From Pontederia crassipes (taxonomy: Eukaryota; Streptophyta; Magnoliopsida; Commelinales; Pontederiaceae), in contig CM060195.1 in NCBI GenBank assembly GCA_030549335.1, positions 6,231,001-6,295,000 on the forward strand: a DNA stretch of 64,000 nucleotides, written 5' to 3'. Below the pieces are notes generated by a model. The model saw nothing but the letters and a program-made list of their open reading frames with translations, was not told the origin of the DNA and ran no database searches. Below, in pieces: positions 1 to 64,000 of the stretch. The position numbers were made by a program, and so were the translations under genes. Position 1 is the stretch's first letter, and every line of letters begins with the position of its first letter.

Positions 1-1117
1 CCAAGTTTATGGTCAATTCAAAATATGTTTTCCAAAAAAGATTTATTAACAACACATTTTAACTAAAAAATAAGATAACATATTAACATACAAGATTTCG
101 TTAAAAGAAACTCATCCTAGTGGTTAGAATAAGCAAAATGTAATTGATTGCATTTGTTACTATTAATTTAAAGAAATTATATTTAGGAGATTCGCAAAAG
201 AATAAAACCTAATATATAGATGGTTATTTTCTTTTTTTATTCACAAAATAATAATTATTTTTTCTATGAAGGCCTTAAGACTATTAGCACATAATTACTA
301 TAAAAATGTTACGTGGAGTACTTATAAAGCCAGGTAAAAGAACAGATTCGAAAAGCCTGTTGGGGTTTTAGGCAAAATGATTCAAGTATCATGATGATGA
401 TGGCTCAAGTGTGATTCTTACTCGAAAACTTGGACTTTTTGGACATTGGACGTGTGAAGTATGAACGCAAAGTTCTAGTTTCACGGTAAAGTTCGGTTTT
501 TTTAGTTAATTCTTTTATGCAATATTTTGTTATTTCGAAATTATTGTCAAATATTGTAATACTACCATTTTTATCGATGATGAAACCGCGTTGAAAAATT
601 TAATACTACCATTTTTATCGCTTGGATGAGAATATTTATATTCTTTCTGAAACAATAATCCTATTCTCATAGTTTCTACTTCTAATTATTTATTTTTCTT
701 TATGATTTTATCATATATTATTATTTTTGTATTAACAATATTAATACATATAAAGTATTTATAATAAAATACTTTAGTAATAAAATATTATATGCCTTGA
801 AAGGAAAAAAGTCGGCACTTATTTCAAATCTTAGGAGGGCAATTTAGTCATTTAGTAAATTAAAAAATAAAATTTAATTGAAAATTTAACAAAATATGAC
901 AAATGGATTAAAGTAAAAATCGGAGCATAATTTAGAGGGCGCTACTATAAGTTCATATATTAAGGATAAATGCATAAATCGCTATAATTATTTAAGGGAT
1001 GAATCCTTATTCTTTTGTCTTTTAAGTTTCTATATTTATATTAAGCTCTTGATCTAAATAGGAGAATAAGACTTGGTGGTTATCAAATTGAAATAAAGCT
1101 CTTGGAAATTGTAAAAG

Positions 1118-1149
<32 letters not shown>

Positions 1150-1360
1150 TGGCTATAAGCTAGAACAATTATTGTTCTTCATTTTTTTTACTTTTTCAAT
1201 AGATATAAAAAGAAAATAAATATTTAACTAATAGTTTTAATTAATTATTAAACTATTGTTAGCGCTTAATGATTATTATTTTTCGAAACACGTATATTTA
1301 TGTTGTTCGATCATCATTATTTTCATATCATTTAATTTGTTTAACTTCGAATTAATTTAT
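1..1360. other. AT-rich intergenic spacer with a TA microsatellite
   Basis: I see no gene, RNA or bounded transposon here. The sequence is strongly AT-rich with stop codons in all frames. A (TA)n run lies at about 1119-1148. The last nine bases (1352-1360, TTAATTTAT) are the left half of the imperfect target-site duplication of the MULE that follows. Confidence 0.6.
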
Positions 1361-1591
1361 GGAAAAAATTACACCAAATGTCCTCCAACTTTCAACTTCG
1401 CTCAACGATGTCCTCCAACTTCACTTTGTAACAGTGATGTCTTCCATCTCTTAACTTGTTTCATGTGATGTCCTATTTACTTGAGATAGGCGATCACTCG
1501 ATTTTCGATTGACGCGGCATCCACGTGGTCATATCCTCTCTCCTTCATGTAACTAGCCGTCCGACATGGCATGATCCGACGTGGCACCGCA
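1361..1591 (+). repeat. MULE left terminal inverted repeat
   Basis: This segment matches the reverse complement of 12132-12350 over about 220 bases. Shared blocks include the ACACC terminus, the repeated CTCCAACTT units, a GAGATAGG..GATC block and the ACTAGCCGTCC..GGCATGATCC block. In other MULEs the TIR supplies the promoter, so it probably drives the GRF gene that starts at 1826. Confidence 0.85.
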
Positions 1592-1825
1592 TACTTGTCT
1601 CTCCTCCATGCGATCTGAGTTACTAATTCGGGCGATTCAACTGTCCTTCGCGTTCGTCATTTTGATTTACTTGTAGGTGGTCGGCTGCTTCTTCGGTGAT
1701 TGCGCCGTCATCTTTCCCTAAAGTCGTTTCCTGTTCGCCGACGACCCCTAGTCTCGATTCCAGAGGTTTTTTTATGCTAGCGGCCCGGTAGAGTTCCAAA
1801 TCCCTAATATTCTTTGCCTCGAAGA

Positions 1826-2228
1826 ATGGCATCATGGAAGGCCATAAGGAAGTACGACTGCGGAGAAAAAGCAATCATTAGGATGTCGTGGACGAAAAGT
1901 AATCCTGGTTGTATGTTTTATGGCTGCCGAAATTTTGGTGTGAGTTCCCAAAATCTTTTTCCCCTTTTCGTTTGATTTTCACAGTTTCATGTGGTGACAC
2001 TTTCAGAGGATTCAATGTTGCGACTACTTCGATTGGCTGGATTCATTCATTGATAAAATAAGTCGGATGATGATGAACGACCTTTTGCGGAAGATCGAGA
2101 AGCTGGACCATGCGCTTGAGGAGGAGAATGAAAGGAATCGGCTATTGGAGTTCCAGATAGAAGATCAAAAAGGTCATATTCGAAGATTGGAAATCAAAGT
2201 TGAAGCTGTGAAGGCGAAATATTATTGA
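1826..2228 (+). CDS. GRF-type zinc-finger / coiled-coil protein carried by the MULE
   Basis: This is a two-exon gene I reconstructed: exon 1 is 1826-1939, the intron is 1940-2006 (GTGAGT..CAG, 67 bp, phase 0) and exon 2 is 2007-2228, giving 111 residues and a TGA stop. Residues 10-46 match the zf-GRF pattern: YDCGEKA, then SWTKSNPG, CMFYGCRNF and CDYFDW. The candidate zinc ligands are Cys12, Cys29, Cys34 and a Cys at 42 or 43. Residues from about 60 on are a charged, Leu/Glu/Lys-rich helix likely to form a coiled coil. GRF fingers bind single-stranded DNA or RNA in several repair enzymes, but the role of these small plant proteins is not known to me. The start is the first in-frame ATG upstream of the finger. 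The frame is intact although the neighbouring transposase is ruined. Host-gene capture by the MULE is an alternative origin. Confidence 0.72.
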
Positions 2229-2499
2229 CTTTTGAAAAATATAATTGTATTTTGTTTAGGCGTCCTTCTTTTGTATGTTATGAGTCATGTAGACAATCGG
2301 ATTTTAATATGTATTTTGGAAATATATTAATGGTATGTTTGGAGATTGTATTAGTTGTATATTCTTTTCAATGAGAAATCTTATTGTTTGTGTCACTATC
2401 TTGTCAATGTTAGTGATATTTGTTTTGAAATGATCGTGTGCGTTCATCGTATGCGATTTGTGGAGTAGGTCGACTGTATCTAAAGTTAAATAGGTAGAA

Positions 2500-2587
2500 C
2501 ACAAATGCTCAAGAAGAAAAATAGGACTACCCTCCAACTTTCAAATATAAAAAAGAACTACCCTCCAACTTTCAAATTTGAAATAGG
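2500..2587 (+). repeat. CTCCAACTTT minisatellite, left half, split by a solo LTR
   Basis: Two copies of an ACTACCCTCCAACTTTCAAAT unit lie here. Related, more diverged units (CCTTCCAATTTTG, CCCTCCATCT, CTCTCCAACTT) resume at 4225. The same motif occurs in the MULE termini. 2583-2587 (ATAGG) is the left target-site duplication of the LTR that splits the array. Confidence 0.55.
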
Positions 2588-4224
2588 TGATGCATGCAAA
2601 AATTTTAGATTATTATTTTAATTAATTATTCTGTAATTTGATCATGGCATGCATCATTTTTAGTCACTTTTAGTCATAATTCTGGATTTATTATTTTTTA
2701 ATTATTAATTCTCTTAATATTTTAATTATGGATGGATTAATTAAATTTTGATAATTATTTTACAGGAAAAATCGAATACATGATTATCCAAGGATTATAT
2801 TTGATCAAGAATGGACGTATCGACCGAGAATTCCAACCCCAAAGATCATATCGGCCGATAAATCACCAGAGATATGTCTGTATCGGTCGAGAACTCCATC
2901 GTATCGCCCGAGAACTCCAAGACAAAGAGATGTATCGCCGAGAAATCCATATCAATCATGTTTTACGGCCGTAAAAATCCAATTTTATCTCATCCTTATC
3001 GGCCGATATCTTTGGATACAAAAGAGTTTTGTGGCCGAGACTAGAAAGTATTTTATCGTTTTGGTCGAGATATGAAGGGGGTAAAGATAAAAAGATTTTA
3101 TCTTTTGGGCATAATAGCTTTATAGTTTTGGCCGAGATAAAGAGAGAGAAACACAGTTTATCGGCCGCAATCAACTCAAATGTTATCTCACAAATTTAAA
3201 ATTGACCGTACGATATCACGACCGTCCGCACCCTATAAATAGAGGAGAGAGCCATCATCCCAATTGGTGCTTTGAAGTTTGATTTTCGTCCACAGAAAGT
3301 CGAGAGTCTGCAGGCTTCGACCAGAGAGAGAGATTTGATCGGACGGCTGTTATTCCGACCACATTCGATGGCCCTGATTTTATTCTTGGTGTAATTCTTT
3401 CAATTATTATTGTTATTATCTCACTGCATTTCTGGGATGAACTCCATGTTCTTAATTATTTTATTTTTAGGAGATTATTATTGAAGGGAAATTCTGTGAA
3501 CCCTTACTTTATCATTATTAAATTTCTTTTGATCAATTTTTAATTATGTTTAATGCTTTTGATTTAATTATTTAAATTTATGAGTTAAGTAATTACCAGT
3601 TTGTGGACTACTTAATTTCAGATTTTATTTAGTTAAATTAAATGATTTATTGTGAAATTGAAAATTGACATAGGTCTAATAACTAGTGTGTGGAGAATTA
3701 GATATGTGTGGTCTGTTAATCTATACCAGTTTGTGGAGTGATTAATAGTTTAGGATTTTCATATTAATGCATCTTAATTTTAATTTCATCTAACGAATAT
3801 TAGTTGTGGGACTTCAGATTTGATTGAATTTAAGATAATTTGATTTGCCGAATTAAATAGCAGAATTACTAGTTTGTGGACTCTATGATGTTAATCTTGT
3901 AAATTAATAACTTGGGAAAATTCCTAATCCATCTTGAGAAGTTTAATTTATCTTTTCTGATTCACATATTTATCCTTAAATTATTATCATCCTAAGATCA
4001 ACTTCAACACCATTATCTTATCTTTATCTTATTTTCTTTATTTTATTTCATAAAACTCATTTTCAAAATCCATGTTTTTTTCTTCTCTTATTAATTTATA
4101 AATTCAGATATTGAATTAATAATATTTCTCGTGGGTTCGACACTCTTACTCCTATTTTTTATATTACTTGAGCAACTAGTGCACTTGCTAACGATTTTAT
4201 TTTGCTACATCATTTTACGCATCA
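2588..4224 (+). mobile_element. Solo LTR of an LTR retrotransposon (1637 bp)
   Basis: The block starts TGATGCATGC and ends TTTTACGCATCA, an inverted TGATGC/GCATCA terminus obeying the TG..CA rule. It is flanked by a perfect 5-bp duplication, ATAGG (2583-2587 and 4225-4229). It contains no gag, pol or primer-binding site. A TATA box (CTATAAATAG) lies near 3233, and the 3' part has the CTCGTGGG..CGACACTCTTACTCCTA layout common in plant Gypsy-type LTRs. The 2820-3170 part is studded with TATCGGCCGA-like motifs. This is the residue of LTR-LTR recombination inside the MULE. Family assignment is inference. Confidence 0.88.
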
Positions 4225-4631
4225 ATAGGACTACCTTCCAATTTTGTTTACGAAACAGTTATGCCCTCCATCTTTTTACAATGCCCTCTGACTTTGTCCG
4301 TTTTAAATACAATACCCTCCATCTTATATGAAGTTTCTCGAATGCTCTCCAACTTTACGATTTTGCGACAATACCCTTCTCCTGCTTTTGAGCTCGAAAT
4401 GATCAAATACAAATAGTTTTAATGCTCTAAGAGCGCAATTTTGACAACTATATCATTTTGCGAAATAGAAACACATCAAGATACATATCAAATCCGTTAA
4501 TTATAATATTCAAATGATAACATCCACAAACATCCACAAACGTTAATATCCAAATATTAATGTATAACTATTTGTCAACATCCACATCCACAAAGGATAA
4601 CAGTAAAAAATATCCACATCCACAATGTACA
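4225..4631 (-). other. MULE non-coding segment, presumed 3' region of the transposase gene
   Basis: It begins with degenerate CTCCAACTTT-type units, then has about ten scattered copies of a CATCCACA-type motif (for example ATCCACATCCACAA near 4570-4625). No reading frame is visible. By position it follows the transposase C-terminus at 4632-4850. Confidence 0.45.
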
Positions 4632-4850
4632 TCTTAAGAAGAGTTCTTCGTCAAGTGCGACGCTTTTTCCCAGCGTTCTTTCGCTTTTTTTGCACGGTTG
4701 CCTAAGAAGCCTGAGATGCACCCTCGGCTTCAAATGGAGCCTGAGATGTCTCACATCCTGTTGGAGCCTGCGATATCTGAAATGTCTGAGTTGTCATGCT
4801 TTTGCCGCTTTTTCGCTGCACAAGAGAAAGAGACATTACTTTTCAAGAAG
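4632..4850 (-). pseudogene. C-terminal remnant of the MULE transposase
   Basis: Read on the minus strand, this is a Gln/Ser-rich low-complexity tail (Q-G-S, S-Q-A-S-G repeats) followed by a Lys-rich stretch. That matches the C-terminal tails that follow the zinc knuckle in many plant MULE transposases. It is separated from the zinc-knuckle exon (8465-8671) by the inserted CACTA copy and contains in-frame stops. The assignment rests on position and composition, so it is tentative. Confidence 0.45.
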
Positions 4851-5149
4851 CAAATAATAAATTGATGAATAAACACGCAGGAGGTGCAAGGATACATTAA
4901 GTAAGTTTAGTCTCAATGCGTTCCTTTTTTTGTATTGTGAAACTATAGATTGATTAACCTATCACTTTGTATTTAGTACTTTCTTGCAGTGCTACAATGT
5001 CCCTGAAGAACATATACAATATAGAATTGAGAATGACTTCGCATCGTGGTTTAAGGATCAGGTAACTCTTACAATGTTGGTCATGTTCTAGTGTATACGA
5101 TTATTTCTTGACCTTCATTTTCATTTGAGGTTCTGAGTACCGCTATTTC

Positions 5150-5842
5150 TACTACATCTGGTCTCCATAATTTGGCATGGGGACCGGCTCGAGAGGTTAA
5201 AAGTTGGCCGATGTATTTCGTGAACGATTATAAATTTCACACGAAAAGCTGGTCGAGAGGGAAGAAAACCATGAACAGTGGTGTAATTGGTTTGATCCAC
5301 GGACGGTGAAAATGAGCGTGACTACTACGATATTCTAAAGACATAATTCAACTAGAATACACTGGAGGTAATAGAGTCACATTGTTTGAATGTAATTGGT
5401 TTGATCCAAAAGAAAAAAAGAGGGATGCGAGTTCATAAATATTTCAAAATAGTTGAAGTACGTCAAAATAGGTGTTATGAATGTTTTGATCCTTTTATTA
5501 TTTCGTCCTCTACAAGACAGATATATTATGTGCCATATTCAAAAAAGATGAGGGAAAAAACACAATGGTGGGTTGTAATTAAGACGAAGGCAAGAAGCAT
5601 GATAGAAATTGATAGTGTGCTGCAATGTGTATACCAAGATGACTCACATACTTCTGTGGCACCTATTGTATATACCAAATTAATCGAAGATCTATAAGAT
5701 TCAAAACAATTATTTGAAGACTTCGATAATGTCGAGATACAAAATGACGACAATGCTTCGGATGAAGATGAAATTGAAACTACGTCATCTTCAGAGGATG
5801 ATGATGATGAATATGTATCATGTGGTAATTCGGATGATGAGT
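5150..5842 (+). pseudogene. CACTA DUF4216-type protein fragment, copy 1
   Basis: The best open stretch is 5386-5697. It shows the DUF4216 core: MRVHKYFKIVEV, a region around YYVPYSKK, QWWVVIKTKAR and QCVYQDDS. A TAA at 5695-5697 interrupts the frame where copy 2 has CAA. Beyond it the same acidic tail continues (FEDFDN.., then a run of Asp/Glu/Ser) to about 5842. DUF4216 lies near the C-terminus of TNP2-like proteins of plant CACTA elements. The catalytic TNP2 domain is absent here. Confidence 0.75.
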
Positions 5843-6299
5843 AATGTTATTATTAGCCAATGTTATTTTCCTGTAATGTTGTCATCTTACGACTATCTGG
5901 TTGTTGTAATTTAGATGATCTTATATTCGAATGGTTTATTTAAATTATCATCTGTCCTAAAATTGTATACATAGTTAGCGATGCATGCTGACGATCATTC
6001 GGATCGACGAATGCCTGACGAGGACGATGCATTTCCATATTCGATTCCATCTCGTGAGTGTTTAAAATAATGATCATAATTTTACAAATAAAAAATAAGT
6101 GAATTAATTTGTTTATTTTTTATAAGCACCTCCGGATATTAGGAATTTGTTCTCGAGTTATACATACAATTTCGTTCCTGAAGATGCGACACAAGACGTA
6201 GCCGAACGTCAGGTCGAAACATTGTCAATTTAAAGTTTTCTATAAATTGTAAATTTGAAGTGCATTAAATTTTGTATCATGAAGATGTTTCATTTTCAG

Positions 6300-7772
6300 A
6301 AAGGAAGAAATAAGGGAAAAGAGAAGGTTGCCCCTAGAGATACTTCTTCAGACGAAGTGCCTAGATCAGTCAGGGGCATTCGCATAGTTGAATGACAGTC
6401 TCCTCCGTCGGCTCCTTTCTTTCACGATGATATTGCGAACTTGGAGACACAATTGTTAGAAGAACCCGTTAGAGCTCCTGATTCGGTGGAACCTTCAGAT
6501 GCAGCCTCGTCAAATCGGGTATACAAAGCATACGTATAGCCAGATGGTAATTTAGGGTAAGTATTATTTTATGTATTTTGAAACATTTACATTTTGTGAT
6601 TCAAACATCGAATTTTATAATTTCGTATTCGTAAAGGTTTGTACCATCGAAACCCGCGATTGCCGTAGTTACTAAGGTGCTACGACATAGGTATACTGAT
6701 GCGTGGCTTACATGAAGGGAAGTTCCATATGCCACGAGATAGATGTTATTTAATGAATTTCAGGTATCCTCAGAAGCTAATTTGGTCATTTAAATTTATA
6801 TTCATACTGCATTAATTATTTTTATGTACATGCAAGCTGATGTGTGGTGGGATCCCGAGCACATGGAATAAATGTGGAAGGCTTTTAATTCTTGGTGCTC
6901 AAAGATATTGTCCACGATGCTTTCGAAAGCTCGAGCTGCAGGAGAACGACCGAATTGGATTCCTGAGACTGTTTGGATCGAATTGCTACAGAAGTGGTCT
7001 ACCGAAGAGTACAAATCAAAATGCAAAAAAATGAAGTCAAGTCAAGAGTTCGACCAGGGAGCATGCTTGCATTCGGGTGGATATGTATCCATGAGCACGA
7101 TTGCAGCTAGAATGGTAAAATCTTTGAATACATTATTATATTTCAAAAAATAATATATATTATTTGACATTTTTCACTGCATGAAAAAGAGACGGGTAGA
7201 GCACCTACTTGGGACGAAATATTTCTCAGAACTCATCAGAAGAAAAATAAAGAATGAGTTTCAACGTTTGCTCGAGAGACATACATAAGTAAATATATTT
7301 GATGTGTTTTCTGGTTTAATTTCAGGACGGTTACATAACATAATGTAAATTCGACGTTTTAAATAATGTAGTCTTATGTTTTTTCTTAAAATTTCAGGAG
7401 GCTTACAAAACAAGAGAAGCCGAGCAACTTACGCAAGCCATGCAGGAGGGGATCATACCGCTGACCACTCGACAACTTTGGACGAACCACGTCGACGTCA
7501 AGAAGGGTCGCATTTATGGCCTCGAATCATCTGTTAGTAGTGCAGATATCGGGTATGGTCGTAAATCGATATCAGGTTCCCAGAGTCAAGGTGTGCAACA
7601 AATGTTTGATAATATGTGGAAACAACATTTATCCGATGTCCGACAAGAGATCAGGCAGGAGGTTATGCATGAACTCAGAAAAGAGTTCGAAGAACGTGAG
7701 CGTGAAATGAAGAAAGCGATGAAGAAAATGATGCGTGGCGAGTTCAACGATGACGACGATCTAGTATTGTAG
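6300..7772 (+). pseudogene. CACTA Transposase_24 (Ptta/En/Spm, TNP1-like) pseudogene, copy 1
   Basis: Five exon-like blocks are collinear with copy 2: a Lys/Pro-rich N-terminus (6300-6555), the RHRYTDAWLT block (about 6637-6762), the WWDPEHM..WKAFNSW..W..ELLQKWSTEEYKSKC block (6838-7113), KKRRVEHLL (7180-7290) and a Glu/Arg/Lys-rich coiled-coil C-terminus ending DDDDLVL (about 7399-7772). This is the plant Ptta/En/Spm family thought to bind the element's subterminal repeats. In-frame stops at 6393-6395 (TGA), 6713-6715 (TGA) and 6867-6869 (TAA), plus a TAG near 6739, make it non-functional as written. Confidence 0.78.
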
Positions 7773-7964
7773 TTTCTAGGTGTTGTATATGACGTTTGGA
7801 CATTTGACGATGTTGTATTGACATTTGACGTTATGCATGACATTTGAACATTCAATTTCAATTTGGTCATTTGGACATTCATTTCGATGTAGTATTATGC
7901 TTATTTATTAATTATTCAATTTGAATTTTGTCAATTCGGGTAGCTGCGAAATTTTTTTATTAAA

Positions 7965-8446
7965 TTGGTATCAACGGTTCAAACCGTCGATAGTGTCACA
8001 ATCGATGGTTAGAACTGTTGATAACCATCGACGGTTTGAACCGTCAAAATTTATAGACTGTCAAACCCGTCGATAGGCTCGACCATTTTAACCGTCAAAA
8101 CTCAACGACAGTTTGAGCCGTCGAAAATCTTTGGTATTATCGACGGCTCAAACCATCGATGTATATTTCGATGGTTGGAACCGTCGATAGTATCGACAGC
8201 TCAAACCGTCGATATGTATCGACGGCCAAAACCATCTCAATTCTTTGTTGTTCGACGGCTCAGCTTGCCAACTGGACAATCGAAAATTGTGACGATTGTG
8301 AGAGAACCATCGAAAATAGTTTGCGACGCATCATTTTCGAGCGGATGCTATCCGACAAAAAACTCATCGAAAATTGTCGTTTTCGATGATTTTCTGCAAA
8401 TTACAGACGGCTATGACCGTTTGTAATTGCCTTATTTCTTATAGTG
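7965..8446 (+). repeat. CACTA subterminal repeat array, copy 1 right end
   Basis: About 15 copies of a TCGACGGTTnnAACCGTCGA motif occur in both orientations, many as near-palindromes. In En/Spm such subterminal repeats are the binding sites of the small TNP protein. The terminal TATAGTG at 8440-8446 is followed by AAA. Confidence 0.8.
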
Positions 8447-8464
8447 AAAAGGGATAATTATCTA

Positions 8465-11400
8465 TTAAGCACTTACGTGTGATCTTTTGTTGTGACCAAC
8501 CTCTTCGCAAATAGTACATTTCATTCGAATCATTCCTCTCTCGGGCAATTTTCCTTTTTCGTCTGAAGATTTCTTAGCCTTTTCTAATTCTTTTGCCTCC
8601 TTTCTCCTAGCTTTTTGCTTTCTTCCTCTTCTTGTATTAGCAAATGATGGCGGATTGATTGGTGTTGGCACCTCCCCGACCGGCCACTGATCGCGTCCAT
8701 ACAGATGTTGTATAACATGTTCATAAATTTTTAAGAAAGTTTCTGTGAAGTAACACGTATCTACATGAGCATATGGGTCCTTGTTGTTTCCAAATATACA
8801 TGCAATTGCATGTACACACGGGATCCCTGTTAGTTGTCATCATCTGCAACTATAAGTCCTCATATCCATGTCAACTAGGTACTGGGCACCTTCGGAGTTC
8901 ACTTGTACTTTTGAGCCACTTGAATAAGCTATGAAAAACCAATTAAGATAGATTAACATTACATGTGGAAATGGTTCAAACATGAATAAGTAGGCTCCCA
9001 TAACATAGCATTTTTCTTAGTAGCTTCTACCTTTTTGCAGATTTTGGAACATATGAGCCAGTTATGCTTTTTCATTGCCTCTCATTTTCTAAACAACCTT
9101 ACCATCAATTTTGTACGGATGATTTCCATTAATGTTATTATTGGTTTGTCCCTCGCATCAAGAAGGTACTTGTTGTAACACTCGAATAAATTATTCAGCA
9201 ATATGTCACATTTTGGCACCTTCGAGAAACAGGCCCTGCTCGATGAATTAGTCGAACATTCTCGAATCCATTTTCTTGCCTCCGACGACTTCTTTTCTGG
9301 TTCATCCAGAAAGTATTGCATTCTCTCTGGAAATGTTGCTCTAGCTATACTCCACAATAACTCTTTATATTCAAGACTCTTGAATTCCGATGTTCAGCCG
9401 ACGGGAAGACATTGCAAACGGCATTAACAAGTCCCTGCACAATAAATCCATATTTTAGTAATGAAGTTTAGAAATTTATTTTTCAATATACAACGAAGAA
9501 TTATCTTTTATCGATTGCTCATCATCATCCAACCTCTACCATTGTTCATATCGAGATCCTCGCGCAGGTGCTCCAAAAATCATGTCCATGTAGCTATGGA
9601 CTCATTCTCCACATATACATGCACAATTGGAAACATGCAGTCATTAGAGCCAATACCTACAACTGTTAGAAGAAAATGTTAGAGGAAATAATTAGACAAA
9701 CAACATGCTTGAAGTGTTAGACAAATAACCTGTTAGAAGTTGTCCTCCTAATCCCCCTTTAAGAAGCACCCATCTAGGAAGACTAGTGGTCTGTAGCCAG
9801 CTTTGAACCCATCGAAAAGTGCTTTGATGCATACGTACAAACCCTTCCACTGGAAATTTTCAAATAGACCTGTCATCGTGCTCTCTAGGTTTGCTCTCAA
9901 CATCTCTACCCGATATATGTACAATAGCATGTACTGCTCTGCACCAGCTCCATGAATTGTCTTCAACGCCAAGTCTTTGGCTCTCCACGCACACATCCGG
10001 CTTACAGCATAAGACATGTCCCTCTTCACTTGGTCATAGAGGCCCTCCCATCTCGGGTCACTACGAAAGTTGGACTTGTATTTTTTTGCGAGCCTCTTGT
10101 ATGCTACATGATAATTCTTGAAAACCTTTGGACATGTATGATCAACTTGAATCCTCTTTATCTGCCAAGTGGGATCTTGGGAATCCTTCAAATTCTTTGG
10201 AGAGCACATCACCCTCCATCCATACTTTTTGTGGCATGCAACTACTACCCTTCTGTTGTCACTCTTCGAAAAGCACACTTGAAACATATTTTTAATCTCG
10301 TGCACTTCGCAACTCCGCCTATGTTTTATAGCCGGTCCCAAGCCCGGATAAAGAAGGAGGGTTGTGTTAGGCCCCGACAGCCAGTGTAAAACCCTGTCGA
10401 ATCTCATGAACATGGATCAACGGCATCGTATGATCCATGTAGCCGATCCCACCTAGTGGGATAAGGCTTTGTTGTTGTAGTTGTTGCACTTTGCAGGTCT
10501 CAACGAACTCATGTTTGTTGTTGAATAGCATGCCCACCTCAGAAATAGGATCTTCCATATCCTTGTCTGCATAAAAAATAGGATCCATGTTTCTCACTTC
10601 ACCCTCCTCAAAATCGGAGTCAGATTCTATTACAAGCGATCCAAGTCTTCGTACTCTGAATCTGAACAGTTGGCAGTCTGAGATATCACGTGTGTGTCAT
10701 CCCACTGCATCGACCTCTTACCCTTTTTAACTCCAGCTTGGACACCTTCATCCTCGACACCTTCACCCTCATTAACTTCACCTTGGATACCATTAACTTC
10801 AGCTTGAGCCTCAACTTGTACACTTTCAGCCTCAGCTTGTACACCTTTAGTCTTAGCTACATCTTCCCTTGCCTCAGATGCAACCTATACCCCAGCTCCA
10901 AAATTCTGTTCTCTGCTCTTTTTGCCCTTCTGAATATTCTCTTGAAGGTCATCATCGTCCTCTTCAATGTTGTAGTCTTCATCATGCAGCTGGTCTTCAT
11001 CCTCAGCATCAGTGTCATCCCTAATGCATTCGTTCTGTATCCGGAGTGTGTCATTCTGCCTCTAAATCACTCAGCCTTGCATTTTCGACGAACTGGTGCT
11101 TTCGATGATAGGTTCAGGCTCAGACTCAATTTCTTCCACAACCAATCGCCCAGGAGGTGTAGGAGGTAGTGGCAAAAAATGGTCTACGTCCTTCTCTTTC
11201 AAATGCCACATGTACAAATCAATATGCCCTACTTCAGCTACTTGGGCACACATCTCCAAAACCCTTCCGTCGTTGTGGATGCTTCTAAGTCATGTTGTCC
11301 AATCCTTCTCTGGCTCAGCCCAGTGATAACACACTAGCCCATCCACGCCAATGATTTTAACCATGCTGTCGATCTCAATCAGGGACATCAAGTCGGGGTC

Positions 11401-11475
11401 GCAATCACAGTAGGTCTCCACCTCCCTATTATGGTAACCCCATTCACCTTTTTCACCGTCGAAATGAATATGCAA
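8465..11475 (-). pseudogene. MULE (MuDR-type) transposase pseudogene
   Basis: Domains on the minus strand, N to C: an N-terminal part from 11475 and an acidic/Pro-rich linker (about 11250-10620). Next is a MuDR DNA-binding domain (10560-9990) with VVVACHKKYGWRV and HTCPKVF. Then comes FLDGCFLKG..GGQLL (about 9730-9790), which opens the DDE catalytic domain. GSNDCMFPI and WT-stop-FLEHL follow at 9500-9670, then LLNNLFECYNKYLLDARDKP (about 9130-9200). A SWIM finger (YSCR..GIPCVHAI, about 8810-8860) and a CTICEEVGHNKRS zinc knuckle (8465-8520) close it. Breaks: a stop between the first two N-terminal frames, a retroposon inside the MuDR domain (10312-10485), TGA for Trp in WTWFLE, a double stop in SWIM, and the CACTA insertion just after the knuckle. 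Intron boundaries are only partly resolved. Confidence 0.85.
10312..10485 (+). mobile_element. 174-bp RTE-tailed retroposon in the MULE transposase
   Basis: It starts ACTCCGCCTATGTTTTATAG and ends with the tail GTAGCC..CCCACCTAGTGGGATAAGGC followed by TTG repeats. It is flanked by a 10-bp duplication, GCACTTCGCA (10302-10311) and GCACTTTGCA (10486-10495). The insert is the same element, with the same 5' end, as 53001-53167. It splits the MuDR DNA-binding domain of the transposase. Confidence 0.85.
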
Positions 11476-12131
11476 ATTGAAAAGTACAGAAACTACAATA
11501 AGTACACAATAATCACAATTAGAAGCAAAAAATTAGATCAACACAGAATTAACCAATCCCTAAAGAAATTTACTTTTGCTTTTTCTAAAAAAAGTAACTA
11601 ATTGCCTTTGTTTCTCCTCCTTCCATCTCCTGTCATTATCAGCTTTCTAGACAAAGAATAGTATAGCTACAATAAACAATGAACAATTAGGGTTTTGGGG
11701 GACCACATTAGAGTTTAGGATTTCATTGGAGGTCCATATTAGTAACAAAACACACGATTTTTTGTCACCTAGGGATAGGGAGTTTGTCGGAAGGGGTCAA
11801 TTTAAATTTAGGGTTACAGTGGGACCTAGAAATTAGGGTTATGAACCAAGTAACTCAACATCAAGCAGATGACGCACAAAAGTATATAAACAAATCTACA
11901 CACCAGAAAGCAGATGATGTCGGTGTCCTTCCTTCCTCATGGTGTTTCGACAACCCTTTGCGCGATGGAACCTAACAGTGGACGATGGCGAACGGGAACG
12001 GACAGCGACGCTTGGGCGAAGATGGTGGTTGGCGAACGCGAACGACAAACGACGAAGGATGTTTCACACGAACGGCGACGAAGGGAGGAATAAGGAAATA
12101 AATTAACAAGGTAAGTAACATAACATGATTT

Positions 12132-12350
12132 AATATGTGGTGCCACGTTGGATCATGCCATGATGGACGGCTAGTTACGTGGAGGAGAGAGGAGATGGCC
12201 ACGACTGGAAATTGAGAGATCACCTATCTCAGGTAAAGAGGGTATCGTGTGAAATAAGTTAAGAGATGGAAGGCAACACTGTTAAAACTGAAGTTGGAGG
12301 GCATCACTGAGCAAAGTTGAAAGTTGGAGGGAATTAGGTGTAATTTTTCC
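12132..12350 (-). repeat. MULE right terminal inverted repeat
   Basis: This is the inverted partner of 1361-1591. It would act as the promoter end for the minus-strand transposase gene. Confidence 0.85.
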
Positions 12351-12359
12351 TAAAATTAT

Positions 12360-12733
12360 GGTATTGTAACTAATCACATACCATTGGTACCTGTTGTTCG
12401 AAAATCATAAACGTCAATTAAAATTATATACAGTGAAGTAAGTAATCTATCTCTACTTAAGTAAGATTCTAAAGTAGTGCATAGAAAATATTTTATTACA
12501 ATTATCTTCTATCATAGCAAGGTTTATATTTACTTTAAGCACGGAGTATGCTTCTCGGTTTGCAGCGCTGCGGATCGAGACATTAAGGGGCTCAACATTT
12601 TCTCAGATTTTGAGATTCTAATTAGGATCATCAATCGCACGACCACTATCCATGGCGGATCAAAAGCATCATCAAGTTATCTTAAGTATATTGCCACATC
12701 TAGCAACCACAATTGTATCGCATCGGCTGCGCT
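12360..12733. other. Spacer between the MULE and the next CACTA element
   Basis: No gene or repeat boundary is recognisable. The sequence is AT-rich with a short moderately GC-rich patch at 12550-12600. Confidence 0.5.
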
Positions 12734-14307
12734 CACTACAACAATATTGTGATTTTGCGGCAGATTTATCCGTCGCAAATATGTCTTTGCGACGGATTTT
12801 TCAACGGATATGGGTTAGTTGGAAAATTTGCCGTCGCAAAAAATTATCGACGGTCCTCAAATAACTCTTCGAAAGTTTTGACGGGCGCTTCTGATGGAAA
12901 AATCGCCTTCACAATTTTTTACAGATAACATCCATCAAAAGTTTCGAAGGGAAGGATGTCCTTCGGAACTTCCGACGGCATCCGTCGGAAGTTCCTAATC
13001 CAGCTGCCACGCCGGAGGCAGGAGTCTTGCCTCCTTCCCAAGTTTCGACTGACTTTGACGGACAACCCGTCGAAAGTTCCGACGGGAGGACTCCCGTCGA
13101 AACCATCGACGGGTTTGACCCGTCGAAACATTCGACGGACGGATTCGACCCGTCGAAACCTTCGGTGAGTGAGGACCCGCCGAAGGCTTTGACCGGTTTG
13201 ACCCGTCGAAACCTTTGGCGGGCGACACTCGTCGAAGGCATCGACGGGCGGTTCCCGTCGCACACACCGGCGGAGTGCGACGGACATGTTCGTCGAAAAG
13301 TTTTAAAAAATATAAAAAAATAGGCCGCCTGTTACCAGATCGGCACTGGCAGAGCAAGCGGCCGGAATCAAGATAGAGAGGATGGGGAGGAGGCCTAGGA
13401 CGTGGGCGGGCGGGTGGATCCTTTGCGAGCCCGATTCGCCGCTTGCGCCCGATCCGGCCGCCTGCGAGCCAGTTTGCTGCCCGCACACCGGATCCAGCCG
13501 CCCGCGACCGGATCCGTCCAAGGATGCGAGCGGCCGGATTCCTCTCGTAGGCGACCGGGTCCGGCCGTAGGCACCAGGTTCGCTCGACTACGAGCCGGAT
13601 CCGCCCGCCTGCGAAGGATAATGCCTTCGAAATTACCGATGAATGCAAATCCTTCGGTAATTTCGTAGGCGCCATCCTTCAGTAAATAAAATAGTATATT
13701 ATTAATATTTATAATATAACACATTTCTTTATTCCATTTTCATAAAATATTTATAATATAACATAATTATATAGAAGGATATATATAATTAATATCAATA
13801 TATATTATTAATGTTTAATAATAATATTATTATATATATTATCGAAGGATAATGCCTTCAAAATTACCGATGGATGCAAATTCTTTAGTAATTTCGAAGG
13901 CATTTTTCTTCGGTAATTACCGACGGATAATGTCCTTCGAAATTACCGACGGATTTCAAATCCTTCTGTAATTTCGAAGGCACTATCCTTCGGTAAATAA
14001 AATAATAATTTGATAATAAAATATTCAATATATATTTATATTATGTTACATATATATTGTTATAAATACAATTACTGACGGGTATTTCCTTCGAAATTAC
14101 CGACGGATGTATATCCGTCGGTAATTCTCAAGGCTATACTCGTCGATAATTTATCGACGGGTGTTTTTCATCCGTAATTACGAAGGACGTTTTGGCCTTC
14201 AGTAATTCGGAAGGAGTTTCATATCTGTCGCAACTACCGTCAATAAATGAGAAGGATTCATTTTCTTCGAAAAATGTCCGTCACAAATTCGTCATTTTCT
14301 TGTAGTT
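12734..14307. mobile_element. Non-autonomous CACTA element (1574 bp)
   Basis: The left end is CACTACAACAATATTG (12734) and the right end is TTTTCTTGTAGT[T] (14307), the inverse of CACTACAAGAAAA with the last base changed. The flanking triplets GCT and TCT are an imperfect 3-bp duplication. Nearly the whole element is made of GACGGG/CCCGTCGAA and TCGGTAATTnCCGA-type repeats in both orientations. There is a GC-rich core at about 12990-13620. No transposase domain is present. Open frames across the GC-rich core exist on both strands and look like by-products of composition. Confidence 0.78.
12990..13620. other. GC-rich core of the non-autonomous CACTA
   Basis: This block is far richer in G+C and CpG than its surroundings. 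It contains a CCGGATCCG/GGCGGGCGGG-rich section at about 13330-13620 next to the CGTCGAAA repeat section. Overlapping long frames on both strands and the lack of any recognisable domain argue against coding. It resembles in position the GC-rich control region that follows the promoter in En/Spm. Confidence 0.5.
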
Positions 14308-15565
14308 TCTCTCACAATCGGCCCGCTGAGTATTTGGCTAATTTTGGTCGCATAATTTCTTGCGACATTTTTTTGAAGAGGGATCCCCCTCAGGATCTCG
14401 TCCATCTTTTGTATGAAACCTTTGGATACCTTCTTAATGAAATCCCTTAAAAAAACTTTATAATCAGGAGCGAAACCTGAAAAAAGAAAACGTTAAACTT
14501 CTGAGAGTTGGTAGAAAAAACCTGGAAACGACTTCTTCTGGTCAGCTGCGAAACACAACCAGATCATGACAGTGTTGTAGAATCATTTCATGACGTGCAT
14601 GGCTTCTGGTAAAAAGTAGAGCTGATCACACACAGATGACGCCGGTGCAGACGCCTGCAGTCAAATAATATATACTTTCTAACGCAGAATGTATAGAGCT
14701 GACACCGAGCTAGACCTCCTGCTTGCATGCAGGATCTGGTTATATATATGTAGTTTGAATTGGTCATTTAATTAGGAGACGTTTTCTCAGGGAATAAATC
14801 AACAAGAAATCTGCAACGTCATTTGATCTAGACATTGCTGATCTTTCATGACAGTATAGTAATGTAAATGTAATATCTTATGACGATGGATAAAGTTTTT
14901 GGAGCTCCAGTGCATGCCACCAACTCTCCTGGTTGGTTGGTGTTGGACGTATAAAACAACGATTCCATTACCTTTCACTTTCACTGTTTCTTCTTTCTTC
15001 ATGCAACTGTTCTTTCAAACACCTTTTGTTTCTGACGTAAACACTGACCATTTCCACTCCTCTATTCCACCATCAGAATTCAGAACTTGATGATTTCTGA
15101 TACGCCTCTCAAAACCATTAAAAATATAAGAAAATAAAAATAAAACTAGCTCCTTCAATATATTCTTGAATGTTTCCTCTTGCATTATAATTAATCAAAA
15201 AAATTTCGTCACGTTAAATTTATTTTCAATCTTTCTTTTTTCTGTAGATTACTTGTTTGGTTGTTTTATCAATAGTTCAGTTCAATTTTCTTTATGCCAA
15301 GGTTTGGTAACGTGTTCAGCGAGAAGAAATTCAATATAATTTAAAAAAAAAACAGAGAAAGAAAAAGCCAAGGATAAAACTTAAGCTCTTTCTAGTATCA
15401 GTTCTTCATGTAATGTGGATAGGAACTTGGCTTACGCACTCAAATGAGTCATCAAAAGGTTTCAAAGTCTCAGTTCGCTTTCTTTGAATTCAAACCCTTG
15501 TTCCCCACGTTTATCTGAAAGCTGATTAATTAACATATGCGTGCATCATGTTCATTCTCTCCCCA
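14308..15565. other. Intergenic region upstream of the small gene
   Basis: I see no gene, tRNA or bounded transposon. It is presumably the promoter-distal region of the gene at 15702. Confidence 0.5.
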
Positions 15566-15575
15566 TATATAAATA
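15566..15575 (+). promoter_or_regulatory. TATA box of the small gene
   Basis: TATATAAATA in the context CCCCATATATAAATAAG lies 126 bp before the ATG at 15702. That spacing predicts transcription starting near 15600 and a leader of about 100 bases. Confidence 0.6.
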
Positions 15576-15701
15576 AGTGATCGCCAAAGCACTTTTTAAC
15601 TCGAAATTAGCATCAGCATTGCAGTCAACAAAAAGGAGCAGCCTCACTATACAAAAACTGCAACATCTCCCCGTTCCAGCTTGCGAAACCTTTCAGCAAA
15701 C

Positions 15702-15917
15702 ATGGAGCACCAACCTCTGCAACAGGCCGGCAAGAGGAGGAGGCCACTGCCGAAGCGAGGTCAGATCAAAGCTAAGATCTTTGGCCACCTGGCGAGAGCA
15801 GTCATGCCGAAGGTCCCGCGCACAGGAAATAAGGATCAGGAGACGGAGGACATCATGGCGCCGAGCACTCCATCTCTGAGTGGCTACACATCGGAGACCA
15901 ACACAGAGGAGTCGTAA
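15702..15917 (+). CDS. Small basic plant protein of unknown function (71 aa)
   Basis: This is a single-exon frame with a good TATA box upstream and a start context AACATGG. The N-terminal half is strongly basic: KRRRPLPKRGQIKAKIF at about residues 11-27, followed by a short hydrophobic helix-like segment (GHLARAVMPKV). The C-terminal half is Ser/Thr/Glu-rich (SGYTSETNTEES). There is no signal peptide or membrane span. I recall short plant proteins with a PKRGQ(I/V)K motif but no function for them, and I cannot name the family. The basic patch could be a nuclear signal. The in-frame TTG at 15681 would add seven residues, but the ATG is preferred. Confidence 0.6.
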   Translation: MEHQPLQQAGKRRRPLPKRGQIKAKIFGHLARAVMPKVPRTGNKDQETEDIMAPSTPSLSGYTSETNTEES

Positions 15918-16452
15918 GAGTTCGAGCAAGCTCCAGAACAGAACAGTTTGTTTTATAAAGATATGTACAGTTAGGAATGGAAGAAAGAACACTGTTAAAA
16001 GAGGAAGTGTCAGCAAGTTCAATTTTTCTTTGTTTTTGGTTTTTCTTCTTTGTTTCTGTAGATAAATTGGCCAATTTTCATTGGATTTGGAAGGACTACT
16101 TTTGCTTTTTTTTTTCTCTAACGATCTATTTTGTAACAATTTGAATTGTGGATCGAAGAATGGGTATATATATGTACTATATATTGAGAATTATGTTTGT
16201 GTTAATCAAGTTTTCACACGTATAATTCTATGTCATATCGTACGAGGATTACACCATCTGAGATGTAATCTTAATTAGTCAGCTGTGATGATCCGAATAA
16301 TAACCTTCAGACATAAAATGCACGCTTATATGATAGCACAATTATATATTGAGAGTTTGGTGACTAGAATTAGACTTCAAAAGTGTTTAGAAAATGGTAT
16401 ATATATATATATATGTTTAGAAAATGGTATATATATATATATATATATATAT
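15918..16452. other. 3' flank of the small gene and a TA microsatellite
   Basis: No further gene is visible. A duplicated TGTTTAGAAAATGG(TA)n unit at about 16385-16452 adjoins the inverted repeat that begins at 16453. Confidence 0.5.
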
Positions 16453-16870
16453 GAGTTTAAGTAGCCTACTACCAAAATAATCGGTAGCATGCTGTTACCA
16501 CGAGATGTGGAACGTCCGATCATCGCTTTGCTGAATCTGTGGCTGAGATCCAAGCGCATGAACCAGAAAAGCTAGAAGTATTCAATTGGTTTTTTTTTTC
16601 GGTCCAGCGATCTCGCCCCCAAAAAATTACTTTCCCTCCACTTTTCTTCCCCTTATTTCTCTTTCTTCATTTCTCTCCTGATTTCCCTCCGGTGTTTTGC
16701 TCATTCCCTTTCTTTTTCTTTCTGATTTTTCTCGGACGTTCTGTGTGATCTTCTTCGACCTGAGTGTTCGCTCAGGTGACTTCCCGGCCTCATCGCTCGC
16801 CCAACGCCCTCTAGCTTGTAGCAGGTGTCTTCTCCTCCCCCACCACGTTTTCCTTTTTCCATCTCGTTCA
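16453..16870 (-). repeat. Left arm of a long inverted repeat (probable MULE-like TIR)
   Basis: Read on the minus strand, this matches a unit of the array at 25105-26745 and extends inward to match 24940-25110. Shared blocks are AGACACCTGCTACAAGC, GTTGGGCGAGCG, GAGGCC, AAGTAATTTTTTGGG, CCGAAAAAAA..CAATTGAA, GTGGTAACAGCATGCTAC and GGTAG.AGG.TACTTAA. The outer terminus (GAGTTTAAGTAGCCTACTACC) abuts a TA microsatellite. The arrangement suggests one end of a large TIR transposon ending near 26722. Confidence 0.6.
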
Positions 16871-17288
16871 TTTTTTTGAACTTTTTTGTTCTCTTGATCT
16901 CCATTGGTCTTTGTTGGAATTTCTTGCAAGTGGACAATTCACGTGTAGGTGCCATTCTTCATTCAAGTGTTCAGGCCATTTAAGCGATCGCTAAATCAGA
17001 GGGCAATATTTTGTGCAATTTGGATACTATTATTTCTTTTATTATTTTATGATTATGCAATGAAAGTTTTTGTTGCCATTTAAGGGCGATCTTAAGAGTG
17101 AAGGTGCATTATGGTGGGGAAGTTTGTTCATAGTGATCCTAAACCCCTCGACAAGCTTGTTTCTGATGATATTTCACTCTTCAAATATCAGTGGTTTCAT
17201 TTATCGAGTCTCTGATTCATAGTTACTTTATGTTCATCGACAAAGTGAACATAAGTCATCATCAAACTGTAAATTCTCTAATCTCTCT
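16871..17288. other. Interior of the inverted-repeat element, left of CACTA copy 2
   Basis: No domain is recognisable. The sequence is interrupted at 17289 by CACTA copy 2 and resumes at 23384. 17286-17288 (TCT) is the left target-site duplication. Confidence 0.4.
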
Positions 17289-17299
17289 CACTACAAGAA

Positions 17300-17760
17300 A
17301 ATAGACCATTACATACGGTCAGAACCATATATAATTTGGTCAGAACCGTCGGAAATGACGTTTTCCGACGATTTTTTCGACAAATAGCGTCCGTGCGAAA
17401 ATGAGACGTCGTAAATTATTTGCGACGGTTATCTATGAACTGTCGATATTTTTGACGGTCCCACTAGCGGGCGCTGCCGTCGAACGTTGAAGATCTAAGA
17501 CGGTTTGAGCCGCCGATATGTATCGATGGTTTAAACCGTCAAAAATTCATATCGACGGTTTGACTCGTCGACTCCACGGCTGATTTTCGACGGCTCAAAC
17601 CATCGTTAACTTCAGACGGTTAAAACCGTCGATTCTTAGCAACAGTTGAGACCATCTATAAGCTCGCACGGACGGTAAGAACCGTCGGTAAGTATCGAAA
17701 AAATTAGTGGTCGATAATTATTTTTCAGCTATTTCCGACGGTTCTAACTGTCGAAAATAA
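17300..17760. repeat. CACTA copy 2 left subterminal repeats
   Basis: Many copies of GACGGTT/AACCGTC in both orientations (for example ACGGTTTGAGCCG, GGTTTAAACCGTC, CGACGGTTCTAAC). They are of the same kind as at 7965-8446 in copy 1. Confidence 0.8.
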
Positions 17761-18397
17761 AAAAAAATTGCTAAAATTGACTATCCGAATAGATAATACA
17801 ACACAAAATTTGGATCCATTTGGATCATAATATGTAACAAAGAAAAGAACCATAACATAAATGTCCAAACACAACACAATTTGGATCACAACACATAACA
17901 TAAATGTAACCATAACATAAATGTCCAAACACAACACAATATCCAAACATCATTACAAACATTTTAATGTTTAAGAAATGATATAGCAGGACGATGAAGA
18001 TGGACACATGGGACGAGCAAAGAGATGTCTCGCCTTTCCCATCGGATCTCAAGAGCTTTTCGCAAGGCAATTCGAACATCACTGCACATCACAAAGAGTC
18101 GGGAGAAAGTTAGAACCTTCTTAAAAAACTAGGGGAATGTGTACAAAAACTAAGGTAAGAATTTGAATTCAACAACTACAACAACTTCTTCTAGACACTT
18201 GATTTTAATTATCTATTTGGGAGGAAGTATGACCTACTTATTCATCAATAAAGTTTCTAGCTCCTTGCTCACTGCATAATCTAGCTAAGATGATATAATT
18301 GGCATTAAGTTAAAAGAACATATAGCAGGACGATTAGTCTCATATGAAACATGATAAAACAAACATCTAAAACGATCACAACACAACACACAAAAAA

Positions 18398-19939
18398 CTA
18401 TAAAACTAAATCTACCTCGTCGTCGACTTCCCCATGCATGATGTCACGCACCATTTTCTTCATTTCTTTCTTGGTACGACGTTCACGTTCATGTTCACGT
18501 TCTTCGAACTCCTTTCTGAGCTCCTGCGTAATCTCTTCTCTGATCTCTTGCCTGAGATCTTGCCTAATCGAATGCCTCATTTCATCCATAATTTGTTGCA
18601 TACCTTGACCGGATGAACTCGAACCCGAAGTAGATTTACGACCATATCCAATATTTGTACTGACAGAAGATTCGAGGCCATAAATGCGACCCTTCTTCAC
18701 CCCGACGTGGTCCGTCCAAAGTTGTCTTGGGTCAACGGTGTGGTCCCCTCCTGTGTGGCTTGCATAATGTGCTCGACTTCTTTTGTTTTGTAAGACTCTT
18801 GAAATTAGAAAAAAATCAACTATACTAAAAAAATATTATAAATCAACGACGATTTTACTATCTTATAGATTTACTTGAAATTTTTTAAAAAAAAGTGGCA
18901 CATAAATCTACATACATATGTGTTCCGAGCAAATGATGAAACCCATTCTTTGTTCTTCTTCTGATGAGTTCGGAGAAATACTTCGTCCTGAGTAGGTGGT
19001 CTACCCGTCTCTTTCTCCTACAGTTAAAAATGTCAAATAAAGTATAATATTTTGTCGATACAATATTGAAAGACTTTACCATTCTCTTGACAATCGTGCT
19101 CATGAATATACATCCGCCCGAATGCAAGCATGCTTCCTGGTCGAACTCTCGACTTGTTTTTGGTTTTTCGCACTTCAATTTGTACTCATTGTGGACCACT
19201 TTCGTAGCAATTCGATCCAAACCGCCTCGGGGATCCAATTCGGCCGTTCTCCAGCAGCTCGAGCTTCGGAAAGCATCGCGGACAATCTTTTCGAGCATCG
19301 AGAATTAAAAGTCTTCCACATTTATTCCATATTCTCGGGCTCCCACCACACATCAGTCTGCATGTATATAAAAACAATTAAAGTAGTACGAAGATAAATT
19401 GAAATGACCAAGTTGGCTTCTAAGGATACCTGAAATTCATTAAATAGCATCTGTCTCGTGGCATAAGGAACTTCTCTCTATGTAAGCCACGCATCTGTAT
19501 ACCTATGTCGCAACACTTTAGTAACTACCGCAGTCGCGGGTTTCGACGGTACAAACCTGGAACAATACAAGATTATAAAATGCGATGGGTGAATCATAAA
19601 ATGAAAAAGAATTCGAAATACATAAAATAACACTTACCCTAAATTCCCATCCGACTCTAAGTATGCTTTGTGTACACGATTTGACAAAGTCTGGTCTGAG
19701 CCTTCCACGGAACCATGATATCTAACGAGTTCTTCCGGCAATTGTGTCTCCTGGTCCGCAATATCAGCGTGAGAGGAAGGAGCCGGCGGAGGAGACTGTC
19801 GTTCTATTATGCGAATGCCCGTGACTGATCTAGGAGCCGACGGAGTAGAGTTATCTCTAGGGATGATCAACTCCTTTCCCTTATTTTTCCTTTTACCAAA
19901 ACGTAACATCTGCATGATATAAAATTTAATGCAAGTCAA
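18398..19939 (-). pseudogene. CACTA Transposase_24 (TNP1-like) gene, copy 2
   Basis: This is collinear with 6300-7772. The blocks are an N-terminal exon (19939-19637) with a Lys-rich start and Pro/Ser linker ending SDGNLG, and the RHRYTDAWLT block (about 19557-19432). The WKAFNSW-type block with W..ELL..W follows at about 19350-19080. The C-terminal exon (18700-18398) is an Arg/Glu/Lys-rich coiled coil ending DEVDLVL. The first and last exons are open. A TAG (19478-19480 on the plus strand) replaces the Trp after DAWLT, and a TAA (19322-19324) precedes MWKAF, so the gene is not intact as written. It is better preserved than copy 1. Confidence 0.75.
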
Positions 19940-20387
19940 ATTAACAATTGATACAAAACTCTAATGTGACAACGTCTCAATCTGACTATGTTCGGCTACA
20001 TCTTGTGTCGCATCTTCAGAAACGGAATTGCACGTATAACTCGAGAACCAATTCCTAATATCCAGAGGCGCTTATAAAAAATAAATTAATTAATTCGATT
20101 AAGTTTATGCGTAAAATTGGGATCACTATTTCAAACACTCACGATATAAAAGCGAATATGAAAATGCACCGTCCACGTCAGGCATCCGTTGATCCGATTG
20201 ATCGTCAACATGCATCGCTAACGCATCAAACAATATGACGAGAGATGATAATTTCAATTAACCAATATGATACAACATCAGTATTAATCGTAAGCGAATA
20301 TTTTCATAGGATAACAACAATCATAATACAAGATCTCGATTAGGTAATAAAAATACAACATGAGTGTGACATTAGGTAATAATAACA

Positions 20388-21070
20388 TTAGTCATCGTCT
20401 GAGTTACCACATGACTGGTACTCATCATCATCATCTGAAGATGACGTAGTTTCAAATTCATCTTCATCCGAATCATTCTCATCATTTTGTATGTCGGCAT
20501 TATCGAAGTCTTCAAATACTTGTTTTGAATCTTGTAGATCGGCTACTAATTCGGTGTCTACAACAGGGGCCACAGAAATATGTGAGTCATCTTGATATGC
20601 ACATTGTAACGCACCATCAATTTTTATCATGCTTCTTGCCTCCGTCTTTATTGCAATCCACTATTGTGCTTTGTCTCTGGTTTTCTCCAGATATGACACA
20701 TAATATACCTGTCTTGTAGAAGACGGAATAATAAAAAAATCAAAACGATCATAATACCTATTGTGACGTATTTCAACTATTTTGAAATCTTTGTGAACTC
20801 GCATCCCTCTCCTTTCATTTGGATCAAACCAATTACACTCGAATAATGTGATTATATTACCTTCAGTGTATTACAGCTGAATTATGTCTTTGAGAATACC
20901 GTAGTAGTCACGATCATTTTCTCCGTCCGTGGATCCTTTGACACATACTCCACTGTTCACGATTTTCTTTTTGATCAGCCAAGTTTCCGTGTGAAACTTA
21001 TAACCGTTCATAAAATACACCAGTCAACTTTTCACCTCTCGAGCTGGTCCCCATGCTAAATTTCGGAGAC
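20388..21070 (-). pseudogene. CACTA DUF4216-type region, copy 2
   Basis: The frame reads through RRGMRVHKDFKIVEI, YYVSY.EKTRDKAQ, a TAG (20661-20663) where copy 1 has Trp, then IAIKTEARSMIKI, QCAYQDDS and an acidic tail ending CGNSDDD with a stop at 20388. Only the last part (20630-20388) is open. It corresponds to the C-terminal portion of a TNP2-type CACTA protein. Confidence 0.72.
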
Positions 21071-21495
21071 CAGACGTCGTGTCGGTACTGAGAATCTAAA
21101 AAGAAAATGAATGACTTTTCTTAGATCGTGAAGGCTTCAAATTGATGATGATCGTAAGAGTTACCTGATCCTTAAACCACGGTGCAAAGTCATTCTCGAT
21201 TCTACCTTGAACATCTTCTTCAGGGACATTGTAGAACTGCAGGAAAGCACTACATACAAAGTGATGGATAAATCAAAATGTTGTTTGGGAAGACCAAAAA
21301 GAAAAGAACACATAGAGAATAAACTTACTTAATGTACCCTTGCACCTCATGTGTGTTTAAAAGGACATGATTTGTGGCAGACTTGAATTCTGCATCACTC
21401 AACTATTTACTTCTTGGCTTCCCAAAATGTCATCCTAACTGATTGAAGATCAACAAAGATGCCATAACAGACTGTTCTTCTGGGACTTCATCATT

Positions 21496-21726
21496 TCAAT
21501 GAACTCTGATCCTCGCACACTTAACATGGGACTCAAAGTAGTAGGAACAGAAGTACGAAATCTCTTGGATCATATAAGCTTCACATATGAATCCTTCGAC
21601 ACGTGCTTTGTTCTTAATCGTCCTTTTAATTTGAATAAAATATCTTTCAAAAGGATACATCCACGTATATTGTATTGGTCCACCTACCCTTGTCTCATAT
21701 GGCAGATGAATAGGTAAGTGCTCCAT
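21496..21726 (-). pseudogene. CACTA DUF4218 fragment, copy 2
   Basis: 76 open codons show the DUF4218 signature: LPIHLPYE, GGPIQYTWMYPFERY, K..IKNKAR.EG.I.EAY and E...FCS.Y. DUF4218 normally follows the TNP2 catalytic domain. Here the sequence 5' to it on the minus strand (21730-22340) holds no recognisable transposase. Confidence 0.8.
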
Positions 21727-22344
21727 GGAATCAAAGAATCTCAGTGGAAATAAAAAGAAGGTTTATCTAGATAAAAGGATTTTTGGGCTAGGTGATATCT
21801 CATGGAGTCTACCAATGTTCAAAAAGAAGGTTTGCAAGCAGCTCAAGTAGAGTGAGCATATCCTGCAATTAACTGTGGAACAATAACTTGGGTCTCACTA
21901 CTACATTGAGATCCATCAGCATACAATTTAATGGTTGAACTCCTATGCAAACTTTATAAAGTTAACTCGATAGATAACATGTTTAAAATGTTAAGAAATC
22001 ACTGTGATCACATGTGAGCCTGGAGACTGAAGACAGTTGCTCAATTAAGATTGTCAATCTTGAAATGAAATATTTACAATTCTTTTCTTGTATAGAGTGA
22101 TTAAGGCATTCTGAATATTTATGAATACATCTTCTCTGTTCTATCATACAGTAGGTTCTTTGTTCATTTACCTAGTTGCAGATCTTACACGATCTCATTT
22201 TTCTGATGCTCTTGCATATCTTTCCTGATTGTGCTCCACACTCTGATTGTCGCTGCTCAACATAATCCAAAAATATATATATTTAGAACAAGGCCAATCA
22301 GTTAATTTTGATCCAATGATGGATTTACATGTGTGGACATTTTA

Positions 22345-22670
22345 TGGATTTGCAGAGGAGGGCGGAGGGCGCCCGGGTTTGGCCGCCGCGCGCAGAGGGC
22401 GGCCGGATCTAGGAGGGCGGAGAGAGCACGGAGGGCGGGGATCGGAGCGTGCCTACCTTCGTCGGAGATTGCAGACGCTACGGCGGGCGGCGGACGTAAG
22501 CTTCAGGCGGCGAGCGAACGCAATGCAGGTGGCGGACACAAGCGCCGACGGCCAACGGTCAATGTGTCACGCGTTTGGCGGAGCGCGGATGCCGGGAAGG
22601 TTGCCTGAGGTCGCCGCCAGACGATATGTGCGCGGGCGATTGAGTGTAGAAGAGAGGGAAACGGAAAAAG
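22345..22670 (-). other. GC-rich leader region of CACTA copy 2
   Basis: A sharply GC- and CpG-rich island sits between the right subterminal repeats and the gene region, at the 5' side of the minus-strand genes. A plus-strand frame of 156 codons (22247-22717) crosses it but is Arg/Gly/Ala-rich with no domain and reads against the direction of the element's genes, so I do not call it a gene. By position it parallels the GC-rich downstream control region of maize Spm. Confidence 0.5.
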
Positions 22671-22689
22671 GGAAAGTGGGGTCGGATAT

Positions 22690-23370
22690 TTATATCGCCA
22701 GTTTCCGACGATTGTAACCGTCAGAACGTAGGTAAATATAATATAATATTAATTCGGATTAAGATGGTCAAACCCGCTGGACGAACCGTCGAAAGTTTCG
22801 ACGGTTCTTTCGACGATTTTAGACGTAAAAATATATAATAATATATGTCACCTGAAAGATAATTATATAAATTATAAATTTCCATTTTTGATGGTCAACA
22901 TCGTCGAAATCAATTAAAGTAGAATATTTTAATTAATTAAAATCAATTAACATTCCGACGAGTCCGACTGCCGAAATATCGACGGTTCTGTGAAACATCA
23001 CGACTTTCGACGGTCGGAACCGTCGAAAAGTTAAATAATAATACTCGACCAACATTAAAATATTTTGACGGCTAATACCGCTGGAAGTTTAGACGGATAG
23101 GTGAACCGTCGAAACTTTCGATGATCTGAACCGTCGAAAAACTAGCTTGGAAATTGATCAGCCGATTTTAACATCATCGACGGTTACGATCATCGAAAGT
23201 TTCGACGGAAAATTTTGACGAATTCGGAACCATCGAAAGTTTAGACGACTAGAACCAACCAAAACTTTCCGTCGATATTTTCGACAGTTTTTTCGATCCG
23301 CCAAAAAATTCGTCGGTATTTCAGACGGATTTCTGCCCGTCGAAAACTAACCGTCGAAAATCGGACTTTT
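22690..23370. repeat. CACTA copy 2 right subterminal repeats
   Basis: Dense GACGGTT / AACCGTCGAAA / GTTTCGACGG motifs in both orientations run up to the 23380 terminus. Confidence 0.78.
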
Positions 23371-23383
23371 TCTTGTAGTGTCT

Positions 23384-24939
23384 AGTCTCGCTTTCTAATT
23401 AATGATTACTTATGTTCATTCTTGTTAAGATCTTTTTTTTTTTTTTGTTATAGGATATACTTTGGTAAAAGGCAACAAGCTCGAGGGATTACTTTTTTGG
23501 CATCACAAAGAAGCTCGTGAGATCTATATATGACATTCATAATGGAGTATTGTGGCTTTATGTGATTGGTTGTTATTGGAAAATCCTTGTATTTAAGTTT
23601 GGGAAAACATTGTCAAAACTTTTCTTCAATTACCATGGAACATTTATTTTGTTAAGAATCTGCAGGTGAGGCTAGACTCCGATTAACAGAGAAGTTCATA
23701 GTGGCTAATAAAAATGCAAAGCTAAAAATATCAACTGACTGATTATGAATAAGTCATAGTATGTTTCTTTACTTTTCATCTCCATCCCCGAAGATGGGAA
23801 TTGTATGATGACAGACGGTGAATCCTTTAATACTTCAAACACGCATCTCCTTTGATGATGAACACGATATAATTATAAGGCTAGTGCCTTGGGCTTCCGT
23901 AAGGCTAACTTTAACTTTTGAAAATCTGAAGTCTAGAAAGTATCCTATAACTAATATTACTTCGTCTTTCTTAATCCATGTATAGCTCCATAGTCCTGGT
24001 CCAAACAACTATATAATATCATAGTTTCCCATTGGCATGACATAAAACTTTCATAATATTACCAATTCCATTGTGCAGATTCCTCAAATGACAAGGCATT
24101 TCATGTCCCCTTGCTCCCAGTATTGTTTTTTTTTCTTCCTTTTATTTTTTTACTTGCTCTTACTGGACTCAGTAGGCAAATATTTCTTAGAGACGTCCAA
24201 AATCTCCAAGCTGCGTATAAATATTTTTAGTTGACTCATATTCACCTGTACGTTCATAATTAATAAGACGACTGGGAATTATCTATAGTCAGCTGAAACT
24301 AGGTTAAAAAACATAAGCACTAATGTAAAATGAAACTTGCCATTTCTCCTCATTGCTGTGACTCTGAGATCAAACAAATTTATATAAGAAATTAATGTTC
24401 TTTATTGCAAATGTCATATGCTGGCAATTGTTGTTAGCAACAATTTATATTAAACAAAACTAATCACACAAATAAAAAAAATTGTATTACGATTTCTGCA
24501 CAAGTTAAACAAATGGGAAAAAATTATATAAACTATACATTCATGTTAACTGATTTACAGATCTTAAATTATACATCCATATGAACTATTTAAATTTGGG
24601 CGCTCGTTGTCGATGAGGACCTATAAATTTTTTGGATGCCACCGACATGATACACTACAAGGACAGGCGCAGTCGAAGGCGAAGTTGTTCTCCACGGAGG
24701 GAGATAAATAAGAAAAACTAGAACACAAGAAACTGAGAGAGATCAAAAGAGAGAAATGGACAAAAACAAAGGTTAGGGAGAGAAACAATGAACAGTGAGG
24801 CCGGAAATGGGAAAGGACAATAAAAAAATGGGGGAGACCGATCGATAGAGAAATAAAATAAAACTGCAGGCTGTCGTATGATGGACAAGGGTGTGATCGG
24901 ATCTGGAGGAAATAGATGAGAGAAATTAGACTGAAGCGA
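23384..24939. other. Interior of the inverted-repeat element, right of CACTA copy 2
   Basis: No gene recognised. AT-rich, with a purine-rich part from 24700 on that leads into the right inverted-repeat arm. Confidence 0.4.
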
Positions 24940-25110
24940 TGGGATCTAAGAAATGCGGTGGGAGAAAGAAGACACCTGCTACAAGCCGGAGATTGTTGGG
25001 CGAGCGGTGAGGCCAGGAGGCCTGTGAATGCTTACGTCGAAGATCGTTCAAGAGAAATCAGGACGAAAAAAATAAAGAGAGGGAGAAAAAAGGAGAGGGA
25101 ACAAAAAGTC
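24940..25110 (+). repeat. Inner part of the right inverted-repeat arm
   Basis: It contains GGTGGGAGAAAGAAGACACC, TGCTACAAGC, GTTGGGCGAGCG and GAGGCC. These match the reverse complement of about 16740-16870. It occurs once only, and the tandem array follows. Confidence 0.55.
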
Positions 25111-26112
25111 GAAGGGGAATAGGGGAGAAATGAGGAGAGGGAGGAAAAAAAAAAGAGGGAAAGTGATAAAGAGGAAAGTAAATCTTTTTGGGAGTGATTG
25201 GTGAATCGAAAAAAAAAAATGAATTGAACACTTTTTACTTTTTGAAAAGTGATGATCCGATGTATAAGATCTTGTGGTACCAGCATGCTGCTTGATCTTT
25301 TGGGTAGCATACTTAACCCCTCTCTCTCTATATATATATAGAAGGGGAATAGGGAGAAATGAGGAGAGGGAGAAAAAAAGGAGGGAAGGTGATAAAGAGG
25401 AAAGTAAATTTTTTGGGGCGTGATTGCTGAACCGAAAAAAAATCAATTGAACACTTCTTACTTTTTGGTTCAACCCGCGCTTCGATCTCAATCGCTAATT
25501 CATCAAAGTGATGATCCGATGTATAAGATCTTGTAGTACCAGCATGCTACTACTGTTCTTTTTGGTAGCAGGATACTTAACCCCTCTCTCTCTCTATATA
25601 TATATATAGAAGGGGAATAGGGAGAAATGAGGAGAGGGAGAAAAAAAAGGAGGAAAAGTGATAAAGAGGAAAGTAAATTTTTTGGGGCGTGATTGCTGAA
25701 CCGAAAAAAATCAATTGAACACTTCTTACTTTTTGGTTCAACCCGCGCTTCGATCTCAACCACTAATTCATCAAAGTGATGATCCGATGTACAAGATTTT
25801 GTGGTAACAGCATGCTACTACTGATCTTTTTGGTAGCAGGATACTTAACCTCTCTCTCTCTATATATATATAGAAGGGGAATAGAGGACAAATAAGGAGA
25901 GGGAGAAAAAAAAAAGGAGAGAAAGTGATAAAGAGGGAAGTAATTTTTTTGGGGCGTGATTGTTGAACCGAAAAAAATCAATTGAACACTTCTTACTTTT
26001 TGGTTCAACCCGTGCTTCGATCTCAACCGCTAATTCATCAAAGTGACGATCCGATGTATAAGATCTTGTGGTACCAGCATGCTACTTGATCTTTTCGGTA
26101 GCAGGATACTTA

Positions 26113-26178
<66 letters not shown>

Positions 26179-26418
26179 GGAATAGGGGAGAAATGAGGAG
26201 AGGGAGAAAAAAAAGGAGGGAAAGTGATAAAGAGGAAAGTAATTTTTTTGGGGCGTGATTGCTGAATCGAAAAAAAATCAATTGAACACTTCTTACTTTT
26301 TTGTTCAACCTGCGCTTCAATATCAACCGTTAATTCATCAAAGTGATGATCCGATGTATAAGATCTTGTGGTAACAGCATGCTACTACCGATCTTTTCGG
26401 TAGCAGGATACTTAACCC

Positions 26419-26482
<64 letters not shown>

Positions 26483-26745
26483 GAAGGGGAACAGGGGAGA
26501 AATGAGGAGAGGGAGAAAAAACGGAGGGAAAGTGATAAAGAGAAAAGTAATTTTTTTGGGGCGTGATTGCTGAACCGAAAAAAAATCAATTGAACACTTC
26601 TTACTTTTTGGTTCAACCCGCGCTTCGATCTCAACCGCTAATTCATCAAAGTGATGATCCGATGTATAAGATCTTGTGGTAACAGCATGCTACTACTGAT
26701 CTCGGTAGGAGGATACTTAACCTCTCTCTATATATATATATACAC
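25105..26745 (+). repeat. Tandem array of six ~230-310-bp units
   Basis: Units start at about 25111, 25341, 25609, 25873, 26175 and 26483 with the purine-rich GAAGGGGAATAGGG. They continue through AAAGTGATAAAGAGG, TTTTTTGGGGCGTGATTGCTGAA, GGTTCAACCCGCGCTTCGATC, CATCAAAGTGATGATCCGATG and GGTAACAGCATGCTACTAC. They end AGGATACTTAACC followed by (CT)n(TA)n. Unit length varies mainly with the microsatellite at each junction. The units equal the outer part of the inverted copy at 16453-16700. Long reverse-strand frames across the array are repeated low-complexity translations, not genes. Confidence 0.85.
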
Positions 26746-27040
26746 ACCTATTTATATTAGAAAAATATAACTCGTACCAACTTAATCAATTAAAACTCAA
26801 TATTACACAATCATATAAGGAATAGGATCTTATTCAAATAAAGTGAAGGCATCAAATTTTTTGCACTTTCGTACGCGTAAACAAATTAATTTTTTGGATT
26901 AGCCAACACTAGAAATGGTACTAATCTTTCATCTTTATTTTTTATTATTTCTAAAATAAAAGTTCGTGCATACATGTATGGGTCTCATTGCTTCTTTTTG
27001 GTGAAAAAGGCCCGGCAGATTTCTAATCAGAGCCCATATC
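26746..27040. other. Spacer between the array and a MITE
   Basis: Nothing recognisable. 27034-27040 (CCATATC) is the left duplication of the MITE. Confidence 0.45.
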
Positions 27041-27408
27041 TAGGGGTGTTCACGGGTCGAGTCTAATCCGATTCGACCAAATTTGGTCGGGTTGGATCGG
27101 GTCATGTCACTTTTGAGAGCCAAACTCGACCCAATTCGGGTGGAATTGGATGGTCGGATATCCCGACCACCCAATTTTATTTTTTTTCTTATTATTTTAT
27201 ATTTATTTTAATATAAAAAATACTATTTAATATCTATTTTAAGGTATAAAATAAGTTTTCTAAATATTTAAATATTATTTCTGCATTTAAATAGTTTATT
27301 TCAATTTTTTAAAGTAAATATAGACTTAAGTTTAAATAAAAAAAGAAATAATAAAATATAAAAAATCGGGTCAGGTCGGATCGTTGGTTTCACCAGTGAA
27401 CACCCCTA
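27041..27408. mobile_element. hAT-like MITE (368 bp)
   Basis: It has the terminal inverted repeat TAGGGGTGTTCAC / GTGAACACCCCTA and a direct duplication CCATATC on both sides (27034-27040, 27409-27415), possibly 8 bp with one mismatch. The interior has GGGTCGG/TCGGGTTGG-rich ends and an AT-rich middle, with no coding. The AGGGGTGTTCA terminus and 7-8-bp duplication fit plant hAT-type MITEs. Confidence 0.82.
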
Positions 27409-27477
27409 CCATATCACATATTGTAGTTAGTATTCTAAGATGGCAAACATGATAATTTAAAGATATCCCTTATGGAT

Positions 27478-27623
27478 ACTCCTAAAATTTTAATGTCAGA
27501 CATTTTAGAATAATTCTATATTTCGTCTTTGACTAAAAATATTTTTTATGATATAAAAAATATTATTTAAGATATATAGAGGTAAAATGGTCTACAAAAG
27601 GGTGACATTAAAATTTTAGGAGT
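27478..27623. mobile_element. Short MITE with a perfect 21-bp TIR
   Basis: 27478-27498 and 27603-27623 are perfect inverted repeats of ACTCCTAAAATTTTAATGTC(A). Weaker inverted similarity (CCCTT..) extends about 12 bases outward on each side. Length is about 146 bp for the perfect core. The superfamily cannot be assigned because the target duplication is unclear. Confidence 0.7.
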
Positions 27624-27830
27624 GGCAATAAAGGGATTCAATTTAAATCTATTTTGATGGTTTCAAATTTTAATGATAATATCTATCTTTGCTAGCAACC
27701 GAAGTATATAGACAGTATCAACATTATCGTAGTTAATATTGGAAGTGAGTTTTTAAAATTATTAACATTATTTTACTTGTAATTGTTCCTCAATATTATT
27801 TAGTTTGTGATTAAGGATGGTGTGGACCTG

Positions 27831-28000
27831 TTAAGAATATAAAATCATTAATGTTGCTCTTCCTAACGGCTTAAGTTTTTCTTTCATTTGTTATCCACGT
27901 GGTGGGCATGAGCTAGACCAAAGTTGTCAGCAGCCCACACGTGAGAAGTGTTAAGAATATAAAATCATTGATGTTGCTCTTCCTAACGACTTATGCTTTT
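27831..28000 (+). repeat. 50-bp direct repeat, 120 bp apart
   Basis: 27831-27880 and 27951-28000 share TTAAGAATATAAAATCATT, ATGTTGCTCTTCCTAACG and CTTA..TTTT with few differences. The 70 bp between them contains two CACGTG-like cores (TCCACGTGG, CACACGTGAG). Confidence 0.7.
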
Positions 28001-28879
28001 AAAAAAATTAGTCAGCACATCAAATTTAACAGACCCAACATATATGTCGACTATTGTCGATTTCATAATCGATGGTAGCCTTGGATAATATAGTTTTTAG
28101 GATGAAATCACACAGATCGGTCCATGCTTTCTAGAGCATCAGCTCTTTGCTAATTTTCACTCTAAAACATATTTCATTGATATTCCATGATCTTTGTGAA
28201 TCCTAGACAAGTCAATACACGACCAACGTGGAAGGACAGGTCAGAATCACCACAACTTGGATGCCACCCATCCTTTGTTGCGATAGACCTCACATTGATC
28301 TTGCAGAGCTCTTAGTACTCATAAGCTTCATTTTTGCGCGTTAGCAAGTATATTGATCCTTGACTTAGATGTGGAGATCGCTTTTAAGATAATTTGATAC
28401 AAAGTTTTTGTTGCATTAGGTGATGACTTTCTTACTTGTTCTCCTTGTTTTCTCCATTGCAACATCGAACTTTAATGTCACTAGTTTTTTTTCTCCTTTT
28501 TATTGTGTCATTCCTCTTGTTCTATTTTTTTTGTGCATGATAATTGGCGAGCCACCATTTTAACATGATTGATTTGTTATCCTTGTTTAGAATTGCATTC
28601 AAACAAATAATTAATATTGACTATCACAACATTATTTAGGTTCTCTGTGGCCAAACCTCCATTATGTCTAATCTATTACATGATTTGGCATGAGGACCTA
28701 GTCGATATGTGACAATTTGGTATGTATATTTTGTGAATAATTACAAATTTTATACAAGAAGTTGGTCACATTGTAAGAAAATAACTAACTATAGTGTATG
28801 CGTCAAAGGATCTACTGATGGAGAAAATAAATGTAAATATTATGGTATTCTTAAACATATCATTGAGTAAGAATGCCCT

Positions 28880-29340
28880 TGACGTAATAGAGTTACCTTT
28901 TTCGAATGCACTTAGTTTGATCCAAAGAAAAAAAAGGAATAAGAATTTATAAAGACTTCAAAATCGTTGAAGTATGATGTAGTAGATGTTATGAACGATT
29001 TGGTCCATTTATCATTTCATCTTCCTCGAGGCAAGTCTATTATGTCATTTATCCTGAGAAGACAAAAGACAAAGCTCAATGGTGAGTTGTTATTAAAAAG
29101 AAAGCAAGAAATCAGATTGAGATTGAAGATTTGTTAGACGTTGCATATCAAGATGATTCACTTACATTGGCGGGGCCAATTGTATATATGGAGCTGATTG
29201 TAGATTTATGGAATGAAGAATATTTATTTGATGACTTTGATAATGTTGACATAAATGATGAAGAAGCTGAAGATGGTAGCATCGATAAAGATGATTATGA
29301 AAGTACATATTCTTTGACTTTCGATATGTTTGAACATATA
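28880..29340 (+). pseudogene. CACTA DUF4216-type remnant, copy 3
   Basis: Recognisable pieces are KDFKIVEV, YYVIYPEKTKDKAQW and VAYQDDSLT..GPIVY.EL, plus an acidic tail (29131-29330), with several frame breaks. It is more diverged from copies 1 and 2 than they are from each other. Confidence 0.68.
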
Positions 29341-29629
29341 ATTTATGATTTTCAAAATATTTTTAAACATAGTCTACGATGCATCCTCATGTTTCATCGG
29401 ACCAACAATTTCTTGTCGAGAGTGAATCACCTCCGTGTTTTTCATATTGATCACAAATTTAGAGTTTCAAATAAAAAATTTAGTACTATTTTTTTTTCTT
29501 TTTCAAAAGCGCCTCTGAATATTAGGAATTAGTTCTCAGGTTATATGTATGATTTAATTCCTGAAGATTGATGCAATACAAGATATAGCCCAATTTTAGG
29601 TTAATGTGATGCAATTATTATATTGGTGT

Positions 29630-30653
29630 TATAACGACCCTGATTTTTTAGGATTTAATAAATGGATATTTTATTATATTATTTTGAAAAATATTGTTAT
29701 TAATATTACTACATTTAATAATTCCGAAAATAAAATAAAATTGAGAGGAGTTTGATTAGGGATAGGATTATTCGATTAATTTCGTAAATTATCTAATCAA
29801 ATATTAGAATAAATAGGGAGTGGTTAAAGGGATAAATTAGAGGATTTAATTTGAATGAGATTAGATAATATGGTTAGAGAATGATTAAAAATCTATAAAC
29901 ACTATAAATAAGAATAGGGGGTACGAACGTTTTGGCTTCGTCTTCGTTATTTTCGGCTTCGTCTTCGGCGACGTCAGAGAACAAGGCGCGCAGATACGTA
30001 GGGGGGATTCCGTTTTCTATTGTGTCGTAATATTTTACGGTGCAATCTAGTTTGGAATTAGAATTATTACGGCCGCAATATTTGTTTGCTATTGCATCGT
30101 AAGGTTTTACAACGCAATTTAATTTTAAATTAGAAGTATTACGGTCGAAAATTTGTTTGGCCGTAATTTTCTGTTCCGGCCGTCAAGAGAGAGAAGAGTA
30201 GAGTTTTACGGCCGAGAAAAGGGTGGAGAGAGAATTATAAAAATAAGAAAAGGATGAAGTTTACGGCCGTAAAGGAATAGGGGGTAAAATTTGGAGAGAG
30301 AATTAAAAAAAAAGAAAAGGATGAAATTTACGGTCGTAATGGAATAGGGGGTAAAAATTTGGAGAGAGAATTAGAAAAAAAAAAGAAAAGGATGAAGTTT
30401 ACGGCCGTAATGGAATAGGGGATAAATCTGGAGAGAGAAAGATGTAGAAAAAAAAGAAGAGAATTTACGGCCGTCAAATCAGAGAGAGAGAGATTTATAA
30501 AAAAGGGGAATTGATGTTACGACCGTAATGAACAGGGAGGAAGATTTGGAGAGAGAAAATTAGGAAAAAGTGGGAAAAGTAAATTAATTTGTTAACCTTC
30601 ACGCAGAAAATAAAATTCAGGAGAGGAAATTTCTTTCTCCAACCTCTCGGCCA

Positions 30654-30689
<36 letters not shown>

Positions 30690-31917
30690 ATAGTGCAGAG
30701 AGTACACTACCGAGAGTTATTATTTATTTTTGAGTAAATTTTAATTACTGATTATTATTGTTGTTATTAATTAATTTGATGTATTAATTATATTGTTGGT
30801 GATTGATCTGTTTATATTATGATGAACTTTGATTTTGATTGTATTGTTGACCTACTTAGTTTTGAGTTCAGAATTTATCTAATCAAATTGATAATTTATC
30901 AAAAGATAGACATTTTAGGTAAATAAGATAAAAGTCGAAAGTTACTGGGCCCATGTTCACTGATTGCCACTAAGCCGGGACCAATTGAATTGAATTGAAT
31001 TGAATGTGGTAGATAGTGTAAAAGCTATGGCTATCTTGTGTATGGCCACTCGTCCCCCACCATACACGAACCCATTGAATCGTATCGGGCTTGTCGTGGC
31101 ACTGACCCCCACTGGCCTGCATGAAAGTGGCATGGTATCCCTTAATTGACTGAGCGCTCCTCATTGAATTGGATAACTCTGAACATTGAAAATCGAATCG
31201 AATTGAATTGAATTGAAATTGGAATTGAAGTGAATGGAATTAAATCATGGTCATTTGGATATATTGGCATGGAGTTGGCAATTATTATTGCCCTATTGGA
31301 TTGAATTGTTATTGGCCAATGACCATTGATTATTGAATTGGAAATTGTTAATTGAATATTGATCTATTAATCAGGCAATTGATAAGTATTAATTGGAACA
31401 ACTGTTATTGATTTACATTGGTCTGTTGACCATAGCCTGATATATTGTTTATATTGATAAATTGTTAATTGATTATTGTATTGACTGCTCAATCGACTCA
31501 TTATTGATTTTATCTTATTTTCGATTGAGCATATTGATTGTCTTTTAGACCCTACGTACTGAGTATTTTTATACTCATGGATATTTCCCTGTACCTGGAT
31601 CCGTGCAGGTGAGAGAGCTATAGATGATGGTCCTACAGGTGGCTACGCTCAGTGACAGACAGATGTTGCACATGGCATTAGATCTAGTTATTTAGTTTTA
31701 TTATTTCCGCACTTATTAGAATTGTAAACTCATGGATGTTTTAGCATTTCTATTATTATAGACTATTAGTTATTATTTTTGAAAAGTCTTCCGCATTTAT
31801 GTTTTATATTCTGCACTTTATAGATTTTATTCTGCAAAAATATTTTATAGAAAATTGAGTAGCGCCTCTGGGACGACTCTGGGCACGTGAAAGTCACGTG
31901 GGTCTCGGGGCGTTACA
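29630..31917 (+). mobile_element. Solo LTR (2288 bp) inside CACTA copy 3
   Basis: It starts TATAACGACCC and ends GGGGCGTTACA, inverted termini equivalent to TGTAACG..CGTTACA with the first G changed to A. It is flanked by the perfect 5-bp duplication GGTGT (29625-29629, 31918-31922). A TATA box (TATAAATA) lies at 29903-29910. It carries no protein-coding domain. Comparison with the uninterrupted CACTA copy 1 supports the junctions. Confidence 0.88.
30195..30560 (+). repeat. Tandem ~60-bp repeats with ACGGCCGTAA palindromes in the solo LTR
   Basis: About six imperfect units of the form TTTACGGCCGTAA.GGAATAGGGG.TAAA.TTTGGAGAGAGAA.T..AAAAAAGAAAAGGATGAAG are present. Each unit carries the palindrome TTACGGCCGTAA or a one-base variant. 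Confidence 0.75.
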
Positions 31918-31949
31918 GGTGTTGTTTGACAATTAAACTTATTATGCAA

Positions 31950-33550
31950 GCAATTTTCCTATGTAGATGTTTCACATCGATAAAGGCAAAGGTAAGGAAA
32001 AACAAAATGTCCCTCCTTCTAGAGAAGGAGAAGGAGACGTGCTATCTAGATCATATTGTTGAGAGACAACTTATACCGGGTGCTCCTTCTTTCAACGATG
32101 ATTCAATAGAGGCCACTCCATCACTTGGTATTGCTGATATGGAGAGGATTTCTCGAAGTTGCCATTGATGCTTGTACTAAAATAATTAGGTAGATATATG
32201 ATCAATTATGTTCTTACATGGAGAGAAATTTTGCATGCTACAAAACATATGTCGTTTAGATAATTTTAAGTTTGTATCCTCATAGTATTTTTTGTGAATA
32301 TTTGTTGTCAATTTTTCAGAGAAGACCATTAGATGCGCCAGTAAGAAGAGTAGATCAAATAATCTGGAGTCCGATTAAAAGAGGGAGAGGGAGGCCAAGG
32401 CGGACACTTGGCGAACTAATAGAGCAAGATCTATTGGTGAATAATATACCGAAAGGTTTGGTTACTAATAGAGCGGAATGGCGTCGTATGATCCATGTAG
32501 CCGACCCCACCTAGTGGGATAAGGCTTTGTTGTTGTTGTATTTGTTGTCAATTTTGAATTATTATGATATTAATATTATATCTTTCTTTGAAGGATGACG
32601 TGTGGTGGGATGCTGAGCACATAAAATAAATGTGGAAAGTGTTTAATTCTAGGTATTCAAAATGATTGTCTTCGATATTGTCATATGCAAACGTCACTAC
32701 TGGATTAGTGAAACTCTATGGGCCAAGTTGTTAGCAAAGTGGTCCACTGAGGAGTACATATCAAAGTGCGAAAAAGTTAAGATAAATCCAAAATCCGACC
32801 AAGAAGTTTGCCTCCATGTGGACGATTGTATATCTACATCCACAATATCAAAAAGAATGGTAAAGCAATGCACTAATATCTTTATAATTTTATTTACTTA
32901 TCTTTAAAAAGAATGAAACTCGGAATGAAACTTTGGTTTTAATTGCAAGAAAAAGAGACGAGTAAATCACTCACTGAAGATGAGTTTTTTCTCAAAATCT
33001 GTTAAAAGAAAAATAAAGAATGGGCTTCGACGCTTACTTACATACATGAATATAGATTCAAAATAGTTAAGAAGATCATGATTTTTTTATTAATAGTCAC
33101 TTCATAAATTTCATGAGGGTTTTAAGGCAAAAGAATCGTAATATATTATGCATGCCATGCATAAGAGAGCGACACTGATGACATCTCAACAACTTTGGAC
33201 AGATGATGTCTCGACAACTTTGAACGGATCATGTCGACATGAAGAAGGATCGCATCTACCATCACATATCATCTATCATACACATATTAGATATGGTCAT
33301 AAATCGACATCCGATTATCCATGACAGAATGTACGACTTTTGGAAAAAAAGAGATGGTATGTGGGAAAAATGATTGATGGAAGTACGGCAAGAAATCTGA
33401 CAAGAAATGCAATAAGAGACTTGAGACGAAGTACGACAATAATTTGAGCAACAACAACGACAGATACTGGAATCTAAACAAAAACAAATGAAGATCATGA
33501 AGCGACAAATCATGTGTGGCCAACAAGACAATGATGACGACGATGACTAG
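31950..33550 (+). pseudogene. CACTA Transposase_24-like remnant, copy 3
   Basis: The parts are collinear with copy 1: the KGKGKEKQNVPPS-like N-terminus at 31980-32170, VWWDAEH at about 32595, W.KLLAKWSTEEYISKCEK at 32700-32790, and a Gln/Glu/Arg coiled-coil end at 33340-33550 finishing in an Asp run. There are multiple stops and shifts. It is split by the RTE fragment at 32316-32539. Confidence 0.65.
32316..32539 (+). mobile_element. 5'-truncated RTE-type LINE, 3' end of ORF plus tail
   Basis: It is flanked by a perfect 16-bp duplication, ATTTGTTGTCAATTTT (32300-32315, 32540-32555). The open frame ending at 32514 encodes the C-terminus of an RTE reverse-transcriptase protein (RRPLDAPVRRVDQ, RGRGRPRRTLGELI, AEWRRMIHVADPT, stop). 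It is followed by GTAGCCGACCCCACCTAGTG, GGATAAGGC and TTG repeats. Stop codon and tail overlap. Confidence 0.85.
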
Positions 33551-34054
33551 ATTACGTAAAATATTTTAATTTAGAAAATTGTCATGAAATATTTCAAAAT
33601 TAATTTATTTCATTTATTCATTTTATTTAAAATTATAATTTATAAAAACTAAATTTTGACATTTTTTTGCTTTTTCCATTTTTTTTTAATTTATTCAACT
33701 TAGCGACAAATCCGTGGGAAGTTTTGATCGATAACACCTGTTAGAAGTTTTGACAGATGCTTCTCCTTTGAAAGTCCGATGGATTTTCCCCATCGAAAGT
33801 TTTGATGAATCTTTGTGTGTTGGAAATTTTGACAGAAATGACCTGTCAGAAGTTCCAAAGGTTTGTTTAGCGACAGATAAGGCTCTCACAACTTCCAACG
33901 GATTTATGTCGCTAGTCGAAAAATACTTTGCGATGAGTGTTTTTCAAATGGTGCTTTCCCATCAGAAAGTTGATTTTTTGATGGATCTCGTAAGTTTTCC
34001 GACTGATCTTTTAGGATTTCCGATGGACTAAGAAATTTGATTTTTTTTATAGTG

Positions 34055-36608
34055 AATTTTCCATTGTGGCAATAAGTTATGTCAAAAGAATTTACAGGAG
34101 ACTAGGGGTTACAATGTCATATTTTATAATCAATTGTCCAAAATTATCTAACTTTTATCATAGGAAGTGCACAGAGTTTATAACGATTGTAAGTTTCTCC
34201 ATGGCCACACAAAGTGCACAAAATATGCCAAATTATTCTCATATGATTTCTCCAAACATATATGGGCAACTTTCTAAGTAGATATATAAATTGGTTGAAT
34301 GAAGACATAGGAAGGTGGATATATAGTTGGAAACTTTCCTTGTGATATAACCATGTATAGTTACATCAATAGACGATCCTAGATGAAAGTACAAAAATAG
34401 GTCACACCTTGAGATGCTTGCGTGCAAAATTGCTGGGGACTCAGATTTACTTAATTAGTCTACATAAAAGCTGATCTGGTACATAAACAAACAACAATTA
34501 TCAACTGCGTATCAGGGAAAGATATTGCAAGCATCAAACAAATTCCACTTGACATCAAATGCATGATGCTGTCTGCAAAGCACAAGACAACATATATAGT
34601 TGCACTTTTATTAATTATGCAGAGTGGTTATTAAAATCCATCACAAATTAATTAATAATCTTTTTATGTGGTTAGTTTATGGTCCTTACTTTGAAGAATA
34701 GCTAAATATAAGACCCCAGATATCATTGAACGAATCAAATAATTGTAAGAATAATAAAAGGAAAGAAGAAGACAATAAGCTTAATCATTAAGAAAAAAAA
34801 GCAGGATTAATGTAATCAGCCAACATTAGGCGAGCGTGTTTTACATGTGCATTGACGCATCTCCACCTAGTTAAATTATTTACCAAGTAAACAAGATGAC
34901 TATAAGGATGAAACCTAGTGGATATGGTTGAATATCAAATCCATTTTATACGGTTGAGTTTGATTTCAGGAGCTATTTGGATATGGAATTGCTATTTGGC
35001 ATATGACTCCTTTGCTTTGTTTTTTTTTTCTTTCTTTTTTGTGGTAATGTAAAAGTAATCATCATTTTATCTAGCAAGGTTAGAAACTTTGAACTAATAA
35101 TTTGGGAGAATAAATAGCTATATAATATTATGAGGATATATATATTTTTTTGATTGAGACTCATTTCAGGACTATTAGTACTCCACTATTTCCATGATTA
35201 ATTCGATTTTCGAATGAAAGTGATATGAATAAACGCTATCCAAAGTGATGACTCCATAGTTGAATTTGGGTTACTAGCACACAGTGCATATAGATGTTGG
35301 CACAACATGTTATGTGGTCAAAAGTTATTTTGATTATTTTGGGGTCACGACCACGATTGGATTTGGGACACGCATTCGAATCTTACTATGATTAGGTCGA
35401 TTTCCCGAAACATAATGTTCACGGAAAAAAAAACAAATGAAGCATCAATCAAACTGCGATGAGACAGCCAAAGGGACATGCACCATAATAATCATACCCC
35501 ATAAAGGAACCGGCACATATGTACAGTGAACGCACCCAATTACCAAAAAACAAAAGTAAAGCATCTTTCGTGGTACTTGACCCTCCATGATTAATTATAC
35601 AAAAAAACAAGGTTTTTGTCGGCTACATTGTTAATTTTAATTTCAAATATATTGAGTAAGCTCATGACGTAAATTAAACTAGTAATATCATATGTTTAAC
35701 ATGAAAAAAAAATGTAAAGATGCAGGTAATCTTATTTGTCGCACTTCTCAACTATTTTGCATAGTTTTTGTTGTTTTGTACATAGAGCCCCTGTCCAAAG
35801 AAAATGATATTAAGCTTTAAAATAATATGGGAAAAGAAAGCAGATGCCGACTTGCATGGCAAATAATTGAGTTCCCTCAAGTACAACTACCGTTCAGACA
35901 TTGTGGCGTATCAACAGCTAATAGAATCATGATCTATAAATGATGCCCTATGTTGTTCAAATGCCACCTGAATTGGGGCTTCACACAGATGCTGATAAGA
36001 AGAGAATAACGAATTGACACTATTCACGAATAAAAATTCAACCACATCAAGTATATAATCATGATTTTTAGTTCTTTTTTTTTCACCGAGATTTACGTGT
36101 AGGGAAAAAGAAATGAGGGAAACAAAGAAAGCTGGGATTCTCATTCAAGTCTATTAGTGTCATCAAGAGATCCATTTACAGAATCAATGAAAATAGCCTT
36201 CCGCACGTTTAGAGGGACAATAATGTTAACTAAGGTTCTTGAAACAACACGAGTCATCCAGCCAAAATTTATGAATGGAATCACATGAGATGAGCACGAG
36301 GCATTCATTTCTATCGTAACTCCCGGGAACTTCAAAACAGATCATATGCCCATAACATTTACTTTCCATGCCCTCCTGTAACTGGATAATTGAACACTAT
36401 CAATGCCGGAAAGGTCCACTTAGACCTAACACAGGTATAGGGCATCAGAAAAGGGAAAATGGAAATCAATCACCAACCTTTCTTATTTCTTTGCAGTTGC
36501 CCACCCTCCCAATCACACTAGTATGGATTTTGATGTTTGTAGCACATGTATATGTTTCACACACATAATACTATAGCCAGAAAGTGGCATTAGATTAACT
36601 TCTGTAAT
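34055..36608. other. Intergenic region and 3' flank of the AP2-like gene
   Basis: No gene recognised. The part nearest 36609 should include the 3' UTR of the AP2-like gene, but I cannot fix a poly(A) site. Confidence 0.5.
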
Positions 36609-39600
36609 TTAGATGAAGCTGGCAGGTTGGAATGGATGTGATTTTGTTGTTGAAGCTGGTGGTGGCTGTGGACGGGAAGCTGCTACGCTGGTAGTTGAGA
36701 ATCCTGATGATGCTGCAGAGGAGAACAGCGGCAATGGAGTAGGGCCATGCATCTGCCATGGCCAGTTGGTGAAGGGTTGCAGACCCACCACAGGCCTCTT
36801 ATCTCTGGCTCTTTCCTACATCATGCAGATAGCAAATAAGCGCAAAGAAACTGACAACAGGAAGAACATGAACATCTGATGAACAACTAGCAACTGAAAT
36901 AGAATATTAATTTGTAAACAAATTAATGTTAAATGAGGTTTCAAAGGTCATAAACATTAATAGATAAAAACACAGTTTTCCGACATATCCTCTAAAACAG
37001 TGAGCTTTCGACGTAAAACAAATGGCAAAAGGACTGTACGAAAAGAAGTGAAATATCATGCCTAGGTAAATTTGTTTCTCCTTATGGGAGTAGCTCAGCT
37101 AGAACAAATTCTTAACATCTGCATGATTGTTCAGTGGGAAAGAAATACTACAAGTAACTAACAGAGGTTGTTACATAACAAAAGTTTTTCCATTGCATCA
37201 TAATGACACCTACTATGTGAAACCAAAAAGATGTAAAATGTCAATGCCTCATGTATTAATGACTAAAAAACAAAAGGACAACAAAAGAAGCGATCCAAAA
37301 CTTTTTTCCGCTATGCTTCCTAAACCAAAAGCACAATGGTCAACAATGTTTTAGACAAAAGAAGCTCCACAATTAGATGCAAAAAGAAATGGACAAAAAA
37401 AGGTATCAGTACCTCAACAGTTGTAGAGAAACCAGGATTACGAGAATTCCAATTATTGATTCCCTCAGGTTGTATAACCAAGCGATGCGGTATAGGTGCA
37501 TGTTGGAAAGGAGGGTTTTCGATCTGTGGGGGTATATATATCACAGACACCAAGCATCATTAACTTTGATACAGCAATTTGTTAAAAATACAGTTAGCAT
37601 TTGCACATAAATGAATAAAAGGCTCTTCTAAATATTCAACAGATAATGGTATTGGCGAAGCAGAAAAGAACGGAAACAACTGTTTCCTAAACTGAAAAGG
37701 AAGAGAATAAATTTGACTGGTAGCAAGTCACCTACCCTAGCTCTTTTAATATCAGAATCCCCAAATTGGAATTGGACACCCAAGAATCTGTCATCTCTCT
37801 TTGGACTGTGAACAATAGGCTGAGAAATTGACAAGTTCAGATCTACCCCATGACCTGGAGAGAAATAGAAAGAGTTGAGATGCAACCAGGATATCTTCCA
37901 AGTTCTGTATCCAATGATAATCTCATATATACAAGAAGCAATTGAGGAGCATACCTTGGACGTCAGTCTCACCAAGTAGCTCTCCCTCATAGGAACTTGG
38001 GTCAAAGTTTGTGACAGCCTCCCTCCCGTTACACTTTATAGCTGCCTTGTCGTAAGCTCTGTTGTGGATACGCAACAAAAGAACAAAACAAACATTGGTA
38101 CTGGCGCAAAGTAAAATTAAGAGTAAAACTATTGAAATAAAGAGTTGAAAACAATGACAATCCATGCTTAGTAGGACCTTGCTGCTTCCATTTCGGTGTC
38201 GAATAGCCCAAGATATATGTACCTGCACACCCAAGCATCGTGTTCTCATCGGTAAAGAGTGGGTTTGCACGACCTTGATTATTTGTCAAAGAATTGGACA
38301 TTTTTACATCTAACAGGTGACCTATTATTTTCTCTAACCAACAAATTATTGTGATTTACCCACGAAGAGGTACGGATCGAAACTAAAACAAACTAAGTAA
38401 AAACTATTATTAATAGGAAGATACATATCAGAAGGGCGTTCTTACTTTTTGCCTAGGAACTGACCCATGCGAGCTTCCCATCGACCACACTTGTGGAGGG
38501 TCACTCCTCTGTACTTTGAGCTACCCCTTGAAAATCCATTACTCTGGCGACGAAGTATGTGCAAGAATTCTTCCTTCGATAAATCCCTCATCTAACAGGT
38601 CAGGAAGGTGCTGATAAATTCAGACTACGAAGTCCAGTGACCGATGAAGCAATCTTAGGATCATTCGTTCATTTACCTGTTTCATGTCTTCCTCGTAGTC
38701 TCTTAGATTGAAATTAATGTCAGCATCCATGCCCCGGAACTTAATTGCTGCTCGATCATATGCCCTGCAAATAGAAACATATTTCAATCATCCTCTATTC
38801 CAGATTAGGTCGAACACAGTAAAACTACTAACACAAAAGGAAGATCATTCCGACCTTGCGGCAGCATGAGCAGTGTCGAAGCCGCCTACAAACGTGAAGA
38901 CCAACAAAAAAAGATAAAAGTTAGATAATTTTTGCATCGCCATAATAGAGATACTAAATTTTCTCAGCAACAATTACCTACCGAGATAGACTTGCTTCCC
39001 GCAATCCCTGTCAAAATCGAACTTTTTCCAATCAATCGGTGCATTATAGTGAAAATCTAAAGAAAGAATCCAAAGGAATTAGATTCAGACCATATGTGTG
39101 ATTCCCACCGCCCTGTCCTCCGGTAGAAAGTGACGCCGCGGTACTGCGAGCTCCGAGACCGAGGCCCTCTCCTACTCTTCTTAACCTGCTGCTGTGGCAG
39201 TGGTGGCGGCTGCTGCTGTAAAACCCTGATATCAGCCGGCATATCACCGTGGCGGAAATTAATATCCACCCACTGCGGTCTCGACGCCAATGACGAGGAA
39301 GCCGCCCCCAGCTTCACACCATCGTGGGTGATCGGGGCGGCTGGAAATAGCTGCCTGGTGACGAAACCGGAATCTCCCGGCAATTCATTACCGTCGTTCT
39401 CCACCTCTTCGTCCGAATCGTTCTCCCCTTCGCCGAAGGCCGGGCTCTTCAGGATACCAAACTCGAAGGCCGTCACAACGGCGGCCGGGCGGGTAGAGCA
39501 CGAGTCCTCGTCGCCCGCCGCTATGCCAGAAGCCTCGGCGTTGAGTACGGACGATGAGGTGCCGGAGTCCATCTGCCCGCCGTCGGATCCCTCAGACATG

Positions 39601-39665
39601 GGCCTTTCGTCCAGGGTCGCCGCCGGCAAGCCGGACGATGCCATGTTTAGATCGAAAGACATCAT
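36609..39665 (-). CDS. AP2-like transcription factor, TOE1/RAP2.7 group, miR172-regulated
   Basis: Ten exons: 39091-39665, 38982-39007, 38855-38885, 38677-38764, 38446-38591, 38178-38222, 37955-38058, 37736-37854, 37413-37523, 36609-36815. All joins are GT-AG and in phase, giving 483 residues. It shows an N-terminal FDLN, an acidic Ser-rich region with [10 protein letters not shown] and VTRQLFP, and a nuclear signal [10 protein letters not shown] (162-171). AP2 domain 1 is at about 174-231 ([45 protein letters not shown], in pieces). AP2 domain 2 is at about 265-325 ([17 protein letters not shown]). An EAR-like DLNLSIS lies at 343-349 and SAASSGFS at 448-455 over the miR172 site. The tiny exons 2 and 3 are typical of the family. 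Members bind DNA and repress flowering or control organ and endosperm development. The start is the first of two adjacent Mets. Orthology within the group (TOE1, RAP2.7, rice RSR1) is inference. Confidence 0.93.
36698..36718 (-). promoter_or_regulatory. miR172 target site in the last coding exon
   Basis: On the minus strand the 21-nt site contains TGCAGCATCATCAGGATTCT. It pairs with miR172 almost completely, with one G:U pair and a mismatch at the miRNA 3' end, the usual AP2-family site. It encodes AASSGF. miR172 acts through translational block and cleavage. Confidence 0.93.
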
Positions 39666-40251
39666 TTCCTTCAACAAATAGTTATCCACACAAGCACACA
39701 CAAACAAAAAACACTCTTTCGATCCGATTTGCTTCCTTTCTACCTCTACTAGATCTCAAACAACTTCTTGCAGGGTTTGAGGTACTTTTCGACTCCGAGC
39801 TATTTGAGAAAGAAAAACCAAAGCAAGTAGAGGTACAAGCAGGACAAGGCCGAGTCGTTCTTACGGAACATTTGGATTCCTCAGACCCCGGCGGCGTCGA
39901 TCAAAACTGCGATCTGATACGCTCCAAAGCATCTAAAAGAATCCACTACGATCGCCGGGAAACTAAGTTGATTATCCTCCCGATAGACCGCAGCCAGAAT
40001 CCAACTCGACGGCGTGTTATCCAACACAAGATCGACGACAGACAGAAGCAGGAGGGGAGAAAAAAACGAGAGACACGTGAGTGGAAAATTCCAGTGATCC
40101 AAAAGGCAGAACCCTGTCGGAGAGACAACCGGAAGATGGGACCGAGATGGAAGTACCGGCGGCGGCCGGCGACGGCGACGGCGTCGGTGGCGGCAGATGA
40201 AGCAGAGATGGGACGTGAAGAGGGCACGGGAATCAGAGGCCTTTCTTTCCC
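39666..40251 (-). other. Probable 5' leader of the AP2-like gene, with two short uORFs
   Basis: This lies between the TATA-like element and the start codon. It is GC-rich and pyrimidine-rich in its distal half. Reading on the minus strand, ATGs near 39930 and 39870 open short frames that end before the main start. A leader intron cannot be excluded. Confidence 0.5.
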
Positions 40252-40266
40252 ATAAATATATATAGC
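40252..40266 (-). promoter_or_regulatory. TATA box of the AP2-like gene
   Basis: Minus-strand CTATATATATTTATGGG lies about 590 bp upstream of the start codon at the edge of the GC-rich leader. It is the only strong TATA motif near the 5' end. Confidence 0.55.
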
Positions 40267-40816
40267 AGTAAACGGGAGAGTGGAAATGGGAATACGCTTT
40301 GCGGCTACCGGCAAACGCCGGTCTTCCGGTTCCATTTTTTTATTAATTTAATAGTTTTCTCATCGCTAATCCAAAAGCCAAGCGATGTGAGAAAAAGGAG
40401 GGGGCTTTCGTTTTCCGATTAATCTCGATCGTGGGTGGGCGATCGGATGGTCGGGAGCGCGCGACGCCTTGGAGCTTATTATTATAGTGTCAAGTTGGGC
40501 TTGGTGGGAGCGTAGGGTTGGGAGCCGTACACGTCAAAGAGATGAGCTCAACATGTTAGTTTTTTGTTCTTTTAAAACCTTTTTTTTAATAATGTTGAAT
40601 AATATATAGTTTCATGTGTCATTTGAGTGATCTTTTCTTAGCAATAACAAGGCATCTGAGGTTTGTTAATTTAATGATTAGTGCATTCAATCAGCAGCTT
40701 TGCGTGTGCTGTGGCTTTTGAGCAACCTTTTGTTTTCCTTAGATTAATTAATCATGAATCTATTGGCTAGTTTAAGATAAAGTTTGATAGTTTAAAGATG
40801 AACATATTACTTAAAC

Positions 40817-40875
<59 letters not shown>

Positions 40876-43740
40876 ACAATTAGATGCAATGCATCATGTC
40901 TGAGAAAAGTGAGCACTAGCCATGATTTGTTTATTGACCATTGGGGGATTGATGATAGAGCTGTTAACCATTAAATAAATATTGGCTGATGGAAGATGAT
41001 AATATAAACAAGTGCTTGTTATAGTGCATTATGAAAGAACACCTTAATTAGAACAGTACTGTGATTATTTATTTTCTCTAGTGGCAAAAGGTATCTTTGG
41101 CCTTCTCAACATGCATAAATGAGGTGTAAAGGGTCTCCATATGGTTAGTGATAGTTATCGAGGTATAATATTGAAATAAAACTTTTGCGTAATGCTTCAA
41201 ACTCTCTAGATCTCTATTATTAGGATATATAATTAGTGACCCCCTCCCCTAGACAAATGATTTATTTATGACAATATGCATTTGGCTATACCTTGTTTAC
41301 TACTTTCTTTGCCTTTATCATTTATGTCACTTCACTCAGGTGGGTTAGGATAGTGGGATTACGACCATTTAGTAAAAGATGCATCGGATGCATTATATTG
41401 CCAACTTACATTGCTTAACTAATTAAGTTTAGTTGGCACAATAATGGGATTTGATTTTTAGAAAATTATTTCTTTAGAATTTAGCGTTTGTTCGAACATC
41501 AAATTAATTAAGTAGTAATAGTCTTAGACATCGATAAATTTAAATAGAAAAAATTATGTGGAGCCATAAAATCATCATTAAAAAATAATTACTTATTAAA
41601 TTGTCGAGCATTTTTTTCTTTAGTAGGTATGATTCACGTTATTAATTTATAACATAAAAAATTACTATGAATATATTTCTTTACGACAATGGCCTTAATC
41701 AAATGCATTGACATAATTCACAAAATATCATTCTTTATAATGTATTCATAAATCAATTTACCATACTAGTAATCAAATTAACAAGAATAGTAAAGATATT
41801 TTTAATTCTAATATTTAAATACAATGACATTGTATGAATATTAGAAAGTTATTTTATATCACAACATTTAATAGTCAGATAGCAAGGGTGGACTCGCATA
41901 TCATCAGGTAATATATATTTCTATATTAATTTTAAAATTAAAATTTAATCGGATTTCTTAAAGTACTCGTATTATGTCAATAAAAGTATACATAACAACT
42001 TGCTAAGTACTAGCTACAACAAATGAGTTTAATTTCTCTTTAACTTGACCTTCTCTAACATTTTGGTCCGGGGTTTGTCTTTAAATACAATAAGATGCTA
42101 TAAGTGATAATTAACAAGGATTCTTGAGTTGTAATAATCATTACATTTAGTACAGAATATCTTGAACTACCACAAAGACTAAACCCGTTCTGGGCAGCAA
42201 ACTCAAGAAGATGAAGGAAGAAAGTGAGATGAACAAGGTGCATGGTAAAAGAGCCTTATATCCTGACAGCAAAAAGAGGGTTTTACCCACCCTCTTTTTT
42301 GTGGCAAAGACAGGGTTTGCAACTTGACTCTGATCATCTTAATTAACATAACTACTACACGCCAAGAAAAAATCATAAAAAAAGATGGTACCTTTCTGAT
42401 CTTTTTTTCCCCTTGGATCCTCTATTTATTATCTCTTGTCTCTAAAGGCCACTTGAACAACTTGTTTGAAGGTTGGATCATGAATGTGTGACAATATTTT
42501 CATAACCGGGTTGATGATGGGAATGGATTATCAATTAAATTGCAGCTTGATCTAATTCAATCAGATTCAACCAAATTTTATTAAAAATAATATTATTTTT
42601 AATGAACTTAAAAATATAACATAATATTAGTAACTTACTGATAATGGAATATAAATATAAATATATTTTCTTATTCTATTTTAACGTATTAATGTTGATA
42701 AGAAAATGACTTCCAACATGTTGATATTGATTGATTATTACTACATTTAAATATATTGACAATATGTCAATTTATGTTTATCATAAATCATTCCCATTTC
42801 TTCTTGTTTTTATTTATAATTTCTTCTTTTAACGTTATTTCCAATTCTTGCTCCCTCTTAGTTAAGTTTGCATGTTATTTTTTTAATCCTACTTTCATCT
42901 TCATTTTAATTTTATTTCCCTTTTCTCTTTCTATTTTCAATGGTATTTAGATTTTTTGTAGTTTTAAAAGTGAGTCAGGCTTTCACCTAGTCCGCCAGTT
43001 CATCAGTTTTCATCAATTAGACTGATTTTTTTTATTCCAACCTATACCTAAGTCTAATACCCGATCGAATGAGGTTTAGAATTGAGCCGGTACATTCAAC
43101 TCATTTTTTTATATCCAAAATTATTAGCACTCAACTAATTTAATATCATATGAAAGCGATATGAATAAATTGGAACTAAAATCGAATGTAGAATTATTAG
43201 TGCTCAACGTCCGACAATTCACTTTAATAACATTGATGGATATATAGTTGTGAACACTCAGTCTCGCACACCATGAATTCATGTTCCACTAATACAAAGC
43301 AATTGGGTCCCAACTTGTAAATTTCCCCTTGAGCAAGTGACTTCTTAATGCTGCAAACAGTGGATCATGTACAGAGAGAGAGAGAGATCAGATCAGTCAT
43401 TTCCATGTACTTTTGTTGCTAAATATATATATGCATATCCAAATCCTAATGAAAGATCGATGGCAATTCAGAAAGTAAGTACAACCTCAAATTGGAGTCT
43501 CCAACAACAAAAAGGAAAAAAACACAACCCAAATAAGGCAAGCAAAAATTACAAAAGAAGAAGAAGAAAAAAAAACTACAATCAATCAATCAATCAGTCA
43601 CTCAGTCAATTCAGAACCCCACGATCCAAATCGCCGGATAAAAATCATAAAATCCCCGCCGTTGCTGTCAACACGAAGCTGCAGTGGACGGTGACGTGTG
43701 ATAAAGGGCGGGAAAAAAAATTATACTAATAAAGGAAACG
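40267..43740. other. Gene-poor spacer upstream of the AP2-like gene
   Basis: AT-rich, without a recognisable gene. It contains a (TTA)n microsatellite (40817-40874). The first ~250 bases, up to about 40520, are moderately GC-rich and may be promoter. Confidence 0.5.
40817..40874 (+). repeat. (TTA)n microsatellite
   Basis: About 19 uninterrupted TTA/ATT units. Confidence 0.95.
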
Positions 43741-44110
43741 GACAAAGGAACGTGACCCTGCGCTTCGCCCCCAGCCCCACCAATGGGAGGGCCCCGCCAA
43801 TTTCGCGGACAGGTCAGGTCCCCACGTCCCTCCCAATTTCCCCTTCGCTCCTCTTATTTTTACCCGCTTTTTTTTTCTTCTTTAGGGTGTCTTTTTTTCC
43901 CATTTATGACAAAAAGGACGCCCGCATTTTTTCACGTTTGTCGACCGGCTCGAGCCGGTCGCTCGAAGAAGTGGGATGCGTCCGAGACAAGACAAGGGAC
44001 CGCTTGCTTGCGGACCAATCAAAAGTCGACACGAAGTAGCCGGTCGAATTTGCAATGTGGGTTTTTTTCCAGTTCCTGGGCCCCTCCTAAAGTTGTGGAC
44101 ACGGCTCGTT
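43741..44110. other. GC-rich island in spacer with a 20-bp perfect palindrome
   Basis: The block is clearly more GC-rich than the surrounding spacer and contains the perfect palindrome CGACCGGCTCGAGCCGGTCG at 43942-43961. Overlapping frames on both strands show no domain. It could be a promoter of an unrecognised transcript or a transposon fragment. Confidence 0.4.
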
Positions 44111-46694
44111 GTTACTTTGTTACCGTCACCCTCCACTATTCAATCGTAATAATTTAATAATAATAATATAGTTTTAAAAAATCTTAATTTTAAAATATCG
44201 ATATTTTTATCATTTTTCATCACTAAGAATCGACGCAGAAAAGCTTTTAAAAAATAATATAACTCATTTGAGTAATATATATATATATATATATTTCAAA
44301 GTCGAAGCTCTATTGAGCACCGTCAAAGATTGACTCGGGGTCTGGAACGTCCTCGTCGGAAGTTCGATTCTCGAAAAATTTTGTCATAATTTGATCACGT
44401 GGGATTAATTTCATTTTTATGTTTTTTTTCTTTTGTAAAATTATAAATACCGCCATTTAACGTAAACTAGGCAACAAAGTATGCGTACACATATACGGTT
44501 CGGTTCCGGTGGATGCACTTCTCAATACGACGAAGTCACACATCACGTTGGGCGGCTCGCTTTTTTTTGTTTTCCTTCTATTTCGATCTCATTTTAATGG
44601 CTTGCTTTTGGAATACTATTCATCACGCAACAAACGAAATGACATCCACATCTAACTTCTTCGGACGTCTGGAAACGAAATCGTATTTCATATAAGTTTT
44701 CGGTGCATACTTCGTGAAATTAGTTGGGATTGTATTTGATTTGAGTGAAATTTTATAATGAAAAATAAGGTGATTAATATGATATGAAAATATAAATGTG
44801 ATAAATAAATTTTTTATCAATTTTAAATTAAAAATAATTATTATAATTATAAAGTATAATTTTTTATTAATTAAAATAAATTTATAAAATAAAAAATTTT
44901 ATGGGAAATTTTTGTTAAAAACATATTTTTAAATGAATTTATATTTAATGAAATATTAAATTCCTAATGAAATAATAAGTAATAAATAATATTATATTAA
45001 TTTTTTATTAAAATTATCTTATGTTTGTTAAATAATTTATTTTATGAAAGATATGGTGTGAGAGAAAAAAAAAATAAAAAGAAAATGAATTTAGAAAAAG
45101 GAAAACGTGACAAACCCAAAAGAAAAAAAAGAGACCTCGGTTCCACCGATTGATTTTCGCTCCGGAATTTGATTTCAAACGAGTGTTTGATGGAATCGGA
45201 CGGGAGAAGAGTGCGGTCTCGATTCCGCAAACAAACACCCCCTTGAAGTTAATGAACCATTCAAAATGAAAATCTAATGTGCGTGGAGTTCGACCAAGGG
45301 ATCTATATAGCAAATTATCTATGAAAGATCGATGAATAACTATTAGGTTAAGATTTAAGATTTAAAAAAAAAGGGTTTTCTATTTGTTACGGTTGCATTT
45401 GGCAATTGGACTTTGGCTAAAATCGTAATCTGATTTAGATCGATTTCATTAAATGACATGATGTTTGATAGAATTACGTTAAAAATTCAAGGTGAAAACT
45501 TGGGGGTCATGCGACCTAATTTTTACCCTTCGACTCCATCTTTTTTTTACTATGGTTGGATTTTACTTTTTTTTTTAATTTTTTTTACGTGACAACTTAT
45601 TTATTTATTTCTTTATTTTATCTATCCTACATTTTTCTCACAAAATAATTTATTTATTCAATATAAACTATTTGTTATAAGAGAATTAATATAATTATTA
45701 CTTATCATTCATTAAAAATTTACTATTTTGTTAAATAAATTTTATTTAAAAATACAATTTATAATATTTAAGTAATATATTTTAACATTTTTTATAGAAA
45801 TCTAATATTTACTATTTTTATTAATCAATAAAATTATATTTTATATTTATGATACCTATTTGTTATTCAAACATTTACTAAAATTATATCATATACACTT
45901 TTTTCATATCGCATTAACTTTTTTATATTACATCAATTTTTTAATTTGTCGTCATTATGTTCAACTTCATCTAAACATACTCCAAATTAATTTGTCAATT
46001 CAATTATTCATGTAAAATTTAGAAGAACTACGATTCACCAATACAAACGCCACCGAAAAGTACTATAGAATGAGAGAAAAAGAAATGAAAAGGATAAACT
46101 ATTTTGAAATAAAATAAAAATAAAAGTTAAGTATCCACCACCATATGATTGTAGAACAACAAAAATAATGTCAAACATGTAGCTTTTCTTTCAGAATGGA
46201 GAAAGAAAAAAGGAAGTCCCTTATCCTCCAAAAATTCAATTTTGAGAGGGATTAACTGTGCTGTGGGAAAGAAAAGGAAACATCCTGGCATGCAGTTGAC
46301 TAGGAAAGGGAACCCCCCATGGATTGGCAAGCAAGAGAACCCCATGGCCGTGGATTCGAACAGCTGAGTTAGTTACTTGGAAGGCTCCCTCCCTCCCTGT
46401 TAGTTGAGTGGTTGGCCATGATAGATATATGGTAATGAAAGTAAAAGTCTCAACAAATTATATGATATGATATGAAGGATAACTAAACAAAATAAACAAA
46501 TAAATAGTTGAAGTGAAGTGTATTTGGACCAATAATTAATGCATCCTTAACGTTTACTTGGTTGTCGCCAAACGCACAATGGGAACACCAGAGAGAGGAT
46601 ATATATATATTGGAGTCCATGGAAGGAACCCACAACCTCTTGTTCAACCCTAAGCAAAGCCACTGTGATTAATTCTTTGGGATTTTTCTTTTGG

Positions 46695-46782
<88 letters not shown>
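46695..46782 (+). repeat. (ATT)n microsatellite
   Basis: About 29 uninterrupted ATT/TTA units. The poly-isoleucine frame across it is an artefact. Confidence 0.95.
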
Positions 46783-46783
<1 letters not shown>

Positions 46784-47864
46784 ATCCCTAGCTGAATACG
46801 GGGACAGGCAGATGGGGGCGTGTCTACGTTTTTTTCAGATTGCATCTTGTAGCAAGAATAAACTACAAAATGAAATAATAATTCAAAAACTTAATCGCCT
46901 AATAGAAAATCTAACTAATGGGGAGAAATAACTAATTGTACTTGACTGATCCGACTACTTCGTATGATTCATTAGGATACACTCATGATCATAGTAATTA
47001 ATTAACTCAGGACTCCATTGGCTTAGCTGATTCAAATTGATTTTTTTTTCAAAAAAATAGTTACATGTTTGAATAAATTTACTTATAATAATATTAATTA
47101 ATTATTTATGATATAATTATCTTATTTTTTTTTAAAAAAGTAATCATCTAAATAAATTTGATATCTTTTTATCAATCATAAATAATTTTATTAATTAATT
47201 AATAAGTAACTTATATGCCTATAAGCGTAGTGAAATGGAACAATTTATATCTACAAAAGAAAATCCCGGCAAACTCAGATATATAAGAGCTCGTTGGTCA
47301 ATAATAATATTTTTTTATTTACTATGAAAATGAGTTTACAAATTGACTAGCTAACATATTCAAAAGTAAACAACTTCTCGTTTTCCTCACAAATGCAAAA
47401 CCAAAATAAAGAGACAAAGGATGAAACCCTTGGTCAAGAGATATTTTTGTCCGAATGAATCAACTGCAAAATTAAATAAAACGAGGAGACCAAGTGCCAC
47501 ATAAATGTGTGGGGGTTTGTACTTGATTTGATGTCACACGCAGCATCTTCATATTGCCCTGGGAAATTCCACAATGTGCCCGGTATCAGAGCCCGTATCA
47601 ATCAACTGATTGATGATGATGATGATGCTAATTAATTGATCCCACCAAACTAATGATGCTATTAACATCAAATGCTCATTCCAATTTTGGACATATCGGA
47701 GCATATCTAGAGCGAATCTTTCACCCTAATAATTTTCATTAGTCATGACTCGTGAAAGGGACGACTGCGAGAGAAGGAAGGGACCCCACTCGCTCGGCCT
47801 ACAAAATTTTATTGGACTGGTAGCTTCCACTAAATCCAGCAAAACCTAGGAGGAGAGGAGAGCT

Positions 47865-47866
<2 letters not shown>

Positions 47867-47933
<67 letters not shown>
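47867..47933 (+). repeat. (TA)n microsatellite
   Basis: About 33 uninterrupted TA units. Confidence 0.95.
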
Positions 47934-47936
<3 letters not shown>

Positions 47937-48085
47937 TTGCTTCCTCCGTGCTCTACGATAATAACACCCCCTTGTGCGCTCGTAAGGCCAAGACGAATAA
48001 ATCACATGATGGTGGAGCCGACCACATTATAAGGACCAGAAAGGCTAAAAAAAATTCAGCATGAGTGGGTGCGTCGTCGTCGTTT

Positions 48086-48091
<6 letters not shown>

Positions 48092-48158
<67 letters not shown>
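48092..48158 (+). repeat. (TC)n microsatellite
   Basis: About 33 uninterrupted TC units, 160 bp from the (TA)n run at 47867-47933. Confidence 0.95.
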
Positions 48159-48160
<2 letters not shown>

Positions 48161-51100
48161 ACCATTCCAAGATATCTTATCCCTGAGTAAATTGTTGAAC
48201 CAAAAAAAAAAAAGAGTTGGGAAGTGGTAACACACTCAGAAGCAAAAAACGAAAAAAAGAAATGAAAAATTTCAACGTACAGGATTAACTGATTAAGATA
48301 CGAATTTAGCCAAGCACATGTAGATAAGATGGGTGGACGTTTATGTTAGAACGATAAGCAAAGAAGAAACAAATGAAGTGGCATTAATGGGAGTCCGTAC
48401 TTGGTCAGATAAAAGTGATTGGTAAGCCTAACCTTCTTACGTATAATATATATATATATACCTCCATTAAATTCTATATATATATATTTCCCAACATGTA
48501 CTAGAAATCATTCATTGATACCAACGCCTATCAATCAAGAACGCATGTGATCCTTTTTTCTTATTATATGAGTTCTCGCCTTTTTTCATAAAAAAAATAA
48601 AATTCTTCTCTTTTTTTTGTTGATTGATGATATAATATAATCATATAATAGTGCTTGAATTCAAGAAGCCTCCAAACGCCTAATATTTTTCTCTCCATCG
48701 TGCGCAAGAGAGTTGGACCCAACGGGAACGGGGGAGGTGGTAAAAAACAAGGGAGAAAAGTGCAAATAAAGAAAGAGCTGATATGGAAACAACGAACGAC
48801 TCGCTTAAAATAAGGGGGAGGGGGAGCCAATCAAAAAGGACTGATGATAATTCAGATATCCTTCCTCATTGGAAATTGCAAGTGGATTTCGTTTTCTTCT
48901 CTTTTTGGGTGGGTGCTGCGTGTACCGTCGGCAAGAGAGAGAGAGAGAGATGTACGAGGTTTGTTGTACTCTGTGGGCTTTGGGGAGATTACCACCGGGG
49001 AAGAAGGAAGACGTGGGCGCTTTTCTCTCCGAGCAGGTTTCTTTCTTTTTTTTCCTTGTAAATTGTAAAGCCAAAGCCAAGCCAAGCTAATCCCGATAGA
49101 TTATATATAATTGAATTATTAATTTTAAAAAAAGTTCAAATATGATATTAATGCAAGTATTACTAATCTACTATACCAATCGAACTTAGTTGTCCTTGGT
49201 CAATTTCTAAAACCCAAATCCTGTTCATCCTCCCTCTAATCTTCTTACGCGAATACGTCACCCCCACAATAACAAATTGATGGAATACGTACCCAACCAA
49301 GATGGTGATTTAACAATCCGAAGCTTGGCAAGGATTGCTTTCCTCAACGGTCAATGATTGAACGCCTCATTGATTTCGTCAAACGAGGGCGGATCTGTCC
49401 CGGAGAAGGAAAGGCAAAAGGAGAAGGAAGAACAAAATGTTGGCACCCGCTATCAAAATATGTTGCTTTTCAGTTCATGAACTTTCATTATATTCGCATG
49501 TTTGATTTTTAAACTTTGTCCAAATTTGACAGCTTGTTCTTCCAAGGTTCATATGACTTTTTGTTATTCTTTTCCGAATTATCAAATGACAGTTTGACCT
49601 GTTTAATCATTCAAACCATAATTAATAAAATTCAGTTACTCGTTGGACATGAAAAAAGTATATACTCAATACATTAAAACAGATGAAGAGAGAGAGAGGG
49701 TGCTCCTCCTGCCCTCTTTCGGATACAACATTGAATGGGGCCTCCCTCATCTACTTTCTTCTAGTTCCTAAATTATATTTGATTGGGCTAAGGGTGTTGT
49801 ATAGTTTATAATACAGAAAAATAGCAGGAAGTAGTGATTCTTCTAATACGCAAAAGAATTAGGGAGCAAAAGTTAACTCCTTTATTTGTTACTTTAAGTT
49901 AGACCTCATTGGCGAAAAGGCTAAGCATAGGCTCGTCGCCTCTAATATTAGAGGAAGAGGCCTTCACACGCAACAACGAGAGCTCAGCTAGGTTTCTGAA
50001 TCGAAGGCTAAGTCGAGTAGATCATTGAGACAAATGGTAAAAAAAATGGCAGTCATAAGTATTGATTAGTCACACTCGTCACTAAGCGCATCTTGGCGAT
50101 GGTGATATGGGCCTAATCTTCCAACTGAGATATTAAACCACTAATAGAAAAGAAACTGTCTGTGATAAGAACTAACTAACCAAATACCAAACACCCTTTC
50201 CCAGAAAGAAGTGAATTCAAATTAGGCAATTCAGGAGTTTTCCAGTTACTAGAGGCAACGGCAGTCGCCAAAGGCTACACCGAGACTAAGATTGTGTTAG
50301 GGAGAAGTAGCATTTTGAAGGAAAAAAAACTACTCCCAAATCTCCAACGGACGTCAATCCGTTGCCGTTTGAGTAGCGTTAGAGCCTGGAGTCTGTTCTA
50401 AAATGCAGAGGCCGCGATGGCGTAGGATCAAGAGAAGTCTAGACAAAGAAGAAAAAAAAGTTAAGAAAGAAAGAAATATAATGTACTTTGGATTTTGCTT
50501 CTAGAGAATAAGAAACAGAATCATGGCATACTAGCAGATCCCCGGGGCACTTACCGAACAGAAATAATAAAAAGGGAGGCGCATGTGAAACTAGCATTCA
50601 AAATGGGCCTACCATAAAAGAAACCAATAAAACTCCTAGACCCCGCCAAACTAAGAGTATTTATTGGTGCCAAACTACCAGTAAAAGAATGCTGAATGCA
50701 CCATCAATGGGTTGTGTACCTTCCCAACGATTGAGTACAGTTCAATTTCCAATAGGAAAAACATTGTTTTTATATAAAAAAAAGGACCTGCAATCTCCGA
50801 CTATGACAGCAGGAGACTGAGTAAAATCCTAATTAAGTAGATACATGTCCACAACACCCCAGGCAATGTGTGTTTATGATGACAGGGCCAGCAAAGACAG
50901 CTCACAGATGAGGACTCTCCAATCAATGTCCTCCACATTGACTCTTTTTAATCCCGGGCCTAATTCTCCATGTGGAACTTTTTCCCTCTCCACCTGTCCT
51001 TTAGATGCCATAAGAAACAAACCCTGTTGCCATCATCGTAGGATTAAATGCATCGCAGGCCTGATCGTGGGTTGGCATGCGGATCAGCAACACGCAAATG

Positions 51101-51624
51101 GACTAAGATAAATGAACGAAATAAAATTCTTCTGGCTGAGAAAAAGAAGGGATAAAGCCGTAGAACATAGCCCACCTCTAAATCGGAAAGAGCATGTCCA
51201 CACTTGAGGATGATAGCTGTGAAAGATTCAATCTTTCGAGTCACTCTCATGTCTCCAGCTGAGCAGAACAGACAAATGGTGAAGCAAACGTGCTTCACGA
51301 AATTTGAGGTTATACTGCGTTACAAATTGAAGGCGGACGTCAGTTTTTTTAACAAAATTAAAATGCATTATCTATTCTTTACATCTGCAGCCGTCGGATA
51401 GAAGATCAACAGTCAATTTAAAAAAGCATGGTTCGTTATAGCAGATGCACGGTTCAGAGCGGTTCATGGCCGGTTCGGCACTTCATTCGGCGGGTCTCCC
51501 CAAGGAATGGTAAGGTGGCTTCGGCAAAGAGTAATTTACATCTGAAATGCTTCATTGTGCAGTAAGAAGCAAAAGTGGACGACAAGAACTTTACTGAGAC
51601 CAAGAGCTCCATATGAATAAGAAA

Positions 51625-54600
51625 TTAGGATCCAGTTCCCTGATCAAGAATGCTATGACCTGGTTAACAGAAAAGGTCGTGAAAAATCATGATTAGAGAA
51701 AAAATAAGGTGAAATAAGTAAATGACAAAAATCCATCCATATGTACCTTGACACCGGATTGCAGTTATCTCTGTACCCACAACATCAAAGCCTTCATCAG
51801 ACAATAGTGAGATTCCAGAGGCCTCAACAACAAAAGGAAATGTCATCGGTGGAGATGTAGGAGACTTTGCCACCTTAATAAACCTATGCCCTGCATTTCT
51901 ACTGTGTGAACTCAATTTGCAATTAGATTTTCGGCCAATTTGGTAAACAAAGACCCTTTTCATTTTGACAAAAAATGTTGAAATCCACAAAGTTTTCATA
52001 ATGTTCAGCAAAATACATAAATCATATGTTTTAGACGTATAAACCTAGAAACTATAACTGTCAAATCTCAATGTTTGTATACAACATATCTTTAACATGA
52101 TATTCTGTCATCCTTCATTTCGAGAAAAAACAATTCACTTTTCCAAACAAAATGCACATGTACTAATTTTTTATAGGCATGTATAAAACTAGAAATATTA
52201 CTGTCAAACTCAATGTTCTATAGGGCATATCTTTAACACAATGCCCCGGCATACTTCATTTCTTGTAAAGCCAAGATTTTCTAAGCTACATACCTCTATT
52301 ATGAAGAGACACAAACCTGAGTGGGCCTCAAAAATGAGACGGACAGTAACCGCATGGGCCCATTGGATGCCCAAAGCAGCGGCTAAATGAGATTCAAGCC
52401 TTTGAGAGATTCTGCTAACAGCATTATTTTGACCTGCATGATCTTTAACTTAAAGTATAAGCAAGCACATGACTAACCCAAATGCAGAAGGCAGATAAAT
52501 AATTCAAATATCCTACCTTGGAATAGATAATTCAATGACTCATCACTATTTTGGCTACGCACTTGGTTCGTCACCACTATTGGAATTTGTGAAAACTCAG
52601 CAAGAGACCTAGGGATAATTGGATAACAGTTTCAATGAAACTTATATACTAGAAATCCATAAATAAAAATTATGCTATTTCTTAATAGTCTAATGAGTAA
52701 AAGTTATTACTTAAGAAATGAAAGCGGCCAACGCCATGAATAGTGTTTTTGGCCTCGCCCATCATTCTCCCTATGATAACAACAAAATAAATTGGTCTGT
52801 TGTAGAAATGAGAAAATAGATCAAGAACAAGAATAAGAGGATTACAACAATTTGGAGTCGGATACATGAATTCTATCCTTCCAAAAACCTTATTAAGGAC
52901 CACATTAATACGTAATTTGGTATATGATATATCAGTTAAACAAGATCATGCAGAGCTTCAACTTTTAGCATGAGAGAATATGCAAGCTGTTTTAAGAAAA
53001 ACAACAACAACAACAACAACAAAGCCTTATCCCACTAGGTGGGGTCGGCTACATGGTTTAATTCATGTTCATGAGATTCGACAGGATTTTACGCTGGCTG
53101 TCGGGACCTAAGACAACCCTCCTCCTTTATCCGGGCTTGGGACCGGCTATAAAACATAGGCGGAGTTTGTTTTAAGAAAATCATTCATATATTTTAGGAA
53201 ACTTCATTCCTTGAAAAAAAAAGCAAAAGGTCCAAGACTCCAAGTGATTAATTATTGGCATTACTCATTCTAACAGAGAAAAAGTTGTTGATACTATTAG
53301 CCCTTTTTGCTTTTGTTGTTGTTGTTGTTGTTGTTGATCCTAAGATCATGCTACTACTTCAATTGCTTAAGATGTATAAATCCACATTACATTCAATATT
53401 TTTAGTTAAATAATGAGAGTGAGAAAAGTCAAGGGTCAATGTTGTCATGGACATACAAGAAATTATAAAAGAACTCGTATTATGTTCTTCTTGTCACATT
53501 TAAAACCAATGAATAATAATCTGAAGCTTAACTAATCAAAATCATTGCATGCTAACTGATGCTTTTCAAGAAGCCTTTATTACAGGTTTAATGAAACAAA
53601 GCAACAACATTCGTAACAAGCCATCATTTACACCCTTCCAAAGATAATTGATGGTAAACACAAATCAGAGCCAAGTTTAATATGATGTCAATTACCCAAC
53701 AGTAAGTGCAGCCATACTATCAACAATTACCAACTTCACATCATTCTGCAGAAGTGTCAGTTTTATCTGTTGCAAGCTGCAAGCAGATCGTTAGTGACAA
53801 TTGTTGATTCTGCAAGGGTTAACACATATGACAGTGTAATTCATATTAAAATCTTGAAAAGCATTAAAAGAAAATAATTAAAGACAATGAAACACATTAC
53901 TTCTGGAAACCAAAACTGAAAAATTTAACAACATATTATTCAGTGAATGTGTGTTTGGAAAAATTATAATGCTCACCTTTCAGAAAATTCAGAAAGCGAT
54001 GAAGGGCGCAGCACTACAATTCTACCAGCCATCTGTAAAGAACATCAAGAAACATAGACCCATCAACAAGATCTATGAGGTGTTGTTTGGCCACACTCAT
54101 CTAATTCCTAGAATACGGCATATTATCCTAAAAAATTGGTAATAACTTGGAATTAAAGCACCTCCCAGAAAAGAGGATAAACAATTCTTGCATTTTGCAA
54201 GAATACCTTACCTCTGGCTTTTCCTTATTCATATGAATAAATTATTTGCTTTAGTTCCAGCTTTACCAATCATCATTTTGAAGGACAAAATTTGTGTTCA
54301 ACAATCAAACACCACCTTAAGGTACTATTCACTGGTGCACAACTGTGCTGGCATTATCTTGTCAAATTTGAACATCAAGCATACAACAAATAGCAGTATA
54401 GTTCCACACATAGTTAGTTTAATTCTTTTTGTTTCCAATATAATGTTATTAAATGACAACTTTAGTGAAAAAACTTTTCTTTGCAAGAGAAAATGCTGAA
54501 AAGGATGATAACTAAAATAATAACGAACCTCTTTTGCCATCTCTGTCGATCCAAATATACGCGGAAAACTGTTCTCCCCAATCTCTATTATTCTGTTAAT

Positions 54601-55991
54601 CAAAATTTAATATCATACGAAGTATTAAATTTCAAAAAAGCAGCACAGAAGTTTTCAATACTTGCATGATGGCATTTCATTTAAGGTACCTCCGAGAACT
54701 AAATTTAGATTCAGTATCAATGTAAATTACACGACCATTTAGACCTCCGCAGGAAGTTGGCAAGGCTGCTACCAATGCAAGCTTAAGACAAAACTGCATT
54801 GAGAAATATGAAAAGAAGTTATCTGCATTCTAGAGAAATCACATACACTTGATGAGAAAGACAGTAGAACTATTATGAGGAAGAATAAAGCAGTTTTTCA
54901 CAATCTATATTCATCTGAAAAGGAAGACTGAAAGAGTCATTGCAACCGACTAGAGTTCTGCCTAAAACCCTTCCACATAGCTGGGAGGATTGCCTTCATG
55001 TCAGAAATAGATACCAATTCCTGCTTTGCAACTTGATAAAAATTCACATTAACTTCACTTGTGTATAAATTTAGCCGACCCCACCTAGTGGGATAAGGCT
55101 TTGTTGTTGTTGTTGTTGTTCACTTGTGTATAAATTCCTATTTGCTGTCTCTCCTTCCATCTATAGATGAAGGAATTTTGTCATTAACCCTTTATGTACG
55201 GCCAGCATATGTTTCACATTTACTCATTCGGCCATGTCCTGAACAGAGCGATATTTTAGATTGGCAATGTCACTTTTCCACTATTATCTCACATATCAGT
55301 TAAAGCACAGTTTACACTGATCGCGCTAAGTAAGCTTTGACACCATGAAGTAGATATAAGCGTCCTCGCTACAATCTTTTGTCCTGAAATTAGGATTTCT
55401 TAAAAACACAGCAATAGAGAACATTTGACAATGAAACCTCCAAGTGCAATAGTCCAAGCAAAATGAACCAGAACAAACATCATTACCTGAGTTTTTCCTA
55501 TTCCAGACGGCCCGACCAACTCCGTGAGAACGCCGAACGGTACTCCACCACACAGGGCGACGTCAAGACCACGGAGCGTCGTCGTGAGGTAGCCTCCCGA
55601 CCGCGCACGATCTTTCATAAGAGAGAGCGCCTACAACAGGCGACGCAAGCCAATCCAAAGATAACAACCGCTATCGTCTAAAGAAACAAGGCTTAAAATG
55701 AAAAGAAAACAAGATCGATATCCCACAGTTTGGCAAGGCGGCGACACGATCTCGCTGATGCGCGCGAGGGCAGACAAGACTTGCTGTCTGTCGACGTCGA
55801 GAAGGGCGATCAGATCGAACTCAGGCAACGACAGCGCGTCCTGTGAAGAAACCCTAGGTCTTTCACGGATTCTTACCAAGAGAGCTTGGGTTTATGTGGG
55901 GGTTTACCTTGGCAGTTCGAATGTTGCGAGCGGCGAAAACGTTGCTGATGGAGGGATGGAGACCCATTTCCCCGATGAGCTTGTTCGCCAT
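51625..55991 (-). CDS. RAD51B: DNA repair protein RAD51B (RAD51 paralog)
   Basis: Twelve exons: 55908-55991, 55727-55840, 55487-55630, 54690-54793, 54529-54592, 53977-54032, 53696-53776, 52711-52770, 52517-52608, 52317-52433, 51747-51890, 51625-51659. All introns are GT-AG and the phases close to 364 residues; Arabidopsis RAD51B is about 370. The N-terminus MANKLIGEMGLH and CGGVPFGVLTELVGP match plant RAD51B. Residues 1-66 form the helix-hairpin-helix part, Walker A GPSGIGKT is at 106-113, and Walker B LVIVD is at 204-208. IPIVVTNQVRSQ, HLAAALGIQWAHAVTVRL and KVAKSP follow in order. RAD51B is an ATPase of the BCDX2 complex that helps RAD51 in homologous recombination in the nucleus. Introns 3 and 7 contain retroposons. 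No TATA box is evident, as expected for a housekeeping repair gene. Confidence 0.95.
53001..53167 (-). mobile_element. RTE-tailed retroposon in RAD51B intron 7
   Basis: On the minus strand it starts AACTCCGCCTATGTTTTATAG and ends GTAGCCGACCCCACCTAGTG..GGATAAGGC(TTG)n. It is flanked by a perfect 13-bp duplication, TGTTTTAAGAAAA (52988-53000, 53168-53180). Its 5' end matches the copy at 10312, so it looks full length rather than randomly truncated. It lies in the same orientation as RAD51B, hence inside its pre-mRNA in the sense direction. Confidence 0.9.
53310..53336 (+). repeat. (TTG)n microsatellite in RAD51B intron 7
   Basis: About eight TTG units without an adjacent RTE tail. It may be a remnant or an ordinary microsatellite. 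Confidence 0.6.
55072..55120 (+). mobile_element. 49-bp RTE tail insertion in RAD51B intron 3
   Basis: Only TAGCCGACCCCACCTAGTGG..GATAAGGC and TTG repeats are present. It is flanked by a perfect 16-bp duplication, CACTTGTGTATAAATT (55056-55071, 55121-55136). It is an extremely 5'-truncated target-primed insertion, antisense to RAD51B. Confidence 0.9.
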
Positions 55992-58900
55992 ATCCAGCGC
56001 CGGGAACTGCGGCCGGCGCCCTCCGTTAGTTCATCCAGAGATTTCTACGCCACAATACCACCAGCACTCTTTTCCCGCTCGATGGACCGCGGTAAACGAT
56101 GGAGTTTATGCACGCGTTTGTAACGGTTTCAGACGTTACCCGTTACCGTAGGGAGCCGGTGGTCTGTGTTAAGAGGATTTTGTTCTGACCAACGAACGGG
56201 TTACTGGCTCTTAATCGATTATTAAAATTATGGAGTTGGTCGGGAAAATTGCATTATCATTTAAATTTTGACATCGAATTAATCGAGATTAGTAATTTGG
56301 ACCCCAAGATGATTTTGTTCTATTTTGTATGAAAATTTTGTAATTTTATTAACAATTTCAAAGACGCAAATGTTCATGAGAAGTTAGATTGAAGTTGTAA
56401 AAAATGACAACAAAGATGTCATATTATTTTCAACACTTGCACAAAAAATAAAATAAAATAGAATAACGATAGAAAAACATACATCCATTGAAAAACAATG
56501 TTTTACTTTATACTGTTCTACCATAAAATAATTTGCTTACCTCACTGACACATAATTAACCGCCATGCTGCCCGCTGCTTACATGATAACTTCCATATCT
56601 AATTTGTTTTATAAAGATTGCAATATCAAAGGGGAGTGAACTCTTTGGAAAATTACAAATGCAACTGAGTAAGCAAAACAAACCTGATGTAATGTTGACA
56701 CCCTATAATGCAACAATGATCTTTAACGAATATTTTTTTTTATGTTTGTTTTATTAGTTTAAAAGAATTGTGGTCAATTTTTCAGATTGGTTTTCTCAGG
56801 AAAGTGAAAAATGAGGACAAACAATTTTAAAGGTGAAAAATACGTGAAATGTTTATACAAATTTTGTTCAACTAAAATTAGATGAAAACTTCGAATGTTA
56901 ATAACTACTCCCTCTTATCACATATAAAATAATTATTTTAGAGTCTTAGCTTATATATTATAAAGATAACATACTAGAATCATGTTGGAACTTGAAGATC
57001 TTAAATTTCAAATATATTACTTTGTGAACATTGAAACGGTGTTCATATTAGTTAGTTCAGTATGAAAGATAGCCTCACATATTTTCATCGATGAAGTATT
57101 ATAATATTGAATGAAAATATATGTTCACATGTGTTATAAGTGAAATGGTGCCATGTATGAGTTATCTCATTAATAAAAATATGTTCTCATTTGAAGAGTT
57201 TCATTGTTTCATAAGTGAAGAGATGCCTTTACATTTCAAGAGTTATGTTATGCATCTTTTCGTCATAAGGTGTATTCTTTGATATGCGTTCACATACGAA
57301 TAGATGTGTCCTTTCATTATAAGGGGTGTCCTTATATCAAAAGAAATTAAGTGAACCTTTTCATTAATAGGTATACTTTTTGGATGATAGTAATTAAACT
57401 TCGTATGGAGACAAATAAGTCTCTAATGATAGTGGCTCGTTATATCTCAAAGTCTTGATTTTTATTTCTTTTCTTTCCAACTACCCACTATTCCCAACAA
57501 TTTTAGAGAAATATTTTGTTGAGATGGTTAAAGAGATTGTTGCTACATGCAAAATGATGGATCAAGAGTATGTGAAAATTCATTCCATTTGGTTATGTGA
57601 ATTTCATCGATGGAGGCACACTTTCATGTTAATCTTTACTCTTAAAGTATAATTTGACATTATTTCTTTTATAATATTATGAACATTATTATGCTAAATG
57701 TTCTAGATTTTGTTCCTTATTCAAAATCACAAAATTGATGTTGTGATTTGGATTTATTTGAGTTATATGCTGAGAAAATAAATGATATGTTAACATGTTT
57801 GTTTGAAATATATAATTCACATTCTGTAAGTTAGTATCATTTTTATTCAATTTTATCATTTTATTATTTTTTTTGAATGTACCTATGGTTTCTTGAAATT
57901 TATCTTCTTCGAATTTTATATGACTAGTTAATTGATTATATCAATTAAAATCAATTAACATGTAGTTGACACTACATATCTTTGAGAGTAAATTATACTT
58001 GATGGTGTTACTGGTAAACACTCTACAGAAATAAAAGGATAAAATGAAATTTTGTCTAATGATATTGATGATGATCATCATGTGAGATTAGAACATGATG
58101 ATAACATATTCAAGAAAAGTGTATGACCCTATGATTGAGGGTGTTGTATCTTGTGATTCATACGAGAAGAGAATATAAATGGATCAACAATTGAGGGATA
58201 GAGGCAATGAGATATTGTTGAATACATCTAAGCCATAGAAGCTTTTGAGAAAGAGATGATATTGACAAACATCTCAAGAGGCAAAGAATATGAATGTATG
58301 CTTTCATATATGTTACACAGATTAGGCATGTAGGGTGAACGGATAAAAGGAGGATGTTCCTATAGAATGTTATAGGAAAAGCATCCAAGAGACCCTAAAA
58401 TGTTTAATGATAAAAAGAGATATGTTCAACGGTGTTATTGGTGTAATTAAATATGATGGATGGTTTTTTTTAAGAATTTCACTATTATAATTGATTATTG
58501 GTTTCTCGAATATTAAAATATATTTACATTTTATACTTTATAAAATTAAGCAAATATAGATGTTGGTGAAGTGTATGAATCAAATATGAAGCACACATTT
58601 GCTTTGTTTCAAATGTGAGCATTCGATGAAATTGACTAATGAAGTGCTAAAAATTGAAGGACAAAAAAAGTTCAAGAAAATCATCCATGTCATATGAATG
58701 CTAGAGATACCATATTCCTAAGGATCTTGAGTTGGATCATATTGTTCGAAGAGTTAATGTAGATTGATTATTCGCATACAAACTAATCTCAAATTTGAAA
58801 TATGGCATAAAGATATGAGTTACCTGATGGAATTGACCACCTAGATGGTCATAGGACAAAAGATTATTATATCTATGAGTTAATCGACTTTGTGAGACAT

Positions 58901-60200
58901 TTGGTTGATGATTCAATCTCGAAGTAATATTGTTATTCCATATGCGATTATCTAAACGAACCAATCCTTTGTGATATGATGTTTGGAACGTGTATAAATT
59001 AACTTGAATGGTTTCATTCTTAATTAGTGTGAAAATTTATCATATGAATAGATGACAAAGATCAGGATCAAAAGACTATGAAAAAAAGTTTGTTTGTGAA
59101 TCTTTTGTATATATTATTGATATAAAGCAAAATTATACTTGCATCTATGTTGCAAAGGAATGTTTGAAAGAAACATTCATATTAGCTTTTGGAAGTAGAT
59201 TAATCTTGATAAACCTTAGTGAAAAGTCTATCATAAATTGAAACTATGTTGATAAAAGAAGATTTATGATACAATGTGAAGAAATTGTATCATGATGATA
59301 AGAACTCCTAATGACTAAATGGTAAAAAAGTTTCTATTGGTAATCTCATTAAAATCATAGATGTAGATAAATTTATCTTTTGAGTAAAGAGAAATAAATT
59401 GATTATCTTAAAACTAGTGAAGATTTTCGCGTTTTGTGCGACTAATAATAATATTATTTTTTATAACTAAGCTGAAGTTATATTCTTAATTGTATTTCTT
59501 GGCAAAAATATAATCCTTTTTTTCAGTATCAATTAGTTGATATTCAACTTCAGAACTTGGAGACGATCCATTCCTAAAATTATGGAAGAATTAATATTTC
59601 AAATTGAACTAGGATACATATAAAATAAAATAAAATTTTTGAAGGAATATTGTGAAATAATTTATGAGAATATTCATTTTTTTCTCCCTTAATGAGAATT
59701 AGTATTTTTTTCCTATTGGCAAAATTTTATTTTATGCAAAGCTTTTTTCCAATTTGACATCATAGTCTCCTAATTATACTGCTTAACTTTGGCTCCACGA
59801 CAAAAAAATAGAAGAATGGAAAAATATGAGCAGCAACATCTTCGTACTCCTCAACATCTTCATTGATCTCGGCCTCCTCCTCCTCCTCCTACTTTATTAC
59901 ATCCTTTAGTACCGGTGACACTTCCACCAACATTCTGCCACAGACTCTTATGGAGAAATTATATATACCTTTCATCTATATTCAACATGCATTTATGTCA
60001 TGTTTTACTATATTCTCATGCTTGAACACACGCTTTATTATTGAAATACAACTATTATTTCTCCACATCCATTTTCTAAGTATTGTATTTCTAGGATAAT
60101 ATTACTCAGTCGACAAAATATGGCGAACACGGTTGTGTTCCCCCAACCCAGACATCGACAAATTTAAAGGACAGATGACACAATTCACCAGCCCAACTGT
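55992..60200. other. Spacer upstream of RAD51B with decayed, unassigned sequence
   Basis: The first ~170 bases are moderately GC-rich and should hold the RAD51B promoter. Beyond, the sequence is AT-rich with only short broken frames. A CTACTCCCTCTTATCACAT motif at about 56902 resembles a Stowaway-type MITE end but I found no partner. Parts of 58,100-59,300 read like fragmented old coding sequence that I cannot assign. Confidence 0.4.
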
Positions 60201-62100
60201 CCAAAGCAGGAAATAGTAAAAAAATGATGTTTTTCCACGTTAGCCTAACATATCCCTTATTTTTATGGGCAGATGTGGACAATAAAAAGGCTGCATAATA
60301 GTGGGACAAGTGGCAAATTAAGGAAAAGACAGCAAAGAAGGACCACGATTCCTTTTTGCTGGGACAAATGGATAGGTAGTGAGCTGAAGGAAGGCAACCA
60401 TGCAGGACCACAAAGGTCTTTGGTTGGAAAAGTTGAAGAATATGACAAAGCAATTGAAAAAGTAGTGGATTGGTGGCACAATCCCTTGGGCTATAAAAAA
60501 GCAATAGGGATGTTGAGGAAGGTGTTCCAACTTTGGTTGAGTTTAGATCTTTTTTGCTGTTGAAGGAGGTTGGAGAGGAGGTCTCTTCTATTTTCCTTTC
60601 TTCTTTTCTAGTTTTCGTAATGTGTAACTAACTAGCCAACTAGTGGCTGGGGATGTTGATCCTATGACTTCGTATTTTCTTCTTATTCTTCTTTTGATGC
60701 TTTGATGGCTAATCAAATGTCGAGACCTTTCTCTATTTTAATGATATTCATTTTATGATCATGTTATGTTGTGAATCTGTGTTTTCTAGTAGTTGTGTTT
60801 GGATTGAGCTTTTAAATCGTCTTCATCTTGCACTCCCGATCGTAGGGATATGCTAGGCTCTGCACGATCGTACGTAGAGAAATCGAACTTTGATGAGACG
60901 ATTTCCTGCTTGGTTTCTTCATTTTCCTTACGGATGAAAGTTCGAAGGAGTTTACGAATCACCATATTCTTGCACCTCCGATCGTAGCGATATGCTAAGC
61001 TCTATGCGATCGTACATAAAGAAATCGAGCACCAACGACAGTGATTCTTTGTTTGGATTTTGTGTTGTGTTGGCAATGACGATTTTCTGTTATCTGGTTT
61101 AGACATCGTTCATCTTCGAACGCGAGACCTGAGAGGGTTGTATGCATTCTGAGGCCCCGACAATAAATGATCGTATTGAGCTGGGGACCCAGAATATCAT
61201 AGACGTGCTCGAAGTGTGTTCATGTGATTTTCTTTATCATTGCTACTTTCTATTCTTCTCTGATTATGAGAGTTTTTGCATGAGAGGGAAAGTCTTTAAT
61301 CCTCCTTCGTCATCGGTGACCCAAAAGGGTGGATGGAGAATGAGCTATATCTGAAGAACTCTCAATAATCTCGAGATATACTTTCGAATCGATATTTTCG
61401 TCTCCTCCTTAAATCGTCTAAACCTTTTTGTGACCTCTCTATCCTCTGTGTTCTACCCGTGAGGATTATCTTTATTTCTCTAAAGTGGATGCAAGTCGAT
61501 CGTAGTTGTATTTCCCTCAGTTTATTTCTTTGGAATGCTTAGGTATTCAGTTGTCACAAAGTCTTAGTTCAATCCAACGAGAGTGACAGTGGATCTGAAC
61601 ATACGAATTCCTTTACGTCTGTAAACTGGACTTACCACGAGCAGAGAGCGTTGTGGACAAGTCGAGCGATCATTATCATGATGTCATCTTAATGCACATG
61701 TTATAAGGCATTTGGACATTTTTATCCTAAATAAAGTTTAGAGAACGTAAGTTCGAAAACATTCCCCCAGCCTTAGTGTTTAGTTGCAGTATCTACTTTT
61801 ATATTAAAAACCCATAAAAAATAGTGTAGTCTTATTTGTTGCGATTTTTAGTTTATAGTGTTTCACTTTCTCATTTTAAACAACATGCTTGGCTTTTCCT
61901 TCAAATCGTTTTAATTAAGTGTGAACATTTCAACTTTGTCTCTGTGGATCGATCCTCAAACACTACAATGATATGCCGTAAACTTGCGGTTCTCTAGTAA
62001 TAGTGTAGAGGATTTATAAACTTTAAAACTTCATTCGACATTTTTCTGCGCTCTCGATACACACTTTATGCGAGTCAGAATCCAATCTACCCCCTCCAGT
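60200..62100 (+). mobile_element. LTR-like non-coding block, boundaries unresolved
   Basis: The layout is that of a plant LTR: a TATA box (TATAAAAA, 60492-60499), a pyrimidine-rich leader, GTGTAACTAACTAGCC..GGGATGTTGATCCTATGACT, and a long non-coding stretch ending near TGGATCGATCCTC..CTTGCGGTTC. It contains an internal ~60-bp duplication (about 60832-60890 and 60973-61031: CCGATCGTAG.GATATGCTA.GCTC). I found no secure target-site duplication and no gag/pol, so solo LTR is inference. Confidence 0.45.
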
Positions 62101-62107
62101 CGATGCT

Positions 62108-62221
62108 ATGGTGGAAGCCATGCAAGAAGCAGTACCGATGATGTCGCGCTACAAAAAATTGTGCGGCGAGACGACTGATGACGAAAAGTACAAATTGTAT
62201 TCCAAGGCTATGGGCGACTGA
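62108..62221 (+). pseudogene. Orphan 37-codon exon-like fragment
   Basis: An open frame runs in from at least 62090 and ends TGA at 62221. Its composition looks protein-coding (VEAMQEAV, MMSRYKKLC, DDEKYKLYSKAMGD) and unlike the flanks. I do not recognise the family. It may be the last exon of a displaced gene or transposon protein. Confidence 0.3.
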
Positions 62222-62465
62222 TAAGAAATGCAAAATAAATAAAAGGAAAGATAAGAAAGCAAAGCTTTCACCCGGTGGTCATCATGGACGTACACCTCCT
62301 TTCAAACTCTGACATTAACATATGGAGGGTAGCACTCATTTAAAGCATCACACGTCCACTAAGTTCATCTATAGAGAAAACTACACATGTAACATGATAG
62401 AATATGCTTTGAGGGATGCTACGAACATCCTTACATGACATTATATTGATAAAAAAGAAGACTTT

Positions 62466-63500
62466 TGTTGGATCAAAGTTTTAATGCCTTATATAATTAT
62501 ATTTTGATGATATAAACCTCGGAAGATTAAATTTATATGTTGAAAAAGTTTAAATAAAATGGATAACTTTATGAACTAAACCTTAATTAAATAATTGACT
62601 ATGGTCTTATTAGATTCTGGATGAATGATAATATCAAATTTTAGAGAATCTTGTTAGCTATCATCAGAATCCAAGAATATCTAATTTGGATAATTGTGCA
62701 AAAAGCTATGCTTAAAATAGTGCAAGTCGGTCAACCTGCCGGTCGAAGCAAAGAAGGTCGATCGAGACAATACCGGTCGACCGAATGGAGATGTTGATCG
62801 ACTGATCAATACTGAGCTTGCTCCGATCGACGTCGAGATGATACCAGTTGATGTATCAATCGATAGTTCGGTCAACCGATCAGCGCGGTAACTGAGCAAA
62901 CCAACGCAACGGTCATATAGATCGGTCGACCGGTTCATTAATGTAGTCAACAGATCCCCGGCTGGAATGAACAATAACGACTAAGAACAAATTTTGGACG
63001 AATTTTTCACATGCTGAAACCTATAAAAGAAGTGTCAAATCCAAAAGCAAATACATCCATCCAAGTATTGAAGAAAAACTTAAATTTATCAAAAGAAGAT
63101 ATTTTCCTTCAAATTATCATTTTAAGTTTTCTTTTCTTTTTCTCTTTCACTCTTTTTGAGGTTGTCTTGTCTTTCAAAGTGGAGAAAATATGGTTGATGT
63201 AAAGGGCGTTCTTTGTTGCCCCCATTTGGAATTAAGAAAGAGTTTAGTGGAATCTCCGACGGTCTCGAGGTCGAGAAATTTGTCCAAGGTGTGGCCGAAC
63301 ATCGTCAACAACAATCTGTGCACTTTGTGTTTGCATTTTCTCTCTCTCCCTCTCATATTATGATTGTGTTTTAGTTTGATTTGCATTGATTTAAAAGGTT
63401 TAATGAATCGATTTTAAACTTCCGCGATGCATTTTGTGAAAATCGACATTTTCGACTTAAACACTAATTCACCCCTTCTTAGTGTCTTTGGGATCCTACA
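62466..63500 (+). mobile_element. 5' LTR of a Copia-type retrotransposon
   Basis: It starts TGTTGGATC and ends GGGATCCTACA, inverted termini TGTNGGATC. It is immediately followed by a primer-binding site and a gag-like frame. A TATA box (TATAAAA) is at about 63022-63028. The middle carries repeated GGTCGACCG/CGGTCGA motifs (62725-62935). The target duplication cannot be checked because the 3' LTR lies outside the window. Confidence 0.82.
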
Positions 63501-63502
63501 GT

Positions 63503-63514
63503 TGGTATTAGAGC
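63503..63514 (+). other. Primer-binding site for initiator Met-tRNA
   Basis: TGGTATTAGAGC differs by one C-to-T change from the usual TGGTATCAGAGC of plant Copia elements, and lies two bases after the LTR. Confidence 0.85.
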
Positions 63515-63616
63515 GGATTGTTCTTATTTTGATTTTTTAAAGATCAAATCATTTTAAGATTTAATTATTTTTATACTTAATTGTCTTGTTCTAAGATTTA
63601 ATCATCTTTAAGAGCC

Positions 63617-64000
63617 ATGACATCAAGTGAATTTAGTTTTTTCGAAGGTTAATCAATTGTTCGTCTCTATAATGCATTAAATTTTGCTTATTGGAAAATT
63701 AAGATTCAAGCATTCATATGTTCCATTGACATTGACATGTGGGACATTGTTGAAAAAACCTATTATTTATATGAAAAATTACCTTCAAATTATGATGAAA
63801 GACAAAAAAAATTCAAAATTAGATTGGAAAGCTAAATATATTTTCTATTGTGCTTTGAATTCAACGGAATTTAATCCGATTTCTAATTATGAAAGTGAAA
63901 ATGAGATTTGAAAGAAACTCATTACTACTTATGAAGGAACGGATAAAGTTAAAGAATCTAAATTAAATATTTTAAATCATCAATATGATTCTTTTAAAAT
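63617..64000 (+). pseudogene. Copia gag (UBN2-type) pseudogene, cut by the window edge
   Basis: From ATG 63617 the frame reads MTSSEFSFFEG and hits a TAA at codon 12. It then continues with the gag core: a Y-W-K-I motif, then a D-M-W-D-I-V-E motif. A frame change near 63810 moves the match to another frame with YCALNSTEFN, and a TGA follows at 63909-63911. A later block has TYEGTDKVKESKLNIL. These are landmarks of the gag N-terminal region of plant Copia elements. It is non-functional as written. Confidence 0.8.

Follow-up and report, generated by a model that had tools for sequence, protein, structure and literature searches.

A GRF zinc-finger gene facing the transposase as a probable accessory gene of a Mutator-like element lineage in Pontederia crassipes

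The question raised by this locus is whether a second gene lying opposite the transposase of a Mutator-like element (MULE) serves the element or is a passenger taken from the host. The window analyzed here is a stretch of 64,000 nucleotides from contig CM060195.1 of Pontederia crassipes. Positions 1361-12350 are a MULE with long terminal inverted repeats (TIRs), a decayed minus-strand transposase gene and, facing it, a two-exon gene for a GRF zinc-finger protein. The original prediction, made from the letters of the window, compared this arrangement with that of maize MuDR, in which mudrA and mudrB are convergent. It proposed that the GRF gene either has value to the element in trans or is a captured host gene that happened to survive. 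Its observation holds in large part, and its interpretation is supported in part. The features of the element are as follows.

1352..1360, no strand: left 9-bp flank, candidate target-site duplication TTAATTTAT
1361..1593, plus: left TIR (1353-1593 pairs with 12134-12358 at 79% identity over 241 bp; relatives with other flanks have a similar terminus)
1826..1939, plus: GRF gene exon 1, start codon and first part of the GRF zinc finger
1940..2006, plus: GRF gene intron with GT-AG ends, which 26 of 30 copies (counting the window) share at the aligned position
2007..2228, plus: GRF gene exon 2, end of the GRF finger and coiled coil, early stop at 2226-2228
2229..2294, plus: what is left of the sequence that encodes the hydrophobic C-terminal tail
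2518..2579, plus: TIR-like subrepeats CCCTCCAACTTT (repeat families D5 and D13), between the GRF gene and the transposase
2588..4224, no strand: nested solo-LTR-like insertion TGATGC...GCATCA, with a 5-bp duplication ATAGG at 2583-2587 and 4225-4229
4870..8446, plus: nested CACTA/En-Spm-like element, 3' end near 8446, left limit provisional
8465..11532, minus: decayed MULE transposase gene, several open pieces
10311..10486, no strand: short dispersed repeat within the transposase, SINE-like by interpretation, 87% to window 53005-53167
12134..12350, minus: right TIR, paired with the left TIR
12351..12359, no strand: right 9-bp flank, candidate target-site duplication TAAAATTAT, read from the sequence

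The termini of the element fall exactly at 1361 and 12350 and start with GG plus AAAAATTACACC-type sequence. MULEs are recognized by target-site duplications of 8-11 bp. The flanking 9-mers match at seven of nine positions, and the candidate 9-bp target-site duplication of the window element would therefore be degenerate.

The GRF gene of the window had been described as intact. Its frame is open (1826-1939 joined to 2007-2228, 111 amino acids) and its intron is GT-AG, but the first cysteine and the end of the protein have been lost. The predicted protein matches the Pfam profile Zn_ribbon_GRF (PF06839) with E 7e-5 and 23.3 bits, just below the curated cut-off of 25.9; all eight family members compared with this profile match it, the best with E 9.7e-10. 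The four putative zinc-ligand positions, as assigned in this analysis, hold cysteine in 24 of 28, 19 of 29, 26 of 28 and 27 of 29 copies. In the window copy the first of these is tyrosine (the 28 being the copies with a codon there). The arginine of the NPGR motif is cysteine, at a position that is variable (arginine in five of eight aligned rows). The early stop, which is common to three of 29 copies, cuts off the hydrophobic tail. Loss of the conserved cysteine and the tail speaks against present usefulness of the window copy, which is probably a dead copy of the gene, and the proposal that this copy survived through action in trans is not upheld.

The tail is conserved elsewhere in the family. 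The frame reads through to a common end in 18 of 29 copies, which suggests membrane anchoring of the GRF protein. Tail hydropathy is 2.1-3.0 in the four copies tested, and the hydrophobic tail persists in GRF genes that are about 45-65% identical (L076, L080 and L084).

The GRF gene recurs across the family. All counts cover one plant genome, the 1.13-Gb assembly of the host. Of 43 left-end matches listed, 32, including the window, cover nearly the whole left end with the GRF gene. An open, GT-AG-spliced GRF frame is present in 11 of 30 copies examined, one of these without an ATG, and a few copies retain the open frame, splice sites, four cysteines and tail together. When 29 left ends were fetched, the 3' end of the transposase was found nearby in convergent orientation at 23 and on the same strand at none, and was not found at six. 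Pairs of GRF gene and transposase number 37 convergent, one same-strand and none divergent. The GRF gene is thus convergent with the transposase and adjoins the opposite TIR, which is the mudrB-type layout. The predicted two-gene plan, with each gene adjoining a TIR, is real and recurs in the family. Among the matches listed, many members have the GRF gene at the corresponding site, and to that extent the original prediction is not refuted by elements lacking the gene.

At 85 of 122 transposase places there is no GRF match among the matches listed. Two close elements that lack the gene (L092 and L095) align with the family to either side of it and have internal deletions with different breakpoints, so they were rejected as a primitive form. 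Three others (L093, L094 and L096) had no left-end sequence in the short stretches fetched. In a related group of three loci, whose transposase is 53-55% identical, no GRF gene was found in the approximately 3.5 kb examined beside the transposase piece.

The age of the association can be gauged from divergence. The GRF gene occupies the same position and orientation in elements whose transposases are about 50% diverged, and diverged GRF genes have the same exon split where the sequence was read. Across 15 elements, GRF and transposase distances are correlated (r = 0.78, permutation p = 0.0002). The trees of the two genes have three of 12 splits in common, and three supported groupings occur in both; the other splits are mostly weakly supported, and some supported splits conflict between the trees. 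This maintenance in place across diverged transposases, together with the correlated distances, makes recent capture of the GRF gene unlikely. A near-identical host paralog had been named as the sign of such a capture. None was found among the matches listed (150 of 2616 candidates scored), so the original prediction is not refuted on this point. All exon-2 matches of at least 85% identity, among those listed, lie at family left ends or beside a transposase, and a group of uninterrupted exon-2 matches is 32-36% identical, again with 150 of 2616 candidates scored. A recent capture of the Pack-MULE kind was rejected on the lack of a near-identical parent among the matches listed and on the co-divergence of GRF gene and transposase.

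The GRF frame is under purifying selection. The comparison of synonymous and non-synonymous change across copies, which had been proposed as a check, gave a non-synonymous/synonymous ratio of 118/28 for singletons and 43/33 for shared changes (p = 2.3e-4). Shared changes are much less amino-acid-changing than those private to one copy, and 11 control readings of the same test gave no signal (p = 0.2-1), which places the selection on the true GRF frame. One distant comparison (L074) indicated weak constraint, with pN/pS of 0.76.

Recurrence, co-divergence and selection together indicate that this MULE lineage has long had the GRF gene as an accessory gene. Preserved by selection as it is, the gene probably aids the survival or movement of the element. 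The explanation we favor, with a probability of about 0.7, is that the GRF gene is a selected, inherited accessory gene of a TIR-type MULE lineage and most likely acts in trans beside the transposase. The gene, just inside the left TIR and facing the transposase gene, would be inherited within the element lineage and kept by purifying selection in lineages that transpose, with decay in each copy after insertion. Its product would be a small protein of about 131-133 residues that starts with a GRF zinc ribbon, continues as a coiled coil and ends in a hydrophobic tail. We infer that the protein binds DNA, is anchored in a membrane and takes part in transposition. The coiled coil may assemble the protein, the finger may hold DNA that is single-stranded or flapped, at the ends of the element or at gaps in the target, and anchoring in the nuclear envelope/ER membrane may fall to the tail. 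The protein would serve a step of mobilization or re-integration, as mudrB does in maize. A bolder and distinctly tentative version is that the lineage has a new class of MULE helper, a membrane-anchored GRF protein that tethers single-stranded transposition intermediates at the nuclear envelope/ER. Such a helper may have replaced or preceded mudrB-type genes in the lineage, and at least one further group of inverted-repeat elements in the genome may later have acquired the same GRF type.

The strongest alternative, which we regard as a real but minority prospect, is that the GRF protein is an accessory protein that antagonizes silencing, like VANC or the VANDAL KIU proteins, and acts on chromatin or small-RNA pathways, not on transposition itself. 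It shares the accessory-gene part of the favored explanation, and the two confidences overlap. Plant MULE accessory proteins with such a role exist (PMC13317346) and the predicted nucleic-acid-binding finger is compatible with it, but a chromatin factor would not be expected to have a hydrophobic tail. A single ancient capture of the GRF gene, followed by use by the element, is also possible. It is rather improbable that the gene is a transduplicated host gene, captured once by a MULE and hitch-hiking without use to the element. GRF genes of other kinds exist in the genome, MULEs often capture genes (PMC13317346), and a second repeat group also carries a GRF gene, one copy of it enclosed by long inverted repeats within a stretch of about 1.4 kb, too short to hold a transposase as well. 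An inverted-repeat search in L008, which with L097 represents this second group, led to no result of use. Against such a passenger are the selection signal confined to the true GRF frame, the constant position and orientation beside diverged transposases, with the same exon split where sequence was read, and the lack of a near-identical host paralog among the matches listed. A separate element inserted at the left end, bearing the GRF gene and paired with the transposase by accident, is very improbable. TIR-like subrepeats do lie between the two genes, but left TIR, GRF gene and transposase are found as a unit in many dispersed copies whose flanks differ, and a right TIR is present at five of five other elements examined.

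Comparison with known systems places the GRF gene among MULE second genes of several kinds. Its predicted product, a GRF zinc-finger/coiled-coil protein ending in a hydrophobic tail, is not known to be related to MURB, in line with the original prediction. MuDR likewise has a pair of genes, one of them the transposase, and a TIR of about 200 bp acts as promoter for each (PMC8224964). Mu integration is described as requiring mudrB (PMC8224964), so the role of mudrB is less open than the "unsettled" of the original prediction. VANDAL (vanB/vanC) and KIU (Ulp1) MULEs likewise have accessory genes conserved within a lineage, but they are described as non-TIR MULEs with other protein families, unlike the long-TIR window element (PMC13317346). 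A second gene or domain opposite the transposase also occurs in plant MULEs with an antisense PMD gene (PMC6446971) and in grapevine MULEs with ULP1 in opposite orientation (PMC2528002), the domain being PMD or ULP1 and not GRF. The expectation that a nucleic-acid-binding helper would be novel among MULE accessory genes is not supported; such a helper is preceded by VANC, which recognizes short DNA motifs (PMC13317346), and by MutB, for which a DNA-binding role is described (PMC6446971).

Accessory genes in MULEs are thus already known, and it is the GRF type for which no earlier report was found in the accessible portions of the open-licence literature on GRF with MULE, Mutator or transposable elements. 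The term GRF has no occurrence in the main text of one MULE survey (PMC6446971), and the pairing is unreported in the available parts of PMC9900424, PMC10359422, PMC6293580 and PMC5413045. The GRF fingers of APE2 and NEIL3 have the same zinc-ribbon profile but are domains of DNA-repair enzymes, whereas in this family the finger is part of a small tailed protein with a coiled coil. For the APE2 finger, binding to single-stranded DNA is described (PMC9900424). In a search of the PDB by the family profile (E up to 1), the sole GRF-type match was NEIL3, a weak one (E 0.17).

The family adds a further second gene to those of MULEs. Its domain type is recognizable, there is evidence that selection has acted on it within the element, and it offers a definite subject for genetic and biochemical work on how MULE accessory proteins act. 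In a study of Asteraceae, the notable gene-family entries include the GRF-type finger along with SWIM and transposon domains (PMC10359422). GRF genes in MULEs may account for the numerous GRF-type proteins of some plants, and many plant GRF-type genes may belong to transposons and not to the host.

Finally, the damage reported for the transposase was borne out. The gene lies in separate minus-strand pieces, and the three insertions were found (solo-LTR-like, CACTA/En-Spm-like and short SINE-like). An Rfam search gave no matches. The window transposase matches DBD_Tnp_Mut only, at 18.4 bits, below the cut-off of 25; transposase pieces of relatives match DBD_Tnp_Mut, MULE and SWIM, all above cut-off. 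Within the CACTA/En-Spm-like insert, positions 6872-7153 have similarity to Transposase_24 at 26.8 bits, just below the cut-off of 28.7.

The element predicted at 1361-12350 was borne out, with a terminal inverted repeat (TIR) at each end. The two TIRs are 79% identical across 241 bp, and the 9-mers just outside the ends match at 7/9. The element is a Mutator-like element (MULE) with these features, the last three lying between or within its two genes:

1826-1939 and 2007-2228, plus strand: GRF zinc-finger gene
about 8465-11532, minus strand: remains of the MULE transposase
2588-4224: solo-LTR-like insert with ends TGATGC/GCATCA and a 5-bp duplication, ATAGG
4870-8446: CACTA/En-Spm-like element (Transposase_24 similarity)
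10311-10486: short dispersed repeat

The short dispersed repeat, which we read as SINE-like, occurs at 10311-10486, 32477-32539, 53005-53167 and 55069-55125; sequence of the GTTGTTGT type lies close to one of its ends. Related CACTA/En-Spm-like stretches, 65-79% alike, occupy 4870-8446, 18445-21359 and 28679-33311, all within one 64-kb window. TIR-like subrepeats (CCCTCCAACTTT) lie between the two genes at 2518-2579 and 4224-4275, in the direction of the left TIR.

Relatives of the element are dispersed in the 1.13-Gb assembly (43 contigs), where the window occupies positions 6,231,001-6,295,000 of contig C13. The left end (query 1353-2516) gave 43 listed matches when the best 40 of 2628 candidates were scored; these are 76-86% identical to the window copy (itself 100%), and 32 of them, the window included, extend from query position 26 or lower to 1162 or higher. 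The flanks differ among the fetched copies, with the exception of one duplicated pair (L027/L028), and the termini are similar throughout. A right TIR is present in all five other elements whose far end was fetched; it matches the left TIR of the window at 76-83% identity.

The convergent layout recurs in the family. The transposase search (best 150 of 20,697 candidates scored) supplied 122 places and the GRF protein search (best 150 of 2616 scored) supplied rows merged into 108 places, with most rows for exon 1, and second pieces of a gene already counted, set aside. Among the matches listed, pairs no more than 12 kb apart were convergent in 37 cases, same-strand in one and divergent in none, with a spacing of 2.0-3.8 kb in 30 of the 37. 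The widest pair (11.7 kb), whose GRF row is a distant one at 36%, could have arisen by chance. A GRF match was listed beside at least 12/17 transposases of 75% identity or more, at least 10/26 at 65-74%, at least 8/36 at 55-64% and at least 7/43 at 39-54%. These shares are lower bounds, since L091 (transposase 64%), counted as lacking GRF, proved to carry the gene when its sequence was read. A convergent transposase 3' end lies within 1.5 kb downstream of 23 of 29 fetched left ends (window excluded, L028 included); within that distance none had a same-strand 3' end, and six had none found.

Five places with a transposase at least 75% identical and no listed GRF match were inspected. Two (L092, L095) match family sequence on both sides of the GRF gene, each with a different deletion; in the other three (L093, L094, L096) nothing of the left end was found in 0.9-1.2 kb each. 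Three loci of a related MULE group with transposases 53-55% identical (L088-L090) had no GRF match in the approximately 3.5 kb examined near the transposase piece.

The GRF gene was compared among 29 copies, window included, with L028 dropped as a duplicate of L027. Changes seen in a single copy number 118 non-synonymous and 28 synonymous, versus 43 and 33 for changes common to at least three copies (Fisher p = 2.3e-4). With CpG-type changes removed, the counts are 103/26 versus 30/19 (p = 0.02). The difference is absent (p 0.2-1) in all 11 control readings, which comprise the two other frames of the GRF gene and three frames each of the 5' flank, 3' flank and TIR. When copies are compared in pairs, dN/dS is 0.37 across all 406 pairs; for the 55 pairs in which both copies are open it is 0.33. 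Of seven pN/pS comparisons made within and between subfamilies, six give 0.36-0.51 and the seventh, which involves the degenerate element L074, gives 0.76. For the transposase, these comparisons yield 0.25-0.77. Together, these sequence comparisons indicate that the GRF gene was under constraint while lineages were active. Copies decay later: in 19 of the 30 examined, either the frame or a splice site is broken.

The window copy itself has partly decayed. Its GRF frame, originally predicted to be intact, is indeed open, but the first cysteine and a C-terminal tail are missing, so the copy is probably not functional. In relatives the protein runs about 20 residues beyond the window's stop into a hydrophobic stretch, with a 17-residue mean hydropathy of 2.1-3.0 in four copies versus a maximum of 0.29 in the window protein. 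Three of 29 copies (window, L014, L015) stop at the window's stop codon; 18 read through to the common end of the tail, and the remaining eight carry a frameshift or a truncation in the tail or close to it. By our count, ATG, open frame, GT-AG, four cysteines and tail are all kept in 5/30 copies (L016, L019, L032, L033, L037).

GRF and transposase protein distances are correlated across 15 elements (r = 0.78, permutation p = 0.0002). The gene trees have 3/12 splits in common, each with support in either tree (GRF 87, 99 and 86; transposase 97, 100 and 90, in that order). By contrast, one GRF split with support 92 has no counterpart in the transposase tree, whose support is weak in that part, and the trees conflict inside one subgroup at support 84 to 90. 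Distant GRF genes in several elements matched as two exon pieces, as does the window gene, and those of L076, L080 and L084 keep the hydrophobic tail.

The layout and anatomy suggest that the GRF protein could act in trans as a helper at element ends or gaps, and that its tail would anchor it. The GRF finger of APE2 is described as binding single-stranded DNA (PMC9900424). In MuDR, by the account in PMC8224964, both genes are driven by the TIRs and mudrB is needed for integration. The main rival is that the GRF protein may instead be an anti-silencing factor, a role for which VANC-type proteins are known (PMC13317346). Accessory genes in MULEs are already known in general (PMC6446971). "GRF" does not occur in the main text of that survey, and literature searches of open-licence papers returned no report of a GRF-MULE pairing.

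At least two repeated groups in this genome carry GRF genes. The GRF locus L008 (region 1287-2262) falls in a separate dispersed group; with the best 40 of 5376 candidates scored, 34 of the 39 listed places other than L008 have in common a stretch of approximately 976 bp that begins and ends at the same points. At least one uninterrupted GRF row (C4:46855730) belongs to this group, whose gene therefore apparently lacks the window gene's intron. Another copy, L097 (C8:70341150-70342560), has a broken GRF frame and is flanked by inverted arms 132 and 41 nt long, approximately 1.4 kb in all. Several element families may carry GRF genes. In a study of Asteraceae (PMC10359422), the entries singled out as notable include GRF-type fingers alongside transposon domains, a listing consistent with, though no demonstration of, spread by transposons. 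Elsewhere in the window, a minus-strand open frame at 39057-39755 looks by eye like the beginning of a gene for an AP2/TOE-type transcription factor.
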